This document shows, piece after piece, positions 1 to 64,000 of a stretch of DNA of 64,000 nucleotides. This DNA is from Anaerolineaceae bacterium (GTDB lineage Bacteria > Chloroflexota > Anaerolineae > Aggregatilineales > Phototrophicaceae). Numbering within the stretch: position 1 is the first letter of the stretch; each line of letters starts with the position of its first letter. Where the stretch lies: contig PABP01000038.1 of assembly GCA_002699585.1 (NCBI GenBank), forward strand, positions 558,001-622,000. Reading direction: 5' to 3'. Made by a program: the position numbers and the translations under genes. Under the pieces are notes generated by a model, which worked only from the letters and a program-made list of their open reading frames with translations, ran no database searches and was not told where the DNA came from.

Positions 1-1714
1 GGCGATTCTTGATCGTCTTGGCTTCTTCCAGTGCCGCGCTGAATGCCTCACGGGTGGCCGCTTTGATGACATACGCCCCCAGCGATTCACAGTTTTTGGC
101 AAAGTCGATGGGAATGTTCTCACCGATAAGTTCTTCGGCGGCTTCGTCACGGAAGCGGTACTTGGTACCAAAGCCATCGCTGCCGACGCTCTTCGACAGG
201 CCACCGATGCTGGCAAAGCCGTGATTATCCAGAATGATAATCGTCAGCTTGATGCCTTCCTGCACCATTGTTACGATTTCGGTGTGCATCATCAGGAAGC
301 TGCCATCACCGACCATGACGTAGACCTCGCGGTCCGGGTCGGCCATAGCGACGCCCATGCCGCCAGCGATTTCATAGCCCATGCAGGAATAACCATATTC
401 CAGATGATAGCCGCGCGTATCACGGGTGCGCCACAGTTTATGCAAGTCACCCGGTAGGCTGCCTGCCGCACACAGAACCACATCCTGCGGGCGCGACTGG
501 CTGTTGACCATGCCGATAGCCTCGCCCTGGGAGAGCATTGGATCGTGTTCCAGATTGTAGATGCGATGTACTTCAGCATCCCAGCTTTTGTTATAGGCCG
601 TCGCACGGGCGCGATAGTCAGCATCGACGCTGTAATCACCCACCAGGCTGAACAGTTCTTCCAGGGTGGCACGGGCGTCACCGACCAGCGGCAAAGCACT
701 GTGCTTGTAGGCGTCAAATTCCATCACGTTGATGTTGATGAAGCGCACGTTGGGGTTCTGGAAGGCGGTTTTACTGGCGCTGGTGAAGTCGCTGTAGCGC
801 GTGCCGATGCCGATTACGAGGTCGGCTTCGCGGGCCAGGATATTGGCCCCTTCCGTACCGGTTGCGCCAATAGCGCCCAGGTTCAGGGGATGATCGTAGT
901 TGAGCGATCCCTTGCCTGCCTGTGTTTCGCCAATGGGGACACCCGTTTTTTCGACAAAATCGCGCAGGGCCTGGTGGGATTCGCTGTAGTGGACGCCACC
1001 ACCGGCCACGATAATCGGCTGGCTAGCGGACTGGATCCACCTGGCAGCCTGGGCCAATTGGCTGCTATCGGCCCGGTTGCGCTGGATGCTCCAGACGCGC
1101 TTCTCAAACATCGCTGCGGGATAGTCGTAGGCTTCGGTTTGTACATCCTGTGGCAAAGCCAAGGTTACGGCCCCGGTATCAGCGGGTGATGTCAGGACGC
1201 GCATGGCTTCCGGCAAGCTGGTGATGAGCTGCTCCGGGCGATAGAGGCGGTCCCAATAGCGAGAAACGGGCTTGAAGGCATCGTTGGCGCTGATGTCCTG
1301 GGAGTGCTCCCATTCGATCTGTTGCAGCACAGGCGCTTGTATACGCTCGGCGAAGATGTCACCGGGCAGCAGCAGCACCGGAATACGATTGACAGTCGCC
1401 AGGGCTGCGCCCGTGACCATATTGGTCGCACCTGGGCCAATGGACGAGGTACAGGCGAAGGTCTGCATGCGATTTTTGTGCTTAGCATAGGCCACTGCCG
1501 CATGGACCTGGGCCTGCTCATTGCGGCTCTGATAATAACGAATTTCGTCGCGGAACTGCTGTAATGCCTGCCCTACTCCGGCGACATTACCATGCCCGAA
1601 GATACCCCAGACGCCCGCAAAAAATGGATTTTCCTGGCCATCGCGGCTGACGTACTGTTTGCTCAGATACAGGATAAGCGCCTGCGCCATCGTCAGGCGG
1701 CGTGTTGTGCTCAT
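1..1714 (-). CDS. iolD: 3D-(3,5/4)-trihydroxycyclohexane-1,2-dione hydrolase, 3' end cut by window edge
   Basis: Thiamine-diphosphate enzyme of myo-inositol catabolism; it opens the cyclohexanedione ring to 5-deoxyglucuronate, the IolB substrate. I translated the minus strand from ATG 1712-1714 and found 571 codons open to the edge; the family is usually about 620-640 residues, so roughly 50-70 are missing. The N-terminal half has the TPP-enzyme pattern (FGHGNVAGVGQAL, then TSSIGPGATNM). The C-terminal half has the TPP/Mg motif beginning GDGS near residue 467 and ending in LDNHGF. GAAAGGAAA lies just upstream of the ATG as ribosome binding site. It is the last visible gene of the iolG-C-B-D operon, 21 bases after iolB. 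The family call is strong because the three upstream genes are also iol genes. Confidence 0.93.
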   Translation of the reverse strand, partial: MSTTRRLTMAQALILYLSKQYVSRDGQENPFFAGVWGIFGHGNVAGVGQALQQFRDEIRYYQSRNEQAQVHAAVAYAKHKNRMQTFACTSSIGPGATNMVTGAALATVNRIPVLLLPGDIFAERIQAPVLQQIEWEHSQDISANDAFKPVSRYWDRLYRPEQLITSLPEAMRVLTSPADTGAVTLALPQDVQTEAYDYPAAMFEKRVWSIQRNRADSSQLAQAARWIQSASQPIIVAGGGVHYSESHQALRDFVEKTGVPIGETQAGKGSLNYDHPLNLGAIGATGTEGANILAREADLVIGIGTRYSDFTSASKTAFQNPNVRFININVMEFDAYKHSALPLVGDARATLEELFSLVGDYSVDADYRARATAYNKSWDAEVHRIYNLEHDPMLSQGEAIGMVNSQSRPQDVVLCAAGSLPGDLHKLWRTRDTRGYHLEYGYSCMGYEIAGGMGVAMADPDREVYVMVGDGSFLMMHTEIVTMVQEGIKLTIIILDNHGFASIGGLSKSVGSDGFGTKYRFRDEAAEELIGENIPIDFAKNCESLGAYVIKAATREAFSAALEEAKTIKNR

Positions 1715-1735
1715 GAAGTTTCCTTTCAATAAAGC

Positions 1736-2626
1736 CTATTTGCGGCGGGGTTCCATACCGTGATGCACAATCGGTAAGCGCGGGTCCTGGAAGGTCCAGG
1801 TATCCTGCACCCAGGTGTAATCAGGATCATCGACATTGGCTAAGGACTGCGCTGACCCGGCCAGGAAGTTCAGATAGTAGGTGGTATAGCCGTGGGCGCT
1901 GACCACCGGATGGTAGCCTTCCGGCACAAGGACGCTGTCATGGTTCTGGGCCATCATCAGGCCGTCAATGCTGCGATCATCGTTATAAACGCGCTGATAA
2001 GCATAACCCATTGGGTTATCGATCTTGTAGAAGTAAATTTCTTCGAGATCGGCTTCGATGACGTTACCCTCACTATCTTCACGGTGAACGTCATGCTTGT
2101 GTGGCGGGTAGCTGCTCCAGTTGCCAGATGGCGTATAGACTTCGACGCAGACAATGCGGTGGCAGTTAAAATCGGGCGGCAAAATGCCATTGATCTGGCG
2201 GGTGGCATTGGCCCCACCGCGAATCTCGATCTTGCTCATGTCGGGTGTGACCAACTGCGTCGGGAAATCCTGGTCAGTCGGCACCCAGCAGGAGGCAAAT
2301 TCAAAGCCATCAGTCAGGGCTTCGATTTCAAAATCCTTATTGCGCGATAGATACAGAGCATAAGGCATGCCACTGAACACGTTTGGGCGTCTACCGACAT
2401 TCTTGAACTCGCCATCGCTGGTTTTGATGTTGCAGACGCCACCCAGGATGACGATGGCATTTTCATAGTCGCGGGTATTGTCGCCGAAGGTCTGGCCTTT
2501 GTTCAGCCGCACCGCCGCCATATTGAGGTATTCCCAACCCGCTTCTTCCGCGCGGACGCGGGCGAATGTTCCGGTATCGCCTGTGTCGGTCGATTTCACC
2601 AGCATACTTTCTGATGTGTATTTCAC
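1736..2626 (-). CDS. iolB: 5-deoxy-glucuronate isomerase
   Basis: Isomerises 5-deoxyglucuronate to 2-deoxy-5-keto-gluconate, the step between IolD and IolC. The 296-residue product is close to the usual family length of about 270-300. It has the bicupin features of the KduI/IolB family: a metal-site-like stretch SYPPHKHDVHRED near residues 172-184, followed by EEIYFYKI and a late VLVPEGYHPV segment. Cytoplasmic, with no signal peptide. It sits between iolC and iolD in one leftward operon, with a 76-base gap to iolC. Nothing appears broken. Confidence 0.92.
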   Translation of the reverse strand: MKYTSESMLVKSTDTGDTGTFARVRAEEAGWEYLNMAAVRLNKGQTFGDNTRDYENAIVILGGVCNIKTSDGEFKNVGRRPNVFSGMPYALYLSRNKDFEIEALTDGFEFASCWVPTDQDFPTQLVTPDMSKIEIRGGANATRQINGILPPDFNCHRIVCVEVYTPSGNWSSYPPHKHDVHREDSEGNVIEADLEEIYFYKIDNPMGYAYQRVYNDDRSIDGLMMAQNHDSVLVPEGYHPVVSAHGYTTYYLNFLAGSAQSLANVDDPDYTWVQDTWTFQDPRLPIVHHGMEPRRK

Positions 2627-2702
2627 GATATTTCCCCTCTTACTCTGTCACACAGTTCTATTTACTCGCCTGCAACAACCATCAAGCAGGCAAGGATCGA
2701 CG

Positions 2703-3716
2703 TTAGTCTAAGCCGCCGTAGGGTTCAACGAATTTGAGCACTTCTTCCATGGTCGGCATGAAGTTGGCGCAGCCGTGCTCAGTCACGACAATCGCGCCGC
2801 AGGCATTGCCCAAACGTGCCGATTTATACCATCCCCAATCGTTGACGTAACCATAAAGGAAGCCCCCACCAAAGGCATCGCCTGCACCGAGGATGTTAGT
2901 AATATCGACTGGGAAACCGCCAGCTTCGATAATTTCACCTGTCGGCAGGTGGATCTTCGCACCCTGGGAGCCGACTTTTTCCACAACGGCATCCAGATCA
3001 TTTTGCAGCATTTGCTGGATGTTGCTCTGGCTGTCGCCCGCCACTTTGGTGTCTGATACCTGCGAATGCGTCAGCGACATCTTGTTGGGGTCATCGAGCA
3101 TGGCGGCGTTGATTTCATCTTCCGTGCCGATGACGACATCAACCAATGGCAGCACAGCCCGAACCTGTACACCGAAGGCACGCACGTCATGCCATTGGTC
3201 AGGCCGGAAATCGACATCAAAGACGACTTTCGCCCCGGATTTTTTGGCCATCTCAGCAGCGAACATGGTCGCGCTGCGGCTCGGCTCTTTGCTTAGGTTG
3301 GTCCCGGCGAACTGGAAAACTTTGCAGTCGTTGATGGGGGACGCCAGCACGTCATCGATCGTCAGGTTGATGTCGGCACAGTTGTCGCGGTAGTAAACCA
3401 GCGGAAATTTGTCGGGCGGCTCGATGCCCAGGACAACCGCGCTGGTGCGGAACTCCGGCTTGGTGGGGATAAACTGCGTTTCCACGCCTTCTTTATCCAG
3501 AAAGTCCACAATGAACTGCCCCACAGGGTCCTGGCCGATAGCCGTTAACAACGCGCTTTTGAGTCCCAATCGACGGGCACCGACGCTGATGTTGGTCGGA
3601 GAGCCGCCGACATAAGCCGCGAAGCTGTTGATGTCAGAAAAGGGTGCGCCGACATCATTGGAATATAAATCAATCGAACTCCGCCCCATGTGCAGCGTGT
3701 CGTATGTTTTGGTCAT
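2703..3716 (-). CDS. iolC: 5-dehydro-2-deoxygluconokinase (PfkB family)
   Basis: Phosphorylates 2-deoxy-5-keto-gluconate with ATP in the inositol pathway. This 337-residue PfkB-type sugar kinase has the N-terminal signature YVGGSPTNISVGARRLG and the C-terminal ATP/anion-hole motif NILGAGDAFGGGF near residues 277-289, where the Asp is the expected catalytic base. The length is typical of stand-alone bacterial IolC; some homologues carry a C-terminal aldolase-like domain that is absent here. It lies 30 bases downstream of iolG and upstream of iolB. Without the neighbours it could be read as 2-keto-3-deoxygluconate kinase; the context decides the call. Confidence 0.9.
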   Translation of the reverse strand: MTKTYDTLHMGRSSIDLYSNDVGAPFSDINSFAAYVGGSPTNISVGARRLGLKSALLTAIGQDPVGQFIVDFLDKEGVETQFIPTKPEFRTSAVVLGIEPPDKFPLVYYRDNCADINLTIDDVLASPINDCKVFQFAGTNLSKEPSRSATMFAAEMAKKSGAKVVFDVDFRPDQWHDVRAFGVQVRAVLPLVDVVIGTEDEINAAMLDDPNKMSLTHSQVSDTKVAGDSQSNIQQMLQNDLDAVVEKVGSQGAKIHLPTGEIIEAGGFPVDITNILGAGDAFGGGFLYGYVNDWGWYKSARLGNACGAIVVTEHGCANFMPTMEEVLKFVEPYGGLD

Positions 3717-3746
3717 GATTTGCCTATCTGTTTAGCTGACTATTGA

Positions 3747-4757
3747 TTAGCCGATTTCCGACAATTTTACCGGGCGGTTCTCATCAAGCGACTTCTTAGC
3801 GGCCATCGCCATCACAACGGGCACGCGGCCATCATAGCCACTGACAGGCACAGGCGTTCCGTTTTCGATGGCATTCACGAAGTCTTGCAGCTCAATCTTA
3901 TAGGAAGCGTCGTAACGCTCCAGGAAGAAATTAAGCGGCAAGCTGGCGCGTCTGACCTGCTGGCCATCGCTGATCGTCACGGCGTCGGCATAGTGATTGG
4001 CGCTGCTGGCACTGCCCTTGCTGCCAAAGGCTTCCACGCGCTGGTCATAGCCGTAAACAGCCTGACGACTGTTGTCGATGGTGCCCATTGCCCCGTTGGC
4101 AAATTTCAAGGTGATGATAGCTGTGTCGATGTCGCCTGCTTCGCCGATGGCCGGATTCACTAGCACGGCACCCGAAGCATAGATTTCCTCAACATCACCA
4201 TATAAGAAACGCGCCATGTCAAAGTCATGGATGGTCATATCGAAGAAGATGCCACCAGACACTTTGACATACTCAATGGGCGGCGGCGCTGGGTCGCGGC
4301 TGATGATGTGCAACAAATGCGGTGTGCCGATGCTGCCATCGTCGATGGCTTGCTTGACACGGGCAAAGGTGGGGTCAAAACGGCGGTTGAAGCCAATCTG
4401 TAACTGCACACCGGCTTCATCGACCGCGGCCAGCGCTTCATCAATGGCAGCCAGGTCAGCAGCAATTGGCTTTTCACAGAAGATGTGCTTTCCTGCTTTG
4501 GCGGCATCAATGATGAAAGGCGCGTGCGTATCCGTCGATGAAGCGATGAGCACCGCATCCACGCCTGGTTGCTGGATGGCTTCTAAATGATTATCCGTAT
4601 GAAATGGGATGTTGTAGGCCTCAGCGAGTTCCTCGGCGGCAGCGGCAAAGTAATCAGCGACGGCAACGATTTTGGCTTGCGGGATAGCGGTGGCAATGGC
4701 TTTGGCATGGACTTTACCGATACGTCCAGCACCGATCAGAGCAATATTGACGGTCAC
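3747..4757 (-). CDS. iolG: inositol 2-dehydrogenase (Gfo/Idh/MocA)
   Basis: Oxidises myo-inositol to 2-keto-myo-inositol with NAD, the first pathway step. The 336-residue protein has the Rossmann motif GAGRIG at residues 9-14, the conserved EKP lysine motif near residue 95, and the family Asp/His pair in GGIFFDMTIHDFD. It is the first gene of the leftward iol operon and diverges from the IclR-type regulator. The dehydratase iolE and iolA are not seen and may lie left of the window. Gfo/Idh/MocA enzymes vary in substrate, so the specific name rests partly on iolC, iolB and iolD behind it. Confidence 0.9.
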   Translation of the reverse strand: MTVNIALIGAGRIGKVHAKAIATAIPQAKIVAVADYFAAAAEELAEAYNIPFHTDNHLEAIQQPGVDAVLIASSTDTHAPFIIDAAKAGKHIFCEKPIAADLAAIDEALAAVDEAGVQLQIGFNRRFDPTFARVKQAIDDGSIGTPHLLHIISRDPAPPPIEYVKVSGGIFFDMTIHDFDMARFLYGDVEEIYASGAVLVNPAIGEAGDIDTAIITLKFANGAMGTIDNSRQAVYGYDQRVEAFGSKGSASSANHYADAVTISDGQQVRRASLPLNFFLERYDASYKIELQDFVNAIENGTPVPVSGYDGRVPVVMAMAAKKSLDENRPVKLSEIG

Positions 4758-5025
4758 ACAGATTTCCCTTTGTTAAATGTAAATAATTACAGTGTGCACC
4801 GGACGAGTATCTGCTATTGCTTCCGTAAAGGTATCTAATTGAAGCATCAAACTAGTTGGTGATATGCAAATAATCGATACTGGCCCAAACGCAAACGAGC
4901 AGACAAGTGAGTGCATCTATTTGCCGCCAAATTAGCACAATCAAACCCTATTGTCAACAAATATTGCAAATATGCACAAAGCAGCATAATATGTTGGTTA
5001 TTATGCAACAATCAAGGTGGACTGT
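4758..5025. promoter_or_regulatory. divergent iolG / iclR control region
   Basis: This 268-base AT-rich region separates the two divergent units and should hold both promoters and the IclR-type operator. The octamer TGCAAATA occurs twice (4865-4872 and 4965-4972) with a related TGCAACA at 5004-5010, all near the regulator end or between the promoters. These repeats are directly visible; their role as operator half-sites is inference. Confidence 0.5.
4929..4957 (-). promoter_or_regulatory. candidate sigma70 promoter for the iol operon
   Basis: Reading leftward there is a perfect -35 TTGACA (4952-4957), a 17-base spacer and a weak -10 TAATTT (4929-4934). It would give a leader of about 165 bases before iolG. 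The poor -10 would fit an activator-dependent promoter, but this is not proven. Confidence 0.4.
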
Positions 5026-5787
5026 ATGCGAGCGATACAATCTCTGGCGCGCGGTTTGCAGATCATTGACCTGATCGCCAGTGCGGACGAGCCGGTGAAT
5101 GTAAAAGACGTTGCCGATGAGCTGGATGTCGACAAGAGCACGGCATCACGCTTAATCGGCACATTGGAGAGTTACGGCTATGTTCAGCGCGCCAGGGACT
5201 CGCGCGCGTATACGATGGGCAAACGCCTGCACAGCATCAGTTGGCAACTGACCAACCGCTTTGCCCTGCGCGACATCGCCCGCCCGTATCTGGTGCAATT
5301 GGCTGCGCAGACAGGTGAATGCGCCCACATCGGCGTGTATTCCGAGGGTAAAGCGCTGGTGACAGATGACATCCAACCAGAAATCTCGCAACTGCGCGTC
5401 GTCAGCCAGACCGGTCGTCTGCTACATTTACATAATACCGCCCTGGGCAAAGGGTTGCTCGCCTTTGGCGATTTACCCCTGCCTGACGCTCTACCGCGCA
5501 TCACGCCCGTCACCATTACCAACCGGGAACAACTCATCCGGGAGCTAGACATCACACGACAGCGAGGTTATGCCCTGGATGATGAAGAAAATGAATATGG
5601 GGTGCGCTGTATGGCTGCCCCAATCTACAATGCGGTGGGGCTAGCTATTGCGACGATTGGTATCTCCGGGCCGACGGTCCGTGTCCATGACCAGACTATC
5701 GACATGCTAGCTAAAGCTGTTATGGACACCGCAGAGGCTCTTTCCTGTGAATTGGGTTATCAACCCGACGAGATATTATCCTCTTAG
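5026..5787 (+). CDS. IclR-family transcriptional regulator
   Basis: Likely controls the divergent inositol operon. It has an N-terminal winged helix-turn-helix (SLARGLQIIDLI, then VADELDVDKSTASRLIGTL around residues 34-52) and a C-terminal IclR effector domain (GECAHIGVYSEGKALV, LHNTALGKGLLAF, and YALDDEENEYGVRCMAAPI near residues 186-204). The length of 253 residues is normal for IclR. I chose ATG 5026 over the in-frame GTG 5017 because AAGGTGG (5014-5020), which contains that GTG, is a good ribosome binding site five bases before the ATG. Inositol operons are more often controlled by DeoR-, LacI- or RpiR-type proteins, so the pairing is somewhat unusual. Confidence 0.88.
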   Translation: MRAIQSLARGLQIIDLIASADEPVNVKDVADELDVDKSTASRLIGTLESYGYVQRARDSRAYTMGKRLHSISWQLTNRFALRDIARPYLVQLAAQTGECAHIGVYSEGKALVTDDIQPEISQLRVVSQTGRLLHLHNTALGKGLLAFGDLPLPDALPRITPVTITNREQLIRELDITRQRGYALDDEENEYGVRCMAAPIYNAVGLAIATIGISGPTVRVHDQTIDMLAKAVMDTAEALSCELGYQPDEILSS

Positions 5788-5807
5788 GCCCGTCAATAGT
5801 CCAAAGA

Positions 5808-5838
5808 AAAAGCCCGCACTCAGTTAGTACGGGCTTTC
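5808..5838. terminator. bidirectional intrinsic terminator
   Basis: An inverted repeat (AAAGCCCG ... CGGGCTTT with inner ACT/AGT pairs) lies between the convergent iclR and giant surface-protein genes. It is flanked by an A-tract on the left and a short T-tract on the right, so it can serve both strands. Confidence 0.75.
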
Positions 5839-5885
5839 CCATTCGATTTAGCTCATCTCGCAAGCCAAATCACATTTTGTAAAGC

Positions 5886-8800
5886 TTAAGCCTCTTCGGC
5901 AGGTGGTGCCTCGGTCGGCGGTGCTTCCGTTGGCGGCGCTTCATCCGCTGGCGGGGCTTCCGTTGGCGGGGCTTCCGTTGGCGGGGCTTCCGTTGGCGGG
6001 GCTTCCGTTGGCGGTGCCTCCGTTGGCGGAGCTTCCGTTGGCGGTGCCTCCGTTGGCGGTGCCTCTGTTGGCGGGGCTTCCGTTGGCGGGGCTTCCGTTG
6101 GCGGTGCCTCCGTTGGCGGAGCTTCCGTTGGCGGAGCTTCCGTTGGCGGTGCCTCCGTTGGCGGTGCCTCTGTTGGCGGTGCCTCTGTTGGCGGTGCCTC
6201 TGTTGGCGGTGCCTCTGTTGGCGGGGCTTCCGTTGGCGGTGCTTCTGTTGGCGATGTTTCTGTTACATCACCACTTAGAGGTACTTCCAAACTCTGGAAT
6301 GCCTCTTCTTCAGCAGCCTGTGTCTGGGCAGGCGTACCCTCCAGAACACAGACGATACTCTTGTAAGTCACACTTTCCGGTGTTGGACCATAGCCCACAT
6401 GGCGATAGGTAACGGTATGGCTACCCGCGCCAATCGTACCATTGTAGACCGTGCCGAAGCTCTGCCACTGATCTTCACCATGATCGGGAATGTTGGCAAC
6501 CTGACTACCATCGAACAGGACGTTGAACGATTCGACGTTCTGGCCCTGGTCACAGGGGTACTTGGTGCCATCATTACCACCACCGATCAAGCATCCATTT
6601 TCAGGATGGCCCACAGCTGATGCAACCTGTACAGAAACCTCATAGTCTTCATACTCATCGCTGAGATTGAAGTTGACACTGGCTTCCAACACCAGGTTGG
6701 GATGGTTGATACCCAGTGTCGCGCGCGATTCACCGATCAGCGTCCAGTTGGCTGGGCAGGTCAGACCGGGTTCCTGCGAGACGGTACCACAGTCCGTGGA
6801 TACCTTGGCCGTAGCCGTTGCACTGCCACCGTCAAAGGTGATGGTGACGGTTTCACCCGGCTGGGCCGTGATCTGAGTCGTCGCGTTGGCGCCCACACTG
6901 TAGCTCTGGTTGGCGTACTGGAAGTTCACCACGAAGCCGTTCGGGTTGGTGACGATGATCGTCCCCGCCGGGCAGGTGGCTTCCAGCGTCAGTGCCTGGA
7001 CGAAGATATCATGGGTATTGGTAATCGTCACTGATTTCTGCTGATCTGGGGCATCAAGGGTAACGCTACCGCCACCACTGACTGTCCAGTCCGAACCGGG
7101 GTCCGTTTCATAGGCGGTGTATTCGCCTAGTGGCAGGTCACTGAAGGTGACAGTACCGCCATTGGCACCGACTGACTGGCATTGTGGGCTACTCAGAGCA
7201 TCGCCATCAATACAGAGCTGGAAGGACTGGTTGCTATCAACCGGGACACCATTCCAGTTCACGGACTTGGTGAGAACGATCGAACCCACTGGCGGTGCGA
7301 CGATATTGACTGTTGCATCGTCATTATCACTTACCGCGTTGTTTGAAGTATCGGTACCGGAAGCGGTCACGACGTTGTAGTGTGAGTCACCGGCATCGCC
7401 AGCGATGAAGACATCCAGCGAACACTCATAGCTACCAGCGACACTGATGACCTGCGGAACCGAGCAAGTACCCTGCCCGTCGAGATCACCAAAGACGGTA
7501 TCCAGGAGTGAATCAATCGTCACAGTATCTGTTCCGATGTTGTCGATCTTGAAGGTGAAAGTGACAAGTTCACCAGGAGCAGTGACTTCTGATACGCTCG
7601 GCGTCTTGGTTACGTTGATCTCACCAACGAGCGGAGCAACAATGTTCACTGTGGCATCATCCTCGCCACTGACAGGATCATTGGTGCTATCGACACCGGA
7701 GGCAGTCACGACATTGTAGTGGACATCGCCACCGCTGCCATTGACCACTGTGTCGAGCGTACATTGATAGTCACTACCAATGCCAATCACCTGCGGGACA
7801 GAACACGCCCCCTGACCATTCAGATCACCAAAGACGGTATCTGTCAGGCTGTTGATAGTGACGGTATCACTACCTGTATTTTCGATGCGGAAGGTGAAGG
7901 TTACGTTACCACCTGGGGCAGTCACTTCACTGACACTCGCCGTCTTGATCACATCGATGGATGATGAGAGGTTGATGTTGTTGAACGTACAGACAGCGTC
8001 TTCGCCTGCTTCCAACACGATGTTGAGACCGTTGGTTGCACCCGTATTATTGTTCGGGCCACAATCGATACTCGTGAGATCCCAACCTGGCGGAACATTT
8101 TCCGTCACATTGTAGGTACCGGCTGGCAAGTCACTGACCACATACGGTGTACCGTTCTCGCTTAGCGAGAAGTTGGTCGATCCATTGAACACGAAGTCAA
8201 AGTCCATGTCCGCGAAGCTATCATCGTCGACGTTCTTCAGGATCGTGATGCTGCCGACTGGCGGTGGCGGCGTGTACACATTGTTGAACGTACATACCGC
8301 TTCTTCACCTGCTTCCAACACAATCGTCAGACCATTGGCCAACGCCGTGTTGTTGTTGCCGTTGCCGCAGTCAATCGTGTCCAGATCCCAATCGCTCGGA
8401 ACGGTTTCCGTGACGGTGTAATTACCTGCGGGCAGGTCACTGACTACGAACGGTGCGCCATTCTCACTCAGCGAGAAGTTGGTCGACCCATCGAACACAA
8501 AGTCAAACGACATATCGGCGTAGCTGTCATCATCCACATTCTTCAGGATTGTGATGCTACCGACTGGCGGTGGCGGTGTGTACACGTTGTTGAAGGTACA
8601 GACTGCTTCTTCACCTGCTTCCAGCACGATCGTCAGACCATTGGCCAACGCCGTGTTGTTGTTGCCGTTGCCGCAGTCAATCGTGTCCAGATCCCATTCT
8701 GCTGGGACTGTCTCCGTGACAGTGTAGTTACCTGCGGGCAGGTCACTGACCACGAACGGTGCGCCATTCTCACTCAGCGAGAAGTTGGTCGACCCATCGA

Positions 8801-11800
8801 ACACGAAGTCAAAAGTCATATCGGCGTAGGCATCGTCATCCACGTTCTTCAGGATTGTGATGCTACCCATTTCCTGATAGTTACCGAAGTACATGATGGC
8901 GAAGTTGTTGATACCGGATGCATCCAGCGTCTTACATGGGACATTGTAGGTCCCATCAAGTGTTCCTGGTTCGCTGTTGATCCAGCCGGCTTGTTCGATT
9001 TCGCAAACCGTGTAAGTCTCGCTCGGCGACAGACCATTGAAGGTCACGCGAATGCCCAGGTCGTTCGGCGCACCTGCGTTTTCAGCCGAGGTAGTACCAG
9101 AATCTACCTGGTTGCCCTGGCTGTCATAGATAACAAAGTTCCAACCCGTCAGCGTGTTGCCCGTCGGACCACCACTGCTACCCGTATTGACTTCATTGTT
9201 GCTGCCATTCTGGTCCAGATCGTTGTACTTAATGACGCGAATTGCGACACTTGGTTCAGTGACTGTGACCGTATCAGAGCAGCTATTGTTGTCTTCGTTA
9301 CTCTCGACAATTTCGTCATCGGGATCAATCGTACATTCGCCATCAGTTGGGTTGACGAGGTCGCCAGTCGCGGTCGGTGCCGCCTGGACTGAAACATCGA
9401 AGGATCCGCCAGGCTGGAACGTCAGGCTACCTAATGCGACACAGGTCAATACGTTGGTATTGATCATACAATCGAAGCCGCCAATGAGGTTGTTAAGATT
9501 GGAGGTATCTGGGAAAGGATAATAGGTTGCGCCATTCGGCAGGTTATCCCTGAAAATGACCTCGCCATCCGCAAAGGTAGCCTCACCTAAACCGTCATTT
9601 GCCAGTGTAATCGTCCAGTTGAACGGAGCGCCCACAAAACCAGTGCCATTGGTGTCATTAACCTTGACAGCAGTCAGGTCGGGCTGCGGTTCTTCATAGT
9701 TGCCGAAGTACATGATGGCGAAGTTATTGATGCCGGATGCATCCAGCGACTTACAGGGTGCATTGTAGGTCCCATCAAGCGTACCCGGATCGCTGTTGTT
9801 CCAGCCGGATTGCTCAACTTCGCAGACCGTGTAGGTCTCGCTCGGCGACAGACCATCGAAGGTCACCCGGATGCCCAGATCGTTCGGCGCACCCGGGTTT
9901 TCAGCCGAGGTTGTACCTGAATCTACCTGGTTGCCTTGGCTATCGTAGATAACGAAGTCCCAACCCGTCAGCGTGTTACCCGTCGGGCCACCGCTGTTAC
10001 CTGTGTTGACTTCATTGTTGCTGCCATTCTGGTTCAGGTCATTGTACTTAATGACGCGGATGGCAACAGGCGGCTCGTAGTTGTTGTTAAACGTACAAAC
10101 CGCATCTTCGCCTGCTTCCAGCACAATCGTCAGACCATTGGCCAACGCCGTGTTGTTGTTGCCATTGCCACAGTCAATCATGTCCAGATCCCAATCACTC
10201 GGAACGGTTTCTGTCACTGTGTAGTTACCTGCGGGCAGGTCACTGACCACGTACGGTGCGCCGTTCTCGCTCAGCGAGAAGTTGGTCGACCCATTGAACA
10301 CGAAGTCAAAGTCCATGTCAGCAAAGCTGTTGTCATCCACGTTCTTCAGGATCGTGATGCTGCCTGTCGGCGGTGGCGGTGTATAGACGTTGTTGAAGGT
10401 ACAGACCGCATCTTCGCCTGCTTCCAGCACAACTGTCAGACCATTGGCCAACGCCGTGTTGTTGTTGCCGTTGCCACAGTCAATCGTGTCCAGATCCCAA
10501 TCTGCCGGGACTGTCTCCGTGACGGTGTAGTTACCTGCGGGTAGGTCACTGACCACAAACGGTGCACCATTCTCGCTCAGCGAGAAGTTGGTCGACCCAT
10601 TGAACACAAAGTCGAAAGTCATATCGGCGAAGCTGTTGTCATCTACGTTCTTCTGGATCGTGATGCTGCCTGTCGGCGGTGGCGGTGTATAGACGTTGTT
10701 GAAGGTACAGACCGCGTCTTCTCCGGCTTCCAGCACAACAGTCAGACCATTGGCCAATGCCGTGTTGTTGTTGCCATTGCCACAGTCAATCGTGTCCAGA
10801 TCCCAATCACTCGGAACGGTTTCTGTCACTGTGTAGTTACCTGCGGGCAGGTCACTGACGACAAACGGTGCACCATTCTCACTCAGCGAGAAGTTGGTCG
10901 ACCCATTGAACACGAAGTCAAAGTCCATGTCCGCAAAGCTGTTGTCATCCACATTCTTCAGGATCGTGATGCTGCCTGTTGGCTGGTAGTTGCCGAAGTA
11001 CCTGATCGCTATCGAGCCGGCATTCGACGTATTGATTGTCTCGCAAGGCCGTGATAGACCTGTCGCACCCGGATCGGAATTGATGCCTGGGTCCGTGTTG
11101 ATCCATCCCGCTTGCTCGACTTCACAGATCGTGTAGGTCGCATCTTTCACGAGGTCGGCAAAGGTCACACGCACACCAAGGTCATTGGTCGCGTTCTCAA
11201 CCGATGTCGTACCCGTGCCCAGCAACTGCCCCTGGTCGTCATACAGCTCGAAGGTCCAACCCGTCAGCGTCGCGCCTGTCGGTGGGCCGCTCGGACCAAG
11301 ATCGATTTCGTCAGTGGTCCCATCCTGATTCAAGTCGTTGTACTTGATGACCCGAATATCAACAAGCTCAGGCGGGGCTTCTTCTGGGCCGCAGAACTTG
11401 ATATTGGAAATGGCAGCGTTGTTCTGGCCGTTGGGCGTGAAGATGCCACTATTATCGAAGCTGCCACTGGTAGCTACAGGTGAATAAGTATCTGTATGGA
11501 CATCATTCGCCCCTTTAATCAGGACGTGGCTGATAGATTCTGTCGATGTCCATGTACCGCCAGTCTCATCACCCGTGATGACGACGCCACCATCATTGTT
11601 CCCCTCCAGAACATAGTTGCCACCCTCATAGTTGAACTTAGCAAGCTGCACTGTGTCAACCGGGCACTCCTCATTAGGATTGCCACCCCCATCATTGGGA
11701 TTTGCTTGCGTGTGTATTTGGGTGTTTGTACTTAAGACGACCGGATTGGTTGGGGTCTCCACAGAGATCTGATTGGTTTCTTCAGTTACTATATCCGTTT

Positions 11801-11957
11801 CGGAATTGATGAAGTTTGCGATAATCGCCTGGAAGATTGCTCTAACTTCCGGCGGTGAATCTGCAAATGCTTCTTCCGAAATGGGTATACAGGCTGTCGA
11901 TACCAACCCCACCAAGAGAAATAGCCAAATTGCTCGTTGTCGCAAAAATGTCAGCAT
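5886..11957 (-). CDS. giant modular secreted/surface protein with SpaA/SdrD-like repeats and PPTEA tail
   Basis: A 2023-residue protein, probably extracellular. Residues 1-32 form a signal peptide (hydrophobic AIWLFLLVGLVSTAC); the Cys is not in a canonical lipobox, so a lipoprotein is doubtful. After a unique region to about 195, modules follow in order: SdrD/Cna-B-like (IRVIKYNDLNQDG) at about 200-325; three SpaA-like repeats at 327-421, 430-523 and 532-626; a second SdrD-like module at 629-755; a CARDB-like module (PDLTAVKVNDTNG) to about 904; a third SdrD-like module at 905-1028; three more SpaA-like repeats to about 1327; two DUF11-like repeats to about 1555; another SpaA-like domain to about 1650; a unique C-terminal domain; and the pentapeptide tail from about 1900. 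No LPXTG motif or C-terminal membrane helix is visible, so anchoring is unclear. A role as adhesin or envelope stalk is inference. GAGAG precedes the ATG. Confidence 0.85.
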   Translation of the reverse strand: MLTFLRQRAIWLFLLVGLVSTACIPISEEAFADSPPEVRAIFQAIIANFINSETDIVTEETNQISVETPTNPVVLSTNTQIHTQANPNDGGGNPNEECPVDTVQLAKFNYEGGNYVLEGNNDGGVVITGDETGGTWTSTESISHVLIKGANDVHTDTYSPVATSGSFDNSGIFTPNGQNNAAISNIKFCGPEEAPPELVDIRVIKYNDLNQDGTTDEIDLGPSGPPTGATLTGWTFELYDDQGQLLGTGTTSVENATNDLGVRVTFADLVKDATYTICEVEQAGWINTDPGINSDPGATGLSRPCETINTSNAGSIAIRYFGNYQPTGSITILKNVDDNSFADMDFDFVFNGSTNFSLSENGAPFVVSDLPAGNYTVTETVPSDWDLDTIDCGNGNNNTALANGLTVVLEAGEDAVCTFNNVYTPPPPTGSITIQKNVDDNSFADMTFDFVFNGSTNFSLSENGAPFVVSDLPAGNYTVTETVPADWDLDTIDCGNGNNNTALANGLTVVLEAGEDAVCTFNNVYTPPPPTGSITILKNVDDNSFADMDFDFVFNGSTNFSLSENGAPYVVSDLPAGNYTVTETVPSDWDLDMIDCGNGNNNTALANGLTIVLEAGEDAVCTFNNNYEPPVAIRVIKYNDLNQNGSNNEVNTGNSGGPTGNTLTGWDFVIYDSQGNQVDSGTTSAENPGAPNDLGIRVTFDGLSPSETYTVCEVEQSGWNNSDPGTLDGTYNAPCKSLDASGINNFAIMYFGNYEEPQPDLTAVKVNDTNGTGFVGAPFNWTITLANDGLGEATFADGEVIFRDNLPNGATYYPFPDTSNLNNLIGGFDCMINTNVLTCVALGSLTFQPGGSFDVSVQAAPTATGDLVNPTDGECTIDPDDEIVESNEDNNSCSDTVTVTEPSVAIRVIKYNDLDQNGSNNEVNTGSSGGPTGNTLTGWNFVIYDSQGNQVDSGTTSAENAGAPNDLGIRVTFNGLSPSETYTVCEIEQAGWINSEPGTLDGTYNVPCKTLDASGINNFAIMYFGNYQEMGSITILKNVDDDAYADMTFDFVFDGSTNFSLSENGAPFVVSDLPAGNYTVTETVPAEWDLDTIDCGNGNNNTALANGLTIVLEAGEEAVCTFNNVYTPPPPVGSITILKNVDDDSYADMSFDFVFDGSTNFSLSENGAPFVVSDLPAGNYTVTETVPSDWDLDTIDCGNGNNNTALANGLTIVLEAGEEAVCTFNNVYTPPPPVGSITILKNVDDDSFADMDFDFVFNGSTNFSLSENGTPYVVSDLPAGTYNVTENVPPGWDLTSIDCGPNNNTGATNGLNIVLEAGEDAVCTFNNINLSSSIDVIKTASVSEVTAPGGNVTFTFRIENTGSDTVTINSLTDTVFGDLNGQGACSVPQVIGIGSDYQCTLDTVVNGSGGDVHYNVVTASGVDSTNDPVSGEDDATVNIVAPLVGEINVTKTPSVSEVTAPGELVTFTFKIDNIGTDTVTIDSLLDTVFGDLDGQGTCSVPQVISVAGSYECSLDVFIAGDAGDSHYNVVTASGTDTSNNAVSDNDDATVNIVAPPVGSIVLTKSVNWNGVPVDSNQSFQLCIDGDALSSPQCQSVGANGGTVTFSDLPLGEYTAYETDPGSDWTVSGGGSVTLDAPDQQKSVTITNTHDIFVQALTLEATCPAGTIIVTNPNGFVVNFQYANQSYSVGANATTQITAQPGETVTITFDGGSATATAKVSTDCGTVSQEPGLTCPANWTLIGESRATLGINHPNLVLEASVNFNLSDEYEDYEVSVQVASAVGHPENGCLIGGGNDGTKYPCDQGQNVESFNVLFDGSQVANIPDHGEDQWQSFGTVYNGTIGAGSHTVTYRHVGYGPTPESVTYKSIVCVLEGTPAQTQAAEEEAFQSLEVPLSGDVTETSPTEAPPTEAPPTEAPPTEAPPTEAPPTEAPPTEAPPTEAPPTEAPPTEAPPTEAPPTEAPPTEAPPTEAPPTEAPPTEAPPTEAPPTEAPPTEAPPTEAPPADEAPPTEAPPTEAPPAEEA
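5889..6258 (-). repeat. 15-bp minisatellite encoding the PPTEA tail
   Basis: About 20 uninterrupted 15-base units (GGCGGNGCYTCNGTT on the plus strand), plus degenerate end units with PPADEA and PPAEEA, encode the Pro/Thr/Glu/Ala C-terminal tail. The units differ almost only at synonymous third positions. A tract like this is prone to slippage, so copy number may vary between strains. Confidence 0.93.
7973..8868 (-). repeat. three tandem SpaA-like coding repeats (copies 4-6)
   Basis: Three roughly 300-base units (about 7973-8253, 8280-8551 and 8586-8868) each encode a domain that starts GSITILKNVDD, has FSLSENGxPxVVSDLPAG in the middle and ends VCTFNN. They are nearly identical to each other and to copies 1-3 at 10080-10978, so recent duplication or gene conversion is likely. 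Confidence 0.9.
10080..10978 (-). repeat. three tandem SpaA-like coding repeats (copies 1-3)
   Basis: Units at about 10080-10363, 10390-10669 and 10695-10978 encode the first three near-identical SpaA-like domains. They are joined by YTPPPPTGSI linkers, the same linker type as in copies 4-6. Confidence 0.9.
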
Positions 11958-12476
11958 GCATCTGTTCTCTCAATAAAGTGAATAAGCAGCCGGATTGGGT
12001 TACTAAGTCTCTTACCCTCCTCAAAGCTTGACCAATCCGCAAAGGCCTACTAATAGTGCAAGCACTGTACCCTTACTGCCTAACACCCACCTAACAAGCT
12101 GTCATTTCTAGAAATAAATCATTAAACTATTTTTATAAGTAATTGATAAAGCCAATTAATATGATGAATAAGTCCTATTACATTGTGTGCACAAGTTCGC
12201 TATCCTATTCAAAATGAAGGGTATATGTTGTAAGCTAACCCCAAACAAAATATCGACTCGTCTTAACTAAACCTACACAGAATTAATGCTTTAATATGGA
12301 ATAGATATCAATGCTTACTGTAAGGTACGCCATAAATTAGCAGTTCATAACATCTACGGGAACGTATTTGCTGCAATTCATGCTTGCTCAACTTACAGAT
12401 TTCAGTTTCATTCTACAATAAGCAATAATAGCTAACCAAATTCTGAGTTGTTCTTTGGGGTCTAGGAAGGTCTGTA
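11958..12476. other. 519-base AT-rich intergenic region between divergent surface-protein genes
   Basis: This region must carry the promoters of the leftward giant protein and the rightward protease-like gene. It is clearly more AT-rich than its surroundings. I see no convincing coding ORF, RNA gene or clean -35/-10 pair. AGGAAGG at 12463-12472 is the ribosome binding site of the rightward gene. Confidence 0.6.
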
Positions 12477-15400
12477 ATGCGCAAATTGATCGTAGTCATG
12501 TGCATCCTGTTGTTGCTGTTGCCAGCAACCAATGCGCAAGACATCACCACCGTTGCCGGTGCGTCGACTTCTATTACACTATCAGCACCAGAAGATGCTG
12601 CTGAGCCACTCACCTTTATCGTAGATGCCCTGCCTATCAACGGGCTGCTGACAGGTGAAGCACCGAACTTGGTGTACCAGCCGAAGGCAGGTTTTGTCGG
12701 CACGGATACAGTGACCTATACCGTCATCGATGGCACAGGTATCGTCACCACTAGCACGCTGGTCATTCAAATCACTGAAGATGAGACAACTTCAGCCCCA
12801 GCGGCTGCTGTGGCTATTGAGCCACAGACGACCGTCGAGCTTGAGGCCAACAGCAATGTCGCTTTTACAATCGCCCTGGGCGAAGCCTTTGAGTTACTTG
12901 TCGAGCCAACGCATGGTACGCTCTCTGGTCAGGTTCCTGATATCATCTACACGCCAGATGAGGGCTTTAATGGTGAAGACAGCTTCTCCTACAGCGTGGT
13001 CATTGATGGCGTCGAGCAAACATACGAAGTTACCTTCGCTGTTGGCAACGTCAACGGGCTGGTGGCTGCCACACGGCCACCCAATAACTACACCGCATTG
13101 CCGGGTCTGTCATTGGCACTGACAGAATTGGTACGCCCAAGTAGCTTAACAGCCGTACGTGCAGAAGCAGCTTCCTTTGTTGAGAACAATCTCGTCAGCG
13201 TGGTTGTGCAGGCAAGTGACAGTGCCGATGCTGCTACATCAGCCATCACGGCTGCGGGTGGCGTGGTCGTTTCCACTGCTACAGGTTTCGTGGTAGCAGA
13301 AGTTCCAGTAAGTAGCCTGATGAGCCTGGGGACCCACCCCAGTATTGCGTATATACGTCTGCCCCAGCGCTTCACGACGATGGGCAATGTGGAAGTTGAT
13401 CGTCCTGCTTCAGGTTTGTCTACGTTGAGTATCCCCTTAGAGACTCAGTCGGGTACCGTCACATCCGAAGCAGTCACATATACGAATGCGAGTGCCTGGC
13501 ACACCGCCGGGTATACAGGTGATGGCGTCAAGATCGGCGTCATTGATTATGGCTTTGATGACACAGGCTCCTATGCGGCTGATCTAGGATGTTTGGTGGA
13601 AGTGAAGAATGCGAATAACACTACCTATACCACAACCGGATCCGACGATGGCATACCGGCGCTCGAAACCATTTGTGACATGGCCCCTGATGCAGAAGTT
13701 TATGCTCGCCATGTTGCAGATGAAAGCCAGTTCTATACAGCAATGGATAACCTGGCAGCCCTAAATGTGGACATCATTTACGCGGCACTCCAACCACTGG
13801 CAACCTTAACCTCCACGGACCCGCTTAATATGGGTGATGGTTCCAGCCCTATTGATGCCAAAGTCGATACCATTGTGGGTGTAAACGACATTCTGGTCGT
13901 CGTTCCATCCGGGGATAACCACGATTCTAACTATGAAGGGCCACTTGACCTTATTATGGCAGACATCAACGGCGATGGATCCGTCGTGGAGATGGTGCAT
14001 ACTTTCGATGGCGAGATCTCTGGTTGGGGTACGGATGTCTTTAATAAGCTACTTGAGCAAGACCCATTTGACTCCGAACTTGACATCACTTCCGGCAGCT
14101 TGACCTTTGTCCTTACATGGAAAGAAGGGATGACGACTCCCGTCGAGCTGGACTTAACACTTTACAAGTACAATACGACGTCCAGTGCATGGGAAGAATT
14201 GGTTTCATCAAAAGAGGATGCACCACCAACGAGAGAAATCCTGACAATTAGCTATAATCAGCTCCCGATCGGTCGGTATCGTCTGGCAATCGTCGCAGCT
14301 GGGAGCGGCAACCCAGAAGACTATGAAGATAATCAGTGGATCCAACTGACGGAACTCAGAAACAACATCGTCATCTTCCAGGATCGCTATAAATACAGCA
14401 GCATTATCGCTCCGGCGACTTCCCAGACCGCATTTACAGTGGGTGCATTCTATCAAGCCGACGCATCCACACGCACACTGGATACATTCAGTGCACACGG
14501 GCCAGCCAATACACAAGGCGGTGGCGACCCATTTGCGGCTGTAGGTGGCTACTTCCAACCGCAGATCGTCGCGCAAAATGGCACTGATGTTAGTTATGGT
14601 GGCGCCTACACGGGTGGGTTCAACGGAACACGGGCAGCCGCAGCCCATGCTGCGGGTGCCGCAGCCCTTGTCAAAGAATTGAATCCGAGCTATACGCGCA
14701 TAGATCTGGGGAACGATTTGCGGACACGCGCTCTCCTGAATTCTGGTGATCCTGGTGCAGCCGGCCCTGATACAGCTTATGGGTATGGCTTCCTCTATCT
14801 GGGTAATCCAACAGATGATGCTAGCTGCGATGTGGATACCATCGGTATTTACCGCGATAGCGATTTCAGTTGGTATTTACGTAATAGCAACACCTCTGGC
14901 TTTGCCCAATATGTTTTTAACTATGGGTTGCCATCGGATCAATCGATTACTGGAGATTGGGATGGCGACGGTGATGATACCGTTGGCATTTATCGCAACG
15001 GTACATTCTTTTTGAAGAACACAAATACTACGGGTGTTGGCGATGTTACCTTTGCATTCGGAGCTCCCACCGACATACCTATCGCCGGTGACTGGAACGG
15101 TGACGGAATTGATACAGTAGGCTTGTATCGTCCAAGCAGCGGATCCTGGTTCCTCATTGATGCCAATGAGTCACGCGCTCCTGATTATGCGTTCACCTAT
15201 GGCCTCGTGAATGAAACACCTGTCACAGGCGACTGGAATGGGGACGGTAATGACACGATCGGCATCTTCCGTGCGAGTGATAGCACATGGTATTTGCGCA
15301 ACTCGAATTCAGCAGGATTTGCTGAATCACTCATCGTATTTGGTAATCCCGCTACGGACAATGCGATCACAGGTGACTGGAACGGCGATTGCGTTGATAC

Positions 15401-15533
15401 GATTGGGCTGTATCGTCGAGCAGAAGCGAACTGGTTCTTGAAAAATACGAATTCAACGGGCATTGCGGATGTTACCTTTACCTATGGTCTTCCAAATGAA
15501 ACACCTGTTTCAGGTGATTGGGACAACAATTAG
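12477..15533 (+). CDS. subtilisin-like (S8 fold) secreted pseudoprotease with GDWNGDG repeats
   Basis: A 1018-residue secreted protein: signal peptide 1-21 (LIVVMCILLLLLPATNAQ); two Ig/cadherin-like segments to about 190 (VYQPKAGFVGTDTVTYTV, then IYTPDEGFNGEDSFSY); an S8 peptidase-like domain at about 335-770; then five or six roughly 46-residue repeats with GDWNGDGxDTxGxxR, probably Ca-binding FG-GAP-like blades. The catalytic Asp is present (D357 in VIDYGFD). Other active-site positions are lost compared with the next gene: the NHG histidine motif is deleted (DDGIPALE), the oxyanion Asn is Asp480 (PSGD), and the serine is Arg719 (GTRAAAAHAAG in place of GTSAAAPHAAG). The reading frame is intact over 3 kb, so it is a maintained inactive paralogue rather than decay. 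A binding or scaffold role, or an inhibitor/decoy of its partner, is inference. Confidence 0.85.
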   Translation: MRKLIVVMCILLLLLPATNAQDITTVAGASTSITLSAPEDAAEPLTFIVDALPINGLLTGEAPNLVYQPKAGFVGTDTVTYTVIDGTGIVTTSTLVIQITEDETTSAPAAAVAIEPQTTVELEANSNVAFTIALGEAFELLVEPTHGTLSGQVPDIIYTPDEGFNGEDSFSYSVVIDGVEQTYEVTFAVGNVNGLVAATRPPNNYTALPGLSLALTELVRPSSLTAVRAEAASFVENNLVSVVVQASDSADAATSAITAAGGVVVSTATGFVVAEVPVSSLMSLGTHPSIAYIRLPQRFTTMGNVEVDRPASGLSTLSIPLETQSGTVTSEAVTYTNASAWHTAGYTGDGVKIGVIDYGFDDTGSYAADLGCLVEVKNANNTTYTTTGSDDGIPALETICDMAPDAEVYARHVADESQFYTAMDNLAALNVDIIYAALQPLATLTSTDPLNMGDGSSPIDAKVDTIVGVNDILVVVPSGDNHDSNYEGPLDLIMADINGDGSVVEMVHTFDGEISGWGTDVFNKLLEQDPFDSELDITSGSLTFVLTWKEGMTTPVELDLTLYKYNTTSSAWEELVSSKEDAPPTREILTISYNQLPIGRYRLAIVAAGSGNPEDYEDNQWIQLTELRNNIVIFQDRYKYSSIIAPATSQTAFTVGAFYQADASTRTLDTFSAHGPANTQGGGDPFAAVGGYFQPQIVAQNGTDVSYGGAYTGGFNGTRAAAAHAAGAAALVKELNPSYTRIDLGNDLRTRALLNSGDPGAAGPDTAYGYGFLYLGNPTDDASCDVDTIGIYRDSDFSWYLRNSNTSGFAQYVFNYGLPSDQSITGDWDGDGDDTVGIYRNGTFFLKNTNTTGVGDVTFAFGAPTDIPIAGDWNGDGIDTVGLYRPSSGSWFLIDANESRAPDYAFTYGLVNETPVTGDWNGDGNDTIGIFRASDSTWYLRNSNSAGFAESLIVFGNPATDNAITGDWNGDCVDTIGLYRRAEANWFLKNTNSTGIADVTFTYGLPNETPVSGDWDNN

Positions 15534-15604
15534 GTAAAACAGAGCTTACTTCACATGGCTTGCATGCCAGATATGCAAGTCATTGGAGAATCCATAACAA
15601 CGTC

Positions 15605-15632
15605 AAAAGGGACAGCTTAGGCTGTCTCTTTT
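15605..15632 (+). terminator. intrinsic terminator after the pseudoprotease gene
   Basis: A 12-bp stem with one G-T wobble (AAAAGGGACAGC / GCTGTCTCTTTT) and a 4-base loop ends in a T-run. It isolates the two tandem paralogues, so the second needs its own promoter. Confidence 0.8.
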
Positions 15633-15646
15633 GGCTTAGCAGGCAA

Positions 15647-15674
15647 TTGAGACTCCGCAAAATTTCACTATAAT
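15647..15674 (+). promoter_or_regulatory. sigma70-type promoter of the active subtilase gene
   Basis: -35 TTGAGA (15647-15652), a 16-base spacer and a perfect -10 TATAAT (15669-15674). Transcription would start near 15681, about 26 bases before the ATG. The AGGAGC ribosome binding site fits between. Confidence 0.75.
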
Positions 15675-15706
15675 GTGAACACTCGCTAAAATCATTAGGA
15701 GCAAAC

Positions 15707-18703
15707 ATGCTACAGCGCAGTCGGCTTCACCTCGTTTTACTCTTCCTATTTCTGATGCTTGTTGTGCCGGCACACGGCCAAAGTGCTACCCTGACAACAC
15801 CCGCCAATGTGGCATTAGATCTCCATCTGACTGCACCTGACAGCGCTGTTGAGCCCCTGACGTTTGTTATCGATGCTCTGCCTACGAACGGGCGTCTCGT
15901 CGGGCAAGCACCACAGCTCATGTATATTCCTTACAATGGCTATATTGGCCCTGACTCTGTGACGTACAGTGTCATTGACAACAATGGCACCGTAGCAACA
16001 ACAACCATAGATATTCTCATTGTAGCGGATGAAAGTCCAGATAACCCGCCTCTTGACCCTGAAGACAGCGTTGACGTGTCGCCAGTGTTCCAGACATATA
16101 TCGACACTGCGCTTAGCCTGCCGCTCGCATCGGGCACAGACTATCTTATTCTAGACGAACCGTCGTATGGTACAGTTTCCGGCCAAGTTCCTGATCTAGT
16201 TTATGTCCCCGATGAAGGTTTTGAAGGCACAGATATACTCATGTACGCAGTCACGCGCGACGGTACCGAGCATGAAGTCACTGTGTATATACAGGTAGGC
16301 GAGCCGATTAAAGTCACCACATCCAATTTTGTTGCAAGCCCTACCCTTGACCTACCCGGTGTTTCGCACACCTTGACCCTACTTATCCAGGGGCAGGCCC
16401 GACCGGAACTTCTCGTCAATCCAAGCACAACCCTCGAACACGCGCTGAAAAACCTCCACGGTGATCGTGTTGAAATCACCGTCCGTACAGCGGGCGATCC
16501 AGATATGGTGCGTGCCCGCATAGAAAATCTGGGGGGCACAGTCACCCATGTGCTTGAAACTTATCTACTGGGCGATATACCGCTCAGCAGTGTGGCAACC
16601 CTGGGCGCAGACCCACTCGTTACCCATGTGGATGTTCCAGTTCCCATCGTACCTGCACAAGAGGGGCAATCCGAAGATGTGATCCCCCAGGTGGGTAATT
16701 ACAACAGCCAGGGACTAACATTTACCAATGCGAACGCCTGGCACGCCAGTCAAATCCGGGGCCAGGGGGTCCGTATTGGCGTGACAGATAAGGGATTCGA
16801 CAATCTGAACGCCACTGAAACATCCTGTGTTGAAGAAATTATTCTCAGTCCAGGTGTTCCTTACGCAGATACGGGCTCTAGCGACAATCACGGGTCGGCT
16901 GTGCTGGAAATCGTCTGTGATATGGCCCCTTATGCAGAAGTATTTGCTTATCACGTTGTTGATAGCAACGACTTCGCCAATGCCGTGAGTTACTTTCGCA
17001 ACACGATTGGTGTTGACGTCATTACGGCATCGTTAGCAGGTTCCTTCTATCCTGGCGATGGCACAGGTGTTTTTTCACAAATTGTCGATCAGGCCACAAA
17101 AGGGTCGGATGTTGTGTTTACCGTTGCCGCGGGTAACTACAATATTGGCCACTATGAGGGCTGGTTCACACCGATGCCACTCCTTACCGATGACGGCACA
17201 ATTACAGCCCACGACTTCAACACGAGTTTGGTTCAAGATGCTTTTAATATCTTGGGCGCTGGGACAGTTGCTGCGTATGCTACCATCTCAAAACAGCTTA
17301 TTTGGGACGATTGGAATCCGTCTGTAACAACCGACTTTGACTTACAGCTCTATCGAGAAGTCGCCCCTAACGATTGGGTCCTCGTCGCTGATTCCAACGT
17401 AAATAACATAAACGACGATGTGCCGCGTGACACGCTCGAATACACGGTACCGAGCGGACAAGGTGGTACTTATGCATTGGTCATCCAGCAAGTCGTCTCT
17501 AGCGGGCGGCCTATCTGGTTGCAACTGACACAACTCGGCCCGACGTCACTCTCAACAGAATTTGAGAATAATCTGAGCAGCGTCAGCGAGCCGGGTGCAG
17601 CCCGTACAGCATTCAGTGTAGGTGCAGCGTTGGCTTCAAATGGGAGCATCGCTTACTACAGCGGCAATGGACCTGCCAACGGTATCGGCGCAAATGGACC
17701 CAGCAATCCCTATGGTACGCCACCCGGTTACTTCCATCCGCTAATAACAGGCCCGACTAACGTTACGACCAGCATATATAGTGCCTTTGGTGGTACATCG
17801 GCGGCGGCACCGCATGCCGCTGGGGCGGTAGCACTGGTGCGCCAAGCATATCCTTACTACACACGCACCGATACACAGAATTTCCTGCTCAATCAAACGC
17901 AATTTTCTACAATGGGCAGCGACCCTGGTGCAACTGGCGCAGACACGGTTTATGGTTATGGGTACTTGTGGTTAGGTACCGCACCCAGCGAGCCAACATG
18001 TGAGCCAGACACGATTGCGATCTATCGTGCGAGCGACTTTAGTTGGTACCAGCGTTATTCGAACACAGCAGGTTTTGCCAACAACACATTTAGCTATGGG
18101 TTGCCTTCTGACCGAGCTGTAGTCGGTGATTGGAACGGTGATGGCATCGATACGGTTGGTATCTTCCGTAACGCCGTCTTTTATCTAAAGAACAGTAATG
18201 CAAGTGGTGTTGCCGACATCACATTTGGCTTTGGTGCAGCAACTGATATTCCAATTGCTGGAGACTGGAATGGCGATGGCATTGATACGATTGGATTATA
18301 TCGACCCTCTACCGCAACATGGTACCTGAGGAACTCTAATAGTTCCGGCCCAGCAGACGTTGCTTTCGCATATGGCTTAACCAACGAAACGCCAGTAACA
18401 GGGGACTGGGATGGGGATGGCATCGATACCATAGGCATCTTCAGAGCCAGCGACAACTCGTGGTACCTAAGGAACAGTAACTCAGCGGGTTATGCGAACC
18501 AACTTGCAACTTTTGGCCTGCCCGCAACCGATACACCGATCACAGGGGACTGGAACGGTGACTGTGTCGATACGATTGGATTGTATCGGCGTGCATCTGC
18601 CACATGGTTCTTGAAGAATCGTAATAGCAACGGCGTCGCAGACATCGCCTTCACTTATGGCCTCGCAAATGAGACACCCATCACAGGCAAGTGGGTCAAC
18701 TAG
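15707..18703 (+). CDS. secreted subtilisin-like serine protease (S8) with GDWNGDG repeats
   Basis: A 998-residue paralogue of the preceding gene with the same layout: signal peptide 1-24 (ending PAHGQ); two Ig/cadherin-like segments (LMYIPYNGYIGPDSVTYSVI, LVYVPDEGFEGTDILMY); S8 domain at about 340-750; then GDWNGDGIDTxGxYR repeats to the end. The catalytic set is complete: D361 (VTDKGFD), H395 (DNHGSAV), N477 (AAGN) and S698 (GTSAAAPHAAG). It should be an exported endopeptidase acting outside the cell, possibly for protein scavenging or for processing surface proteins such as its neighbours. The C-terminal repeats probably bind Ca or mediate surface attachment; this is inference. It has its own promoter and terminator and so is expressed independently of its inactive twin. 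Confidence 0.9.
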   Translation: MLQRSRLHLVLLFLFLMLVVPAHGQSATLTTPANVALDLHLTAPDSAVEPLTFVIDALPTNGRLVGQAPQLMYIPYNGYIGPDSVTYSVIDNNGTVATTTIDILIVADESPDNPPLDPEDSVDVSPVFQTYIDTALSLPLASGTDYLILDEPSYGTVSGQVPDLVYVPDEGFEGTDILMYAVTRDGTEHEVTVYIQVGEPIKVTTSNFVASPTLDLPGVSHTLTLLIQGQARPELLVNPSTTLEHALKNLHGDRVEITVRTAGDPDMVRARIENLGGTVTHVLETYLLGDIPLSSVATLGADPLVTHVDVPVPIVPAQEGQSEDVIPQVGNYNSQGLTFTNANAWHASQIRGQGVRIGVTDKGFDNLNATETSCVEEIILSPGVPYADTGSSDNHGSAVLEIVCDMAPYAEVFAYHVVDSNDFANAVSYFRNTIGVDVITASLAGSFYPGDGTGVFSQIVDQATKGSDVVFTVAAGNYNIGHYEGWFTPMPLLTDDGTITAHDFNTSLVQDAFNILGAGTVAAYATISKQLIWDDWNPSVTTDFDLQLYREVAPNDWVLVADSNVNNINDDVPRDTLEYTVPSGQGGTYALVIQQVVSSGRPIWLQLTQLGPTSLSTEFENNLSSVSEPGAARTAFSVGAALASNGSIAYYSGNGPANGIGANGPSNPYGTPPGYFHPLITGPTNVTTSIYSAFGGTSAAAPHAAGAVALVRQAYPYYTRTDTQNFLLNQTQFSTMGSDPGATGADTVYGYGYLWLGTAPSEPTCEPDTIAIYRASDFSWYQRYSNTAGFANNTFSYGLPSDRAVVGDWNGDGIDTVGIFRNAVFYLKNSNASGVADITFGFGAATDIPIAGDWNGDGIDTIGLYRPSTATWYLRNSNSSGPADVAFAYGLTNETPVTGDWDGDGIDTIGIFRASDNSWYLRNSNSAGYANQLATFGLPATDTPITGDWNGDCVDTIGLYRRASATWFLKNRNSNGVADIAFTYGLANETPITGKWVN

Positions 18704-18734
18704 CAGTCCATCACAACTTGTTATCTTTGTACAG

Positions 18735-18766
18735 CAGCCAGCCTCTAAAAGAAGCTGGCTGTTTTT
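18735..18766 (+). terminator. intrinsic terminator after the subtilase gene
   Basis: An 8-bp stem CAGCCAGC / GCTGGCTG with an 11-base loop is followed by TTTTT. It lies between the convergent subtilase and Dyp peroxidase genes. Confidence 0.85.
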
Positions 18767-18780
18767 GTCGGACAATTTGC

Positions 18781-20328
18781 CTAACCTGCCAGGAAGCGCA
18801 AAGCGGTCAGGCTGGGCATGAAGAAATAACCGCCACCCAGGACATCGACGAAGCGCGGCAGAGGCTGCGTGCGCACACGGACCGTATCCGTCGGCACATG
18901 CATATAGCTAGCAGGCTGTTCTGGATCGCCATTATCGCCAATGATCGGGTCCTTGCTCTGATATAGCGTATTGAAATGCGGATTGTTGACCCAATTGGAC
19001 TGGATGAACTCGAACTGGCGCGGGATGCTGGCATTCACGCAGATGAAGTGCAGGCCGCGCTCAGCTCCATCATCTTCCAATGACAGCAATTCATCCAATT
19101 GTGTCAGATCACCTGAATCCAACATTTCCAGGCCGAACAAGACATCCCCATAAATGCGGCCACGTCGCAAAATGCGATGTTTGGCAGTGGTCGCGGCAGC
19201 TTCTTCTGCCCCTACGGGGTGGAATGAATCACGGGGGTTGGTGCGGCGCAGATGCGACCCAAACGGGCAGTGCAACCCATCCTGGTCTGACTCCGCAAAG
19301 GTGAAGTCGTTCTGATGCTTGAGCGCCGCTAAATCCGCCACCAACGGGTCACCATTGGGACCACGTCCGACCATCTTCGATGCCAACCAAATCATACGCT
19401 CACTGGTAACGGCCCCGTCAATGCGCTCGACCTCGTCTTGGATGAAATGCCAAAAGGCGGGGACGTTCTGCGACATTTTGCGATAAACCAGATAGGTACC
19501 GTTTGCACCAAAGTCTTTAAGATGACCAGATCGGGACAGCGGGTGTGCCTGACGCGGGTTTTCATAGAGTGGCAGGATATTTTCGGGGTCATCTTCCCAG
19601 GCGACAACAGGCACAGACGGGAACAGGCCAAATGCGTTTAAATAGCCCAGGATGAATTCCCCCGTAGCAATGCCATCTTTGATGGGTTTGCCATCGCCAT
19701 CATACAGGTTGATGCCCTGCAAACGGGGCTGTGAAATACCGTCTTTGAAGCCAAAATGCTCTTTATCATCAGGCCGCCGATAGCCCCATTCGGTATGTAC
19801 AACCTCAACACCCTGTAAGCCTGAAATAACCTCATCGACGAACTTCTGGATTTCAGCTTCATTCGCAGAGGGATCATCAGCAGACATCCCCGCATGTAGC
19901 AACAAGAGGATATGGTATGGCTCGGACGTCGGGCTGCCAATTTGCCAGCTATCCGGCGAGCTGGTGCCGATGTCACCCAGGGCCAATGAACGCGGACTGG
20001 CCCCCATCCCCTGCTGGAACTCCGGTGGGAAAGTGCGCAAGCTGGCATCGGACAGGCCCAGAGCGGCCAATCCCTCAAATGACAAAGCGATGTTCAAAAT
20101 GCGCTCCGGGTAGATTTTCGGTGGGCGATCTTCACCAGGAGCGCAGGGTTGATCGTTCTTACGCCAGCTTTCCGCAGTGAGCACCTGGGGAACGACCTGC
20201 TTGAGCCAGTCCTTCGCCTGGGCTGTATCCATGACGCGCAAAAACAAATAAGCCGCCTGATACGTATGACCATATCCACTGGTGATGAAGCCCTGAATAT
20301 CGCGTTTTGCTTCGTTTAAGCTGGTCAT
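18781..20328 (-). CDS. Dyp-type (dye-decolorising) heme peroxidase family protein
   Basis: A 515-residue Dyp-type peroxidase family member. The diagnostic GXXDG motif is present as GFKDGISQP near residue 193, with the distal Asp at D196; further on, CPFGSHLRRTNPRD matches the conserved CPxxAHIRKxNPR block. Such enzymes use hydrogen peroxide to oxidise dyes, phenolics or other substrates with heme. I see no signal peptide, so it may be cytoplasmic or exported with a partner. GAGGA precedes the ATG. It follows the duplicated-domain protein by 10 bases, so they are one operon. Across the intergenic region a GMC-type oxidoreductase, whose family often makes peroxide, is transcribed the other way. 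Confidence 0.88.
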   Translation of the reverse strand: MTSLNEAKRDIQGFITSGYGHTYQAAYLFLRVMDTAQAKDWLKQVVPQVLTAESWRKNDQPCAPGEDRPPKIYPERILNIALSFEGLAALGLSDASLRTFPPEFQQGMGASPRSLALGDIGTSSPDSWQIGSPTSEPYHILLLLHAGMSADDPSANEAEIQKFVDEVISGLQGVEVVHTEWGYRRPDDKEHFGFKDGISQPRLQGINLYDGDGKPIKDGIATGEFILGYLNAFGLFPSVPVVAWEDDPENILPLYENPRQAHPLSRSGHLKDFGANGTYLVYRKMSQNVPAFWHFIQDEVERIDGAVTSERMIWLASKMVGRGPNGDPLVADLAALKHQNDFTFAESDQDGLHCPFGSHLRRTNPRDSFHPVGAEEAAATTAKHRILRRGRIYGDVLFGLEMLDSGDLTQLDELLSLEDDGAERGLHFICVNASIPRQFEFIQSNWVNNPHFNTLYQSKDPIIGDNGDPEQPASYMHVPTDTVRVRTQPLPRFVDVLGGGYFFMPSLTALRFLAG

Positions 20329-20338
20329 GATCGCGTCC

Positions 20339-21574
20339 TCATAATTCCTTCAGCCATTTGACGGCTGATTTTTCGTTGATGTTATCGTGGTAGGCATAGT
20401 ACAGGCGGCGGGCCTGCTCGATGCCAACGACGGTCGTATGCGGGTAAGCGGAATAATGAAAGCTAGCCGGGGTATTGTGGCACAAAATACCTTCGACAAA
20501 GGCTTCCGGGTCCAAAGTGGCCCCCTCACGCCAACCGACAGTGCCATCCCATAATGTATTTAAGCCACTGGGCAAACGATTCACAAAATCCGCAAAGTAG
20601 GCCGATGCGCTGCCATCATAGTCACTGATGAACAGCATGCGTTTGCCACCGTCGATCATCTGCCAGCGGGCGAAATGAATCGTCGGAATGATGCGGTTGC
20701 GCGTAATAAACGGAATCTTGATGAACGCGCCAAAGCTGGCGATGACCGCATGTTGGCGTCGCGCCGAATCAGCTCCGTTGACCGTGACAATCGTGATCTG
20801 GTTCTGGACCTGCTTGCGCTGCTGGAAGGCGGGCAGGGTATCGACCTGTTGACAGGGGCCAACTTCGTCCCCGGGCGAAAAGGGCACACAGGGACCGCTC
20901 TTATCTAAGGATGCATCCGTATATTGGCGATCCAGCTTGACCTGTTTGAGCGAGACAATCGTTGCAGGTATCAGCGCAAGGCCAAAGCGTAATAAGCCAA
21001 TAATCTGGGGAATGACCGACAGCGTAATAAAGATGTAGCGAATGAAGGTGCCGATGGCGCGCAGCCCGCGTCGGAGCCAGCTTATCGGGGCAAATTGGCG
21101 CGGAAGCTGGCGCAGCACATCCTCATATTGCGAGAGCGGCACGTCAAATTTAGCCGAGAGTTCGTCGCGCAGGGCCAGGTATTTCTGAATGTTCTCGACT
21201 GTTTCGTAGCGATAGGCCTTTAAGAACAGGTCCGTCTGAATGCTGTAGGCGTTCATGAACTGCACAAAGTTGTTCGCCCCGGTGAAGCCTTCACAGCAGC
21301 CCCAGATGGCCTCCATGTTGGATGTATTGTCGCGCAGATCACGCAGGTATCTGTCGTGGTCGCCATCGTAGACAGCGGTAAACATCAGCCGCAAGCGACC
21401 TTTACCAGCATCGATATGCGACAGCAGCACAAAGCGTGCAAAATGGGTCAGGTTGGATTTGGCGAAATCAATCTGGACGCCATCCGGCTCATTAATGTGG
21501 CTGACAGCAGCGCGGCAAGCCTCTTCCTGGCCTGCGTGGATTGGGGCCATTACGGTGATGACTTGTGAAACCAT
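20339..21574 (-). CDS. uncharacterised protein with two copies of a Dyp/ferredoxin-like domain
   Basis: Not a family I can name. The protein (411 residues from ATG 21572-21574) has an internal duplication: THFARFVLLSH ... RLMFTAVYDGDHDRYLRDL in the first half matches IHFARWQMID ... RMLFISDYDGSASAYFADF in the second. Each resembles an alpha/beta ferredoxin-like barrel of the Dyp/Dabb kind, without the GXXDG peroxidase motif. Between them, about residues 180-215, is a strongly hydrophobic stretch (YIFITLSVIPQIIGLLRFG) that is probably a membrane helix or hairpin. GGGGGAA sits just before the paired ATGs, so I rejected the upstream GTG. It is the first gene of a two-gene operon with the Dyp peroxidase and may be its membrane partner; that is inference. 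Confidence 0.75.
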   Translation of the reverse strand: MVSQVITVMAPIHAGQEEACRAAVSHINEPDGVQIDFAKSNLTHFARFVLLSHIDAGKGRLRLMFTAVYDGDHDRYLRDLRDNTSNMEAIWGCCEGFTGANNFVQFMNAYSIQTDLFLKAYRYETVENIQKYLALRDELSAKFDVPLSQYEDVLRQLPRQFAPISWLRRGLRAIGTFIRYIFITLSVIPQIIGLLRFGLALIPATIVSLKQVKLDRQYTDASLDKSGPCVPFSPGDEVGPCQQVDTLPAFQQRKQVQNQITIVTVNGADSARRQHAVIASFGAFIKIPFITRNRIIPTIHFARWQMIDGGKRMLFISDYDGSASAYFADFVNRLPSGLNTLWDGTVGWREGATLDPEAFVEGILCHNTPASFHYSAYPHTTVVGIEQARRLYYAYHDNINEKSAVKWLKEL

Positions 21575-21974
21575 CATTTCCCCCACTTAAACTATTTGAA
21601 CAACAATTCGGGCGATTGTTTTTTGTTTACAAACGCGGGATGCCAACGTGATATGCCAACGTTTGGGCGGTGATGTGTGCTACGTTGTGCCCTTTTATTA
21701 TGAGCGCGTTTTGCCCGATCAATCGAAAAAAACATGAAAAAATTCATCTGAGGCTGTTGTCAGGCAGCAGGCGATGGCGCATGATGATAAAGAGTTCCTG
21801 ACATCAGTCGCTGGCATTACAACCTCAATCAGTAGTAGACTATAGTCCAGAATTACACATTAGACAACGGACCCCATAACAGCGATTGACCCAATCGAAC
21901 CCGTAACAGCAGCCGCTGTATTCAAGTAAATTTATTTTTAGTAATTCATCTTGTTGGCATAGTAGGTGGGGGGT
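21575..21974. other. 400-base divergent intergenic region
   Basis: It separates the leftward Dyp operon from the rightward GMC gene and should contain both promoters. A TATAGT hexamer at about 21840 could be a rightward -10, but its -35 is poor. No coding ORF or RNA gene is apparent. Both flanking genes have a G-rich ribosome binding site (GGGGGA and AGGTGGGGGG). Confidence 0.5.
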
Positions 21975-24900
21975 ATGGACATGGCTGAACAGTCATCTTC
22001 AACAACAAATATACCGGCAACGACGGTACCAACAACGACGGTACACGAAAATCGCCTGATGGTATTCCTGAACATAATTGCCGGACTGCGCATGTTGGTT
22101 GCAATTGCATTGATTCTCGCACCCTACATCTTGAGGGAGCTAGATTTCTTCATTGCCCCACCCTTCTTCTTCACCAATACGGTTGCCGGGGTGATCCTGG
22201 TCGCCATGACAGCCTGGTTCGCGGCGGGTGATGTGCGCCGATTCCGCAATCTGGCCATCATCACCGACCTGGCGCTGGTACTAGGTGCAGTTTCCTACCT
22301 GGCAATGTACCTCAGCCCGGTCGGGGCAGGCTTCCAAACAGAATTGCTTTTCGAATTTGGCACCTATGCCATCCTGGCGCTGATTGTTGCCTTCTTATTA
22401 TGGCGAGCTGTGCCACAAGATCCTTCCTGGACAGACTGGATTTCCGAGAAAGCGCTCACAGGTTGGGAGCGCGTCGGGCAAGTGGTGTACGGGGCCTTCG
22501 GCATCATTTCATTTATTGCCGTTGCTGGCAGCCTGATTGGAGCCTTCATCACGCCCAACCCGATGGCCTCGCTGTGGACGCAACCCGTATTTGTTGCTGG
22601 CTCTGCTGTGAAAATCGGCACACTGGGCATGCTTTCGCTAGCCGCTGCCCTTAACATTCGCAAGAACCTCAAGCTCATGACGCTGGTCATCGTCGGCCAT
22701 GCAGGTTCCTGGGTGGTGATTACCATCCTGGCGATATTGGGCTATTGGCGCTTTGGGGATTACACGCTGACTATCGGCGATATGAGCTTTGGCGTCTCGG
22801 AAATGATGTTCGGCGCATGGCTGCTGGATGTCGTGATTATTGCCGTATTCGGCTTCATCCAGAATCGCGCCAACGCCTCCGTGGTGGACCATGTGAATTT
22901 CTTCGCACCGTTCCACTTCCGTGTGCTAGAAGCGCTGATCGAAACGCTGATCGAAGGCAAAGACACAGAGGGTAAATCATCTGAGCGGGTTGCCCCCTAC
23001 CAGAGTGCGCTTAACACGGATGTGTATCTATCATCTTTCCATTCCAATCGGCTTTTCCTGGCCAAGCTGGCACTCATGGGCACAGAATATCTGCCGCTAC
23101 TGTGGTTCAAGCCGCCCATGACATGGCTGCGCCCATCGGCCCGCCATGATTTCATTGATCGCCGCTTTAAGCACGAAGTCTTAGAGCCGCCGCTTGGTTA
23201 TCGCATCATGGATCGCATCTTCCGGGGTGGGAACGCTCTCATCCTACGGACACGCGGGCCAGTCAAACCAGCGACCCTGGACGCCACTATGAACTTCACC
23301 GACCTGCTGGAAGGCATCATGCGATTTGACATGCAGATGACTTACCTGGGTTACTATGGTGATGACCGCACCTGGGAAAAAGACGAACAGGGCAACGGCA
23401 TCGGCTATGTGCCCTTCTCCAAACGCCCGAAGAACTTCAAAGTTGTTCCGCGCCGACCACATCCACCGCTGGAAGTCACCCTGCCGGAAGACATCGCCCG
23501 ACATGGGATGGATGTCATTCATGATGCTGATGTGGTCATCATCGGTAGCGGGGCCGCCGGGGCCATCATGGCCGAGCAGATGCTAAAACGCGGTCGCAAT
23601 GTGCTGATGCTGGAACGTGGGTTGTATTCGCACCCGGATACGTTCAACGAAAACGAAATCGACATGGTCAGCCGCCTGTACAGCGACGGTGCCCTGCAAA
23701 TTTCGCAGTCGCTGCGCTTTACGATTTTGCAGGGCAGCGCGGTTGGTGGCACGACGGTTGTCAATAACGCAGTTTGCTTCGACACACCGGAGCATGTGGT
23801 CGATACCTGGAATGCACGTAATGACACCCCTGTGATCGACAAAGAAAAATACTACGAATCCCAGCGCGTCGTGCGAGAGCGTATGAGCATCGGCCCGATC
23901 AAAGCCGGGACGCGCACACCATTGGACGACCTGCTCAATCATGGTGATACCAAAATCAACGAGGGTGTGAAGCGCTATTTCGAGAATCATCCTGAGCTAG
24001 GTGAGTACGATTACAACGTGGTCGAGGCCAACATCACCGACTGCCTGGGCTGCGGTTACTGCAACATCGGCTGTAAATATGGCCGTAAAATTTCCATGCT
24101 GGATGAAGTGCTGCCCAAAGCCCAAGCCGACTACGGCGCGGATCGCTTCCGCATTTTGTCAGAAGCCGAGGTTGTGCACTTAGGGACGAACAACGGCAAG
24201 GCCAACGAGATTGTGGTCAATATTCGTGGCAAACGTAAGCTAGTCATCAAAGACCCCAAGACGGTCGTCGTTAGCGCCGGAACCGTCGCTTCTAGCTGGC
24301 TGCTGATGCGCAGCGGCATTGGCAAGAATCTGCCTGTCGGCCAGGGGTTATGCTTCAACATGGGCAGCCCATTGTACGGCTGGTTCGGTGAGCCGATTAA
24401 CGCCTATGAAGGCTTGCAGATCGCCCACTACCTCGACATCAAAGGCAAAGACGGCTTCGTCTACGAAACGTGGTTCAATCCGCCGCTCGCGCAAGCACTG
24501 ACCATGCCCGGTTGGCTGGATACGCACTACCAGAACATGCAGCGCTATAACGAAATGGTTGCGGTAGGCGTGTTGGTCGGCACGGAATCCAACGCTTATA
24601 TTGACCGTGCCCTGCTGATCAATGGGCCGGATGTGGTCTACAAGCCCTCCCCGCGTGATCTGGAACGGCTGCTGGAAGCCTTCAAGATACTGGGCAGCGT
24701 CCTGTTTGAGGCTGGTGCCAAGGAAGTTTTCGCTTCGACACGCAAATATCACAGCTACACGCCAACCAATGGCAAAGCCTACGCGCAGATGGTTGTACCC
24801 AATGACCTCAATCACCTAGAAGCGCTGGTCCGCAGTGATGATGACCTGCTGCTAGGCACAGGGCATCCGCAGGGAGGTAATGCCATCGGTACGCGGCCAG

Positions 24901-25058
24901 ATGGACCGGGCGCGAGCGTAGTCGATGAGCGCTTCAAAGTGTTCGGCTATGACAACCTGTACGTATGCGACGCCAGCGTGCATCCAACCGCGACGACCGT
25001 GAATCCACAGCTTACCGTGATGACACTGGCACATTATGCTTCCCAGTTCATTGAGTAG
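21975..25058 (+). CDS. membrane-fused GMC-type FAD oxidoreductase
   Basis: A 1027-residue fusion. Residues about 25-300 carry roughly eight hydrophobic helices (for example LNIIAGLRMLVAIALILAPY and MLSLAAALNI) with no export signal. The C-terminal part, from about 515, is a GMC-type flavoprotein: FAD motif VVIIGSGAAGA near 524-529, GSAVGGTTVVNNAV, and the C-terminal VNPQLTVMTLAHYASQ. Near residue 690 a cysteine-rich CLGCGYCNIGC could hold a cofactor; similar clusters occur in some GMC/cholesterol-oxidase-like proteins. It probably oxidises an alcohol or sugar at the membrane, passing electrons to quinone or oxygen; the substrate is unknown. I chose ATG 21975 over the upstream GTG because AGGTGGGGGG is its ribosome binding site. 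The GH94-like gene follows after 49 bases. Confidence 0.8.
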   Translation: MDMAEQSSSTTNIPATTVPTTTVHENRLMVFLNIIAGLRMLVAIALILAPYILRELDFFIAPPFFFTNTVAGVILVAMTAWFAAGDVRRFRNLAIITDLALVLGAVSYLAMYLSPVGAGFQTELLFEFGTYAILALIVAFLLWRAVPQDPSWTDWISEKALTGWERVGQVVYGAFGIISFIAVAGSLIGAFITPNPMASLWTQPVFVAGSAVKIGTLGMLSLAAALNIRKNLKLMTLVIVGHAGSWVVITILAILGYWRFGDYTLTIGDMSFGVSEMMFGAWLLDVVIIAVFGFIQNRANASVVDHVNFFAPFHFRVLEALIETLIEGKDTEGKSSERVAPYQSALNTDVYLSSFHSNRLFLAKLALMGTEYLPLLWFKPPMTWLRPSARHDFIDRRFKHEVLEPPLGYRIMDRIFRGGNALILRTRGPVKPATLDATMNFTDLLEGIMRFDMQMTYLGYYGDDRTWEKDEQGNGIGYVPFSKRPKNFKVVPRRPHPPLEVTLPEDIARHGMDVIHDADVVIIGSGAAGAIMAEQMLKRGRNVLMLERGLYSHPDTFNENEIDMVSRLYSDGALQISQSLRFTILQGSAVGGTTVVNNAVCFDTPEHVVDTWNARNDTPVIDKEKYYESQRVVRERMSIGPIKAGTRTPLDDLLNHGDTKINEGVKRYFENHPELGEYDYNVVEANITDCLGCGYCNIGCKYGRKISMLDEVLPKAQADYGADRFRILSEAEVVHLGTNNGKANEIVVNIRGKRKLVIKDPKTVVVSAGTVASSWLLMRSGIGKNLPVGQGLCFNMGSPLYGWFGEPINAYEGLQIAHYLDIKGKDGFVYETWFNPPLAQALTMPGWLDTHYQNMQRYNEMVAVGVLVGTESNAYIDRALLINGPDVVYKPSPRDLERLLEAFKILGSVLFEAGAKEVFASTRKYHSYTPTNGKAYAQMVVPNDLNHLEALVRSDDDLLLGTGHPQGGNAIGTRPDGPGASVVDERFKVFGYDNLYVCDASVHPTATTVNPQLTVMTLAHYASQFIE

Positions 25059-25107
25059 GCTTTGCGGTCCGTTGAGACGCGCAAACGATTGTTAGCAAAG
25101 GTTTTCC

Positions 25108-28100
25108 ATGTCCGCAAGTGATGTGAATTCAACATTGGCACGGATGCGATACCGCGCTCAGCGGGCGGCTGATGCTGTGCGCCAGCGGGTGACATCGCCA
25201 GCACCTCCACCACAGCCTGCTGACGCCCAGGCTGCGCCATCAGAGCGAACACCACCGGAAGCACGGGCGTTCCAGGCCAGCGCACATGGCAGCGGCGCTT
25301 TCGGCGAGTGGATTGTTGATGAACAGGGTTTACCCGCCTATCGCTATGACATGAACCAGTTCGAGGATGATCGCGCCAAGTACCCGGTGTCTACCGGAGC
25401 GTTCCGGCGCGACCACTGGCACCAGATCGGCAACGACCGCGTCACCGGGTTGGCCTCCAACGATGGCACAGTACAGTTGGTCATCGCTGACCAGGGCTAC
25501 ATGTTCTTGAATCACTTCAGTCATGGGCAGCTTGCCTCATGGCTGGGCACGGCCTGGGAAGTCATCGTGATTTTGCTGCTGGCGATTCCGCGCGGCTTAC
25601 GCAACCTGATTTTCCCCAGCAAAGAACCCAGCTTCATGGAACGCTTGCTGGCGGCTCTCAATGCGCCTACAGCTCATAAGCGTGATGATCTGCAACATGC
25701 GTATGCAGGTGGGTTTGGGTATGTACAGGTCGGCGATGAAGTCTGGTCAACGGCCTATCGCTACCATCCTGACCTGCGCGAACAGTCCGAGCGCGTCTTC
25801 GGCATGGGCTACTACCGGACGTGCTGTACGCATAACGGCATCCGCACCGAGCGTGTCGTCTATGCGCCGCCGGGGGATGTCTCTGCTGTGCTGACGGACG
25901 TCTATCTGACCAATCAGAGCGATGAAGCCGTCACGCTCAATTACTATGACTACTGGGATGTGAATATCCAGCAGTTACAGGAGCAATTGCTACGTACCGG
26001 CCAATTCGGTGCAGCGGGTGATGTCAAACGGCGACACCTGAACCGCCAGTTCACGCCAGATATTGTCTATGACGAAAATGCCAAAGCCCTGCGCTTCCAT
26101 CTGCATCCACCAGCAGGCGCACCCGCACCCATCATTCCCGATGGCGTCAACTGGAAGCCGGATGACATTTTCCTGGCGGATTTAAGCGGCACACCGGATG
26201 GCAAATATACAGACAAAGCCGCTTTCTTCGGCCAGGGTGGCGCGGAAAACCCGGACGGCATTCATCGGGCAGACGATAGCGACCTGCACCCTATCCCATC
26301 CACGATCATGCCCTACTGCATGGTCCTTCGACGCAAAGTTACGATTCCGGCTGGGGAAACGCGCCAATTGCGTTTTGGCTATGGGACCATACAGAGTAAT
26401 CTGCCTTTCTGGATCGGGCCATCGCACCGCGCCAACAGCCGTATGACCATGCCGCAAGCCTGGGTCGAAGGATTCCAGCAGCGCTTTCATCTGGGCAATG
26501 CGCCGGGTGCCTTCAAAGACCTATGTGATCACTGGAAGCAGCGCGTATCTTATTTTTCATTGGCCGATATGCCCTACTTGCAGCGCGAGATCGCATGGCA
26601 CGCCTATTACATGCTGTCCTCGACCATGACCAGCACATATTTTGATTCACGGGTGGTGCCCCAGGGGTCGGCTTATTTGTTCATTCACGGCATTGATGGC
26701 GCACCGCGCGACTTCGCCCTGTATATCATGGCATTGTGCTTTATCGACCCCAAGCTAGCACGGGAAATGCTGGGCTTCATCATGCGCATGACGTCAGGTG
26801 ACAGCGGCCAGATCGCCTACAGCTACACCGGGAATGGGCGGCTTTCCGGGACAATCATCCATGAGCATCCATCTGACCTCGATCTGTTCTTCCTGATGGC
26901 CCTGACGGAATACATCGCCGTGACAGGCGACAGCGATTTTCTGCTAGAAGATGTGCCCTTCTACAATGCCTACAACCAACCGGGCGATCAGCGCGTGCTC
27001 AGCCATGTGCGCGTGGCCTATAACCACCTGCTGCACATCGTCGGCATTGGCGACAACGACCTAATCCGCGTCTCCGATGGCGACTGGTCCGATGATGTGG
27101 TCGTGCGCAATGTCTTCCCTTCCAAACTGAACATTTCACCGCGCAACACCATCGCGCATGGCGAATCGGTGCTCAACAGCCAGATGGCCGTTTACATTCT
27201 GCCGAGGTTGGCCAATCTGCTGATGCAACAAGATCATGCTGATGTGCAGGCGCTCGGTGAGGAGATGAAAGAGGAGCTTGAACCCATCCTGGCGCAGCTC
27301 ACGGAGGGTATCAACCGCATGTGGATGGGCACACATTATGCACGTGCCATCCTCCGCACCTGGCGAAATAACACGTACGTTCTGGATGCCAAAGACATCA
27401 ACCTGGAGTCGCAGGTTTGGGCCTTGATTACCAACCTGGACCCCGATGTACTCCCTGGGTTGATCGACTCGATCTACAAAAATCTAGATGAACCCTCACC
27501 GATTGGCGCCATGCTGTCCAATGGCACGGTCTGGCCGGCTGTTTCGCAAATCCTAACATGGGGCTATACGCTGCATGACCCGGAAAAGGCATGGCGATCA
27601 TTCCTCAAACAGACATTTTCTACGCGCGCTGAGGTCTACGGCCATCGCTGGTCAAATATCTGGTCGGGGCCGGATGGCGTTAATGGCCCGACGCTGGCTG
27701 ACCCCGGTGGTACGTACCAATCGCCACCGGCTACGCCCATGATGGACTTCCCGGTCATGAACAACAATCAGCATGCCATGACACTGCTGGCCCTGCTGCG
27801 TGTGTGCGGCATCGAAGCCCATGAATCCGGCGCGGGCATCCGCATTCGTCCGCAGACGCCCACGCACTATGAACTGGATGTTCCACTCATCAAACTAGAC
27901 GTCAGCCCGGAGCGAATCAGCGGTATCTATCGCGCCCAGAATGATGGCCGATGCGATCTCTTCGTGCGGCTAGCGGCAGATAGCGAATCGGTTGAGGTTA
28001 GCATAGACGACACCACCACAACCCAACTGTGCGATGACGAAGGCTATGTTCGCCTAACGCTGCCACCATTTACAGCAGGTGATGAAATTCGGTTTGTTGT

Positions 28101-28110
28101 AAGCCGATAA
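25108..28110 (+). CDS. GH94-like / glycosyltransferase-36 superfamily carbohydrate-active protein
   Basis: A 1000-residue protein resembling carbohydrate phosphorylases of GH94. A beta-sandwich-like N-terminal part contains FGMGYYRTCCTHNGIRTERVVYAPP and YLTNQSDEAVTLNYYDYWDV; the (alpha/alpha)6 part contains VSDGDWSDDVV at about 657-667, matching the family GDWNDG motif, where the Asp (here D662) is the proton donor. A hydrophobic stretch near 150-170 (VIVILLLAIPRGLRNLIF) is unusual for soluble GH94 enzymes and may tether it to the membrane. It probably acts on a beta-glucan or cellobiose-like substrate by phosphorolysis or hydrolysis; the specific reaction cannot be read. It is in one operon with the GMC oxidoreductase, suggesting linked sugar cleavage and oxidation. 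Confidence 0.7.
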   Translation: MSASDVNSTLARMRYRAQRAADAVRQRVTSPAPPPQPADAQAAPSERTPPEARAFQASAHGSGAFGEWIVDEQGLPAYRYDMNQFEDDRAKYPVSTGAFRRDHWHQIGNDRVTGLASNDGTVQLVIADQGYMFLNHFSHGQLASWLGTAWEVIVILLLAIPRGLRNLIFPSKEPSFMERLLAALNAPTAHKRDDLQHAYAGGFGYVQVGDEVWSTAYRYHPDLREQSERVFGMGYYRTCCTHNGIRTERVVYAPPGDVSAVLTDVYLTNQSDEAVTLNYYDYWDVNIQQLQEQLLRTGQFGAAGDVKRRHLNRQFTPDIVYDENAKALRFHLHPPAGAPAPIIPDGVNWKPDDIFLADLSGTPDGKYTDKAAFFGQGGAENPDGIHRADDSDLHPIPSTIMPYCMVLRRKVTIPAGETRQLRFGYGTIQSNLPFWIGPSHRANSRMTMPQAWVEGFQQRFHLGNAPGAFKDLCDHWKQRVSYFSLADMPYLQREIAWHAYYMLSSTMTSTYFDSRVVPQGSAYLFIHGIDGAPRDFALYIMALCFIDPKLAREMLGFIMRMTSGDSGQIAYSYTGNGRLSGTIIHEHPSDLDLFFLMALTEYIAVTGDSDFLLEDVPFYNAYNQPGDQRVLSHVRVAYNHLLHIVGIGDNDLIRVSDGDWSDDVVVRNVFPSKLNISPRNTIAHGESVLNSQMAVYILPRLANLLMQQDHADVQALGEEMKEELEPILAQLTEGINRMWMGTHYARAILRTWRNNTYVLDAKDINLESQVWALITNLDPDVLPGLIDSIYKNLDEPSPIGAMLSNGTVWPAVSQILTWGYTLHDPEKAWRSFLKQTFSTRAEVYGHRWSNIWSGPDGVNGPTLADPGGTYQSPPATPMMDFPVMNNNQHAMTLLALLRVCGIEAHESGAGIRIRPQTPTHYELDVPLIKLDVSPERISGIYRAQNDGRCDLFVRLAADSESVEVSIDDTTTTQLCDDEGYVRLTLPPFTAGDEIRFVVSR

Positions 28111-28414
28111 TCTCGTCAGCGTGCCATCAACAGATACCCGAATGGTATGTCTACCCCGCAAGCAGGCTGCTTTTCCCAGCCAATACAGCAAAATGGGCTG
28201 TAATTGCCAGCAAAATTCCGTGTTAACAACCATAATCTCAAGGAATATACGTAGGTGACAGTCATAAGATTAAGTTATAGTACCTGATTGCCGCTGGATT
28301 ATTACTTGGCAGGTCAAGAATCCGCCTAAACGTGATGCTACCCACTATCTAAGGAGCAGTTTCCCAAACCCTAAAGGACACACTTGTCAGATCATAAGGA
28401 TCATCGGAAGCCCT
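28111..28414. other. 304-base intergenic region upstream of the histidine kinase
   Basis: No gene is visible. A possible promoter has -35-like GTGACA at 28255-28260 and -10-like TATAGT at 28276-28281, but the spacer is only 15 bases, so I do not call it firmly. No good terminator for the upstream gene is seen. Confidence 0.4.
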
Positions 28415-30241
28415 ATGGATAACAGCTTTTTAGCGTATTACATGCTCATCTTTGTGGCCGTTATCACCAATGTGATGCTGGCCATTCAGGTATGGTCAAG
28501 GCGGACTGATAAAGGCGTGGTTACGTTCGTTGTTCTGGCGCTGGCATTGGCTGAGTGGGCTATCTGCAATGCGTTCGAGGCCTATGCGACTGATCTGGCA
28601 ACCAAATATCTATTCACTCAACTGTCTTATATTGGGATCGTGCTGGTCCCACCCGCATGGATCGTATTCACGCTTGAATATACCAATCGTCAGCACTGGC
28701 TAACACGCAGAACACTGGCTTTGCTGGCTATCCATCCGATTGCTGTTCTTATCTTTGTTGCGACAAACCCGCTGCATAATCTACACTGGACCAGCATCAC
28801 TCTCGGTACCAGCGCAGGCTATCCGATAGCTGTATTCGAGCGCGGCATCCTCTTTTGGCTGCATACGGCTTATTCGTACGTCATGATGCTGATTGCCACC
28901 ATCCTACTTGTGAAAACCTATTGGCAATTGCAAGGCATCTATCGACAACAAATCACCTTACTACTGGTGTGTCAATTTGCACCCTGGATCAGCAATTTTT
29001 TCTATGTCACAGAACTTAGCCCATTACCAGACTTCATGGATTTAACGCCCATCGCCTTCTCAGTGACGGGCATCGCTGCTGGTTGGAGCCTGCTACGCTA
29101 CCGTCTGCTAGATGTGATGCCCATTGCCCGTGATATGGTCTTTGATGGCATTGACGACATCGTGTTCGTCTTAGATACAAAACAACAAATCGTGGATATG
29201 AACCGCCCTGGGTTGGCTATTTTGAAGCGGGCGAGCAAGGATGTCATTGGTAAGCAGGTCGGTGATGTATTCGCCGACCAAGTTGACACCCTCAGTGAAT
29301 ATGCGGGTGTTAGCCGCGCAGATGCCGAGATTGAGGTCGTACTCAATGGAAAACGCTACTGGTTTAAGCTAAAAATATCACCCCTGCAGGCAGAAAATGG
29401 CGATCCTGTCGGCCAAGTGGTCATGCTACAAAACATTACTCAGCTAAAGGCCATCAACCGTGAACTTGAAGCAACCCGGGACGAGGCCATCCAAGCTAGA
29501 GCGATTGCCGAAGAACATTCCCGGCTGAAGTCGGAGTTTCTGTCGACCATGTCACATGAGTTACGCACCCCGCTCAATGCCATTGAAGGCTTCACCAGCA
29601 TCATGCTGAGTGGCATGGGCGTCGAACTCAGCCCAAAAGCAGAGGATATGGTTCAACGCGTCAGTGCCAATAGCAAGCGCCTGCTTGATCTCATCAATGA
29701 TTTTCTCGATTTGTCGCGTATTGAGTCCGGGCGACTGGAGCTGATCCGTGAGCCGATTTCTCCCAGACAATTAGCGCGCAAATGGGAGAATGCAGTCAGT
29801 GTATTAGCAGAAGAAAAAGACCTGGCGTTTGTCGTCACTGTGGACTCCGATTTGCCAGAAACGATCATCGAAGACGACGATGCCCTCTCCAAGATCACCA
29901 TTAATCTATTGAGCAATGCCTTCAAGTTCACTCATGAAGGTCAGGTCAGGCTCAATATGGAGCGCGAAAACGACAAATGGAAAATCATCGTCAGCGATAC
30001 AGGCATTGGCGTCCCAGCCCATGCGCGCGAGTACATCTTTGATGAGTTCCGCCAGGTAGACGGCTCATCCAAACGTTTATATGGTGGAACTGGCCTAGGA
30101 TTATCACTAGTCCAAAAGTTATCGCGCGAGATGGGCGGCAATGTCGCCTTAAAAAGTGAATTGGGTGTGGGGAGTACGTTTATAGTTACTCTCCCACTGG
30201 AACTACCCATAGAAGCATCGTTAGGAGCAAGCAATGAGTAA
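28415..30241 (+). CDS. 7TM-sensor hybrid-less histidine kinase with PAS domain
   Basis: A 608-residue membrane sensor kinase. Residues 1-225 hold seven or eight hydrophobic helices of the histidine-kinase 7TM type; a PAS-like domain follows at about 240-345 (IDDIVFVLDTKQQIVDMNRPGL). HisKA is at about 370-435 with phospho-acceptor H381 in STMSHELRTPLNAIEG. The ATPase domain has the N box SKITINLLSNAFKFT, G1 VSDTGIGVP and G2 GGTGLGLSLV. It should autophosphorylate and pass phosphate to the receiver encoded next, whose start overlaps this stop by 8 bases, so translation is coupled. The signal sensed is not evident. Confidence 0.92.
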   Translation: MDNSFLAYYMLIFVAVITNVMLAIQVWSRRTDKGVVTFVVLALALAEWAICNAFEAYATDLATKYLFTQLSYIGIVLVPPAWIVFTLEYTNRQHWLTRRTLALLAIHPIAVLIFVATNPLHNLHWTSITLGTSAGYPIAVFERGILFWLHTAYSYVMMLIATILLVKTYWQLQGIYRQQITLLLVCQFAPWISNFFYVTELSPLPDFMDLTPIAFSVTGIAAGWSLLRYRLLDVMPIARDMVFDGIDDIVFVLDTKQQIVDMNRPGLAILKRASKDVIGKQVGDVFADQVDTLSEYAGVSRADAEIEVVLNGKRYWFKLKISPLQAENGDPVGQVVMLQNITQLKAINRELEATRDEAIQARAIAEEHSRLKSEFLSTMSHELRTPLNAIEGFTSIMLSGMGVELSPKAEDMVQRVSANSKRLLDLINDFLDLSRIESGRLELIREPISPRQLARKWENAVSVLAEEKDLAFVVTVDSDLPETIIEDDDALSKITINLLSNAFKFTHEGQVRLNMERENDKWKIIVSDTGIGVPAHAREYIFDEFRQVDGSSKRLYGGTGLGLSLVQKLSREMGGNVALKSELGVGSTFIVTLPLELPIEASLGASNE

Positions 30242-30659
30242 GATTCCATCTGATTTACTATCTGGCTGGGATGTGGTTGTCATTGATGATGAACCCGACA
30301 GCCTGGAAGTCGCACGTTATATCCTTGACTTTTATGGCGCAAATGTCCTGACTGCGACGAATGGTCAGGAAGGCATCGCCTTAGTACAAGAGACAAAGCC
30401 TCACTTCGTCATTTCTGATTTATCTATGCCGGAAATGGATGGATGGGAATTCGTCAGCGCTCTCAAATCAACGGTGCAGATGCAGGATACACCTGTCATC
30501 GCCCTCACCGCACATGCCATGCGCGGCGACCGAGAACGTGCTATTGCGGCTGGCTTCCATAATTATCTAACCAAGCCGCTCACAGCCAATACATTTATGG
30601 ATGAACTCCTCACGCTATTGCTGGATATCCCACAATTGAGTGACCATCTGACGATTTAG
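30234..30659 (+). CDS. stand-alone response-regulator receiver protein
   Basis: A 141-residue CheY-like receiver without output domain. Acidic pair D18-D19, phospho-acceptor D62 (FVISDLSMPEMDGW), Thr in VIALTAHAM and the conserved Lys in NYLTKPL are all present. The ATGAGTAA overlap with the kinase gene implies coupled translation and a cognate pair. Without a DNA-binding domain it must act by protein contact or serve in a phosphorelay. The third gene, a STAS-like protein, is a possible partner. Confidence 0.93.
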   Translation: MSKIPSDLLSGWDVVVIDDEPDSLEVARYILDFYGANVLTATNGQEGIALVQETKPHFVISDLSMPEMDGWEFVSALKSTVQMQDTPVIALTAHAMRGDRERAIAAGFHNYLTKPLTANTFMDELLTLLLDIPQLSDHLTI

Positions 30660-30737
30660 CGAATATCAATATTGGATATCATTATTATGCAAACGATAAC
30701 CGTGAAAACCTAAAAACTGGAGCACGGGAACAACCCT

Positions 30738-31133
30738 ATGGACGGAACTAGAAAGTCTTATACACTCGGCTGGTATATACCCCAACGAGTGATCAGCCTG
30801 CGTATCACAGGCGAGTATTCACTAGAAGATGCAACAGAGGCCAATGAAAAAATCACCGAAAGCCTCGATCAATCTGAGCAGCGCGTCTATATTCTGATTG
30901 ATGCCATGAACATGGCCCGGCCTCATAATTTTGTGGCCATACGTGGCGTACAGACATTTATGGATCATAGGAATTTGAAGAGTATTTACGTGGCAGCCAA
31001 TGATCGCCTCTTAAAGTTGGCGATGATGGTGATTTTTAACCTGAGCCGGGCTGGCCTGCATATTGGCGAAGATCTCGATGGCGTGAAGGCTATGGTTGAC
31101 CAACGCGTTGCGCAAGATAAGCTCGTTGAATAA
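30738..31133 (+). CDS. SpoIIAA/STAS-like small protein
   Basis: A 131-residue soluble protein with alternating beta/alpha pattern (VISLRITGEYSLEDATEANEKI, VYILIDAMNM, SIYVAANDRLLKLAMMVIFNL) resembling the SpoIIAA-like/STAS fold. It lies 78 bases after the receiver on the same strand and may belong to that signalling unit. A phosphorylatable Ser at the usual STAS position is not clear. The function is unknown; I infer a signalling or anti-anti-sigma-like role only from fold resemblance and context. Confidence 0.6.
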   Translation: MDGTRKSYTLGWYIPQRVISLRITGEYSLEDATEANEKITESLDQSEQRVYILIDAMNMARPHNFVAIRGVQTFMDHRNLKSIYVAANDRLLKLAMMVIFNLSRAGLHIGEDLDGVKAMVDQRVAQDKLVE

Positions 31134-31233
31134 GTATGGCGTGCTAACCGAATCTAATGTCCTCTAGAGCCTTTGACGAACTCATCATCGTTATGGGGCA
31201 CTTCGCAACACATCAAACCACTTCGACGAAATG

Positions 31234-32409
31234 CTAAATAGGCGAGGGTTCAGCAAATACCAGGTCTTCGATCAGGTGATAGGCCGCGCCCAGTGCACTG
31301 GTATTGGGCGAATGAAACTGCGACTGCTGAATATTGACGTGATTGGCAAATAAATCCGGCAAATAGGCATAAACTTCATTGCGCAGGTTGCTGAATGCCG
31401 TCGGTGACATGGCGCTCAACATACCCCCAATAACCACATGATCAGGTTGAATGATGTAGATAATGTTGGCGATAGCGGCGGCCAGCACCGCGTTCAATTG
31501 CTGCATCACACTGACGCAAACAGGTAGATCGAGATGATCGGCCTTGAGCATGGAGCGTAGTCGCTGGCGGTGCGACAGCGTCAGCAAGTCCGCATAGCGT
31601 TCCTGCTCTGCGGTTGGCAAGCCTGCTACCAATTCTTCAAAAATGCGATTGATGCCACTGATGGCCATCATTTCTTCCAAGTTTTGACCGACTGGCTCAG
31701 GCACATTCAGAAAATGTGCACGAATCAGCCCCGCATTACCAAACGAGCCTTTATACAATGCCCCATTGAGGAACATACTAATTTTGACGCCCTCATCCAA
31801 CCCAACGAAGATCAGGTTGTCGGCGAAAGACTTACCTGATTCATGGAACTCAGCGAACGCCATACAATCGACGTCGTTGGCAATGACCACGGGTAAACCC
31901 AGGGTATCGCGCAACCGCTGGCAAATGGGGAAGTCCTGCCAGCTTGGGACGCGCCCTACAGAGATGATATCGCCTGTCAGAGGATGGGTGTAACCGGGAG
32001 CAGCAATGCCGATGCCCACGATTTCCTGGTTGGGGAAGCGCACTTGCACAGTCGCAATATACGTCTGAATGGCTTCCATGACCTCACGCGGGGAGGGCTT
32101 TGTTTTTTCAAAGAGGGCTTCTTGGTGGATGACTTGACCATCCAAATGGGTCGCAATCAGCCGCAGGCCCGGTAGTTGTATATGAACGCCGATAACGACA
32201 TAGCGCCGATTGTCGATGCCAAACAGCATAGCCGGACGCCCGCCTTTAGCATCCGCCTGGCCAACCACCCGTATCCAACGCTCTTCGGTCAATTCCTGCA
32301 CGGCCTTGCGTAGTGTGGGCAGGCTCACCGGCGTGATCCGTTCCAACTCCGCCAGGGATTGCGGGGTCTTCCACAAAATTTTCAGGATAGATGTATGCAA
32401 AGATGTCAT
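31234..32409 (-). CDS. ROK-family transcriptional regulator
   Basis: A 391-residue regulator from ATG 32407-32409. The N-terminal winged helix (ILKILWKTPQSLAELERIT, TLRKAVQELTEERWI) is followed by a ROK sugar-kinase-like domain (VVIGVHIQLPGLRLIATHLDG; VGIGIAAPGYTHPLTGDI; IANDVDCMAFAE). The usual ROK zinc motif CxCGxxGC and the GH preceding it are absent (here GNAGLIRAHFLNVPEP), which suggests a pure regulator without kinase activity. The longer ORF reaching 32571 overlaps the divergent promoter and gene and was trimmed. Its place beside a divergent consensus promoter suggests it represses the sugar locus to the right and is released by a sugar. Confidence 0.87.
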   Translation of the reverse strand: MTSLHTSILKILWKTPQSLAELERITPVSLPTLRKAVQELTEERWIRVVGQADAKGGRPAMLFGIDNRRYVVIGVHIQLPGLRLIATHLDGQVIHQEALFEKTKPSPREVMEAIQTYIATVQVRFPNQEIVGIGIAAPGYTHPLTGDIISVGRVPSWQDFPICQRLRDTLGLPVVIANDVDCMAFAEFHESGKSFADNLIFVGLDEGVKISMFLNGALYKGSFGNAGLIRAHFLNVPEPVGQNLEEMMAISGINRIFEELVAGLPTAEQERYADLLTLSHRQRLRSMLKADHLDLPVCVSVMQQLNAVLAAAIANIIYIIQPDHVVIGGMLSAMSPTAFSNLRNEVYAYLPDLFANHVNIQQSQFHSPNTSALGAAYHLIEDLVFAEPSPI

Positions 32410-32428
32410 TATTGCAACCACGAATCTT

Positions 32429-32456
32429 TTGACAAATTTTTTATAAAAGTTATAAT
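32429..32456 (+). promoter_or_regulatory. consensus sigma70 promoter with internal palindrome
   Basis: A perfect -35 TTGACA (32429-32434) and a perfect -10 TATAAT (32451-32456) are 16 bases apart. The spacer holds the perfect 10-base palindrome TTTTATAAAA (32439-32448), a good position for a repressor operator such as that of the adjacent ROK protein. It drives the PHP-type hydrolase gene to the right. Confidence 0.8.
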
Positions 32457-32508
32457 CAAAGTGTATTGTACCAAAAAGACTTCTTTTTTGTTTGTAGAAT
32501 GCGATCAA

Positions 32509-34026
32509 ATGACATCTAGCGGTGGCAGTTATAGTAATCTTCAGATCTATTATGGCGATATTCATAACCATTGTGGCTTAAGCTATGGTCATGGTTCCCT
32601 GGCGGATGCCCTGACCAATGCCCAACTGCAACTGGATTTCGCCAGCGTCACAATCCATGCTGTATGGCCCGACCTGCCGACCGATGACCCCCGGCTAGAG
32701 TACCTGGTTGACTATCACAAACAGGGCTTTATCAAAGCGCAATCCAACTGGGATACCTATCTAAAAGACATTGAGGCCGCTAACGCAGACGGGACATTTG
32801 TGACGTTCCCTAGCTTTGAATGGCACTCCATGAATTATGGTGATTACTGCGTTTATTTCCAGGATGGCGACGAGGCGCATATCATTGATGCACCGGACCT
32901 GCCCGCACTGCGGGACATGCTGAAAGACATCAGCACCCCCACCATGGTGATCCCACATCATATTGGTTACAAACGAGGTTATCGAGGTATCAATTGGCAG
33001 GCATTCAGCAACCGGATGTCACCCGTCGCTGAGATTTTCTCATTCCACGGGCTTTCGGAAAGCACCGATGGTCCCTATCCCTATCTGCATGCAATGGGAC
33101 CGCGTCATGAGCAAAGTACAGCCCAGTATGGTTGGGCACAGGGCCACGTTTTCGGCATTATTGGCTCGACCGACCATCACAACGCTTTCCCCGGCAGCTA
33201 TGGCTACGGCAGGATGGGCGTCTGGGCGCAAGATCTGTCGCGCAAAAGCATCTGGGACGCCATTCAGCAGCGACGCACATATGCCCTCACTGGCGACAAT
33301 ATCGTCGTTGGCTTCAGCGTGAATGGCCACCCTATGGGCGACATCTGCCCAGCAGATGACCAGCGCTGGATTGAAGTTGACGTCCAGGCTGTAGATGCCA
33401 TCGACTATATCGAAGTGCTGCACAATAACCGCGTCATTCATCGCGAGAGTGTGCTGCCAGATGACGAGCCAGACAGCGTCTATAACGTGTGTTTTGAAAT
33501 GGGCTGGGCCGAACTCGACGAAGACTACGACTGGGATGTGCAGCTTCAGATCGAAGATGGCAAATTGCTGGGTGCCGAACCCCATGTTCGGGGCACGGAC
33601 CCCAGGGAAACGCCTGCGGACCTGAACTTCGCTTATACACAGCTCATGCAGACAGGTCATAATTGTTATCGTATCCAGACCCGCACACGCCAGAACCCAT
33701 CCTTGCATACATCGGCAACTGAAAGCGTGACGCTCCGCATTGAAGGCACACCGGACACCCGCATCATCGCGACCTTCAATGGCCAAGAACAAACCGTCAA
33801 ATTAGGCGAGTTGTTGACTGGCTCACGGACATTTTACACGGCTGGCTTTGTCTCACCGGCAGTCAGCCTTCACAAAGCAAATCCCCACCATCAACTGGAT
33901 CGACGGTTTGCCCTGTCGCATCGCAGTCTTTCATCGCAGCGTGACTGGTACACCGTTCGAGTACGCCAACGCAATAATCAGTGGGCCTGGAGTTCGCCGA
34001 TCTGGGTTGATGGTTTTACGAACTAG
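32509..34026 (+). CDS. PHP-domain metal-dependent hydrolase-like protein
   Basis: 505 residues from ATG 32509; the open frame extends upstream into the ROK gene, but the consensus promoter at 32429-32456 excludes earlier starts. The PHP signature YYGDIHNHCGLS is at residues 9-20, and further likely metal ligands are in VIPHHIGY and GSTDHHNAFPGS. This resembles the CehA/McbA-DUF3604 branch of PHP hydrolases. The C-terminal third is beta-rich (VDVQAVDAIDYIEVLHNNRV). No signal peptide. A phosphoesterase or other hydrolase acting on a compound of the following sugar locus is likely; the substrate is unknown. Confidence 0.75.
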   Translation: MTSSGGSYSNLQIYYGDIHNHCGLSYGHGSLADALTNAQLQLDFASVTIHAVWPDLPTDDPRLEYLVDYHKQGFIKAQSNWDTYLKDIEAANADGTFVTFPSFEWHSMNYGDYCVYFQDGDEAHIIDAPDLPALRDMLKDISTPTMVIPHHIGYKRGYRGINWQAFSNRMSPVAEIFSFHGLSESTDGPYPYLHAMGPRHEQSTAQYGWAQGHVFGIIGSTDHHNAFPGSYGYGRMGVWAQDLSRKSIWDAIQQRRTYALTGDNIVVGFSVNGHPMGDICPADDQRWIEVDVQAVDAIDYIEVLHNNRVIHRESVLPDDEPDSVYNVCFEMGWAELDEDYDWDVQLQIEDGKLLGAEPHVRGTDPRETPADLNFAYTQLMQTGHNCYRIQTRTRQNPSLHTSATESVTLRIEGTPDTRIIATFNGQEQTVKLGELLTGSRTFYTAGFVSPAVSLHKANPHHQLDRRFALSHRSLSSQRDWYTVRVRQRNNQWAWSSPIWVDGFTN

Positions 34027-34033
34027 GGTATAG

Positions 34034-34057
34034 CTCAGCGCGTTTTTCCGGGCTGAG
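34034..34057 (+). other. small hairpin downstream of the PHP hydrolase gene
   Basis: CTCAGCGCG and CGGGCTGAG can pair with one mismatch around a T-rich loop. There is no trailing T-run, so it is at best a weak terminator or mRNA end protector. Confidence 0.4.
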
Positions 34058-34169
34058 ACCGTTGTTAGAACGTTGAAATCAGTAGGAAGGTTCACATGAT
34101 CTGAGGCAACGTCACTAACCCGTCGCATGCATATCGTTAATGTATAGATAAAAGAAAAGGATTTTGGTT

Positions 34170-35465
34170 ATGCGTAAACTTCTCGTTCTTATGCTTATCG
34201 CCGCGCTCGTCGTGCCGACAGCCGTCGTCTTCGCCCAAGATGATACTATGGAATTCGACTGCGGTACCGATGAGGAAGTGACTATCAGCTTCTTCGGCGA
34301 CCCTGTGGGTACGCATGGTGAAGCAGAAGCCGCCACCATCGAGCGTTTTGAAGAACTCTGCCCGAACATCACCGTTGAATATGCCCAGGGTTCCGCCAGC
34401 GTGACCGACTTGCTGGCTACCTACCTGACCGCATTTGAAGCGGAAAGCAGCGACATTGACGTGATCCGCGTGGATGTGATCTGGCCTGGTCAGTTGGCCG
34501 ACCACCTGCTTGACATGAGCGAATATGTCTCGCAAGAGCACATTGACGCCCAGCTACCGGCATTGATCGAAAACGACACGGTGGATGGCCGCCTGGTGGC
34601 CCTGCCGCTGCGTATCGGCTTCGGCATGCTGTACTATCGCTCCGACTTACTTGAAAAATACGGTTATGATGCACCACCTGCCACCTGGGAAGAACTGACT
34701 GAGATGTCAACGACCATCCAGGAAGGCGAACGCACCGAAGGTAATGACGAGTTCTGGGGTTTTGTCTGGCAGGGTAACGCCTACGAAGGCCTGACCTGTA
34801 ACGCCCTTGAATGGCATGCTGCTTCGACTGGTGAAAACTTCCTGACATCAGAAGGTGAAATCAACACAATCAACGACGATGCGATTGCCATGTATGAAAT
34901 GGCAGCAAGCTGGGTTGGCACCATCAGCCCTCCAGGCGTCGTCAGCTACCAGGAAGAAGAAGCCCGCGCTGTATGGCACTCCGGTAACGCCGCCTTCATG
35001 CGCAACTGGCCCTATGCTTATACAACCAGCGTCGAGAGCGAAGACATTCCCGAATTTGGCGTAGCTCCGCTGCCATCAGGCGCATCTGGCATGGGTGCAT
35101 CAACACTGGGTGGTTGGCACATCGGCGTATCCCGCTACTCTGATAACCCCGAAGCGGCTGCGGCCTTTGCTCGCTACTTCACCAGTACAGAAAATCAGAA
35201 GCTCTATGCGTTGCAGACGACCTCACCGCCAGCCGCTGTCGAACTGTATGACGATCCTGAAATCCAGGAAGCCATGCCATTCGCCAGCACGGACATCGTA
35301 GAAATTACGACTGCCCGTCCGTCGAACTTCTCCAAAGACCAGTACAACGCTGTTTCCACACTGTACTTTGAAGCTGTCCACTCCATCCTGACGGGTGAAG
35401 AAGACGCTGATGTCGCGATGGAATTGCTTGAACTGGACATGATGGAACTGCTCGACACTGAGTAG
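34170..35465 (+). CDS. sugar ABC transporter substrate-binding protein (family 1)
   Basis: A 431-residue exported solute-binding protein. The signal peptide is about residues 1-26 (MRKLLVLMLIAALVVPTAVVFAQ), followed by a mature family-1 sugar-binding fold: ITVEYAQGSASVTDLLATYL, DVIRVDVIWPGQLADHLLDM, the hinge segment ALPLRIGFGMLYYRSDLLEK, and SGASGMGASTLGGWHIGVS. No lipobox Cys. ATG 34170 was chosen because AAAAGG (34154-34160) fits it better than the upstream TTG. It captures the sugar for the two permeases that follow; ligand identity is not readable, though the sulfatase and GH4 downstream suggest a modified oligosaccharide. Confidence 0.9.
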   Translation: MRKLLVLMLIAALVVPTAVVFAQDDTMEFDCGTDEEVTISFFGDPVGTHGEAEAATIERFEELCPNITVEYAQGSASVTDLLATYLTAFEAESSDIDVIRVDVIWPGQLADHLLDMSEYVSQEHIDAQLPALIENDTVDGRLVALPLRIGFGMLYYRSDLLEKYGYDAPPATWEELTEMSTTIQEGERTEGNDEFWGFVWQGNAYEGLTCNALEWHAASTGENFLTSEGEINTINDDAIAMYEMAASWVGTISPPGVVSYQEEEARAVWHSGNAAFMRNWPYAYTTSVESEDIPEFGVAPLPSGASGMGASTLGGWHIGVSRYSDNPEAAAAFARYFTSTENQKLYALQTTSPPAAVELYDDPEIQEAMPFASTDIVEITTARPSNFSKDQYNAVSTLYFEAVHSILTGEEDADVAMELLELDMMELLDTE

Positions 35466-35499
35466 TCGTATCGCGGAGTCATAAGACTCGTTTACCAAG

Positions 35500-35530
35500 T
35501 GGGAAGTGCATCTGCACTTCCCATTCTTCT
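35500..35530 (+). terminator. hairpin between binding-protein and permease genes (partial terminator)
   Basis: A 10-bp stem TGGGAAGTGC / GCACTTCCCA with a 4-base loop is followed by TTCTTCT. Position and weak T-run suggest partial termination, which would leave more binding protein than permease, or 3' end stabilisation. Confidence 0.6.
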
Positions 35531-35658
35531 AACACCGAACCAAAGCTGTCAGTCGATGGCCAATCGATTCGGTGTGCAAGCACAGCCAATCATTCGTATG
35601 AAATGCCATCGCCAGGGTATCATGGGCGATAAATTAGAGCTTTCTTACTGGAGTTGAC

Positions 35659-37248
35659 ATGAGCCAGCCATCCCCCGACACGTACCCGACATCCGGTCGA
35701 AAAGCCAAACGAACGACATTACCGGCGCAACTGATCGGTGGATTGCTCATTGCGATTGGTATTCTTGCGGTTGTTGTCTTCGTCATAACCGTGAGCCAGG
35801 ATCCAGGCATACAGTTTGCCGTCAACTGGACAGCCAGCGAAGAATTCCCAGAGCAACCCTCCATTTTGTTAGCCTTCTTAGAACGTTTCGGTATTATTCT
35901 GCCTGCTCTAGTCGCTTATTTGAGCCTCTTCTTCATTTCAATTGGCGCGCAGGTATTCGGAGGCAGTCTAAGAGCCGCCCATTGGGCCAAGGTTATCCTG
36001 ATGTGGTTGACGATTGGCTTGGGCATCGTCACTGTCCTGACGATCTACAACACCATCCGCGTGGCTAACGAAGAAGCGCTGCCTGTCGATGTGGGGGCGC
36101 TCTTAGGGAGTCTTGTGCTGCCTGTCCTGGGTATGCTCATCATCGGCGGCGTGTGGTGGTGGCTCTCGAACAACCTTGAAAATTATTTTATGGGCGAAGA
36201 TTTGCTCATCGCCCGTGAAACTCGTCTTGCCTGGAATTTGCTCATTCCGACACTGGCGATTTTCATTCTGGTAGCAGCACGTCCCCTGGAGCAGACCTTC
36301 ATCCGTAGCTTGACCGACAAGCGTTTTGCAGGCCGTGGCGTACCCCAGTTTGTTGGGCTGGACAATTACGCGCAACTCCTGACCATCCGTCTGGATACCG
36401 TCACCTGCCGCACAGAAGACGATGGCGAATGCTCTGTCCGTGATAATGGTGCTGTCCGCTGGGAGTCCATCGAACGTGACTTATTACAGGATGGCTACCG
36501 GACAGTCTCTAACATTCCAATTCCATTTTCGTCTGGTCAATCGATTGCCATCAGCGGGCGCGATAACGATTTTATTGGGGCAATCAACACAACGTTGATC
36601 TTCACGGTGGTTTCGGTCACAGGTGAACTATTGATTGGGTTGTTCATGGCGATGGTCGTGAACTCCAACTTCCGCGGGCGAGGCATCATGCGGGCGGTGA
36701 TGCTGATCCCCTGGGCCATTCCAACGGTGATTTCCGCGCGATTGTGGGAATTGATGCTCAAAGACACCAGCGCTGGTATCGTCAACAAGGTCATGATGGA
36801 CCTGCACCTGATTAATGCGCCCCAGGCGTGGTTATCAGAGCCATCATTGCAGCTCCCGGCAGCCATCATGGTGGATGTGTGGAAGACAGCCCCATTTATG
36901 GCACTGCTGTTGCTCGCGGGCTTACAAACAATTCCGCGCGATTTATACGAAGCTGCCGCCGTCGATGGAGCTAGCCCGGTGCGGCGCTTCTTCAGCATTA
37001 CCCTGCCGCTGCTACGGCCTGCCCTGGCGATTGCCCTCATCTTCCGTACGCTGGACGCCCTGCGCGTATTCGACCTGTTTAACGTGTTGTTCGGGCGACA
37101 GCAGCTATCGATGGCGACGTATAACTTTGAAACACTGGTGAGCAATCAGAAAGATGGATATGCATCTGCCGTCAGTGTGATTATCTTCATATTTATATCG
37201 ATCTTCGCATTCATTTATGTCCGTATGTTGCAGGTGGAGACAGACTAA
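35659..37248 (+). CDS. sugar ABC transporter permease (MalF-like)
   Basis: A 529-residue inner-membrane permease. The conserved EAA loop for ATPase contact is DLYEAAAVDGASPVRRFFSITLPLLRP at about 432-458. The N-terminal 250 residues contain four or more additional helices and a periplasmic-type insertion (TVTCRTEDDGECSVRD), longer than the common 290-320-residue permeases but comparable to MalF-type proteins. GGAG precedes the ATG. Its stop shares one base with the next permease start (TAATG), so the two are translationally coupled. No ATP-binding gene is in the cluster; a shared MsmX-like ATPase elsewhere is likely. Confidence 0.9.
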   Translation: MSQPSPDTYPTSGRKAKRTTLPAQLIGGLLIAIGILAVVVFVITVSQDPGIQFAVNWTASEEFPEQPSILLAFLERFGIILPALVAYLSLFFISIGAQVFGGSLRAAHWAKVILMWLTIGLGIVTVLTIYNTIRVANEEALPVDVGALLGSLVLPVLGMLIIGGVWWWLSNNLENYFMGEDLLIARETRLAWNLLIPTLAIFILVAARPLEQTFIRSLTDKRFAGRGVPQFVGLDNYAQLLTIRLDTVTCRTEDDGECSVRDNGAVRWESIERDLLQDGYRTVSNIPIPFSSGQSIAISGRDNDFIGAINTTLIFTVVSVTGELLIGLFMAMVVNSNFRGRGIMRAVMLIPWAIPTVISARLWELMLKDTSAGIVNKVMMDLHLINAPQAWLSEPSLQLPAAIMVDVWKTAPFMALLLLAGLQTIPRDLYEAAAVDGASPVRRFFSITLPLLRPALAIALIFRTLDALRVFDLFNVLFGRQQLSMATYNFETLVSNQKDGYASAVSVIIFIFISIFAFIYVRMLQVETD

Positions 37249-38111
37249 TGATCCAGAGCATCTTGACCAACGAACGTTTCCTCAAGAATCTGCAACGCAT
37301 CATGCTTTATGCGGCGATCATTTTCATCGCCTTTTATGCACTATTCCCGTTTTACTGGGCCTTTAGCACCTCGTTTAAGACCGAGTCGGAGATGTTCCAA
37401 AGCGCGAGCTACCTGCCGCGTAACCCGACTTTGAAAAACTACGAGTACGTCTTCCGGGACAATACATTCGTCAATTCGTTGAAGAACTCCGCGATTGTGT
37501 CCAGCCTGACAGCCGTGCTGGCGCTGGTGGTCGGTTCGTTTGCGGCCTATGCTCTGGGGCGCTTGCGCTTCAAAGGGCGCGTGGTGATGCTCTACATCGT
37601 GCTGTCGATGACTATGTTCCCGGCCATTTCGATTCTGTCGGGCTTGTATACCATCGTGCGCGAGTTGGGCTTCTTTGGCACACCCCTGGCGTTGATCGCC
37701 ACCTACCCGGTGTTCATCCTGCCGTTTACGGTCTGGGTGCTGACCAGCTTCTTCCGGGGCTTGCCCGCAGAAATCGAACAAGCGGCGATTGTCGATGGCG
37801 CAACGCCGTTCCAGACATTCCGGCTGATTTTGCTACCGCTGACGGCCCCGGCCCTGGTGACAACCGGGTTGCTGGCTTTCGTGCTGTCCTGGAACGAGTA
37901 TCTATTCGCCCTGAACTTTACGACGACCAACCCGGATGCCAAAACCGTGCCGGTGACCATCGCCCAATTTACGGGCCAGTTCGCACGGCAGGAGCCGATT
38001 GCGGAAATTATGGCGGCGGCAATGGTCGTGACCATTCCGCTGGTGGTGCTGGTACTCATCTTCCAGAACCGTATTGTTGAAGGTCTGACGGCTGGCGCAG
38101 TAAAGGGTTAA
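37248..38111 (+). CDS. sugar ABC transporter permease (MalG-like)
   Basis: A 287-residue inner-membrane permease with six helices. The EAA loop is EIEQAAIVDGATPFQTFRLILLPLTAP at about 174-200. LFPFYWAFSTSFKTESEMF near residue 25 is typical of MalG-type subunits. It overlaps the MalF-like gene by one base and is the second half of the transport channel for the sugar bound by the upstream solute-binding protein. Confidence 0.92.
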   Translation: MIQSILTNERFLKNLQRIMLYAAIIFIAFYALFPFYWAFSTSFKTESEMFQSASYLPRNPTLKNYEYVFRDNTFVNSLKNSAIVSSLTAVLALVVGSFAAYALGRLRFKGRVVMLYIVLSMTMFPAISILSGLYTIVRELGFFGTPLALIATYPVFILPFTVWVLTSFFRGLPAEIEQAAIVDGATPFQTFRLILLPLTAPALVTTGLLAFVLSWNEYLFALNFTTTNPDAKTVPVTIAQFTGQFARQEPIAEIMAAAMVVTIPLVVLVLIFQNRIVEGLTAGAVKG

Positions 38112-38155
38112 ACTCGACAGCCTACAGCGTATTTTCACTAGAAAGACGATTGAAC

Positions 38156-39445
38156 ATGAACCTCGTCATGATCGACTGCCATGATCTGGGCCAACACCTG
38201 GCCTGCTATGGCGTCGAAAGCGTTTCGTCGGATCATCTGGATGCATTAGCAGCGGATGGTGTGCGTTTTGTCAACAGCTTTTGTACGTCGCCGCAGTGCA
38301 GCCCCAGCCGCGCCGCCCTGTATACCGGGCGCTATCCGCATAACAACGGCATGTTCGGGCTGGCCCACGACCCATTTAGCTGGCGGTTGAACGACAATGA
38401 AATCTACCTGGCTGAGCACCTACAAAACGCAGGCTATGAAACAGCCCACGTTGGCGTCCAGCATGTGACGGAATTCACCGATGAAGCCGTCGCCAAACTG
38501 GGGTTTGACCATGTGCTGCCCGGTTATCTGGCTGCGGAAGTGGCGGATAGTGCCATCAGCTTTTTAGAGCAGGCGCATGAAGGACCGTTTTTCCTCAACG
38601 CCGGGTTCTTTGAGCCGCACCGTGACCACACCGGGGGCTATCGGCTAACGCCGCCCGATAATGAAAAAGGCGTTGATCTGCCGCCCTATATCCCCGACAC
38701 CGACCAAGCACGCATGGAGTTCAGCGAGCTACAGGGCATGATTAAGTCGATGGATGTGGCCGTTGGGCGCATCATGGACGCCCTGCACAAGCTCGACCTG
38801 ATAGACGATACCTGGGTCATCTTCACCACCGATCATGGGCTGGCCATGCCGCGTGCCAAATGCACCCTATACGATCCGGGCCTGAAAACAGCGCTCATCA
38901 TGCATGCGCCCCAACTTAGGCTAACTGGTGGCAAAGTAATTGAACAGCTCATCAGCCATGTGGACATGGTTCCAACACTGCTTGAGGGGTTGGGCATTAC
39001 TGTTCCTGATTGGCTACAAGGGCGCAGCTATTGGTCGCTATTGCAGGGCGAGAGCGACAGTCACCGTGATGCGCTTTACTTCGAGAAGACATTTCATACC
39101 GATTACGAACCGCAACGAGCCATCCGCAATGATCGCTATAAGCTCATCTGGAACGCGGAGGTGGACATCACCAATGTGCCCGCGGACATCATGCACAGCC
39201 CGATTTACCCGCAGATGATGGACATTTTGACGGTGACGCGCCCTCCGTTCGAGATATACGACCTGGAAGCCGACCCCAACGAGATGACCAACCTGGCAGA
39301 GGATGCGGATTATCAGGACATCAAAGACAAGCTGCGCCAACAGTTATTGGTCTGGATGCGTGACACAAATGACCCCCTGCTTGATGGCCCGGTACCCAGT
39401 CCCTACTATGCACGGGCCAAGCATCAACTCCAAGGAAAGGGTTAG
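38156..39445 (+). CDS. sulfatase (formylglycine-dependent, type I)
   Basis: A 429-residue cytoplasmic sulfatase (no signal peptide). The signature C-x-P-S-R is CSPSRAALYTGR with the formylglycine-forming cysteine at C48. Metal-binding Asp residues are near the start (MIDCHDLGQ: D7, D10), and the later TTDHGLAMPRAK motif supplies the remaining ligands. It needs a formylglycine-generating enzyme, not seen in this window. ATG 38156 was chosen over the upstream TTG. Because it is intracellular and directly follows the permeases, it probably removes sulfate from a sugar after import. A phosphodiesterase-like role cannot be excluded. Confidence 0.87.
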   Translation: MNLVMIDCHDLGQHLACYGVESVSSDHLDALAADGVRFVNSFCTSPQCSPSRAALYTGRYPHNNGMFGLAHDPFSWRLNDNEIYLAEHLQNAGYETAHVGVQHVTEFTDEAVAKLGFDHVLPGYLAAEVADSAISFLEQAHEGPFFLNAGFFEPHRDHTGGYRLTPPDNEKGVDLPPYIPDTDQARMEFSELQGMIKSMDVAVGRIMDALHKLDLIDDTWVIFTTDHGLAMPRAKCTLYDPGLKTALIMHAPQLRLTGGKVIEQLISHVDMVPTLLEGLGITVPDWLQGRSYWSLLQGESDSHRDALYFEKTFHTDYEPQRAIRNDRYKLIWNAEVDITNVPADIMHSPIYPQMMDILTVTRPPFEIYDLEADPNEMTNLAEDADYQDIKDKLRQQLLVWMRDTNDPLLDGPVPSPYYARAKHQLQGKG

Positions 39446-39447
39446 CG

Positions 39448-40365
39448 ATGCGCTACGACGCCCTGGTTTATGGGCCACTGTTTTGCGACCTGATCTTCAC
39501 TGAATTGGACGAATTCCCAAGCCTGGGAACGGAAATATTCGCAAAAGAATTCACCATCGCCATTGGTGGCAGCGCGATTGTCGCTGCGGGGCTGCAACGG
39601 CTGGGAGCCAAAGTCGGGTTGATTGCTGACCTGGGCAACGATCCGTTCAGCCAGGTGGCGGCATCGCTACTGGATGGGTTGGGCATCGACCGTAGGTTGA
39701 TACGGACACATCGACAACCGCTGCCGCAGTTAACGGTCGCCCTATCGTATCCCCATGATCGCGCCTTCATCACCCGATTTGAAAAACCGGCCCAACCGCA
39801 TAATCTGGCAGCAATCCTGCGCGAACATCCCAGCAAGCATTTGCATATCGGCAGCTTTTTAGCGGCGTATGACGCCCTCAACGCCGCCCAGATCGCGCAT
39901 GAGGTCGGCACAACGGTATCGTTCGACCCTGGTTGGGATGAAGCCGCCTTGCTCGATGAGCAGGTGCATCAAGTCGCGGCTGAGGTCGATTACTTTATGC
40001 CGAGCCGCTCAGAGTTGTGCTACATGATGGGCGAAGAGGATGTCCAAACAGCACTCGACAAGGCGCTCAGTCGCATGACAAACGGCACCATCATCATGAA
40101 GAACAGTTCACAGGGCGTGCTGGCGCATACCGCAGACAAAACGATTACTGTGACAGCCCTGCCCGTTACCCCTATCGATACCACCGGTGCGGGCGATGCC
40201 TTCGACGCCGGGTTTATCTATGGCTTAGTCAACAATCATTCACTAGAAGATTGCTGTCGCTATGGCGCGGTATGTGGTGCGTTAGCGACGACGGCAGTCG
40301 GTGGTGCGACTGGCACCCCAACCCACGAGGAGGTCAAAACGTGGCTCTCAAAATTGCCATCATAG
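39448..40365 (+). CDS. PfkB-family carbohydrate kinase
   Basis: A 305-residue sugar kinase: N-terminal FTIAIGGSAIVAAGLQRLGAKVGLIADLG and C-terminal IDTTGAGDAFDAGFIYG, with the catalytic Asp in GAGD. It begins 2 bases after the sulfatase stop, with AAGGAAAGG as ribosome binding site, and overlaps the next gene by 25 bases. It should phosphorylate a monosaccharide released by this pathway; ribokinase-like specificity cannot be resolved from sequence. Confidence 0.88.
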   Translation: MRYDALVYGPLFCDLIFTELDEFPSLGTEIFAKEFTIAIGGSAIVAAGLQRLGAKVGLIADLGNDPFSQVAASLLDGLGIDRRLIRTHRQPLPQLTVALSYPHDRAFITRFEKPAQPHNLAAILREHPSKHLHIGSFLAAYDALNAAQIAHEVGTTVSFDPGWDEAALLDEQVHQVAAEVDYFMPSRSELCYMMGEEDVQTALDKALSRMTNGTIIMKNSSQGVLAHTADKTITVTALPVTPIDTTGAGDAFDAGFIYGLVNNHSLEDCCRYGAVCGALATTAVGGATGTPTHEEVKTWLSKLPS

Positions 40366-41627
40366 GCGGCGGCAGTGCCTATGCCCCTGGTTTAATCAAT
40401 GCCTTTATTCACCATGCTGAGGATTTCGCAGGCACAGAACTGGCCCTGATGGACATCGCCGGACCGGAGTTGGACATCGTCGCTATGCTGGCCCAGCGCA
40501 TGGTCGCCGCCGCAGGCGTCGATCTGACCGTCAGCAAGCACACGGAACAACAAAGCGCCATTCAATCCGCTGATTATGTGCTGACGACGTTCCGGCAAGG
40601 TGGGTTTGAAGCCCGTGCCCAGGACGAAGCCATCCCACTCAAGCACGGCATCATCGGCCAGGAGACGATTGGACCGGGCGGCTTTTTCTTCGCCATGCGT
40701 ACGCTGCCCGTCATCAAGGGCATCGTCAAAGACATCGAACAATACGCACCCAATGCGGTGCTGGTCAACTACACCAACCCGACGCAGATCGTCGCGGAAG
40801 CGGTGACGCACTTCAGCCGCGTGCCCTGCATCGCTATTTGCGACCAGACCAAAGACGACCAGCATAAAATCCTGAGCGCGATGGGCATCAGCCCAAGTCA
40901 CGTGAAGCTGGAATCCATTGGTCTGAACCATGCCACCTGGAGCACGCATTTCACCATCGACGGTGAAGACGGTATCGAGGTCATGCTAAGGCACTACGAT
41001 CAAGTTCTGGCAGACCCCAACATCACACACCGCGTCAAACGGCAGTTCCAGCTAGCGCGTGACTATGGCCGCTTACCTAACAGCTACATGCAATATTATT
41101 ACTATCGTGAGCAGACCGTTGCCGAGGCGAAAGCCAGCCCCCAATCACGGGCACAGGTCATCATGGCGGAGTTAGCGAGTTATTATCAGCATTTCCAGGA
41201 GCAGATCGAAGCTGACGAACCCAAACTGAGCCATGTGCGCGGCGGCTCGATCTTTGGCGATATGGCCGTCGAAGTCATGCGCGGACTGGTTACGAAGAAT
41301 GCCAGCATCCACACATTGAATGTGCCCAATCGCGGTGCGCTGCCGGACTTCGCCCCCGACCGCGTCGTCGAGGTGCCAGCGCGATTGGAGCCAAAAGGGG
41401 CCACGCCACTGGTTCAGCCACACCTGCCTTCGGAAGTCGTGGGATTGCTGCATATGCTGGCCGAATATCAATGGACGGCGGCGAATGCCATCTGGAACGG
41501 CGACAAGCGCGACTTGCGCCATGCGCTGGCATCCAATCCGCTGGTGATGTCACTGCCGCTTGCGCAGAACTTGCTAGATGACATCATGCCGTTACAAGCT
41601 GAGTTTTTCTCAGAGCATTTTCGCTAG
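40341..41627 (+). CDS. GH4-family NAD/Mn-dependent glycosidase
   Basis: A 428-residue glycoside hydrolase of family 4, which cleaves glycosides by an NAD-dependent oxidation-elimination mechanism. NAD-binding IAIIGGGSAYAPGLINAFI opens the protein; RQGGFEARAQDEAIPLKHGI and GQETIGPGGF are family blocks. The Mn ligands are the Cys in ICDQTKDD and the His in GLNHATWS, both present. The start is GTG 40341: AGGAGG at 40328-40333 is a perfect ribosome binding site seven bases upstream, inside the kinase gene, so the genes are coupled. The longer open frame upstream is only the shadow of the kinase gene. Substrate could be an alpha- or beta-glycoside, phosphorylated or not. Confidence 0.9.
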   Translation: MALKIAIIGGGSAYAPGLINAFIHHAEDFAGTELALMDIAGPELDIVAMLAQRMVAAAGVDLTVSKHTEQQSAIQSADYVLTTFRQGGFEARAQDEAIPLKHGIIGQETIGPGGFFFAMRTLPVIKGIVKDIEQYAPNAVLVNYTNPTQIVAEAVTHFSRVPCIAICDQTKDDQHKILSAMGISPSHVKLESIGLNHATWSTHFTIDGEDGIEVMLRHYDQVLADPNITHRVKRQFQLARDYGRLPNSYMQYYYYREQTVAEAKASPQSRAQVIMAELASYYQHFQEQIEADEPKLSHVRGGSIFGDMAVEVMRGLVTKNASIHTLNVPNRGALPDFAPDRVVEVPARLEPKGATPLVQPHLPSEVVGLLHMLAEYQWTAANAIWNGDKRDLRHALASNPLVMSLPLAQNLLDDIMPLQAEFFSEHFR

Positions 41628-41660
41628 GGCGCGTTGACATTTGATTGCAAGGGCGGCAGA

Positions 41661-41712
41661 TGTAGGGGTTTTGCATGCAAAACCCAAGGGCATAGCATGC
41701 TATGCCCCTACA
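41661..41712. repeat. double perfect palindrome (REP/MITE-like element)
   Basis: Two adjacent perfect 20-base palindromes centred on GCATGC (GGGTTTTGCA/TGCAAAACCC and GGGCATAGCA/TGCTATGCCC) are joined by AA. The whole is bounded by the inverted ends TGTAGGGG and CCCCTACA. It lies between the GH4 and dehydrogenase genes. Such GCATGC-centred palindromes with TGTAGGGG ends look like a mobile repeat family, and it may also act as a transcript-end structure. Confidence 0.85.
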
Positions 41713-41787
41713 ACCTGAGATTTTTAGCATCCTAAACACAATGAACTGGTAAATGTCAACAGAACCTAATATAGCGCAGAGGTCATT

Positions 41788-42882
41788 ATGGCAGACGCGA
41801 CCACGACAAAACCAATCCCGGCCCCAGAGCTACCCTATCGCCCGATTGAGCCGAAAAGTTACCACCCCGCCATCGCGCTGATCGGCTGCGGTGGCATCAC
41901 CGGGGCGCATTTGGGCGCATACAAGGATGCTGGCTATAACGTAGCCGCGCTGTGTGACATCGACGAAGCCAAAGCCCAAAACCGCCGCGAGCATTTTTAC
42001 CCGCAGGCTGATGTCTACACGGATTATCAGGATGTGCTGCGCCGCGATGACATCGCAGTCGTGGACATCGCCACCCATCCGATGGTACGTGTGCCCATGA
42101 TCGAAGCCGCGCTCAAAGCTGGGAAGCATGTCCTCAGCCAGAAGCCATTTGTACTCGACCTGGATGCGGGTGAGCGCCTGATCGCGCTGGCTGAGCAGCA
42201 AGGTGTGACACTGGCAGTGAATCAAAATGCGCGTTGGGCACCCCATGTAGCCTATATGCGGCTGGCTATCGACGCAGGCTTGCTCGGAGACCTCAATGCT
42301 GCCGAGTTTTCCCTAAATTTCGATCATTCGTGGGTGGTGGGCACCGCTTTTGACACCATCTACGATCTGCTGCTGTACGACTACGCCATCCACTGGTTCG
42401 ATATGCTGACCTGCTATTTTGGTGCACGGCAGCCGGAACGGGTATTTGCAGCCGTGTCACAGGCCAAAGGCCAGAAGCCCAAACCGCCACTGTTGGCGCA
42501 TGTGGTCGTTGATTATGCGGGTGGGCAAGCTACCATGAGCCTGAACGGTGCGGCGGCTTTCGGCCAACATGACCAGACGACCCTGGTCGGCACATTAGGA
42601 ACACTCACCAGCAATGGCCCCACGCTAAACGAGCAGACGGTACAGCTCATCACCGCCGATGGCACGATGACGCCCGAACTAGAAGGCCAGTGGTTCAATG
42701 CAGGTTTTCATGGGGCGATGGCTGAATTGCTATGCGCGATTGAAGACAGACGCAGGCCCTATCACAATGCGGTCGATAACCTGCGCAGCCTCGCCCTGGC
42801 CTTTGCGGCCATCGGCAGCGCCCGCGATGGCCAGCCCAAACAACCGGGCGACGTGCGCCAACTCCCTGACCAAACGATTTAG
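41788..42882 (+). CDS. Gfo/Idh/MocA oxidoreductase (first of pair)
   Basis: A 364-residue NAD(P)-dependent dehydrogenase. Rossmann motif IGCGGITGAH near residues 31-40 and SQKPF near residue 118 (Gln replaces the usual Glu of EKP, Lys kept). The second domain contains YDLLLYDYAIHWFDMLTC with the family's aromatic/His region. GAGG precedes the ATG. It probably oxidises or epimerises a sugar from the same pathway; the exact substrate is unknown. It follows the palindromic repeat element and begins a pair with the next dehydrogenase. Confidence 0.88.
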   Translation: MADATTTKPIPAPELPYRPIEPKSYHPAIALIGCGGITGAHLGAYKDAGYNVAALCDIDEAKAQNRREHFYPQADVYTDYQDVLRRDDIAVVDIATHPMVRVPMIEAALKAGKHVLSQKPFVLDLDAGERLIALAEQQGVTLAVNQNARWAPHVAYMRLAIDAGLLGDLNAAEFSLNFDHSWVVGTAFDTIYDLLLYDYAIHWFDMLTCYFGARQPERVFAAVSQAKGQKPKPPLLAHVVVDYAGGQATMSLNGAAAFGQHDQTTLVGTLGTLTSNGPTLNEQTVQLITADGTMTPELEGQWFNAGFHGAMAELLCAIEDRRRPYHNAVDNLRSLALAFAAIGSARDGQPKQPGDVRQLPDQTI

Positions 42883-42904
42883 CTTCTCAGAAAGGCCCGC
42901 TATC

Positions 42905-43984
42905 ATGGCACCGATCAAAGTCGTCGGCATCAACTTCGACCACATGCATATGGGCGATCTGCTGCGGCGCGCCCACGAAAATCCAGAGATTGAGATCGTC
43001 GGCATCAGCGACGAACAGCCGAAGCGCATGGCTGATGCTGCCAGCAAGTTCGGCATTCCCGATGAGCGCATCTTTACTGATTACCAGCAATGCCTGGAAA
43101 GCACCCAGCCGGACATCGCCATTTTATGCCCTTCAACAGCGACACACGGCGAATGGGTGGAGCGGGTCGCGCCGTATGAAACGCATATTCTTGTCGAAAA
43201 GCCCTTCGCGGCCTCGCTGGAAGAAGCGGATCGTATGATCGCAGCGGTGGCCAAGACGGGCAAGCAGATGATTATCAACTGGCCGCTGGCGTGGTATCCG
43301 CCGCACGTCACCAGCAAGCGCCTGATTGACGAAGGCGTCATCGGTGATGTGCTGGAAGTGCATTATTACGATGGCAACCGGGGGCCACTGTTCCATGTGG
43401 CTGATAAAATGCCCGTCGATCCAGAGGAAGCGCGTCAGCACAAGAATAAAAGCTGGTGGTACAAAAAGGCGCTCGGTGGTGGCTCACTCATTGACTACCT
43501 GGGCTATGGCGTCACGCTGGGAACCTGGTTCCACAGCGGTGATAAACCCATTGAAATTATGACGATGGTCGATGAGCCAGTCGGTCTGGAAGTCGATGAG
43601 CACAGTATCACGCTGGCACGCTATGCTAAGGGTCTATCCAAATATGAGACGCGCTGGGGCACGTTTACCGACCCCTGGACGCACCAGCCACAGCCAAAGA
43701 CCGGGTTCGTCATCGTCGGCACGGAGGGCACAATCAGTTCTTATGACTATGAGCAAACCATCCGCGTGCAGACGAATGCCAAGCCAGAAGGCGAAGACCT
43801 ACCCGTCGATGTGCTGCAAGCACCGTTCCAGGGACCGCTGCAAAACCTGATCCACAGCATCCGAACAGACGATCCGGTTTATGAACCGCTCTCGCCAGAA
43901 ATTGGGCGCATCGGCCAGCAAATTGTGGATTCCGCTATTTTGAGCGCCCAGGAGAAACGGGCTGTCCCGCTGGTAGACTGCTAA
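42905..43984 (+). CDS. Gfo/Idh/MocA oxidoreductase (second of pair)
   Basis: A 359-residue dehydrogenase. It starts at ATG 42905 with GAAAGG upstream; the longer frame from 42698 is the shadow of the preceding gene. The nucleotide region VVGINFDHMHMGDLLRRAH departs from a typical GxGxxG (here GINFDH), ILVEKPFAAS near residue 96 has the canonical EKP, and GGGSLIDYLGYGVTLGTWF supplies the second-domain active-site region. It follows the first dehydrogenase by 22 bases. The altered glycine-rich loop suggests an unusual cofactor binding mode but the fold assignment is firm. Confidence 0.86.
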   Translation: MAPIKVVGINFDHMHMGDLLRRAHENPEIEIVGISDEQPKRMADAASKFGIPDERIFTDYQQCLESTQPDIAILCPSTATHGEWVERVAPYETHILVEKPFAASLEEADRMIAAVAKTGKQMIINWPLAWYPPHVTSKRLIDEGVIGDVLEVHYYDGNRGPLFHVADKMPVDPEEARQHKNKSWWYKKALGGGSLIDYLGYGVTLGTWFHSGDKPIEIMTMVDEPVGLEVDEHSITLARYAKGLSKYETRWGTFTDPWTHQPQPKTGFVIVGTEGTISSYDYEQTIRVQTNAKPEGEDLPVDVLQAPFQGPLQNLIHSIRTDDPVYEPLSPEIGRIGQQIVDSAILSAQEKRAVPLVDC

Positions 43985-44005
43985 AAAGCATCAGCCTGGT
44001 GGAAC

Positions 44006-45229
44006 CTATTCCTGGCCGGCTTCTGCCCAGCGCGTGACCACGATGCACAATGCCGATAACACCACCATACCCAGAATGACCGGGATGACCGTCCCGTTGT
44101 AGTTCTGGCCGATAATTGTGCCCAGGGGCATTTGTATGAGGGTCGATACCGAGCCGACGACGGCAGCACCAATCCCGGCTAAATGCCCCAAGGGTTCCAT
44201 CGCCATTGCATTCTGGTTGCCAAACAAAATACCAACACCGAAGAAACTCATCAGCAGGTAGCCCAGCAGGAACCACAACGGTGGCTGTCCCTCGCTGATA
44301 ATGGCGACCACCAGCGCGATAACCGCCAGCCCAGTAATGGCCCTGAGCGACCAATTGATGAGCGGCTGCATACCATAGCGCATGACGAGGCGCGTATTCG
44401 AGAATGAAGCCATCCCGATTGAAATGGCAATTCCACCAAATATGATAGGGAAGCGATCACCCTGGCCGTATAGCTCCTGGAAAATTTGCTGTGCGGAACT
44501 GATGTAACCTAAAAATGCGCCACCGATCAGGCCAGCCGACACGGTGTAGCCCAGGGCAATGCGACTTTTCATGATTTGGCCCAACGCATACACGATGCGC
44601 CCTACTGAGAACGGGGCACGGTCGGCTGGATCGAGCGTTTCCGGGATGCGTACAGCAAACCATATCCAGGTAATGATGGCGATAACGATCAGACCAAGGA
44701 AGATGGCCCGCCAATCCGCGACCAGCAGAACAGCCTGACCCATACTGGGTGCAATGATCGGCACCAGAATAAATATAGTTGTGACGAAAGACATCACCCT
44801 GGCCATAATCCGGCCTTCATAGCGGTCACGCACCAGGGCTAATGTCAAAGCCCGGGCAGATGACGCGCCTAACCCCATGATGAAACGCCCCATCAGCATA
44901 ATGGGGAACACCAGCGCCGCGAACGAAATCAGCGAACCAATAATATAAAGCACGAAGCCCAAATAAATGGCGGGTTTGCGCCCAGTTTTGTCCGATAAAG
45001 GGCCAAAGAACATCTGCCCCAAAGCCAACCCCAGGAAGATCATGGTGACGACAAGCTGCCTGTCATTGGCATTTTCGACAGCCAGGTCGCGGCCAATATC
45101 GGCCAGAGCAGGCAGCATGGCATCAATGGATAAGGCCGTCAAGGACATCATCAACGATAGAACGGTTACGAACTCCGCAAAAGAAGGACCGCTTTTCTGT
45201 TTTACGGCGGGCGTATGGGTTGCAGTCAT
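44006..45229 (-). CDS. MFS transporter, Bcr/CflA-type multidrug efflux
   Basis: A 407-residue inner-membrane protein with about 12 hydrophobic helices. The first helix MMSLTALSIDAMLPALADIGRDL and the loop GPLSDKTGRKPAIYLG (MFS motif A) match the Bcr/CflA drug-resistance branch. It probably exports small toxic compounds by proton antiport. It is convergent with the second dehydrogenase (21-base gap) and downstream of moaA on the same strand, separated by a hairpin. The specific substrate cannot be inferred. Confidence 0.88.
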   Translation of the reverse strand: MTATHTPAVKQKSGPSFAEFVTVLSLMMSLTALSIDAMLPALADIGRDLAVENANDRQLVVTMIFLGLALGQMFFGPLSDKTGRKPAIYLGFVLYIIGSLISFAALVFPIMLMGRFIMGLGASSARALTLALVRDRYEGRIMARVMSFVTTIFILVPIIAPSMGQAVLLVADWRAIFLGLIVIAIITWIWFAVRIPETLDPADRAPFSVGRIVYALGQIMKSRIALGYTVSAGLIGGAFLGYISSAQQIFQELYGQGDRFPIIFGGIAISIGMASFSNTRLVMRYGMQPLINWSLRAITGLAVIALVVAIISEGQPPLWFLLGYLLMSFFGVGILFGNQNAMAMEPLGHLAGIGAAVVGSVSTLIQMPLGTIIGQNYNGTVIPVILGMVVLSALCIVVTRWAEAGQE

Positions 45230-45304
45230 GAGTTTGGCTCTCTAAAAACCCGATCATTCGACCGGGACAAGGCAAATGGAACAAAGCAAACATATAAACA
45301 ACAA

Positions 45305-45326
45305 GCGGTGCAACCGATTGCACCGC
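45305..45326 (-). terminator. hairpin after moaA
   Basis: A perfect 9-bp stem GCGGTGCAA / TTGCACCGC with a 4-base loop is followed on the minus strand by a T-rich TTGTTGTTTATAT. It probably ends moaA transcription before the MFS gene. Confidence 0.65.
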
Positions 45327-45397
45327 CAATGATCCTATATTGTCCACCAAGCCGCAATGACCACTAACCACTGGATCGACACAATGTGGAAGACTAA

Positions 45398-46429
45398 CTA
45401 GCCGCCGATGAAGTACATCTCGACTTTTTTGCGGTCCGTTGTCGCAGACGTACGTTGTTCTGAATAGGCATCGGTCCGTTTTTGCCACGTCCCCCGAATG
45501 ATGGCTTCCAGTTCGTCATCGGTGGCTCCATCGCGAAGAGGCGTCTTCAGGTCGATACCTTCGGTTGCGAACAGGCAGGTATACATCCCGCCCTGGGGAG
45601 ATAAACGCATACGAGAACATGCGCCGCAGAACGGCTGCGTCACAGAGGCGATCATGCCGACTTCGCCCTGGCCATCGGCGTATTCAAAGCGCAAGGCCGT
45701 TTCACTCTGATAGTTGCGGGCGACTGGTTTTAGGGGGAAAGCAGCATCAATGCGCTCGACCATTTCCTGGGCAGGGACGACCTGGTCCATACGCCAGCCG
45801 TTCATCGTGCCGACATCCATGTATTCGATCAATCGCAGAATGAGGCCCTCATCACGGCAGAAACGCGCCAATTCAACGATTTGGTCCTCATTGACACCGC
45901 GCTGGACGACGGCATTAATTTTTATGGGGTCGAACCCAGCTTCCTGCGCAGATTTTATGCCTGTAAGCACTTGTTCCACACTGGAGCGGTTGCCGTTGAT
46001 CTTGCGGAATGTGGCATCGTCCAAGCTATCCAGACTAACCGTGATCCGCTGCAAGCCAGCTTCCCGTAAAGCATGGGCCTTCTGGGGTAGGAAAAAGGCG
46101 TTGGTCGTCATGGCGATGTCATGTACGCCATCGAGCTGGGCCAACCCCTGGATGAGCTGCTCAATATCGCGGCGCATGAGGGGTTCGCCACCTGTCAGGC
46201 GCAGCTTCACCGCACCCAGACGAACGATGATGCGCGTCAACCGCGTGATCTCTTCATAAGTCAGGATTTCTGGGTGCGGCAAGAATTTGTATTTCTCACC
46301 GAATATTTCCTCTGGCATGCAATAGGTACACCGGAAATTACAGCGATCCGTCACGGAAATCCGCAGATCACGCAAGGGGCGCTGGTAAACATCGGTTACA
46401 GGGGATGCTGTCACAGGTATATCAGTCAT
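45398..46429 (-). CDS. moaA: GTP 3',8-cyclase (molybdenum cofactor biosynthesis)
   Basis: A 343-residue radical-SAM enzyme that starts molybdopterin synthesis from GTP together with MoaC. The N-terminal cluster motif is CNFRCTYC (C30, C34, C37 from ATG 46429); the second 4Fe-4S site is CGACSRMRLSPQGGMYTC in the C-terminal domain; RLTGGEPLMRRDI and MTTNAFFL are typical. The chain ends with the family's functional Gly-Gly. I preferred ATG 46429 over the upstream in-frame TTG 46459. No other moa/moe genes are nearby. Confidence 0.95.
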   Translation of the reverse strand: MTDIPVTASPVTDVYQRPLRDLRISVTDRCNFRCTYCMPEEIFGEKYKFLPHPEILTYEEITRLTRIIVRLGAVKLRLTGGEPLMRRDIEQLIQGLAQLDGVHDIAMTTNAFFLPQKAHALREAGLQRITVSLDSLDDATFRKINGNRSSVEQVLTGIKSAQEAGFDPIKINAVVQRGVNEDQIVELARFCRDEGLILRLIEYMDVGTMNGWRMDQVVPAQEMVERIDAAFPLKPVARNYQSETALRFEYADGQGEVGMIASVTQPFCGACSRMRLSPQGGMYTCLFATEGIDLKTPLRDGATDDELEAIIRGTWQKRTDAYSEQRTSATTDRKKVEMYFIGG

Positions 46430-46675
46430 TATCGGTATTTCCGTTGAGCTACGTGCCAACTGTAGAGCATGATTATATCATTATGCCCGTAAAAGATTGC
46501 GTGCATCTTTCAGAATCATATCACGCTATTCAATTTAGAACAAACGATCTATCAACCGTCGTCTATCCCTTACCTGTTTGAACAAATCCATCTATACCAT
46601 CCACATGTAGATCGAAAAATCTGCGATAGAATGGCACATATGAACCGATCAATCAAAATGGAGAAAATGCTCAAC

Positions 46676-47266
46676 ATGACAGGTAATCGACAGGATATGT
46701 TTGTTCAACGCTATGACACTCAGGACATCCCCTGGGATACAGGCATTACACCGCCAGAAATTGTCAGCATCGTTGAAGAGCTTCCAGCGGGCAAAGCCCT
46801 GGATTTAGGGTGCGGAACGGGGACGAATGTCCGCTAGTTTTTTTTGCAACATGGTTGGCAGGCGGATGGTGTGGACTTTGTGCCACGCGCTATCGAGCAA
46901 GCCCAGGAAAAACTGGCAGAATTCCCAGCCGAAATGTTCGGTGTATATTGCCATGATGTCACCAAACTGCATGAACTTCCAAATTTGCGCGCGCCCTACG
47001 ATATGGTCGTCGACATCGGCTGCGGGCATGGCATTCCAGTAGATGAGGCAGTGCAGTATGCACAGGATATATCATCCCTTTTAAGGCCCGGTGGCGTCTG
47101 GATGCTGTATGCCCATGAACCCACTGAGGAACACGATTTCGGCTGGAAGCTAGCGGATGTGTGTCAGCTTTCTTCGGGGCATTTTGACCTGGCAGAGCAA
47201 CTGCTCAGCCAAGACACAACCAACGGCATGCCGTCTGGATGGTACCGTCTGGTCAATCGCGGCTAG
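46676..47266 (+). pseudogene. class I SAM-dependent methyltransferase interrupted by in-frame TAG
   Basis: The N-terminal part (MTGNRQDMFVQRYDTQDIPWD, then ALDLGCGTGTNVR, the SAM motif I) stops at TAG 46835-46837. The same reading frame continues directly after it as FFLQHGWQADGVDFVPRAIEQA and DMVVDIGCGHGIPVDEA to TAG 47264-47266. No frame change is needed, so the break is one nonsense codon beside a run of eight T. Compared with methyltransferases of this type I would expect a tyrosine there and about one residue fewer, so a local mutation in the homopolymer is likely. It could be a real pseudogene, a sequencing error or, less likely, readthrough. Start is ATG 46676 or the in-frame ATG 46631. 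Confidence 0.8.
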
Positions 47267-47311
47267 TGCCATAGTGTAGCTAGCATATGAGAAGGCCTCT
47301 CCAAATAACGC

Positions 47312-47348
47312 AAAAGTCCCGAACCTGGTTAAGCGTTCGGGACTTTTT
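47312..47348. terminator. bidirectional intrinsic terminator
   Basis: A perfect 13-bp stem AAAAGTCCCGAAC / GTTCGGGACTTTT with a 10-base loop and T-run lies between the methyltransferase pseudogene (rightward) and tRNA-Lys (leftward), so it serves both. Confidence 0.9.
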
Positions 47349-47355
47349 ATATCTA

Positions 47356-47431
47356 TGGTGACTCCGGTAGGACTCGAACCTACAACCAATTGATTAAGAG
47401 TCAACTGCTCTGCCAGTTGAGCTACGGAGCC
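47356..47431 (-). tRNA. tRNA-Lys(CTT), CCA encoded
   Basis: The minus strand folds as a 76-base tRNA: acceptor stem GGCTCCG / CGGAGTC, D-arm with AGCTCAACTGGCAGAGC, anticodon stem GTTGA / TCAAT with loop CTCTTAA giving anticodon CTT (Lys, AAG codon), T-arm with GGTTCGAGTCC, discriminator A and genomic CCA. All stems pair, with one G-T in the acceptor and one in the anticodon stem. Confidence 0.97.
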
Positions 47432-47520
47432 AAGTGCGGAATATCATATAAAAGGGTTGATACAAAATCAACCCTTTGTACGGACATAACCTGCTAAATT
47501 GGCAACCCGCACGGGTCGTT

Positions 47521-49074
47521 TTAGTTAATCCAGTCACCAGGGAAATTACTGGACTCGTCTTCAGTCAGTTGGTAGATATCATTCCCCGACAGATCACGAA
47601 TCAGAATGTCATAGGTATCCGTCACGCGACCGCTGTACGCCAGATAATTGCCATCGGGGCTAAAGACAGGCCAAATCTCATCATAGGGCGCCGTCGCGAC
47701 CGGAATATTACCCGGGGCGGGTTGGCCGTTGGATAGGCCAATGATGAAAATCTCATGGTTATTGGGCGTTGCGGACGCAGCAGCACTATAAGCCAACAGG
47801 CCGGCATCCGGGGAAAAGCGTGGGTATGCTTCAATGATGGATTCCCCATCAATCGTGAGATCCACTGTGACAAACCCGCTTTCAGTCAATGGCTGCGTCA
47901 GGTCAAATAGGACCAGGTCGACACGGCCTGCTTCATCTTCTCGGACAGCTGCGATGTAACTACCATCATCAGAAATCGTTGGCTGACGATATTGCGCGGC
48001 ATCACGGCTGATAACCACCACTTCATTGGTGGTGAGATCCGCCATATACACGCCTGTACGCTCTTCCGTGATGTCCTGGCCGATAAAGACAATCTTGTTG
48101 CCATCACGCGTTGTCTGCGGGTCAAATGCCGTGAAGATACTATCGCTGGTGCTGGTATAAATGAAGTCCAAATCTGTGGGGAGTACTTCTGGGTCTACCA
48201 GATTCACCTGATAGATTGCTGCCAGACTTTGTGATGTGAAGTAACGTTGATATGTCGCCACAGTGGCGGATTCATTCACACTCACATTCTTCACAAGGTC
48301 ATCATTCAACTGAGTATACGCGCCATCGCTGGCCAGGGGATAAGTTCGCAATTCCAGATATTCACGCGACACAATTGTGGGTCCACCCCACCCATAAATA
48401 GTGCCCGTCACCTCAGCCGGTGGCAGTTCAAATAACCGCGTGATCATTTCTGTCGCTCCAGCTGTTGGCGTGAAGGTCGGCGGCAAATTTGGCGTTTCGG
48501 TAGGTGTTGGGGTCGCTGTCGTCAGCACCAACTGCGTCGCTGTCGCATCGAGCTGTGCTTGATACTCGGCTGTTTGGGAAGCAATACCCGCCGCAACGGA
48601 TGTCTCCGTCACCTGTGCTACCCGTGTTTCCTGAGCGGCGACCTCTGCCTGGAACTGCGCCTCGCGCTGGTTCACACTGGAAATGAGGGCAAACGCCGCC
48701 CCAAAGACCACAACCGTAAAAATGCCCAGGCCAATAATCGCGATTCGTAGTTCGCGCCGTTTGATACCCGGCACCCACTCTTCGTTACCATCGCCCCTAA
48801 TGGGATTGGCCTCAGCGCGTTTACGCTTTTTCTCGATTTTGTTGAGTTCTTTTTCAGCCTGCTTATGACCCGGGTCCAGACGTAGCACTTGATTGAGAGC
48901 GGCCTCTTTTTCATCGGGGTCATCAACCACATTGGCCAATGCCTCCCAGCCTTCAAGCGAATCGGGATCAGCTTCTACAGCCTGACTCAAATAATCAACC
49001 GCGGCCTCATTATCGCCAACGTCCATCGCAGTTAGACCACGTTGCAGCAAATCGCTCGCGTAATCATCACCCAT
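47521..49074 (-). CDS. TPR - membrane helix - TolB-like beta-propeller protein
   Basis: A 517-residue protein with cytoplasmic TPRs at about 1-85 (GLTAMDVGDNEAAVDYLSQAVEADPDS, EALANVVDDPDEKEAALNQVLRLDP), a basic linker, one membrane helix at about 102-128 (IAIIGLGIFTVVVFGAAFALI), a coiled stretch, a Thr/Pro-rich linker at 190-205 (TATPTPTETP), and an extracellular WD40/TolB-type propeller with blades of the form FSPDAGLLAYSA and FSPDGNYLAYSGR. It is paralogous in architecture to the next gene leftward-transcribed at 49185-50693. Function unknown; propellers of this type bind ligands or partners. GAGGA precedes the ATG. Confidence 0.8.
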   Translation of the reverse strand: MGDDYASDLLQRGLTAMDVGDNEAAVDYLSQAVEADPDSLEGWEALANVVDDPDEKEAALNQVLRLDPGHKQAEKELNKIEKKRKRAEANPIRGDGNEEWVPGIKRRELRIAIIGLGIFTVVVFGAAFALISSVNQREAQFQAEVAAQETRVAQVTETSVAAGIASQTAEYQAQLDATATQLVLTTATPTPTETPNLPPTFTPTAGATEMITRLFELPPAEVTGTIYGWGGPTIVSREYLELRTYPLASDGAYTQLNDDLVKNVSVNESATVATYQRYFTSQSLAAIYQVNLVDPEVLPTDLDFIYTSTSDSIFTAFDPQTTRDGNKIVFIGQDITEERTGVYMADLTTNEVVVISRDAAQYRQPTISDDGSYIAAVREDEAGRVDLVLFDLTQPLTESGFVTVDLTIDGESIIEAYPRFSPDAGLLAYSAAASATPNNHEIFIIGLSNGQPAPGNIPVATAPYDEIWPVFSPDGNYLAYSGRVTDTYDILIRDLSGNDIYQLTEDESSNFPGDWIN

Positions 49075-49184
49075 AATGGTAAGTCCTCATTGCTCACTCA
49101 ATGCGGGCAGCCACAGGGCCGCCCTATTGACTCAATAGTTTTGGATTCATTGTTAGCCCGCTGCCCGTCAGGGTATATGTGGGG

Positions 49185-50693
49185 TTATGGGCTGAACATG
49201 ACCTGCTGCGCCTGACGATTGTTATCCGTGATGCGCGTCACAGCGCGTGTCGCAACATCAACCGAATAGACCTGGAAGCGATCATCAATGCGGTTCGAGA
49301 TAAACACGACGAAATCGCCATTAGGTGACCATACCGGCGCACGATCCTCAGATGTTTCCCCAGGTGTGAGGACGCGGGTCTGTGTACCTTCCAGCGTCAT
49401 GATGACAATATCGGCGTCGCCACCTTCGTCGTTGAGATAGACGATTTGTGTCGTGTCATAAGAGAAGCTGGGCGAGAAACTGTTGCCCCCGTCATCCGTC
49501 AAGCGCTCAACCGTGAAAGGCGCATCACCCTCACCGGATAGATTAAAGGCCACCATGTAAATATCAGAGAAGCCCGGCGAGTCCTGGTCGGAGGCGAAGA
49601 CGATGAATCGCCCATCGCGCGACCAGCTTGGGTCGCGATCCGCATAGTCGTTTTCAGTCAAGGCTGTGACATTATCACTTGCGAGGTCCAGCAACAGCAA
49701 GTCAAGATCGCCATCGACATCGGCAACAAAGGCCAATTGTTGGCCATTAGGCGATAGCACCGGCTGTGATGCATTCACTGTACGCAAATTGGTCAACTGG
49801 CGGGCACTATTTACATCATCTACAGGTGACAAAAAGACTTCGTCAGCAACATTGCCATTGCCGTATTCGACTTCCCGGACAAAAATCATCTGGGAGCCAT
49901 CAAACGAGAGCGAGACGTCGCGTATATCCGTTGCCAGGGCTTCAATATCGACGCCATCACCCCGAATCCGGTAGAGACCCGTCTCGGTCTGGCCTTCCGG
50001 TCGGCTAACGACCAGCAGCCGATATTGGTCGATGCCCAGCGGCGTGGCTGACGGTTCCGGGGTTTCTGTGGCCGTTGGCGTAAAGGTCGGCGTAAAGGTC
50101 GGCGGCAACACCTCTGTATTCGAGCGTGTGACCACGATATACGGCGGCGTGATGGTCGGCTCAGGGGTCGCAGACAAGACAGGCGACGGCGTAATGCGAG
50201 CTGCGGCAGCGTTCGTGGCCTGTTCGGCCACAGACAGTTCCGGCTCCTGGGAACCCAGCATATTATTGACAATGATGGCAACCACACCTACCACAGCAAT
50301 CAAAGCGACGATATAGATAAACCGTCGCGCGATCACGGTCTGATTATTGCTCGCAACAGCCGGTGTGAACCCTGTCGTTGGGCGATCAGGTGCCCGCGAG
50401 GCAGCACCTGGGCGGGCTGCGCTCGAAGTAGCCGATGTCCCTGTCGTCGGGCCAAGGCGAGCCAATGCCTGACGAGCCGTCGCATTGTTCGGATTAATTT
50501 GTAATACTTTTTGTAGGCAAATGCGGCGTTCCGCCCGAGTCTTTACGACGGTCGCCAACCAGATCCAGGCCTGTTCATTATTTTCATCAAGCTGGATAAC
50601 TTCTTCTAATAAGCGACGTGCTGTCGCGACGTTGCCACTGCGGGCAGCAGCAACACCCTGTTGTAACAGTTCACGCAAACGATTGTCGGCCAA
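49185..50693 (-). CDS. TPR - membrane helix - TolB-like beta-propeller protein (paralogue)
   Basis: A 502-residue protein with the same layout: TPR at 1-80 (LQQGVAAARSGNVATARRLLEEVIQLDE, IWLATVVKTRAERRICLQKVLQINPN), a membrane helix at about 122-142 (FIYIVALIAVVGVVAIIVNN), a Thr/Pro linker near 200 (TFTPTFTPTATETPEPSATP), and a propeller (VLSPNGQQLAFVADVDGD, DPSWSRDGRFIVFASDQDS, PVWSPNGDFVVFISN). The start is TTG 50691-50693: GGAG lies eight bases upstream, and the nearby ATG is out of frame. It precedes the other paralogue by 110 bases on the same strand, so they may be co-transcribed. Confidence 0.8.
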   Translation of the reverse strand: MADNRLRELLQQGVAAARSGNVATARRLLEEVIQLDENNEQAWIWLATVVKTRAERRICLQKVLQINPNNATARQALARLGPTTGTSATSSAARPGAASRAPDRPTTGFTPAVASNNQTVIARRFIYIVALIAVVGVVAIIVNNMLGSQEPELSVAEQATNAAAARITPSPVLSATPEPTITPPYIVVTRSNTEVLPPTFTPTFTPTATETPEPSATPLGIDQYRLLVVSRPEGQTETGLYRIRGDGVDIEALATDIRDVSLSFDGSQMIFVREVEYGNGNVADEVFLSPVDDVNSARQLTNLRTVNASQPVLSPNGQQLAFVADVDGDLDLLLLDLASDNVTALTENDYADRDPSWSRDGRFIVFASDQDSPGFSDIYMVAFNLSGEGDAPFTVERLTDDGGNSFSPSFSYDTTQIVYLNDEGGDADIVIMTLEGTQTRVLTPGETSEDRAPVWSPNGDFVVFISNRIDDRFQVYSVDVATRAVTRITDNNRQAQQVMFSP

Positions 50694-50836
50694 CGCGCTT
50701 GCTCCATATGTGTCAAGTGAATCTCAGGTCAGTCGAAATGACTTCATATACGAGTGTATCATGTCAAATCATACATGAACTTTGAGATTTCCGCATGTTG
50801 GCCCTTTATAAACCACTTTTAGGGCTGCAAGGGCCA

Positions 50837-51937
50837 CTAGCCAAGGATATTTCTCATATTGGGCAGGCTGCGATCCGAGGACCAGGGCGCATAGGGGGCA
50901 CCTGTGATACGTGCCAGAGCGATGAGTACCCGGTCATAATTCACGCGCCAACCCGCATAATTGGCCCATGCTTCTTCTTTATCAGCTACCAAGGGAATGC
51001 CCGCTTGCGCCAGTTGATCCCATACGTCGTCAAATTCGTCGCGGGTAATGCTGATCAGCTCATCGGGTTGGGGATTTTGTGAATAGGGAATCTCGAAAAA
51101 ATCGGCGATGCGGCGCAGCGCAATGAAGCCAGCACGGATGCATAACACCGATTCCAACACGCGCGGCTCATCAACGCAGCTATCGAGCAGAGAAGCCGCA
51201 TCCAGTACAGCCCCGGCGGCTGTCACCCAAGAGCGATCCGACATCGGCGACCGAAAGAAAATGAGGATCGACAGCGACGTATGGTTTTCTTCAATTTCGA
51301 CGAACCACTCTTCCCATCGTTCCCAGATTTTTACCAGATTTTGCGTATGGCCCTGGTTGCGGTAGATACGTTGGAGCATGGTGGCGCCAAAGGGTGGCGA
51401 CCCGGCGCGTACTTCCAGCATGGCGACCTGCTTTTCGCGCTGAGCAAAGTCGCTATAGATTGTGGGCACATAAGCAATAAATAAGGCCACGATCACCATG
51501 CCAATGGCCGCATCGGAAAAAGACAAAATCATATTGGGCAGGTCACTGACTGGTGCATAGCCAAGCGTCAGCAAGGATGAGCCACTTAGCAAGAAGGCGT
51601 CGTACAAGGAGCCTATGAGATGGGATGGCTCCATGCTGTCAATCGACAAGGCCCAGTATATTGGCGTGTATGCCACCACCAGCAGCGTCAAATAGACAAA
51701 GGGCTGTATTACTACAATCACCGGCGCGAAAAACGCCAAAATACGGTCCCGCCCTTCGTAGGTCGTTGCCTTTTGTGCCCGCTTCAGGAACAAACTATAG
51801 ATATAGGTCCAGAATATCCGATTGAGCCAGACGTTCTCACTACGGGGCAGCACAAAGGTACGGATCACCGAAATGATGGTGAACAGAATGAGCAACACAC
51901 CTAGAGCAATACATAGAATCTTGAAGATGACCAGCAT
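50837..51937 (-). CDS. ion-channel-like membrane protein with C-terminal cytoplasmic domain
   Basis: A 366-residue protein from ATG 51935-51937; the longer frame to 52267 overlaps the divergent FHA gene and was trimmed. About four hydrophobic segments occupy residues 1-190. The loop SLYDAFLLSGSSLLTLGYAPVSD near 120-142 resembles a pore helix plus selectivity filter, with TLGY in place of the potassium-channel TVGYG. The C-terminal 170 residues are soluble and helical (RNQGHTQNLVKIWERWEEWF). A two-helix-pore K+ channel-like function is likely but selectivity is uncertain because the last filter Gly is Ala. Confidence 0.65.
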   Translation of the reverse strand: MLVIFKILCIALGVLLILFTIISVIRTFVLPRSENVWLNRIFWTYIYSLFLKRAQKATTYEGRDRILAFFAPVIVVIQPFVYLTLLVVAYTPIYWALSIDSMEPSHLIGSLYDAFLLSGSSLLTLGYAPVSDLPNMILSFSDAAIGMVIVALFIAYVPTIYSDFAQREKQVAMLEVRAGSPPFGATMLQRIYRNQGHTQNLVKIWERWEEWFVEIEENHTSLSILIFFRSPMSDRSWVTAAGAVLDAASLLDSCVDEPRVLESVLCIRAGFIALRRIADFFEIPYSQNPQPDELISITRDEFDDVWDQLAQAGIPLVADKEEAWANYAGWRVNYDRVLIALARITGAPYAPWSSDRSLPNMRNILG

Positions 51938-52141
51938 CAATGGGTTCCCCAGCCACTCGTGATCAACATAAAGGGCCTCGCTTACATAATATAGACTTCT
52001 AACAAACGTTATATGTTTCAATAAAGAACTGGCGATACAATGATGGCAAGAAACAAAAATTATTTCCTGGTTCCCAAGTTTACGTTTGCTGCCAACAACG
52101 CTGCCACCATTTGAGAGAGAGTTTAAGGATAAACAAGGCAC

Positions 52142-52654
52142 ATGGATAATACAAAAATTCATCGTATTAACAGCAAAAAAATGAGGAGCGAAGACCTCCC
52201 AGGCGATGAGAAAGCACCTACGGATGCCTACAATGCCACACAGGAGTTTGATCTCATTGATCAGCACTCCGATATGCCGCCACGCTTTGCCGGTGATGCT
52301 GAAGAATCGATGCCTGCCGCCCTGCGTTTCTATCTCGGTGATGACAAAGCAGCGTGGTTCGATGTGGTCCTCAACAATGAATTGATCCTCGGTCGCAAAA
52401 CATCACCCAATGACCGCCAGGTGGATGTTGATCTGAACCCCTACGATGCGAAAGAACTCGGCGTATCACGGCATCATGCCATCATCCAGGCCCACCGGGA
52501 TCGCATTGCCATCAAGGACTTCAACAGCAGCAATGGCACGTATATCAACGACTATGTGCTCAAGCCGATGTTCTCATATCGCCTACAGAATGGTGATGTC
52601 GTGCAGCTTGGCAAGCTCAAGCTCATCGTTGAGTTTCGACAGGACCCATCATAA
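52142..52654 (+). CDS. FHA-domain protein
   Basis: A 170-residue soluble protein with one forkhead-associated domain in the C-terminal half: LILGRKTSPND with the conserved Gly-Arg, then GVSRHHAIIQ (Ser-Arg-x-His), and the FNSSNGTYIN block for phosphothreonine recognition, all intact. The N-terminal 70 residues are polar and probably disordered, and contain Thr residues (DAYNATQEFD) that could be phosphorylated for intramolecular FHA binding, as in GarA-type proteins. It diverges from the channel gene and precedes a propeller gene by 42 bases. No kinase is in the window. Confidence 0.9.
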   Translation: MDNTKIHRINSKKMRSEDLPGDEKAPTDAYNATQEFDLIDQHSDMPPRFAGDAEESMPAALRFYLGDDKAAWFDVVLNNELILGRKTSPNDRQVDVDLNPYDAKELGVSRHHAIIQAHRDRIAIKDFNSSNGTYINDYVLKPMFSYRLQNGDVVQLGKLKLIVEFRQDPS

Positions 52655-52696
52655 CTTTTGGCTCATCCGCACTGTGATTGACGCGAAAGCAAGCTG

Positions 52697-53788
52697 GTGA
52701 TTTTACGGCTCATCTGGCGTGCCAGTGCGTTTTTCGGCGCTCTTCTGCTCGCCCTTTGCCTGACAGTGATCCTATTAGGCACACAAACAGATGCTGTCAT
52801 CGCGCGTTACAGCCTGAACGATGTGTTTGTCCAGGGCATCGATCAGGATGCCCATATCTTCATACACGATCTCACGACCGACTTTCGCATTCCATTGACT
52901 GCCGAGGGCACCCGTAACCTCGGCTTCACCGATACGCCCGATGGCCAGCACAGCTTGTTCATCAGTGATGACTGTCAGGGGCATTATGGTCTGTGCCAGA
53001 TGGACCAGAATGGCCACAACAAGCAACTTTTATCAGCAGATTTGCCGCGCAATGCGGCTCCGGGTACGGGGGCAAGTTGGTCGCCGGATGGCACGCGGCT
53101 GGCCTTCGTCAGCCCAGCCCCCAATGATGCACGTCAGCCGACCCTCTATATCTTCGATTATCTATCGCATCAGCTTGAGCAAGCACCAACGCCCATCTAC
53201 ATGGACTGGGATGCACCGCTCATCTGGGAGCGTGACGGCCGCACGCTGACCTTCGTCATCGCCCAGCCGCGCATTTTCGTCGGCTACCAATATGATGTCG
53301 AAAGCGACTCTCGCCCGAAAGCGATTCGTACATGGCTTAAGGGCAGTTGGAACGCGCGAGCCAATGTATTGGATGCCTTCGGCAGCATCTTCCTGGTGAG
53401 GTCGAAGACTCTATCCGAAGCGGATTATGATCTATATTTGCTGGATGTCAGTTCTGGGGCAGCCTCTAATTTGAGCAACACACCCCTGATTAGCGAAGTC
53501 GATGCTGTCTTCGCAGAAGATAGCCCGACACTGGCCGTCATCAGCGCGGTTGGCAACTGGCATATGCTATCGACTGTATCCGCTGATTGGTCTAGCTGGC
53601 ACATGCTGACCACATCAGGCGGTGCTTTTTTAGCAACGCCGCACTGGGTCAATGGCGATACCGCTATTTTGTATCATCGGGGTACCATCGAGCAGCATCG
53701 GGCTTGTATTGTTTCTGTAGAAACATATCAAAACGAGTGCCCGCTCATGTGGACGCCCAATATTGTTTTTCTGGATACAGAGGAATAA
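52697..53788 (+). CDS. membrane-anchored TolB-like beta-propeller protein
   Basis: A 363-residue protein. The N-terminal hydrophobic segment (LIWRASAFFGALLLALCLTVILL) is an anchor or uncleaved signal; the rest is a WD40/TolB-type propeller (SWSPDGTRLAFVSPAPND, PLIWERDGRTLTFVIAQP, LLDVSSGAASNLSNTPL). GTG 52697 is the only plausible start before the helix; its ribosome binding site is weak. It is downstream of the FHA gene on the same strand and ends six bases before the convergent glycosyltransferase. Role unknown; the propeller would face outside the membrane. Confidence 0.72.
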   Translation: MILRLIWRASAFFGALLLALCLTVILLGTQTDAVIARYSLNDVFVQGIDQDAHIFIHDLTTDFRIPLTAEGTRNLGFTDTPDGQHSLFISDDCQGHYGLCQMDQNGHNKQLLSADLPRNAAPGTGASWSPDGTRLAFVSPAPNDARQPTLYIFDYLSHQLEQAPTPIYMDWDAPLIWERDGRTLTFVIAQPRIFVGYQYDVESDSRPKAIRTWLKGSWNARANVLDAFGSIFLVRSKTLSEADYDLYLLDVSSGAASNLSNTPLISEVDAVFAEDSPTLAVISAVGNWHMLSTVSADWSSWHMLTTSGGAFLATPHWVNGDTAILYHRGTIEQHRACIVSVETYQNECPLMWTPNIVFLDTEE

Positions 53789-53794
53789 ACAGCG

Positions 53795-54898
53795 TCAGCT
53801 GGGCAACAGACTGCGGTAGACATCGACGGTGGCCTGGGCCACACTGGCATGGGTAAAGTGCTGTAAAACGCGCTCACGGCCCTTGTCGGCCAATGCTTGC
53901 CGCAGACCAGCCTCATCGTGCAGGCGTTGTAGTGCACCAGTAATCGCTTCGGCGTTGCCTTCGGGAACAATCAGGCCCGCATCACCCAACACACCCGGAA
54001 TCGCCCCGCTATTACTGCCGACAACAGCCAACCCGGTCGCCATGGCCTCGACAAGCACGCGTCCGAACTGTTCTTTCCAATTGGGCCGCGTGAGCGACGG
54101 TAGCACCAGCGCATCAAACTGGCGATACATAGCGGGCATCTCCGATGATGGCATCCACTCAGTAAAGGTCACAGACTGGCTGATGCCCAACTGCTGACAA
54201 GTCTGCTGTAGCGAATCGCGCAAGGGGCCGCTACCCACCAGATGCAGTTGCCAATCTGCTTTGAGGCTGGCAACCGCCTGCAACAGATACTGCAAGCCTT
54301 TTTCTTCCACTAGCCGCCCAACATAACCTATCGTGAAGGGACGCTGTGCTTTTTCCGCTTCTGCTGGGGGATGGAACAAATCAGGGTCGGTCCCGAATTG
54401 GGGAATCACGCTGATGGGCTTTTGAAAGCCCTTTTCGCGGTAGACATCCGCCGCGCTTTGCGTACCTGCGATGGCCGCTTCTACGTTGTTCATCACCCAG
54501 GATTCGCCCCATTTGAAGGGCGGCGGATAGGTCCGGTTGATGTTCTGCCAAGTGAAGAACAGCGAACGCGCCCCCATACGACGCGCATGATACAGCGCAT
54601 GCCAGGTCGCGGCGTTATAGGGTTCTTCGTCAATGTGGACAATATCCGGCTTAAAGTCGTTTAGCAGGCGCGGCAGTTGCGGATAGTAGTGAAAATGAAA
54701 GTTGCCATTGAGTGTGATGGGAGTCTCTTGCAGCGTATATCCGTTGGTGTAGACGCGCTCCAGGGGTTGTTCGCCACGTTCATCCCGCCAGGAAGGCGGC
54801 ACAGCCACCATCAGATCCACGCCCTGCTGTGCAATCAGCTCCAACTTGCGCTGATATATCCCGACGATGCAGGCTTTGGAAAGCATAAAAACGCGCAC
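53795..54898 (-). CDS. GT4-family glycosyltransferase
   Basis: A 367-residue GT-B glycosyltransferase. The N-terminal domain has SKACIVGIYQRKLELIA and DIVHIDEEPYNAATW; the C-terminal GT1-type nucleotide-sugar domain has TIGYVGRLVEEKGLQYLLQA, HLVGSGPLRDSL and the EX7E motif in EQFGRVLVE. It transfers a sugar to a glycolipid, polysaccharide or protein acceptor; the acceptor is unknown. The start is uncertain: I chose GTG 54896-54898 because family members begin with a short VRVFMLSK-like strand; a TTG at 54925 or ATG at 54889 are alternatives. No strong ribosome binding site is seen. Confidence 0.85.
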   Translation of the reverse strand: MRVFMLSKACIVGIYQRKLELIAQQGVDLMVAVPPSWRDERGEQPLERVYTNGYTLQETPITLNGNFHFHYYPQLPRLLNDFKPDIVHIDEEPYNAATWHALYHARRMGARSLFFTWQNINRTYPPPFKWGESWVMNNVEAAIAGTQSAADVYREKGFQKPISVIPQFGTDPDLFHPPAEAEKAQRPFTIGYVGRLVEEKGLQYLLQAVASLKADWQLHLVGSGPLRDSLQQTCQQLGISQSVTFTEWMPSSEMPAMYRQFDALVLPSLTRPNWKEQFGRVLVEAMATGLAVVGSNSGAIPGVLGDAGLIVPEGNAEAITGALQRLHDEAGLRQALADKGRERVLQHFTHASVAQATVDVYRSLLPS

Positions 54899-55239
54899 GA
54901 CACTTTGCTCGGAGGAAGTTGACAATCAAGTTAAAAATCTATGTACCCATTAACACAACAAGCCTGTTGTAGAGGATACAACAGGCTTGCCGCAAAATAT
55001 AGTTCCCAAATAAGAGAGGGGTATTTGAGGTGCTTTCTGTGGGTCAGCATCCTCTGTCGTTGGCAATTGAATTGTCTCATAGACACCACGTCCAAATAAG
55101 TGATATTTGTCACAAACGGACCTGACATTCGTCGCCGACTCTTAATAATGTGAAATAATGCGCCAGTTTTGTAACTTTCGTGCTTATGGGTTAGCGATGC
55201 GGTACACTCCATTATCATATCAAACGAAACCGTATTCCT
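54899..55239. other. 341-base divergent intergenic region with stem-loop
   Basis: It lies between the leftward glycosyltransferase and the rightward TPR gene. A perfect 13-bp stem is at 54959-54989. I see no coding ORF, RNA gene or strong promoter pair. Confidence 0.5.
54959..54989. other. 13-bp perfect stem-loop in the glycosyltransferase leader
   Basis: CAAGCCTGTTGTA and TACAACAGGCTTG pair perfectly around GAGGA. There is no T-run on either side and the element lies upstream of both divergent genes, so it is not an ordinary terminator. An mRNA leader structure or an operator for a dimeric protein are possible. Confidence 0.6.
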
Positions 55240-56442
55240 ATGCGCATCAATCGGCGAACATCGCGTCCACTATTTGGTTCCAGAAGCAGAAATTACAGCG
55301 GTTGCCTCCCCTCTTTATTCATTCTGAGTATCATCATCGGCATGGTCGGCATGTCCCGCGATTGGATCGCTGAGTGGTTGCTAAAGACGAACGTCAGCCA
55401 GCAGTCGATTGAGGCTGCACAGGCAGCATTCGCTCGTGGCGACTTGGATAGTACGATCAAGCAGGCCCAAGAGCTGTGGGAAGCTTCGCCGGAAAATACT
55501 GACGCCCTGATCTTATTGGCGCGGGCGCTCATCTATAACAGCTATGTTGATCATCACCTGGAGGCGGACCGCCGCCGCGCCCTGCAACTGACGACCAATG
55601 CCTACAATCAACCGCTCATTCGGACGCGGGTGCAAGCGATTCATGCTTTCGCACTACAGGCCAATGATCGCAGTGCCGATGCTACCCGCATGGCCACCGC
55701 GGCCATTCAGCGCGATAGTAACAATATCACCGCCCGGATTGCACTAGCACTGGGTTATGCGCAACAGGGGCTTTTCGACCTGGGGTTGCGCGAGGCCCGC
55801 ACTGCCGTCGAATTGGCCGACAACAGCGATAGTCCCTGGCGTATGGATGCCTACCGAACGCTGGCAATCATCCTGGGTGATATGGGCCGCTATCAAGAAG
55901 CTATCGCCAATGTGAATCAGGCCATTGGCATCCATCGGCGCATGATCCCGCTGTACTTCGAGCGAGCACTATACGCTATGCAAATCAGCGATACAAGCAA
56001 CGCGACCGCGGCTTACTTCCAAGTGGTCGCACTCAACGAAAACAATGCCAAAGCTCATTTGCGCCTATGCGAAGTATCAGTCCGCTTGCGTGAGCGCGAA
56101 GCAGCCGTTGACTACTGTACCCAGGCCACTCAACTGGCCCCGACATGGTCAGATGGCTGGTATCATCTTGGACGTGAATATTTCTTGCAGGGCAGCCTTG
56201 TAGAAGCCCGCGATGCCCTCAAACGCTGCACAACCCTGCAAACGCTGCAAAACATGCCCATTGAGGAACGCCAGTTTGAGTGCTGGTATCTACAGGGGCA
56301 GGCGGCGGAAGCGCTCGGCGATTGTGATACGCTGGTTCCGCTCTACAACCAGTTCCAGGCGATGGCCGCTAACTCGTCTATTGAACAAACCTGGACCTAC
56401 CCCCCGGAAGGCCCCTCGATCTGCGTGCAGGCGGCATCCTAG
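55240..56442 (+). CDS. TPR-repeat protein with N-terminal membrane helix
   Basis: A 400-residue protein: a basic N-terminus, a hydrophobic helix at about 23-38 (LPSLFILSIIIGMVGM), then an array of TPRs from about 55 (AAQAAFARGDLDSTIKQAQELWEASPENTDAL, MATAAIQRDSNNITARIALALGYAQQG, YRTLAIILGDMGRYQEAIANVNQAIG, LREREAAVDYCTQATQLAPTWSDG). Probably membrane-tethered and used for protein-protein contacts. A sixth or seventh repeat has several Cys. Function unknown. The start is the first ATG of the frame; the ribosome binding site is weak. Confidence 0.78.
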   Translation: MRINRRTSRPLFGSRSRNYSGCLPSLFILSIIIGMVGMSRDWIAEWLLKTNVSQQSIEAAQAAFARGDLDSTIKQAQELWEASPENTDALILLARALIYNSYVDHHLEADRRRALQLTTNAYNQPLIRTRVQAIHAFALQANDRSADATRMATAAIQRDSNNITARIALALGYAQQGLFDLGLREARTAVELADNSDSPWRMDAYRTLAIILGDMGRYQEAIANVNQAIGIHRRMIPLYFERALYAMQISDTSNATAAYFQVVALNENNAKAHLRLCEVSVRLREREAAVDYCTQATQLAPTWSDGWYHLGREYFLQGSLVEARDALKRCTTLQTLQNMPIEERQFECWYLQGQAAEALGDCDTLVPLYNQFQAMAANSSIEQTWTYPPEGPSICVQAAS

Positions 56443-56543
56443 CCCCAAGATTTACGACTTTTATACAGTCCGTGCTGCAACCCCCTATCTATGCATGCGT
56501 ATAAGTGCATAGAAGTGTCATCGAGAAATTAGGGGGAAATATC

Positions 56544-56930
56544 ATGTACGAAAAACGCAAGAACGACTTCAAAGGCACCCGTTCAGTTACATCCGTCGCA
56601 GCAGTGCTCATCATCCTGGGCGCGCTATTTTTGCTGCTGAACCGTCAGCCGGAAGCCACCGTCGTCACCAGTGGCACAACCACCATTGTCGATACGGTTG
56701 TTGGTGGCGTCGCCGGCTTAGTCGGCGGGATCGTCGGTCTGGTTGGCGCGCTGGTCGGTGGCGTCCTGGGCCTGGTCGCGGCGATTATCGCGGGCACGCT
56801 CGGCCTGGTTGGCGGCATCATTGGCATCGTATTTGGCGTACTGGGTGGCATTCTGGGGCTGGTCTTTGTGCTAGTGCCGCTGGTGCTTATCGTCGCCGGT
56901 GCAGCCCTCCTCATCCGCGCGACACGCTAA
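56544..56930 (+). CDS. small glycine-rich hydrophobic membrane protein
   Basis: A 128-residue protein from ATG 56544 (AGGGGG at 56531-56536). After a polar start (MYEKRKNDFKGTR), residues 20-40 form one membrane helix. From residue 55 a Gly-Val-Leu repeat (GGVAGLVGGIVGLVGALVGG and so on) forms two or three further helices with small-residue packing motifs. It leads the cluster with the two SGVG-repeat proteins, 29 bases before the next gene. It may be a membrane-organising or phage-shock-like protein; this is a guess. No family recognised. Confidence 0.7.
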   Translation: MYEKRKNDFKGTRSVTSVAAVLIILGALFLLLNRQPEATVVTSGTTTIVDTVVGGVAGLVGGIVGLVGALVGGVLGLVAAIIAGTLGLVGGIIGIVFGVLGGILGLVFVLVPLVLIVAGAALLIRATR

Positions 56931-56959
56931 ACGCAAATCGCCCATAGAAAGCCTATTCC

Positions 56960-57910
56960 ATGTCCCTTAAACGTACACGCACAGGGTATCGCTCCATGTT
57001 CTGGCCGATTGTCTTAATCGGCATAGGCCTCACATGGCTGCTGATTAACGCTGACATCATCAGTGGGGCCAGCTTAGTCGCCCTGTTCCAACTATGGCCC
57101 TTGTTACTCATTGCTATCGGCCTAGACCTGCTATTCGGACGGTCATCCAGCCTGATGGGCGGCCTTATTGGCATCGCGACAGTGGCAGCCTTCTTAGGGC
57201 TGGCCGTATTTGGCCCAGCACTCGGCCTGATCACATTGCCGGAACGTCAGCAAGAAACGCTCACTTTTACGACCGATGGTGCCCAGAGCTACGCCCTCAA
57301 CCTGAGGGCGGGCACGGAAACAGTCACCATTGCTGCCGGGGCCGACGATGGCACACTCGTCGCTGCTGACGTGGTCTACTATGGTGATATTCGCTACGTC
57401 AACGAGGGCACTGACGAGCGCACCGTGACCATAGAAGAAACCCACTCGCCATCGAACACCCTGTTCATACCCAACACCATCGTCAATGATGACGAATCCA
57501 GCGACTGGTTCATCAGCCTGAATCCGACTTTGCCCGTCACTCTGACGTTGGATAGTGGCGTTGGCCAACTCAATGTGGATCTATCTGAAGTCAACCTGGC
57601 CGATTTCAATGCCAACTTGGGCGTGGGCGCAGCCGACATCGTGCTGCCCATGCCCCAGCAGAGCTATGCCGTGCAGATCGACAGCGGCGTTGGCGAAGTC
57701 AACATCGACGTGCCAGATGACGCCGCCATTCAAGTATCGATCAATTCAGGGATCGGCGGCGTTGATGTCCCTGACTGGCTGATCGCCACTAGGCAAGATG
57801 ACAGCGTCGTCGGTGTCGATGGTACCTGGCACACAGACGGCTTCTCAGATGCCGAAAACACCATCACCATTTTGGTTGAGGGCGGCATCGGCAGCGTTAA
57901 CCTGCGCTGA
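56960..57910 (+). CDS. LiaF/DUF5668-like membrane protein with beta-helical SGVG repeats
   Basis: A 316-residue protein. Residues 10-95 contain two or three helices typical of LiaI/LiaF-type membrane domains (FWPIVLIGIGLTWLLINADI, LFQLWPLLLIAIGLDLLFG). From about 110 is an extracytoplasmic beta-rich domain with repeated SGVG or SGIG turns (LDSGVGQLNVDL, IDSGVGEVNIDV, INSGIGGVDVP, VEGGIGSVNLR). The LiaF family damps envelope-stress signalling in Firmicutes; whether that applies here is inference. It is co-oriented with the upstream Gly-rich protein and the downstream soluble SGVG protein. Confidence 0.8.
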   Translation: MSLKRTRTGYRSMFWPIVLIGIGLTWLLINADIISGASLVALFQLWPLLLIAIGLDLLFGRSSSLMGGLIGIATVAAFLGLAVFGPALGLITLPERQQETLTFTTDGAQSYALNLRAGTETVTIAAGADDGTLVAADVVYYGDIRYVNEGTDERTVTIEETHSPSNTLFIPNTIVNDDESSDWFISLNPTLPVTLTLDSGVGQLNVDLSEVNLADFNANLGVGAADIVLPMPQQSYAVQIDSGVGEVNIDVPDDAAIQVSINSGIGGVDVPDWLIATRQDDSVVGVDGTWHTDGFSDAENTITILVEGGIGSVNLR

Positions 57911-57987
57911 ACGATTGAACCGAATCGCCTCAAAATCCGTAAAGATAGATATAACCCTGAAAACCTAAGTCCGAGTAGGAGAAACTC

Positions 57988-58881
57988 ATGACAAACGATA
58001 TGGAACCCAAAGAACCTGAAACCAAAGAAAAGCGTAAGCGCGACTCCCAGAACGTTGAATGGCAATTTGACTTCGCCAACCTGGGCGAGAGCTTCAAGAA
58101 TCTGGTCGGCTCATTGGCTGGCGACGAAGAAACCAAACATGCTACTTTCAAGCACCCGATTGATGGGGCCAGCAGTGCCTACGTCGAAATTGGCTTCAGC
58201 ATCGGCAAAGGCAGCATTCGCCCGCTGCTCAGTTCAACCAATCTGATGGAAGCCGACATTACCTATGTCGGTGAAGTCGAGTTCGATGTTGAGGGCGAGC
58301 AGCATAAGAGCGTGAAGTTGGCCCAAAAGAACCCCAAGAATGTACTGGGACCGCTGCGTCAGGGCTTCCGCGCACTGGCGGATCGGCAGGACCTGGAATG
58401 GAACATCGGCATGGCAACAGGTATCCCGCTTGACCTGAGTATCGACGGTGGTGTCGGCCCAATTGAAGCCGACCTGACCGGGCTAACGGTCAAAGACCTG
58501 GAGATTGACAGCGGCGTTGGCACCATGCACGTCACGCTACCCGTTCAGGACCATGCTCTGAACACCGAAATCGACAGCGGCGTGGGCCAGTTGACCATCA
58601 TCGTGCCGGAAGGCGCACATGGCACCCTCGACATTGAGGGCGGCGTTGGTGAAGTCAAAATCCTGGTATCGCCGAATGCAGCCGTCTATCTGGAAGCCGA
58701 AAGCGGCCTGGGCAGCATCCAGACACCGGACAACATGAAACGCATCTCCGGCAAGAGCGAATTCCTGGATAACAGCGGTGAATGGCGTACTGAAGGCTAT
58801 GAACTGGCCCAGAAGCGCTTGCGCGTCCAGTTTGATGGCGGCGTCGGTAGCTTCCGCATCGCCCACCATCGCCAAGCCTAG
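57988..58881 (+). CDS. soluble protein with DUF4097/LiaF-like SGVG repeats
   Basis: A 297-residue protein without signal peptide or membrane helix. The N-terminus is charged (EPKEPETKEKRKRD). The C-terminal half carries the same beta-solenoid pattern as its neighbour (IDGGVGPIEADL, IDSGVGTMHVTLP, IDSGVGQLTIIV, IEGGVGEVKILV, FDGGVGSFRI). It starts at ATG 57988 with GTAGGAGAAA upstream. As a cytoplasmic counterpart of the membrane-anchored paralogue it may form mixed beta-helix assemblies with it; that is inference. A bidirectional terminator follows. Confidence 0.75.
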   Translation: MTNDMEPKEPETKEKRKRDSQNVEWQFDFANLGESFKNLVGSLAGDEETKHATFKHPIDGASSAYVEIGFSIGKGSIRPLLSSTNLMEADITYVGEVEFDVEGEQHKSVKLAQKNPKNVLGPLRQGFRALADRQDLEWNIGMATGIPLDLSIDGGVGPIEADLTGLTVKDLEIDSGVGTMHVTLPVQDHALNTEIDSGVGQLTIIVPEGAHGTLDIEGGVGEVKILVSPNAAVYLEAESGLGSIQTPDNMKRISGKSEFLDNSGEWRTEGYELAQKRLRVQFDGGVGSFRIAHHRQA

Positions 58882-58901
58882 CACTTACCGACAGGTAACA
58901 A

Positions 58902-58935
58902 AAAAACGGGCACTCCGTACGGAGTGCCCGTTTTT
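58902..58935. terminator. bidirectional intrinsic terminator
   Basis: A perfect 17-bp palindrome (AAAAACGGGCACTCCGT and its complement) gives a strong hairpin with T-runs on both strands, between the convergent SGVG-protein gene and the small membrane protein gene. Confidence 0.93.
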
Positions 58936-58955
58936 AATTTCTGAAAGCGTGTCGA

Positions 58956-59231
58956 TTATGCAGCCGGGTCGGATACGCTGGCCTCTTCGGCAGCTTCCGG
59001 CAGATCATCCTCTTCGTCTTCCCAGCTAATGATCCAGATGCACAACCCCGCCACCAGCACACAGGCTACGATCAGTGCAATCCATTGGCCGATAGCCAAC
59101 CCCACATTGCTCGCAACAACAGCCAGCATAAAAATCATGCCGACAGAAAGAACGATCCAGGCGGCAAGGCGCGGATGTCTCATAGCCCATTTGACAAGCG
59201 GAAAGTTTTGCATCGTCTGTTTCCCAGTCAT
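58956..59231 (-). CDS. small two-helix membrane protein
   Basis: 91 residues; two membrane helices (WIVLSVGMIFMLAVVASNVG and WIALIVACVLVAGLCIWIIS) and an acidic C-terminal tail (EDEEDDLPEAAEEA). No family recognised. ATG 59229-59231 could be replaced by the in-frame ATG six codons on. A monocistronic unit between two terminator-bounded regions. Confidence 0.7.
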   Translation of the reverse strand: MTGKQTMQNFPLVKWAMRHPRLAAWIVLSVGMIFMLAVVASNVGLAIGQWIALIVACVLVAGLCIWIISWEDEEDDLPEAAEEASVSDPAA

Positions 59232-59347
59232 TACAAAAACTGTGGCGATAGTAGCAGATTGTAGCTACAGATTGCAAGGGACGGACTCATTAAAGCAAAA
59301 GGCGTGCCGCAGCACGCCCTGAGTCACATTTTGAAAAAACAGAAAGT

Positions 59348-60508
59348 CTAGATCGGCTGCAATACACGATCTTTACGCAACTGCTTCCATAGAATGGTCT
59401 TGGGGCTGTTGGACGTCACTTCTTCGACGACTTCGCGCCAAACAGGCACTTTGATCTCGTTCAGCGTGATGGGTTCGTAACCCACGCTCTGGAATGCCTT
59501 GATGGTCGTATCCGGGATGGACTGCGGCAGGAAGACAAAACCCACTTCGCTTTGCAGCTCTTTGGAAGATTCCTCCACCGCCTGCACCATGTGCTGGGCG
59601 ACGGCCTTCACAGGGAAGCCCTCAGCCAAATAGAATTCATCCATGCGCGTGACCAGGTTTTCAACCGTCCAACCCATCAGGCCGACCGTCTTCTCGTCCT
59701 TATCCAGCGCCAATAGATAACTCTTCTGGCCAAATGTCATCATGACATCCATACGCGACACCGTTTTGTCGGTCCGCTCACTGATGAACTTGGCAATGGC
59801 CTCTGCGTTACCGGGCATGCCCCGCTTAACGGTAAGGCCTTCTGCGGATTGAACCACGGTTGTTTCCTCTTCACTTGGCACAGGTTCACCCCCCTGGCCC
59901 GTCAAGGTCTTACGAATCTCTACCCACTGCGCCTGAACTTGCTTCCAGGTGTCTTCTACCGAACCATCATTGGTGATGACGACATCGGCACGGGCCAATT
60001 TTTCGTTCTGCTTACCCTGAGAAAGGATGCGACGTTTGGCATCTTCTTCGCTCAGTTTACGGCGTAGGACCAAACGCTTGTACTGCGTCTGGGGTTTGGC
60101 ATCTACCACCCAGATGGCATCGACTTTATCGGCCAGATCGCCTTCCAGAAGTTTAATGGCTTCGACCACAATAATCCGTTGTTTGGCGCGCTTGATGAGC
60201 AGCTCAATTGCCTGCCGAATGATGGGATGCGTGATCTTCTCTAGTTTTTCCAGGGCTTGCGGGTTTGAAAAAACAATCTGGGCCAACATCTGGCGATTAA
60301 TGCGCTTATCCGGGCCAATGATGAACTGGCCAAAGGTCTGGATAACGGGCTTGTATGCCGGGGCACCGGGCATCATCGTTTGATGGCCCAATTTATCGGC
60401 GTCGATTGTGTAAGCCCCCAGATGTTGCAACATCTGCCTGACGACGCTTTTACCCGTAGCAATATTCCCCGTGAGGCCGATCACATATTTATTTGGCCAT
60501 TGACCCAC
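59348..60508 (-). CDS. coaE: dephospho-CoA kinase fused to a GNAT-like domain
   Basis: A 386-residue fusion. Residues 1-200 are CoaE, the last CoA-synthesis step: P-loop GLTGNIATGKS at 11-21, YTIDADKLGHQ, THPIIRQAIELLI lid region and VVEAIKLLEGDL. After a linker (about 205-230), residues 230-386 resemble an acetyltransferase-type domain (KSYLLALDKDEKTVGLMGWTVENL, AVAQHMVQAVEESSKELQSEVGFVFLP, QSVGYEPITLNE). CoaE is normally 200 residues alone, so the fusion is notable. Start GTG 60508 was chosen because GGAGG lies seven bases upstream; earlier codons in the frame lack a site. Confidence 0.87.
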   Translation of the reverse strand: MGQWPNKYVIGLTGNIATGKSVVRQMLQHLGAYTIDADKLGHQTMMPGAPAYKPVIQTFGQFIIGPDKRINRQMLAQIVFSNPQALEKLEKITHPIIRQAIELLIKRAKQRIIVVEAIKLLEGDLADKVDAIWVVDAKPQTQYKRLVLRRKLSEEDAKRRILSQGKQNEKLARADVVITNDGSVEDTWKQVQAQWVEIRKTLTGQGGEPVPSEEETTVVQSAEGLTVKRGMPGNAEAIAKFISERTDKTVSRMDVMMTFGQKSYLLALDKDEKTVGLMGWTVENLVTRMDEFYLAEGFPVKAVAQHMVQAVEESSKELQSEVGFVFLPQSIPDTTIKAFQSVGYEPITLNEIKVPVWREVVEEVTSNSPKTILWKQLRKDRVLQPI

Positions 60509-60747
60509 GGCTACACCTCCGCGCTTCGCTGATGTCGATTGATATTTTCCAGGCTCATCCGATAAGCTGCCCACATAAGATTGATGCACAACAAGCGCAG
60601 ACAAATGCCGCACTCAAACAGTATGGTGACAACTCTTCGTTATTCATACTAACTTACGGTTGCAGTATACCATCAAAATAATGTTACTGCATTTGGTGCC
60701 GTTGCAAACGTAAGAAACCCATTCTTAACGTTGGAAATATGGGTAAC

Positions 60748-60780
60748 AAAAAGCGCTCCCATTTGTAGGAGCGCTTTTTT
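60748..60780. terminator. intrinsic terminator of yceI (bidirectional form)
   Basis: The 12-bp stem AAAAAGCGCTCC / GGAGCGCTTTTT has an 8-base loop and T-runs on both strands. It lies downstream of the leftward YceI gene and upstream of the coaE region. Confidence 0.88.
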
Positions 60781-60831
60781 ATCGCATGTCTATCGCTTAT
60801 ATCACATACGAGCTTGGGGGGCTTTATGCAG

Positions 60832-61374
60832 CTAGACAGCTTCGCCTTCGGCAACTTTCGCAGCCTGGATTTCCAGCTCAATTTTGATGTCTTTGCTGAC
60901 CAATACGCCGCCTGTTTCTAGCGCCTGGTTCCAGGTCAGGCCGAACTCTTCACGGTTGATGGATGTGGAAGCAGCAAAGCCACCCACCGTCTGGCCCCAG
61001 GGGTTGACGCCTTCACCGAGGAAGGTCACGTTCAGCGGCACTTCCTTGGTAACACCATGAATCGTCAGGTCACCGTAGACGGTCGCTTCAGTGTCGCTCT
61101 TCGGCTCCACGCGGGTGCTGCTGAAGGTAAGCGTCGGGTATTTCTCGACATCGAAGAAATCTGCGCTGCGCAGGTGGTTGTCGCGATCAGCGGCGCCTGT
61201 ATCAACGCTAGCAGCCTGAATGGTCGCATTGACCTTGGCGTCAGCCGGATTGCTGGGATCGAATTCGATGGTCGCGTCAAACTCGTCAAAGCTGCCACGA
61301 ACAGTCGTGAACATCATGTGCTTGACGCTAAATCCGACTCCACTGTGTGCAGTATCTACGTTCCAAGTAGCCAT
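60832..61374 (-). CDS. YceI-family lipid-binding-like protein
   Basis: A 180-residue protein of the YceI family, an elongated beta-barrel that binds polyisoprenoid or other lipids. Typical features: WNVDTAHSGVGFSVKHMMFTTVRGSF at the start, AKVNATIQAASVDTGAADRDNHLRS in the middle, and DLTIHGVTKEVPLNVTFLG. Unlike E. coli YceI it has no signal peptide, so it should be cytoplasmic. TAGGAG precedes the ATG. Monocistronic, with its own terminator. Confidence 0.92.
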   Translation of the reverse strand: MATWNVDTAHSGVGFSVKHMMFTTVRGSFDEFDATIEFDPSNPADAKVNATIQAASVDTGAADRDNHLRSADFFDVEKYPTLTFSSTRVEPKSDTEATVYGDLTIHGVTKEVPLNVTFLGEGVNPWGQTVGGFAASTSINREEFGLTWNQALETGGVLVSKDIKIELEIQAAKVAEGEAV

Positions 61375-61545
61375 GTCTGTATCTCCTAAATTGCGTTTAT
61401 CCGATTAATCGGACCCTAGTCCATTTAACAGACACTACCATAGCACAGAACCTTACCCAGGTGGATAAGCAGTCGATTAGAAAGCGGACGTTAGTCCATT
61501 TAATAGTAGACATACATCAAACAAATTCTGGATCATGAATCAAAA

Positions 61546-61573
61546 AGCCCCCTGGAGCGATTCCCAGAGGGCT
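61546..61573 (-). terminator. intrinsic terminator after the TPR/linker membrane protein
   Basis: AGCCCCCTGG and CCCAGAGGGCT pair imperfectly, with the A-tract at 61542-61546 giving T's on the minus strand. It lies just downstream of the leftward 378-residue gene. Confidence 0.6.
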
Positions 61574-61604
61574 GATTTGCATTTTATTTAAGCGGGCATC
61601 TGAC

Positions 61605-62741
61605 TTACGTGCCGGGTACGCCAATCGGGGCAATCGGTGTGGTGCTACCGCCTGCTTCGCCATCGGCGGGCGTCGGTGTCTGACCCAATTCACAGGTCGT
61701 CTGGGCAGCATCTCGCTTGCCAGAGACACTCGGATCATTTTGCATCTGGAGCGCGTTATTGTACTGCACGACCGCCTGACAATGACTGGACGTCGCTACC
61801 AGTGTATCGCCAAAACCCACATACTGATTGTAGAGTTGGCTGCGGGCATCTTTGTAATTGGGTGCCAGCGTCAAAAGCCGATTTAACAGACGGATCGCCT
61901 CACCGTAGTTCAAACCACGATAGGTTTGTGCACTCAGGTACAGACTAGCCACTTCGCGCTCAAGGGATAATTCGCCAATATCACCATATTCTGCTGCACG
62001 ATCTGTCAACAAAATGGCCTCTGCCAGATTACCTCCGGGAGAACGGTAATTCGTCAGCGCTTCGCTGGACAACCCATTGAACAACATCTGGTCAACGCGC
62101 GCCTTCTGATACGTTTCATCCAATGCCTGGATAGCTTCTAATAGATCAATGGCTTCCATCGTATCGCCATCGGCCAGCAATTGCTGCGCCTCAGCAAACA
62201 GCGCATCCAGATCATAGGGGTTGTCACTGGTATCCGTTGTCTCGGTCGCTTCGGTTGATGCATCAGCCGTGACCTCAGCCTGCGGTGTTGGCGTCACAGC
62301 CACCTCTGTCGCGGTCGATTCCAGCGTGGGCGTCGGCTGCGATTCAATGAAGCGCTGGGTCGCCTGGGGAGCCAAGGTAGCGGCACAGGCCGCAGGTGGG
62401 ATCATAGCCTCCAGGCTAATCAAGCGCTGCTGGGCTAGCCCAAACCGGCTTTCTGCCAGATCAGTCTCTAGTAATTGGCACTGTTCTTCCATCTCTGCAA
62501 CGACTTCAGCAGTGGCATCGGCATGGGCTATCTTGAGGCCATCCGACCACCCGGCCATCGTTGCGATCAAGACAATTGCACCTGCCAGTAAAACCATAAA
62601 GAATCCCAGCCCACCCCAGATCAAACAACCGGGGCCACCGTCATCGTCGTACGGCTCATATTGCATGGGTGGGACATCCGCTATGGCTTCATCGAGGTGC
62701 GGCGGGCGCGTCGGTTGTGTATCGTGCATGGGGTCTGTCAT
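61605..62741 (-). CDS. membrane protein with Thr/Pro linker and TPR-like domain
   Basis: A 378-residue protein. The acidic N-terminus is cytoplasmic; a membrane helix at about 38-60 (CLIWGGLGFFMVLLAGAIVLIATM) follows, then a helical stretch (AEVVAEMEEQCQLLETDL), a Thr/Pro-rich linker at about 130-175 (TPTPQAEVTADASTEATE), and a TPR-like solenoid (LFAEAQQLLADGDTMEAIDLLEAIQALDE, YGEAIRLLNRLLTLAPNYKDARSQLYNQY). The overall style resembles the other TPR/linker proteins here, with TPRs outside instead of inside. No family recognised. Confidence 0.72.
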   Translation of the reverse strand: MTDPMHDTQPTRPPHLDEAIADVPPMQYEPYDDDGGPGCLIWGGLGFFMVLLAGAIVLIATMAGWSDGLKIAHADATAEVVAEMEEQCQLLETDLAESRFGLAQQRLISLEAMIPPAACAATLAPQATQRFIESQPTPTLESTATEVAVTPTPQAEVTADASTEATETTDTSDNPYDLDALFAEAQQLLADGDTMEAIDLLEAIQALDETYQKARVDQMLFNGLSSEALTNYRSPGGNLAEAILLTDRAAEYGDIGELSLEREVASLYLSAQTYRGLNYGEAIRLLNRLLTLAPNYKDARSQLYNQYVGFGDTLVATSSHCQAVVQYNNALQMQNDPSVSGKRDAAQTTCELGQTPTPADGEAGGSTTPIAPIGVPGT

Positions 62742-62909
62742 GGTTCAATTTCCGCAGATTTATGCCGTTACAGATTGCCACAACAGTGTGTGGCATGGCT
62801 TTCATAAGTGAGCGCATTATACATAGACCATGAAACAATCGTACAGTGACGCTTGCCCTACGTTTGAAAAGGGCCATTTTCTGACCTATGGCGATGCTAG
62901 CCCAAACAA

Positions 62910-62938
62910 AAAACGGGCCGCACAAAGCAGCCCGTTTT
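62910..62938 (-). terminator. intrinsic terminator after the 63916 gene
   Basis: The 9-bp stem AAAACGGGC / GCCCGTTTT has an 11-base loop, and the A-tract to its left is a T-run for the leftward gene ending at 62960. Confidence 0.82.
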
Positions 62939-62959
62939 CGTATTCAAGAAACAGTGGAT

Positions 62960-63916
62960 TTAGAAGTCGAAGTTAGCGTCTTCAGGATCCAGCATTTCAA
63001 CTTCAGCCGGAACGTCGAAGGTTACCGGTGAGTCATTCAGGGCGCTCAGTTCAACCCAGAAGTTAATGTCGATGACAATCGGCTCTTCTAGTTCAGGATC
63101 GAGCAGCGCACCGTTGATGGTGGCGTCGACGTAAACTTCAAAGCGGTCCAAGGCACCGAGGCTTTCATTGACGCGCTGGTTGACCTGGATAACACCATTC
63201 TCCAGCACCATCGGCAGCATCATGCCCATACCCATCGCCATACCGGATTCATCGACAGCGGCCAGTTCAGTGATCGCTTCGTTGAATTCAGGCGCGCTCA
63301 GCAGTGCGCCGATGTCAGCGGTGAATTCAAAGGTGTCGCCATTGCGAACCTGGGATAGGAAGCCGTCAATGCTCAGCAAGCCAGCCAGTTGTTCGGCGGT
63401 TGCATCGTCGATTTCGGGCATCTGGCCGCTAAGTTCTTCAGCCATCGCTTCAGGATCGGTCAGACCTTCAAACTGGGCAGCGAATTCGGGATCTTCCATC
63501 ATCTCAATCAGGTTCATGCCGACCCACTGGTCTTCAATCTGCATGTAAAGCGTGCCTTCATAGATAGCGAACGGTACCGGGCCTTCGTCGGCGTCACCCG
63601 CGATATCGAAGCTATTCTGAGTCATCAAATTCAGAGAAAGCGGGAAGTCCGCCATCGGGTCTAAAGCAACCGGGCCAACGCCACTGTGGCTGAAAATAAC
63701 GTCGCCATCGGGAATACCGGTAATATTGACATCGAGGCCATAATCCATCGTGAAGTTTTCTGCAATCATTAAGGCTTGGCCAGAAGCACTGGTCAGGACT
63801 TCGCAGTCCGCTTCGGAAAGACCAAAGCAGGTATCAATGTCCTGGGCCTGTGCGACCGAAGAAACGATCAGGGCCAGTACCAGACTAAGTACAAGTCCAA
63901 GTGAGCGAGCCTTCAT
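62960..63916 (-). CDS. secreted protein, LolA/LppX-like layout, unknown function
   Basis: A 318-residue exported protein from ATG 63914-63916 (AAGGAG upstream); the longer frame to 63970 was trimmed because it precedes the best start and signal peptide. Signal peptide about 1-24 (LVLSLVLALIVSSVAQAQ), then a beta-rich domain with alternating strands (PFAIYEGTLYMQIEDQWVGM, GDTFEFTADIGALLSAPEF, IQVNQRVNESLGALDRFEVYVDATI) of the kind seen in LppX/LolA-like lipoprotein folds, but with no lipobox Cys. Two Cys (CFGLSEADC) close to the mature N-terminus could form a disulfide. Function unknown. Confidence 0.7.
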   Translation of the reverse strand: MKARSLGLVLSLVLALIVSSVAQAQDIDTCFGLSEADCEVLTSASGQALMIAENFTMDYGLDVNITGIPDGDVIFSHSGVGPVALDPMADFPLSLNLMTQNSFDIAGDADEGPVPFAIYEGTLYMQIEDQWVGMNLIEMMEDPEFAAQFEGLTDPEAMAEELSGQMPEIDDATAEQLAGLLSIDGFLSQVRNGDTFEFTADIGALLSAPEFNEAITELAAVDESGMAMGMGMMLPMVLENGVIQVNQRVNESLGALDRFEVYVDATINGALLDPELEEPIVIDINFWVELSALNDSPVTFDVPAEVEMLDPEDANFDF

Positions 63917-63972
63917 AGGGAGGGAACTCCTTAAGGTATATGAATGATAAGTTGACTCAGGCTGTCTCAAGC

Positions 63973-63978
63973 ATTATA
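63973..63978 (-). promoter_or_regulatory. candidate -10 for the secreted protein gene
   Basis: A perfect TATAAT on the minus strand lies 57 bases upstream of the ATG. The matching -35 would fall at or beyond the window edge and cannot be checked. Confidence 0.4.
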
Positions 63979-64000
63979 GGGGCCGAATAATTAGCCGGTC

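Follow-up and report, generated by a model that had tools for sequence, protein, structure and literature searches.

A maintained, predicted S8 pseudoprotease beside its active-type paralogue in an Anaerolineaceae bacterium

Why does a bacterium carry, immediately upstream of an apparently intact subtilase gene, a full-length copy from which most of the catalytic residues have gone? Such a copy could be on its way to becoming a pseudogene, or it could do a job that requires no cutting, either together with its active relative or alone. The window, that is, the whole stretch of 64,000 nucleotides that was analysed, contains the two genes in the same orientation, the upstream one being called C7up and the downstream one C7dn.

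Layout and active site of the tandem pair

The genes and their domains are as follows.

12477–15533, + strand: C7up, predicted pseudoprotease gene, 1018 aa; signal peptide (by eye), Ig-like domains, prodomain, triad-less S8 fold, about five repeats
12522–13043, + strand: two Big_9/cadherin-like Ig domains of C7up, residues 16–189 approximately (Pfam; limits of the second domain from predicted strands)
13098–14804, + strand: prodomain and S8 domain of C7up, residues 208–776, the Asn and Ser positions being separated by a beta-rich insertion (Pfam, alignment, model)
14805–15530, + strand: C-terminal domain of C7up, about five repeats of about 48 aa (alignment; the module is present in other open frames of the genome)
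15707–18703, + strand: C7dn, active-type paralogue, 998 aa, with D361, H395, N477 and S698 (open reading frame and alignment)
16352–17977, + strand: prodomain and S8 domain of C7dn, residues 216–757 (alignment, model)

As the preliminary description had it, these are tandem S8 paralogues, one with an intact triad and the other degenerate. Both reading frames lie at these coordinates and contain no internal stop, and their products are 46% identical in a pairwise alignment (44% in a four-way alignment). The layout is common to both: a signal peptide (recognized by eye), Big_9 Ig-like domains, a prodomain, an S8 domain with a large insertion, and about five C-terminal repeats. Big_9 and Peptidase_S8 score above the Pfam cut-off in both proteins. 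The Peptidase_S8 profile (PF00082, cut-off 21.8 bits) gives 48.1 bits for C7up and 67.7 bits for C7dn, which places both in the subtilase fold, and PF17963 matches two stretches of C7up (1.4e-13; best 16–97); an NCBIfam scan returned nothing above cut-off. The C-terminal repeats (14805–15530 and 17978–18700), of about 48 residues each and of the form GDWxGDGxDTIGIYR...WYLRNSN, have no Pfam match of their own. The same module occurs in nine further open frames of the genome, some of them scanned in part, one with a glucoamylase-like domain and another with a beta-lactamase match below cut-off; in a congener (G001) it adjoins an M23 peptidase.

In C7dn, D361, H395, N477 and S698 stand in canonical motifs, and the protein is predicted to be an S8 peptidase. 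The corresponding positions of C7up read as follows.

13545–13547, + strand: D357, the sole triad residue retained (alignment, codons)
13647–13649, + strand: D391, at the catalytic His position in a shortened loop (four-way alignment; the placement is alignment-dependent)
13785–13787, + strand: A437, for the S1-strand Ser, S442 in C7dn (alignment, codons)
13914–13916, + strand: D480, for the oxyanion-hole Asn (alignment, codons)
14631–14633, + strand: R719 (CGG), for the nucleophilic Ser (alignment, codons)
14643–14645, + strand: A723, for the Pro four residues past the Ser, P702 in C7dn (alignment, codons)

With D357, D391, D480 and R719 at the four catalytic positions, C7up is predicted to be a non-peptidase homologue, outside the S8 peptidases proper. 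All the residue numbers reported earlier (D357, Asp480 and Arg719 in C7up, D361, H395, N477 and S698 in C7dn) proved correct. The earlier reading of a deleted HG motif has to be revised. The pairwise alignment of C7up and C7dn gaps out the residues NH; in the four-way alignment there is a one-residue gap, H395 stands opposite D391 and the Gly is retained (G392). Since the Gly is kept, and since another paralogue, described below, has an ungapped His-to-Glu change (E400), a replaced His in a shortened loop is the preferable interpretation.

The preliminary description also credited each gene with transcription signals of its own, and three candidate elements bear on this.

15602–15635, + strand: terminator-like hairpin between C7up and C7dn, 15 pairs, −24.6 kcal/mol, z −7.7
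15647–15674, + strand: promoter-like TTGAGA-16-TATAAT ahead of C7dn, 11/12 match
18735–18766 (approximate), + strand: terminator-like hairpin with a T run past C7dn (by eye; absent from the terminator scan list)

Of 1500 simulated intergenic stretches, 5 contained a site as good as that at 15647–15674, and two exist in the whole window. The intergenic hairpin and this site would thus fit separate transcription of C7up and C7dn, a claim for which the z of −7.7 and the 11/12 match speak. Against it stand the omission of the 15602–15635 hairpin from the terminator scan, its T run lying within the stem, and the promoter-like sites of the region, which as a class show no excess (6 found against 9.1 expected by chance).

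Origin and maintenance of the dead copies

A search of the source genome (6.7 Mb in 42 contigs, 96% complete) recovered four full-length members of the family at three loci: C7up, C7dn and one each on contigs C41 and C5. The C41 paralogue has an intact triad. The C5 paralogue is, like C7up, dead: it carries D363, E400, D482 and R701, and shares with C7up the changes Asn to Asp, Ser to Arg, S1-strand Ser to Ala and Pro to Ala. The nucleophile codon is TCG (Ser) in both active copies and CGG (Arg) in both dead ones, a common two-step change. Two of the six PF00082 matches in the genome are therefore dead copies; the two S8 proteins outside the four-member family have Asp, His, Asn and Ser (by eye), one of them with GSS for GTS. 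Active and dead genes are paired at one of the three loci only. No active copy lies in the 16 kb surrounding the C5 dead copy, which is found downstream, on the same strand, of ABC transporter genes of iron or cobalamin type, and the C41 active copy lies near two ABC exporter-like genes (names by eye in both cases); by eye, no neighbour gene was seen to be common to all four. The presence of a second dead paralogue in the same genome suggests dead proteases with a non-cutting job of their own.

To gauge how unusual the two dead copies are, a profile was built from the S8 domains of the four paralogues. It was run at order level against 154 genomes (E ≤1e-30), at class level against 396 (1e-50) and at phylum level against 400 (1e-45). 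These sets overlap, and the thresholds, together with the three scored candidates per genome in the class and phylum searches, favour closer relatives. After removal of 11 duplicate rows and of low-scoring stretches, the set held 104 domains including the four query domains: 96 have Asp, His, Asn and Ser (DHNS), two are cut before the Ser, and six deviate, namely C7up (DDDR) and the C5 copy (DEDR), L096 (DHDA), L101 (DHDG), L124 (DHSS) and L150 (DHDS). The His is lost solely in the two dead copies of the source genome. Active homologues from the same family, order and class (L054, L053 and L080, for example) have the same prodomain and S8 domain with insertion; unlike the dead copies, they belong to the 96 of 104 domains with all four residues intact. 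Two motif scans of named genomes complete the survey. The first, for orthologues, matched 49 stretches, none of which was confirmed; the second hit at least 80 loci that yielded 76 domain rows, 73 of them DHNS, two cut before the Ser and one without the Asp stretch. No Ser-less domain was seen among these rows (at least 76, two cut before the Ser), in scans whose patterns contain HG and PH/AH and so are biased against pseudoproteases. No orthologue of C7up was found among the surveyed genomes of the order, class and phylum or the named genomes.

A pattern emerges from the Ser-less domains of the survey. All four have Asp at the oxyanion Asn position and Ala at the Pro position, as against 1 of the 98 Ser-intact domains with Asp for Asn and 4 of 98 without the Pro. 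The four probably represent three lineages, and the survey suggests a candidate rule by which loss of the nucleophile goes with Asn to Asp and with Pro to Ala four residues on. Engineered subtiligase/peptiligase (S221C, P225A) likewise combines a nucleophile change with Pro to Ala four residues on, a substitution that, according to PMC7921005, shortens the helix, shifts residue 221 and makes room. The dead copies differ from it in being natural, in having Arg instead of Cys and in that catalysis is not expected of them. Of the 98 Ser-intact domains, 96 have the S1-strand Ser, for which both dead copies have Ala. Three further domains from the same class have Asp for the oxyanion Asn: L096 (Ser to Ala) and L150 (Ser retained), which are sisters in the tree, and L101 (Ser to Gly), which lies elsewhere; they may be independent steps toward pseudoproteases.

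Conservation of the pair was examined in one congener, G001, a single contig about 95% complete. A search of that genome found no full-length family member, so that the active/inactive pair, whose conservation had been raised as a question, is absent from the one relative compared. The idea that relatives might hold an upstream copy with an intact triad found no case, no orthologue of C7up having been found. The single S8 protein seen in G001 has intact motifs. The block of GH94-type gene, GMC oxidoreductase, the gene at 20339–21586 and DyP peroxidase has the same order and orientation in both genomes (62–68% identity); past the 3' end of the DyP gene, G001 has other genes (a regulator and transporter-like genes, by eye) without a match to either S8 protein, and the window's PfkB gene finds its best match in G001 about 0.9 Mb away. 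The S8 pair therefore sits at a break in gene order. In the window, 18781–28110 encodes the DyP-type peroxidase, a 415-aa protein without Pfam match, a 1030-aa GMC oxidoreductase and a GH94-type protein; 5886–11957 (− strand) encodes a 2023-aa protein with SpaA-type prealbumin-like repeats and a long PPTEA-repeat tail. Nearby S8 genes alone are not unusual, since two nearby family genes with intact triads occur in each of the genomes G103, G146 and G467 (L138, L139 and L140).

Two trees were made to place the loss, one of 32 rows with the active-site columns and one of 49 of the 104 rows without them, the structure alignments comprising 61 and 50 rows. The four paralogues form one clade (support 100/99 and 100/100, respectively), with L053 and L054 nearest to them in the 49-row tree. 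Within it C7up groups with the C5 copy, both with (95/92) and without (95/87) the active-site columns, and C7dn branches off first among the four, with weak support (92/71 and 86/38). In the best tree the tandem genes are thus not each other's closest relatives. C7up is a paralogue of its neighbour, as described earlier; the picture of a degenerate twin of that neighbour fares less well, given the grouping with C5, although topologies that pair C7up instead with C7dn (p-AU 0.095) or C41 (p-AU 0.344) were not rejected. Duplication in situ followed by loss is accordingly disfavoured by the trees, with its topology still unrejected. A single loss of catalysis, predating the split between the C7 and C5 dead copies, is probable, and the trees favour such a single origin short of proof. 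The His codons would fit one loss followed by divergence, from CAC/CAT to GAT (Asp) and then to GAA (Glu) in C5.

Is the frame of C7up kept by selection, as the preliminary description had concluded from its openness? When random substitution was simulated from C7dn, 0.1 substitutions per site introduced 6.9 stops on average and left the frame open in a single run of 200; at 0.2 or more, no run of 200 kept it open. Over the prodomain-S8 region the dead pair has pS 0.714, a formal (saturated) dS of 2.27 and dN 0.71, and the active pair dN 0.62 with a likewise saturated dS of 3.15; synonymous sites are saturated in every pair. The sequences thus bear the conclusion out: since synonymous sites are saturated while the frames remain open, the dead copies are judged to be maintained, not decaying. 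The dN/dS check proposed earlier gives a formal value of about 0.3 (0.31 between the dead copies), not near 1, which is imprecise owing to saturation and which, had the two copies lost catalysis independently, would cover periods both before and after the loss. C7up hence combines what defines a pseudoprotease, a kept fold, lost catalytic residues and a frame maintained by selection, the dN/dS being a formal value only on a saturated dS.

The distribution of changes points the same way. Conserved columns were defined as those with at least 85% conservation in 94 homologues, leaving out the four paralogues and L096, L101, L116, L124, L125 and L150. Of the 63 such columns, 20 are changed in C7up, 16 in C5, 11 in C7dn and 10 in C41. 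In six of them both dead copies have lost the conserved residue and both active ones retain it (H395, A398, S442, N477, S698 and P702 in C7dn numbers), and all six fall among the 15 columns of the active-site motifs (p 7.4e-5, with motifs assigned after the list had been seen). Slow decay, in which C7up lost its function locally and recently and is of no use, could draw on the 20 changed columns and on a branch of 1.36 in the 49-row tree, about 1.4–1.9 times longer than the other three (C5 0.72, active copies 0.77 and 0.97), and as the owner of the longest branch C7up may have undergone some partial relaxation. Decay is nevertheless very unlikely, in view of an open frame of 1018 codons, saturated dS with dN of about 0.7, and a second dead copy with the same changes, the common losses being confined to the active site. 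A recent local mutation is ruled out by that second dead paralogue, the saturated dS and the focused pattern of loss.

Likeness to the Csp proteins

Without its signal peptide, C7up gave a model of pLDDT 72.8, in which most of the S8 domain is predicted with confidence and the C-terminal repeats are predicted poorly. Foldseek placed first the CspC-CspA complex of C. difficile (9pr8, 2.2e-16) and CspB of C. perfringens (4i0w, 1.0e-15). VIA-align ranked Vpr first (Z 34.7), and a subtilisin such as 5ox2_A reached Z 33.0 (rmsd 2.5 over 253 aligned residues); CspB came in row 43 (Z 32.2, rmsd 4.3 over 374 aligned residues), over a range running from after the prodomain into the low-confidence C-terminus. 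The prodomain-S8 model of C7dn (pLDDT 89.7) behaved similarly: Csp chains make up the best nine Foldseek rows, in loose superpositions (TMq 0.49–0.58, rmsd 6.7–11.1), and in VIA-align pro-subtilisins lead, with no Csp among the best 50 rows. Sequence matches in the PDB brought up Tk-SP and subtilisins, and no Csp among those listed (the best 60 of 192, all 51, and the best 60 of 203). The Csp prodomain profile PF18425 scores 18.6 bits on C7up (E 0.0018) and 13.1 bits on C7dn, both below its cut-off of 25.

CspB and CspC consist of a prodomain, a subtilase domain and a jelly-roll insertion of about 130 residues (PMC6636752, PMC3567191). In C. difficile, CspA and CspC are each described as lacking two catalytic residues, CspC keeping the Asp (PMC6636752, PMC12880746), and CspC and CspA as forming a stable heterodimer upstream of active CspB (PMC12880746). 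CspC resembles C7up in that the Asp is retained and the His and Ser are lost (D105, T170, G485; PMC6636752), and the distance from His to Ser, 315 in CspC and 311 in CspB according to the same source, falls within the 298–328 found here; the beta-rich insertion, close in length to that of Csp, lies between Asn and Ser positions that are 216–239 residues apart. More generally, the Csp proteins of Clostridioides difficile combine a prodomain with a protease domain of S8 fold that carries a large insertion, and active and dead members occur in one genome. There are differences too. The replacements in CspA/CspC are not those of the dead copies (an acid, Asp and Arg), the present proteins add Ig and repeat domains, and their genome has no Spo0A match. 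The dead state of C7up and of the C5 copy would have arisen separately from that of Csp.

The Foldseek comparison accordingly points to a Csp-like architecture, as a likeness and not as membership. C7up was not filed as a Csp, because PF18425 scores below cut-off, because the likeness of the insertion comes from whole-model comparison only, and because the genome lacks a Spo0A match. A Spo0A_C search, with this one marker, found no match in the source genome and a positive in Bacillus subtilis alone of 14 control genomes; the germination role of Csp therefore does not carry over. Pseudo-orthocaspases are also bacterial pseudoproteases, with three sequences reported in Chloroflexi (PMC6426788), and differ in being caspase-type His-Cys peptidases, not subtilases. 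Within a literature search of partial coverage, I found no bacterial S8 pseudoprotease other than Csp.

Possible roles of C7up

The favoured hypothesis, to which I give about an even chance, is that C7up is a long-kept secreted S8 pseudoprotease that most likely partners the active paralogues as a regulator or scaffold, much as CspC and CspA do with CspB. It is ranked first by analogy with the CspC:CspA heterodimer upstream of CspB, ahead of a stand-alone surface protein. In such a scheme catalysis would have been abolished by Ser to Arg, oxyanion Asn to Asp, His to an acid, S1-strand Ser to Ala and Pro to Ala, with the fold kept. The three carboxylates and one Arg in the old active site could form an internal salt-bridge plug, and without self-processing the groove would remain covered by the prodomain. 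A non-catalytic binding module would then be made up of the outer surface, the insertion, the Ig domains and the repeat domain, and the presumably secreted protein would be an extracellular partner of the active paralogues in the CspC/CspA-CspB manner. Against the partner reading, the two dead and two active copies occupy three loci, only one of which pairs them.

This last point leads to the possibility that C7up is a maintained pseudoprotease working alone, a secreted adhesin or structural surface protein in which the S8 fold is a scaffold between Ig and repeat domains. I regard this as a serious though tentative alternative. The terminator- and promoter-like signals between C7up and C7dn would suit it, as would the C5 dead copy, which stands behind ABC transporter-like genes (by eye) with no active copy in the surrounding 16 kb, and the recurrence of the C-terminal repeats in nine further open frames, the glucoamylase-like one included. 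It leaves unaccounted for that the whole layout, prodomain and S8 fold included, is kept in the paralogues, and it would make the tandem gene order a coincidence.

A bolder version of the partner hypothesis, improbable as it stands, is that the family is a second, independently evolved Csp-like set, in a genome without a Spo0A match, whose dead members would be secreted and, as sensors or as partners in assembly, would switch the active protease on or off.

Acting as a decoy is a known role of pseudoenzymes. The preliminary description had listed it for C7up, which would then occupy the active protease's substrates or inhibitors while leaving them uncut, and the full-length fold and kept prodomain agree with this. 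Both dead copies, however, have Ala in place of the S1-strand Ser that 96 of the 98 Ser-intact domains possess, and the uncleaved prodomain would block the groove. Because a non-cutting protein cannot release its prodomain, the groove is probably closed, which, together with loss of the S1-strand Ser, makes a substrate decoy less plausible and favours contacts elsewhere on the protein surface. The decoy role is thus disfavoured, and I hold it to be quite unlikely. Least likely of all is a new activity, in which the three carboxylates and Arg would bind a metal or a small ligand or catalyse something else: the acidic set is common to both dead copies (D/D/D/R and D/E/D/R), but the literature searched offers no precedent and an Arg-carboxylate plug is the simpler reading.

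What is new here is a four-member paralogue family with two pseudoproteases that appear old and maintained, the second dead copy being that on C5. A case separate from Csp, in which a single genome has two active and two dead members, would suggest an architecture prone to conversion into a non-cutting regulator or scaffold, and the adjoining active and dead genes form a compact system for testing the role of a pseudoprotease.
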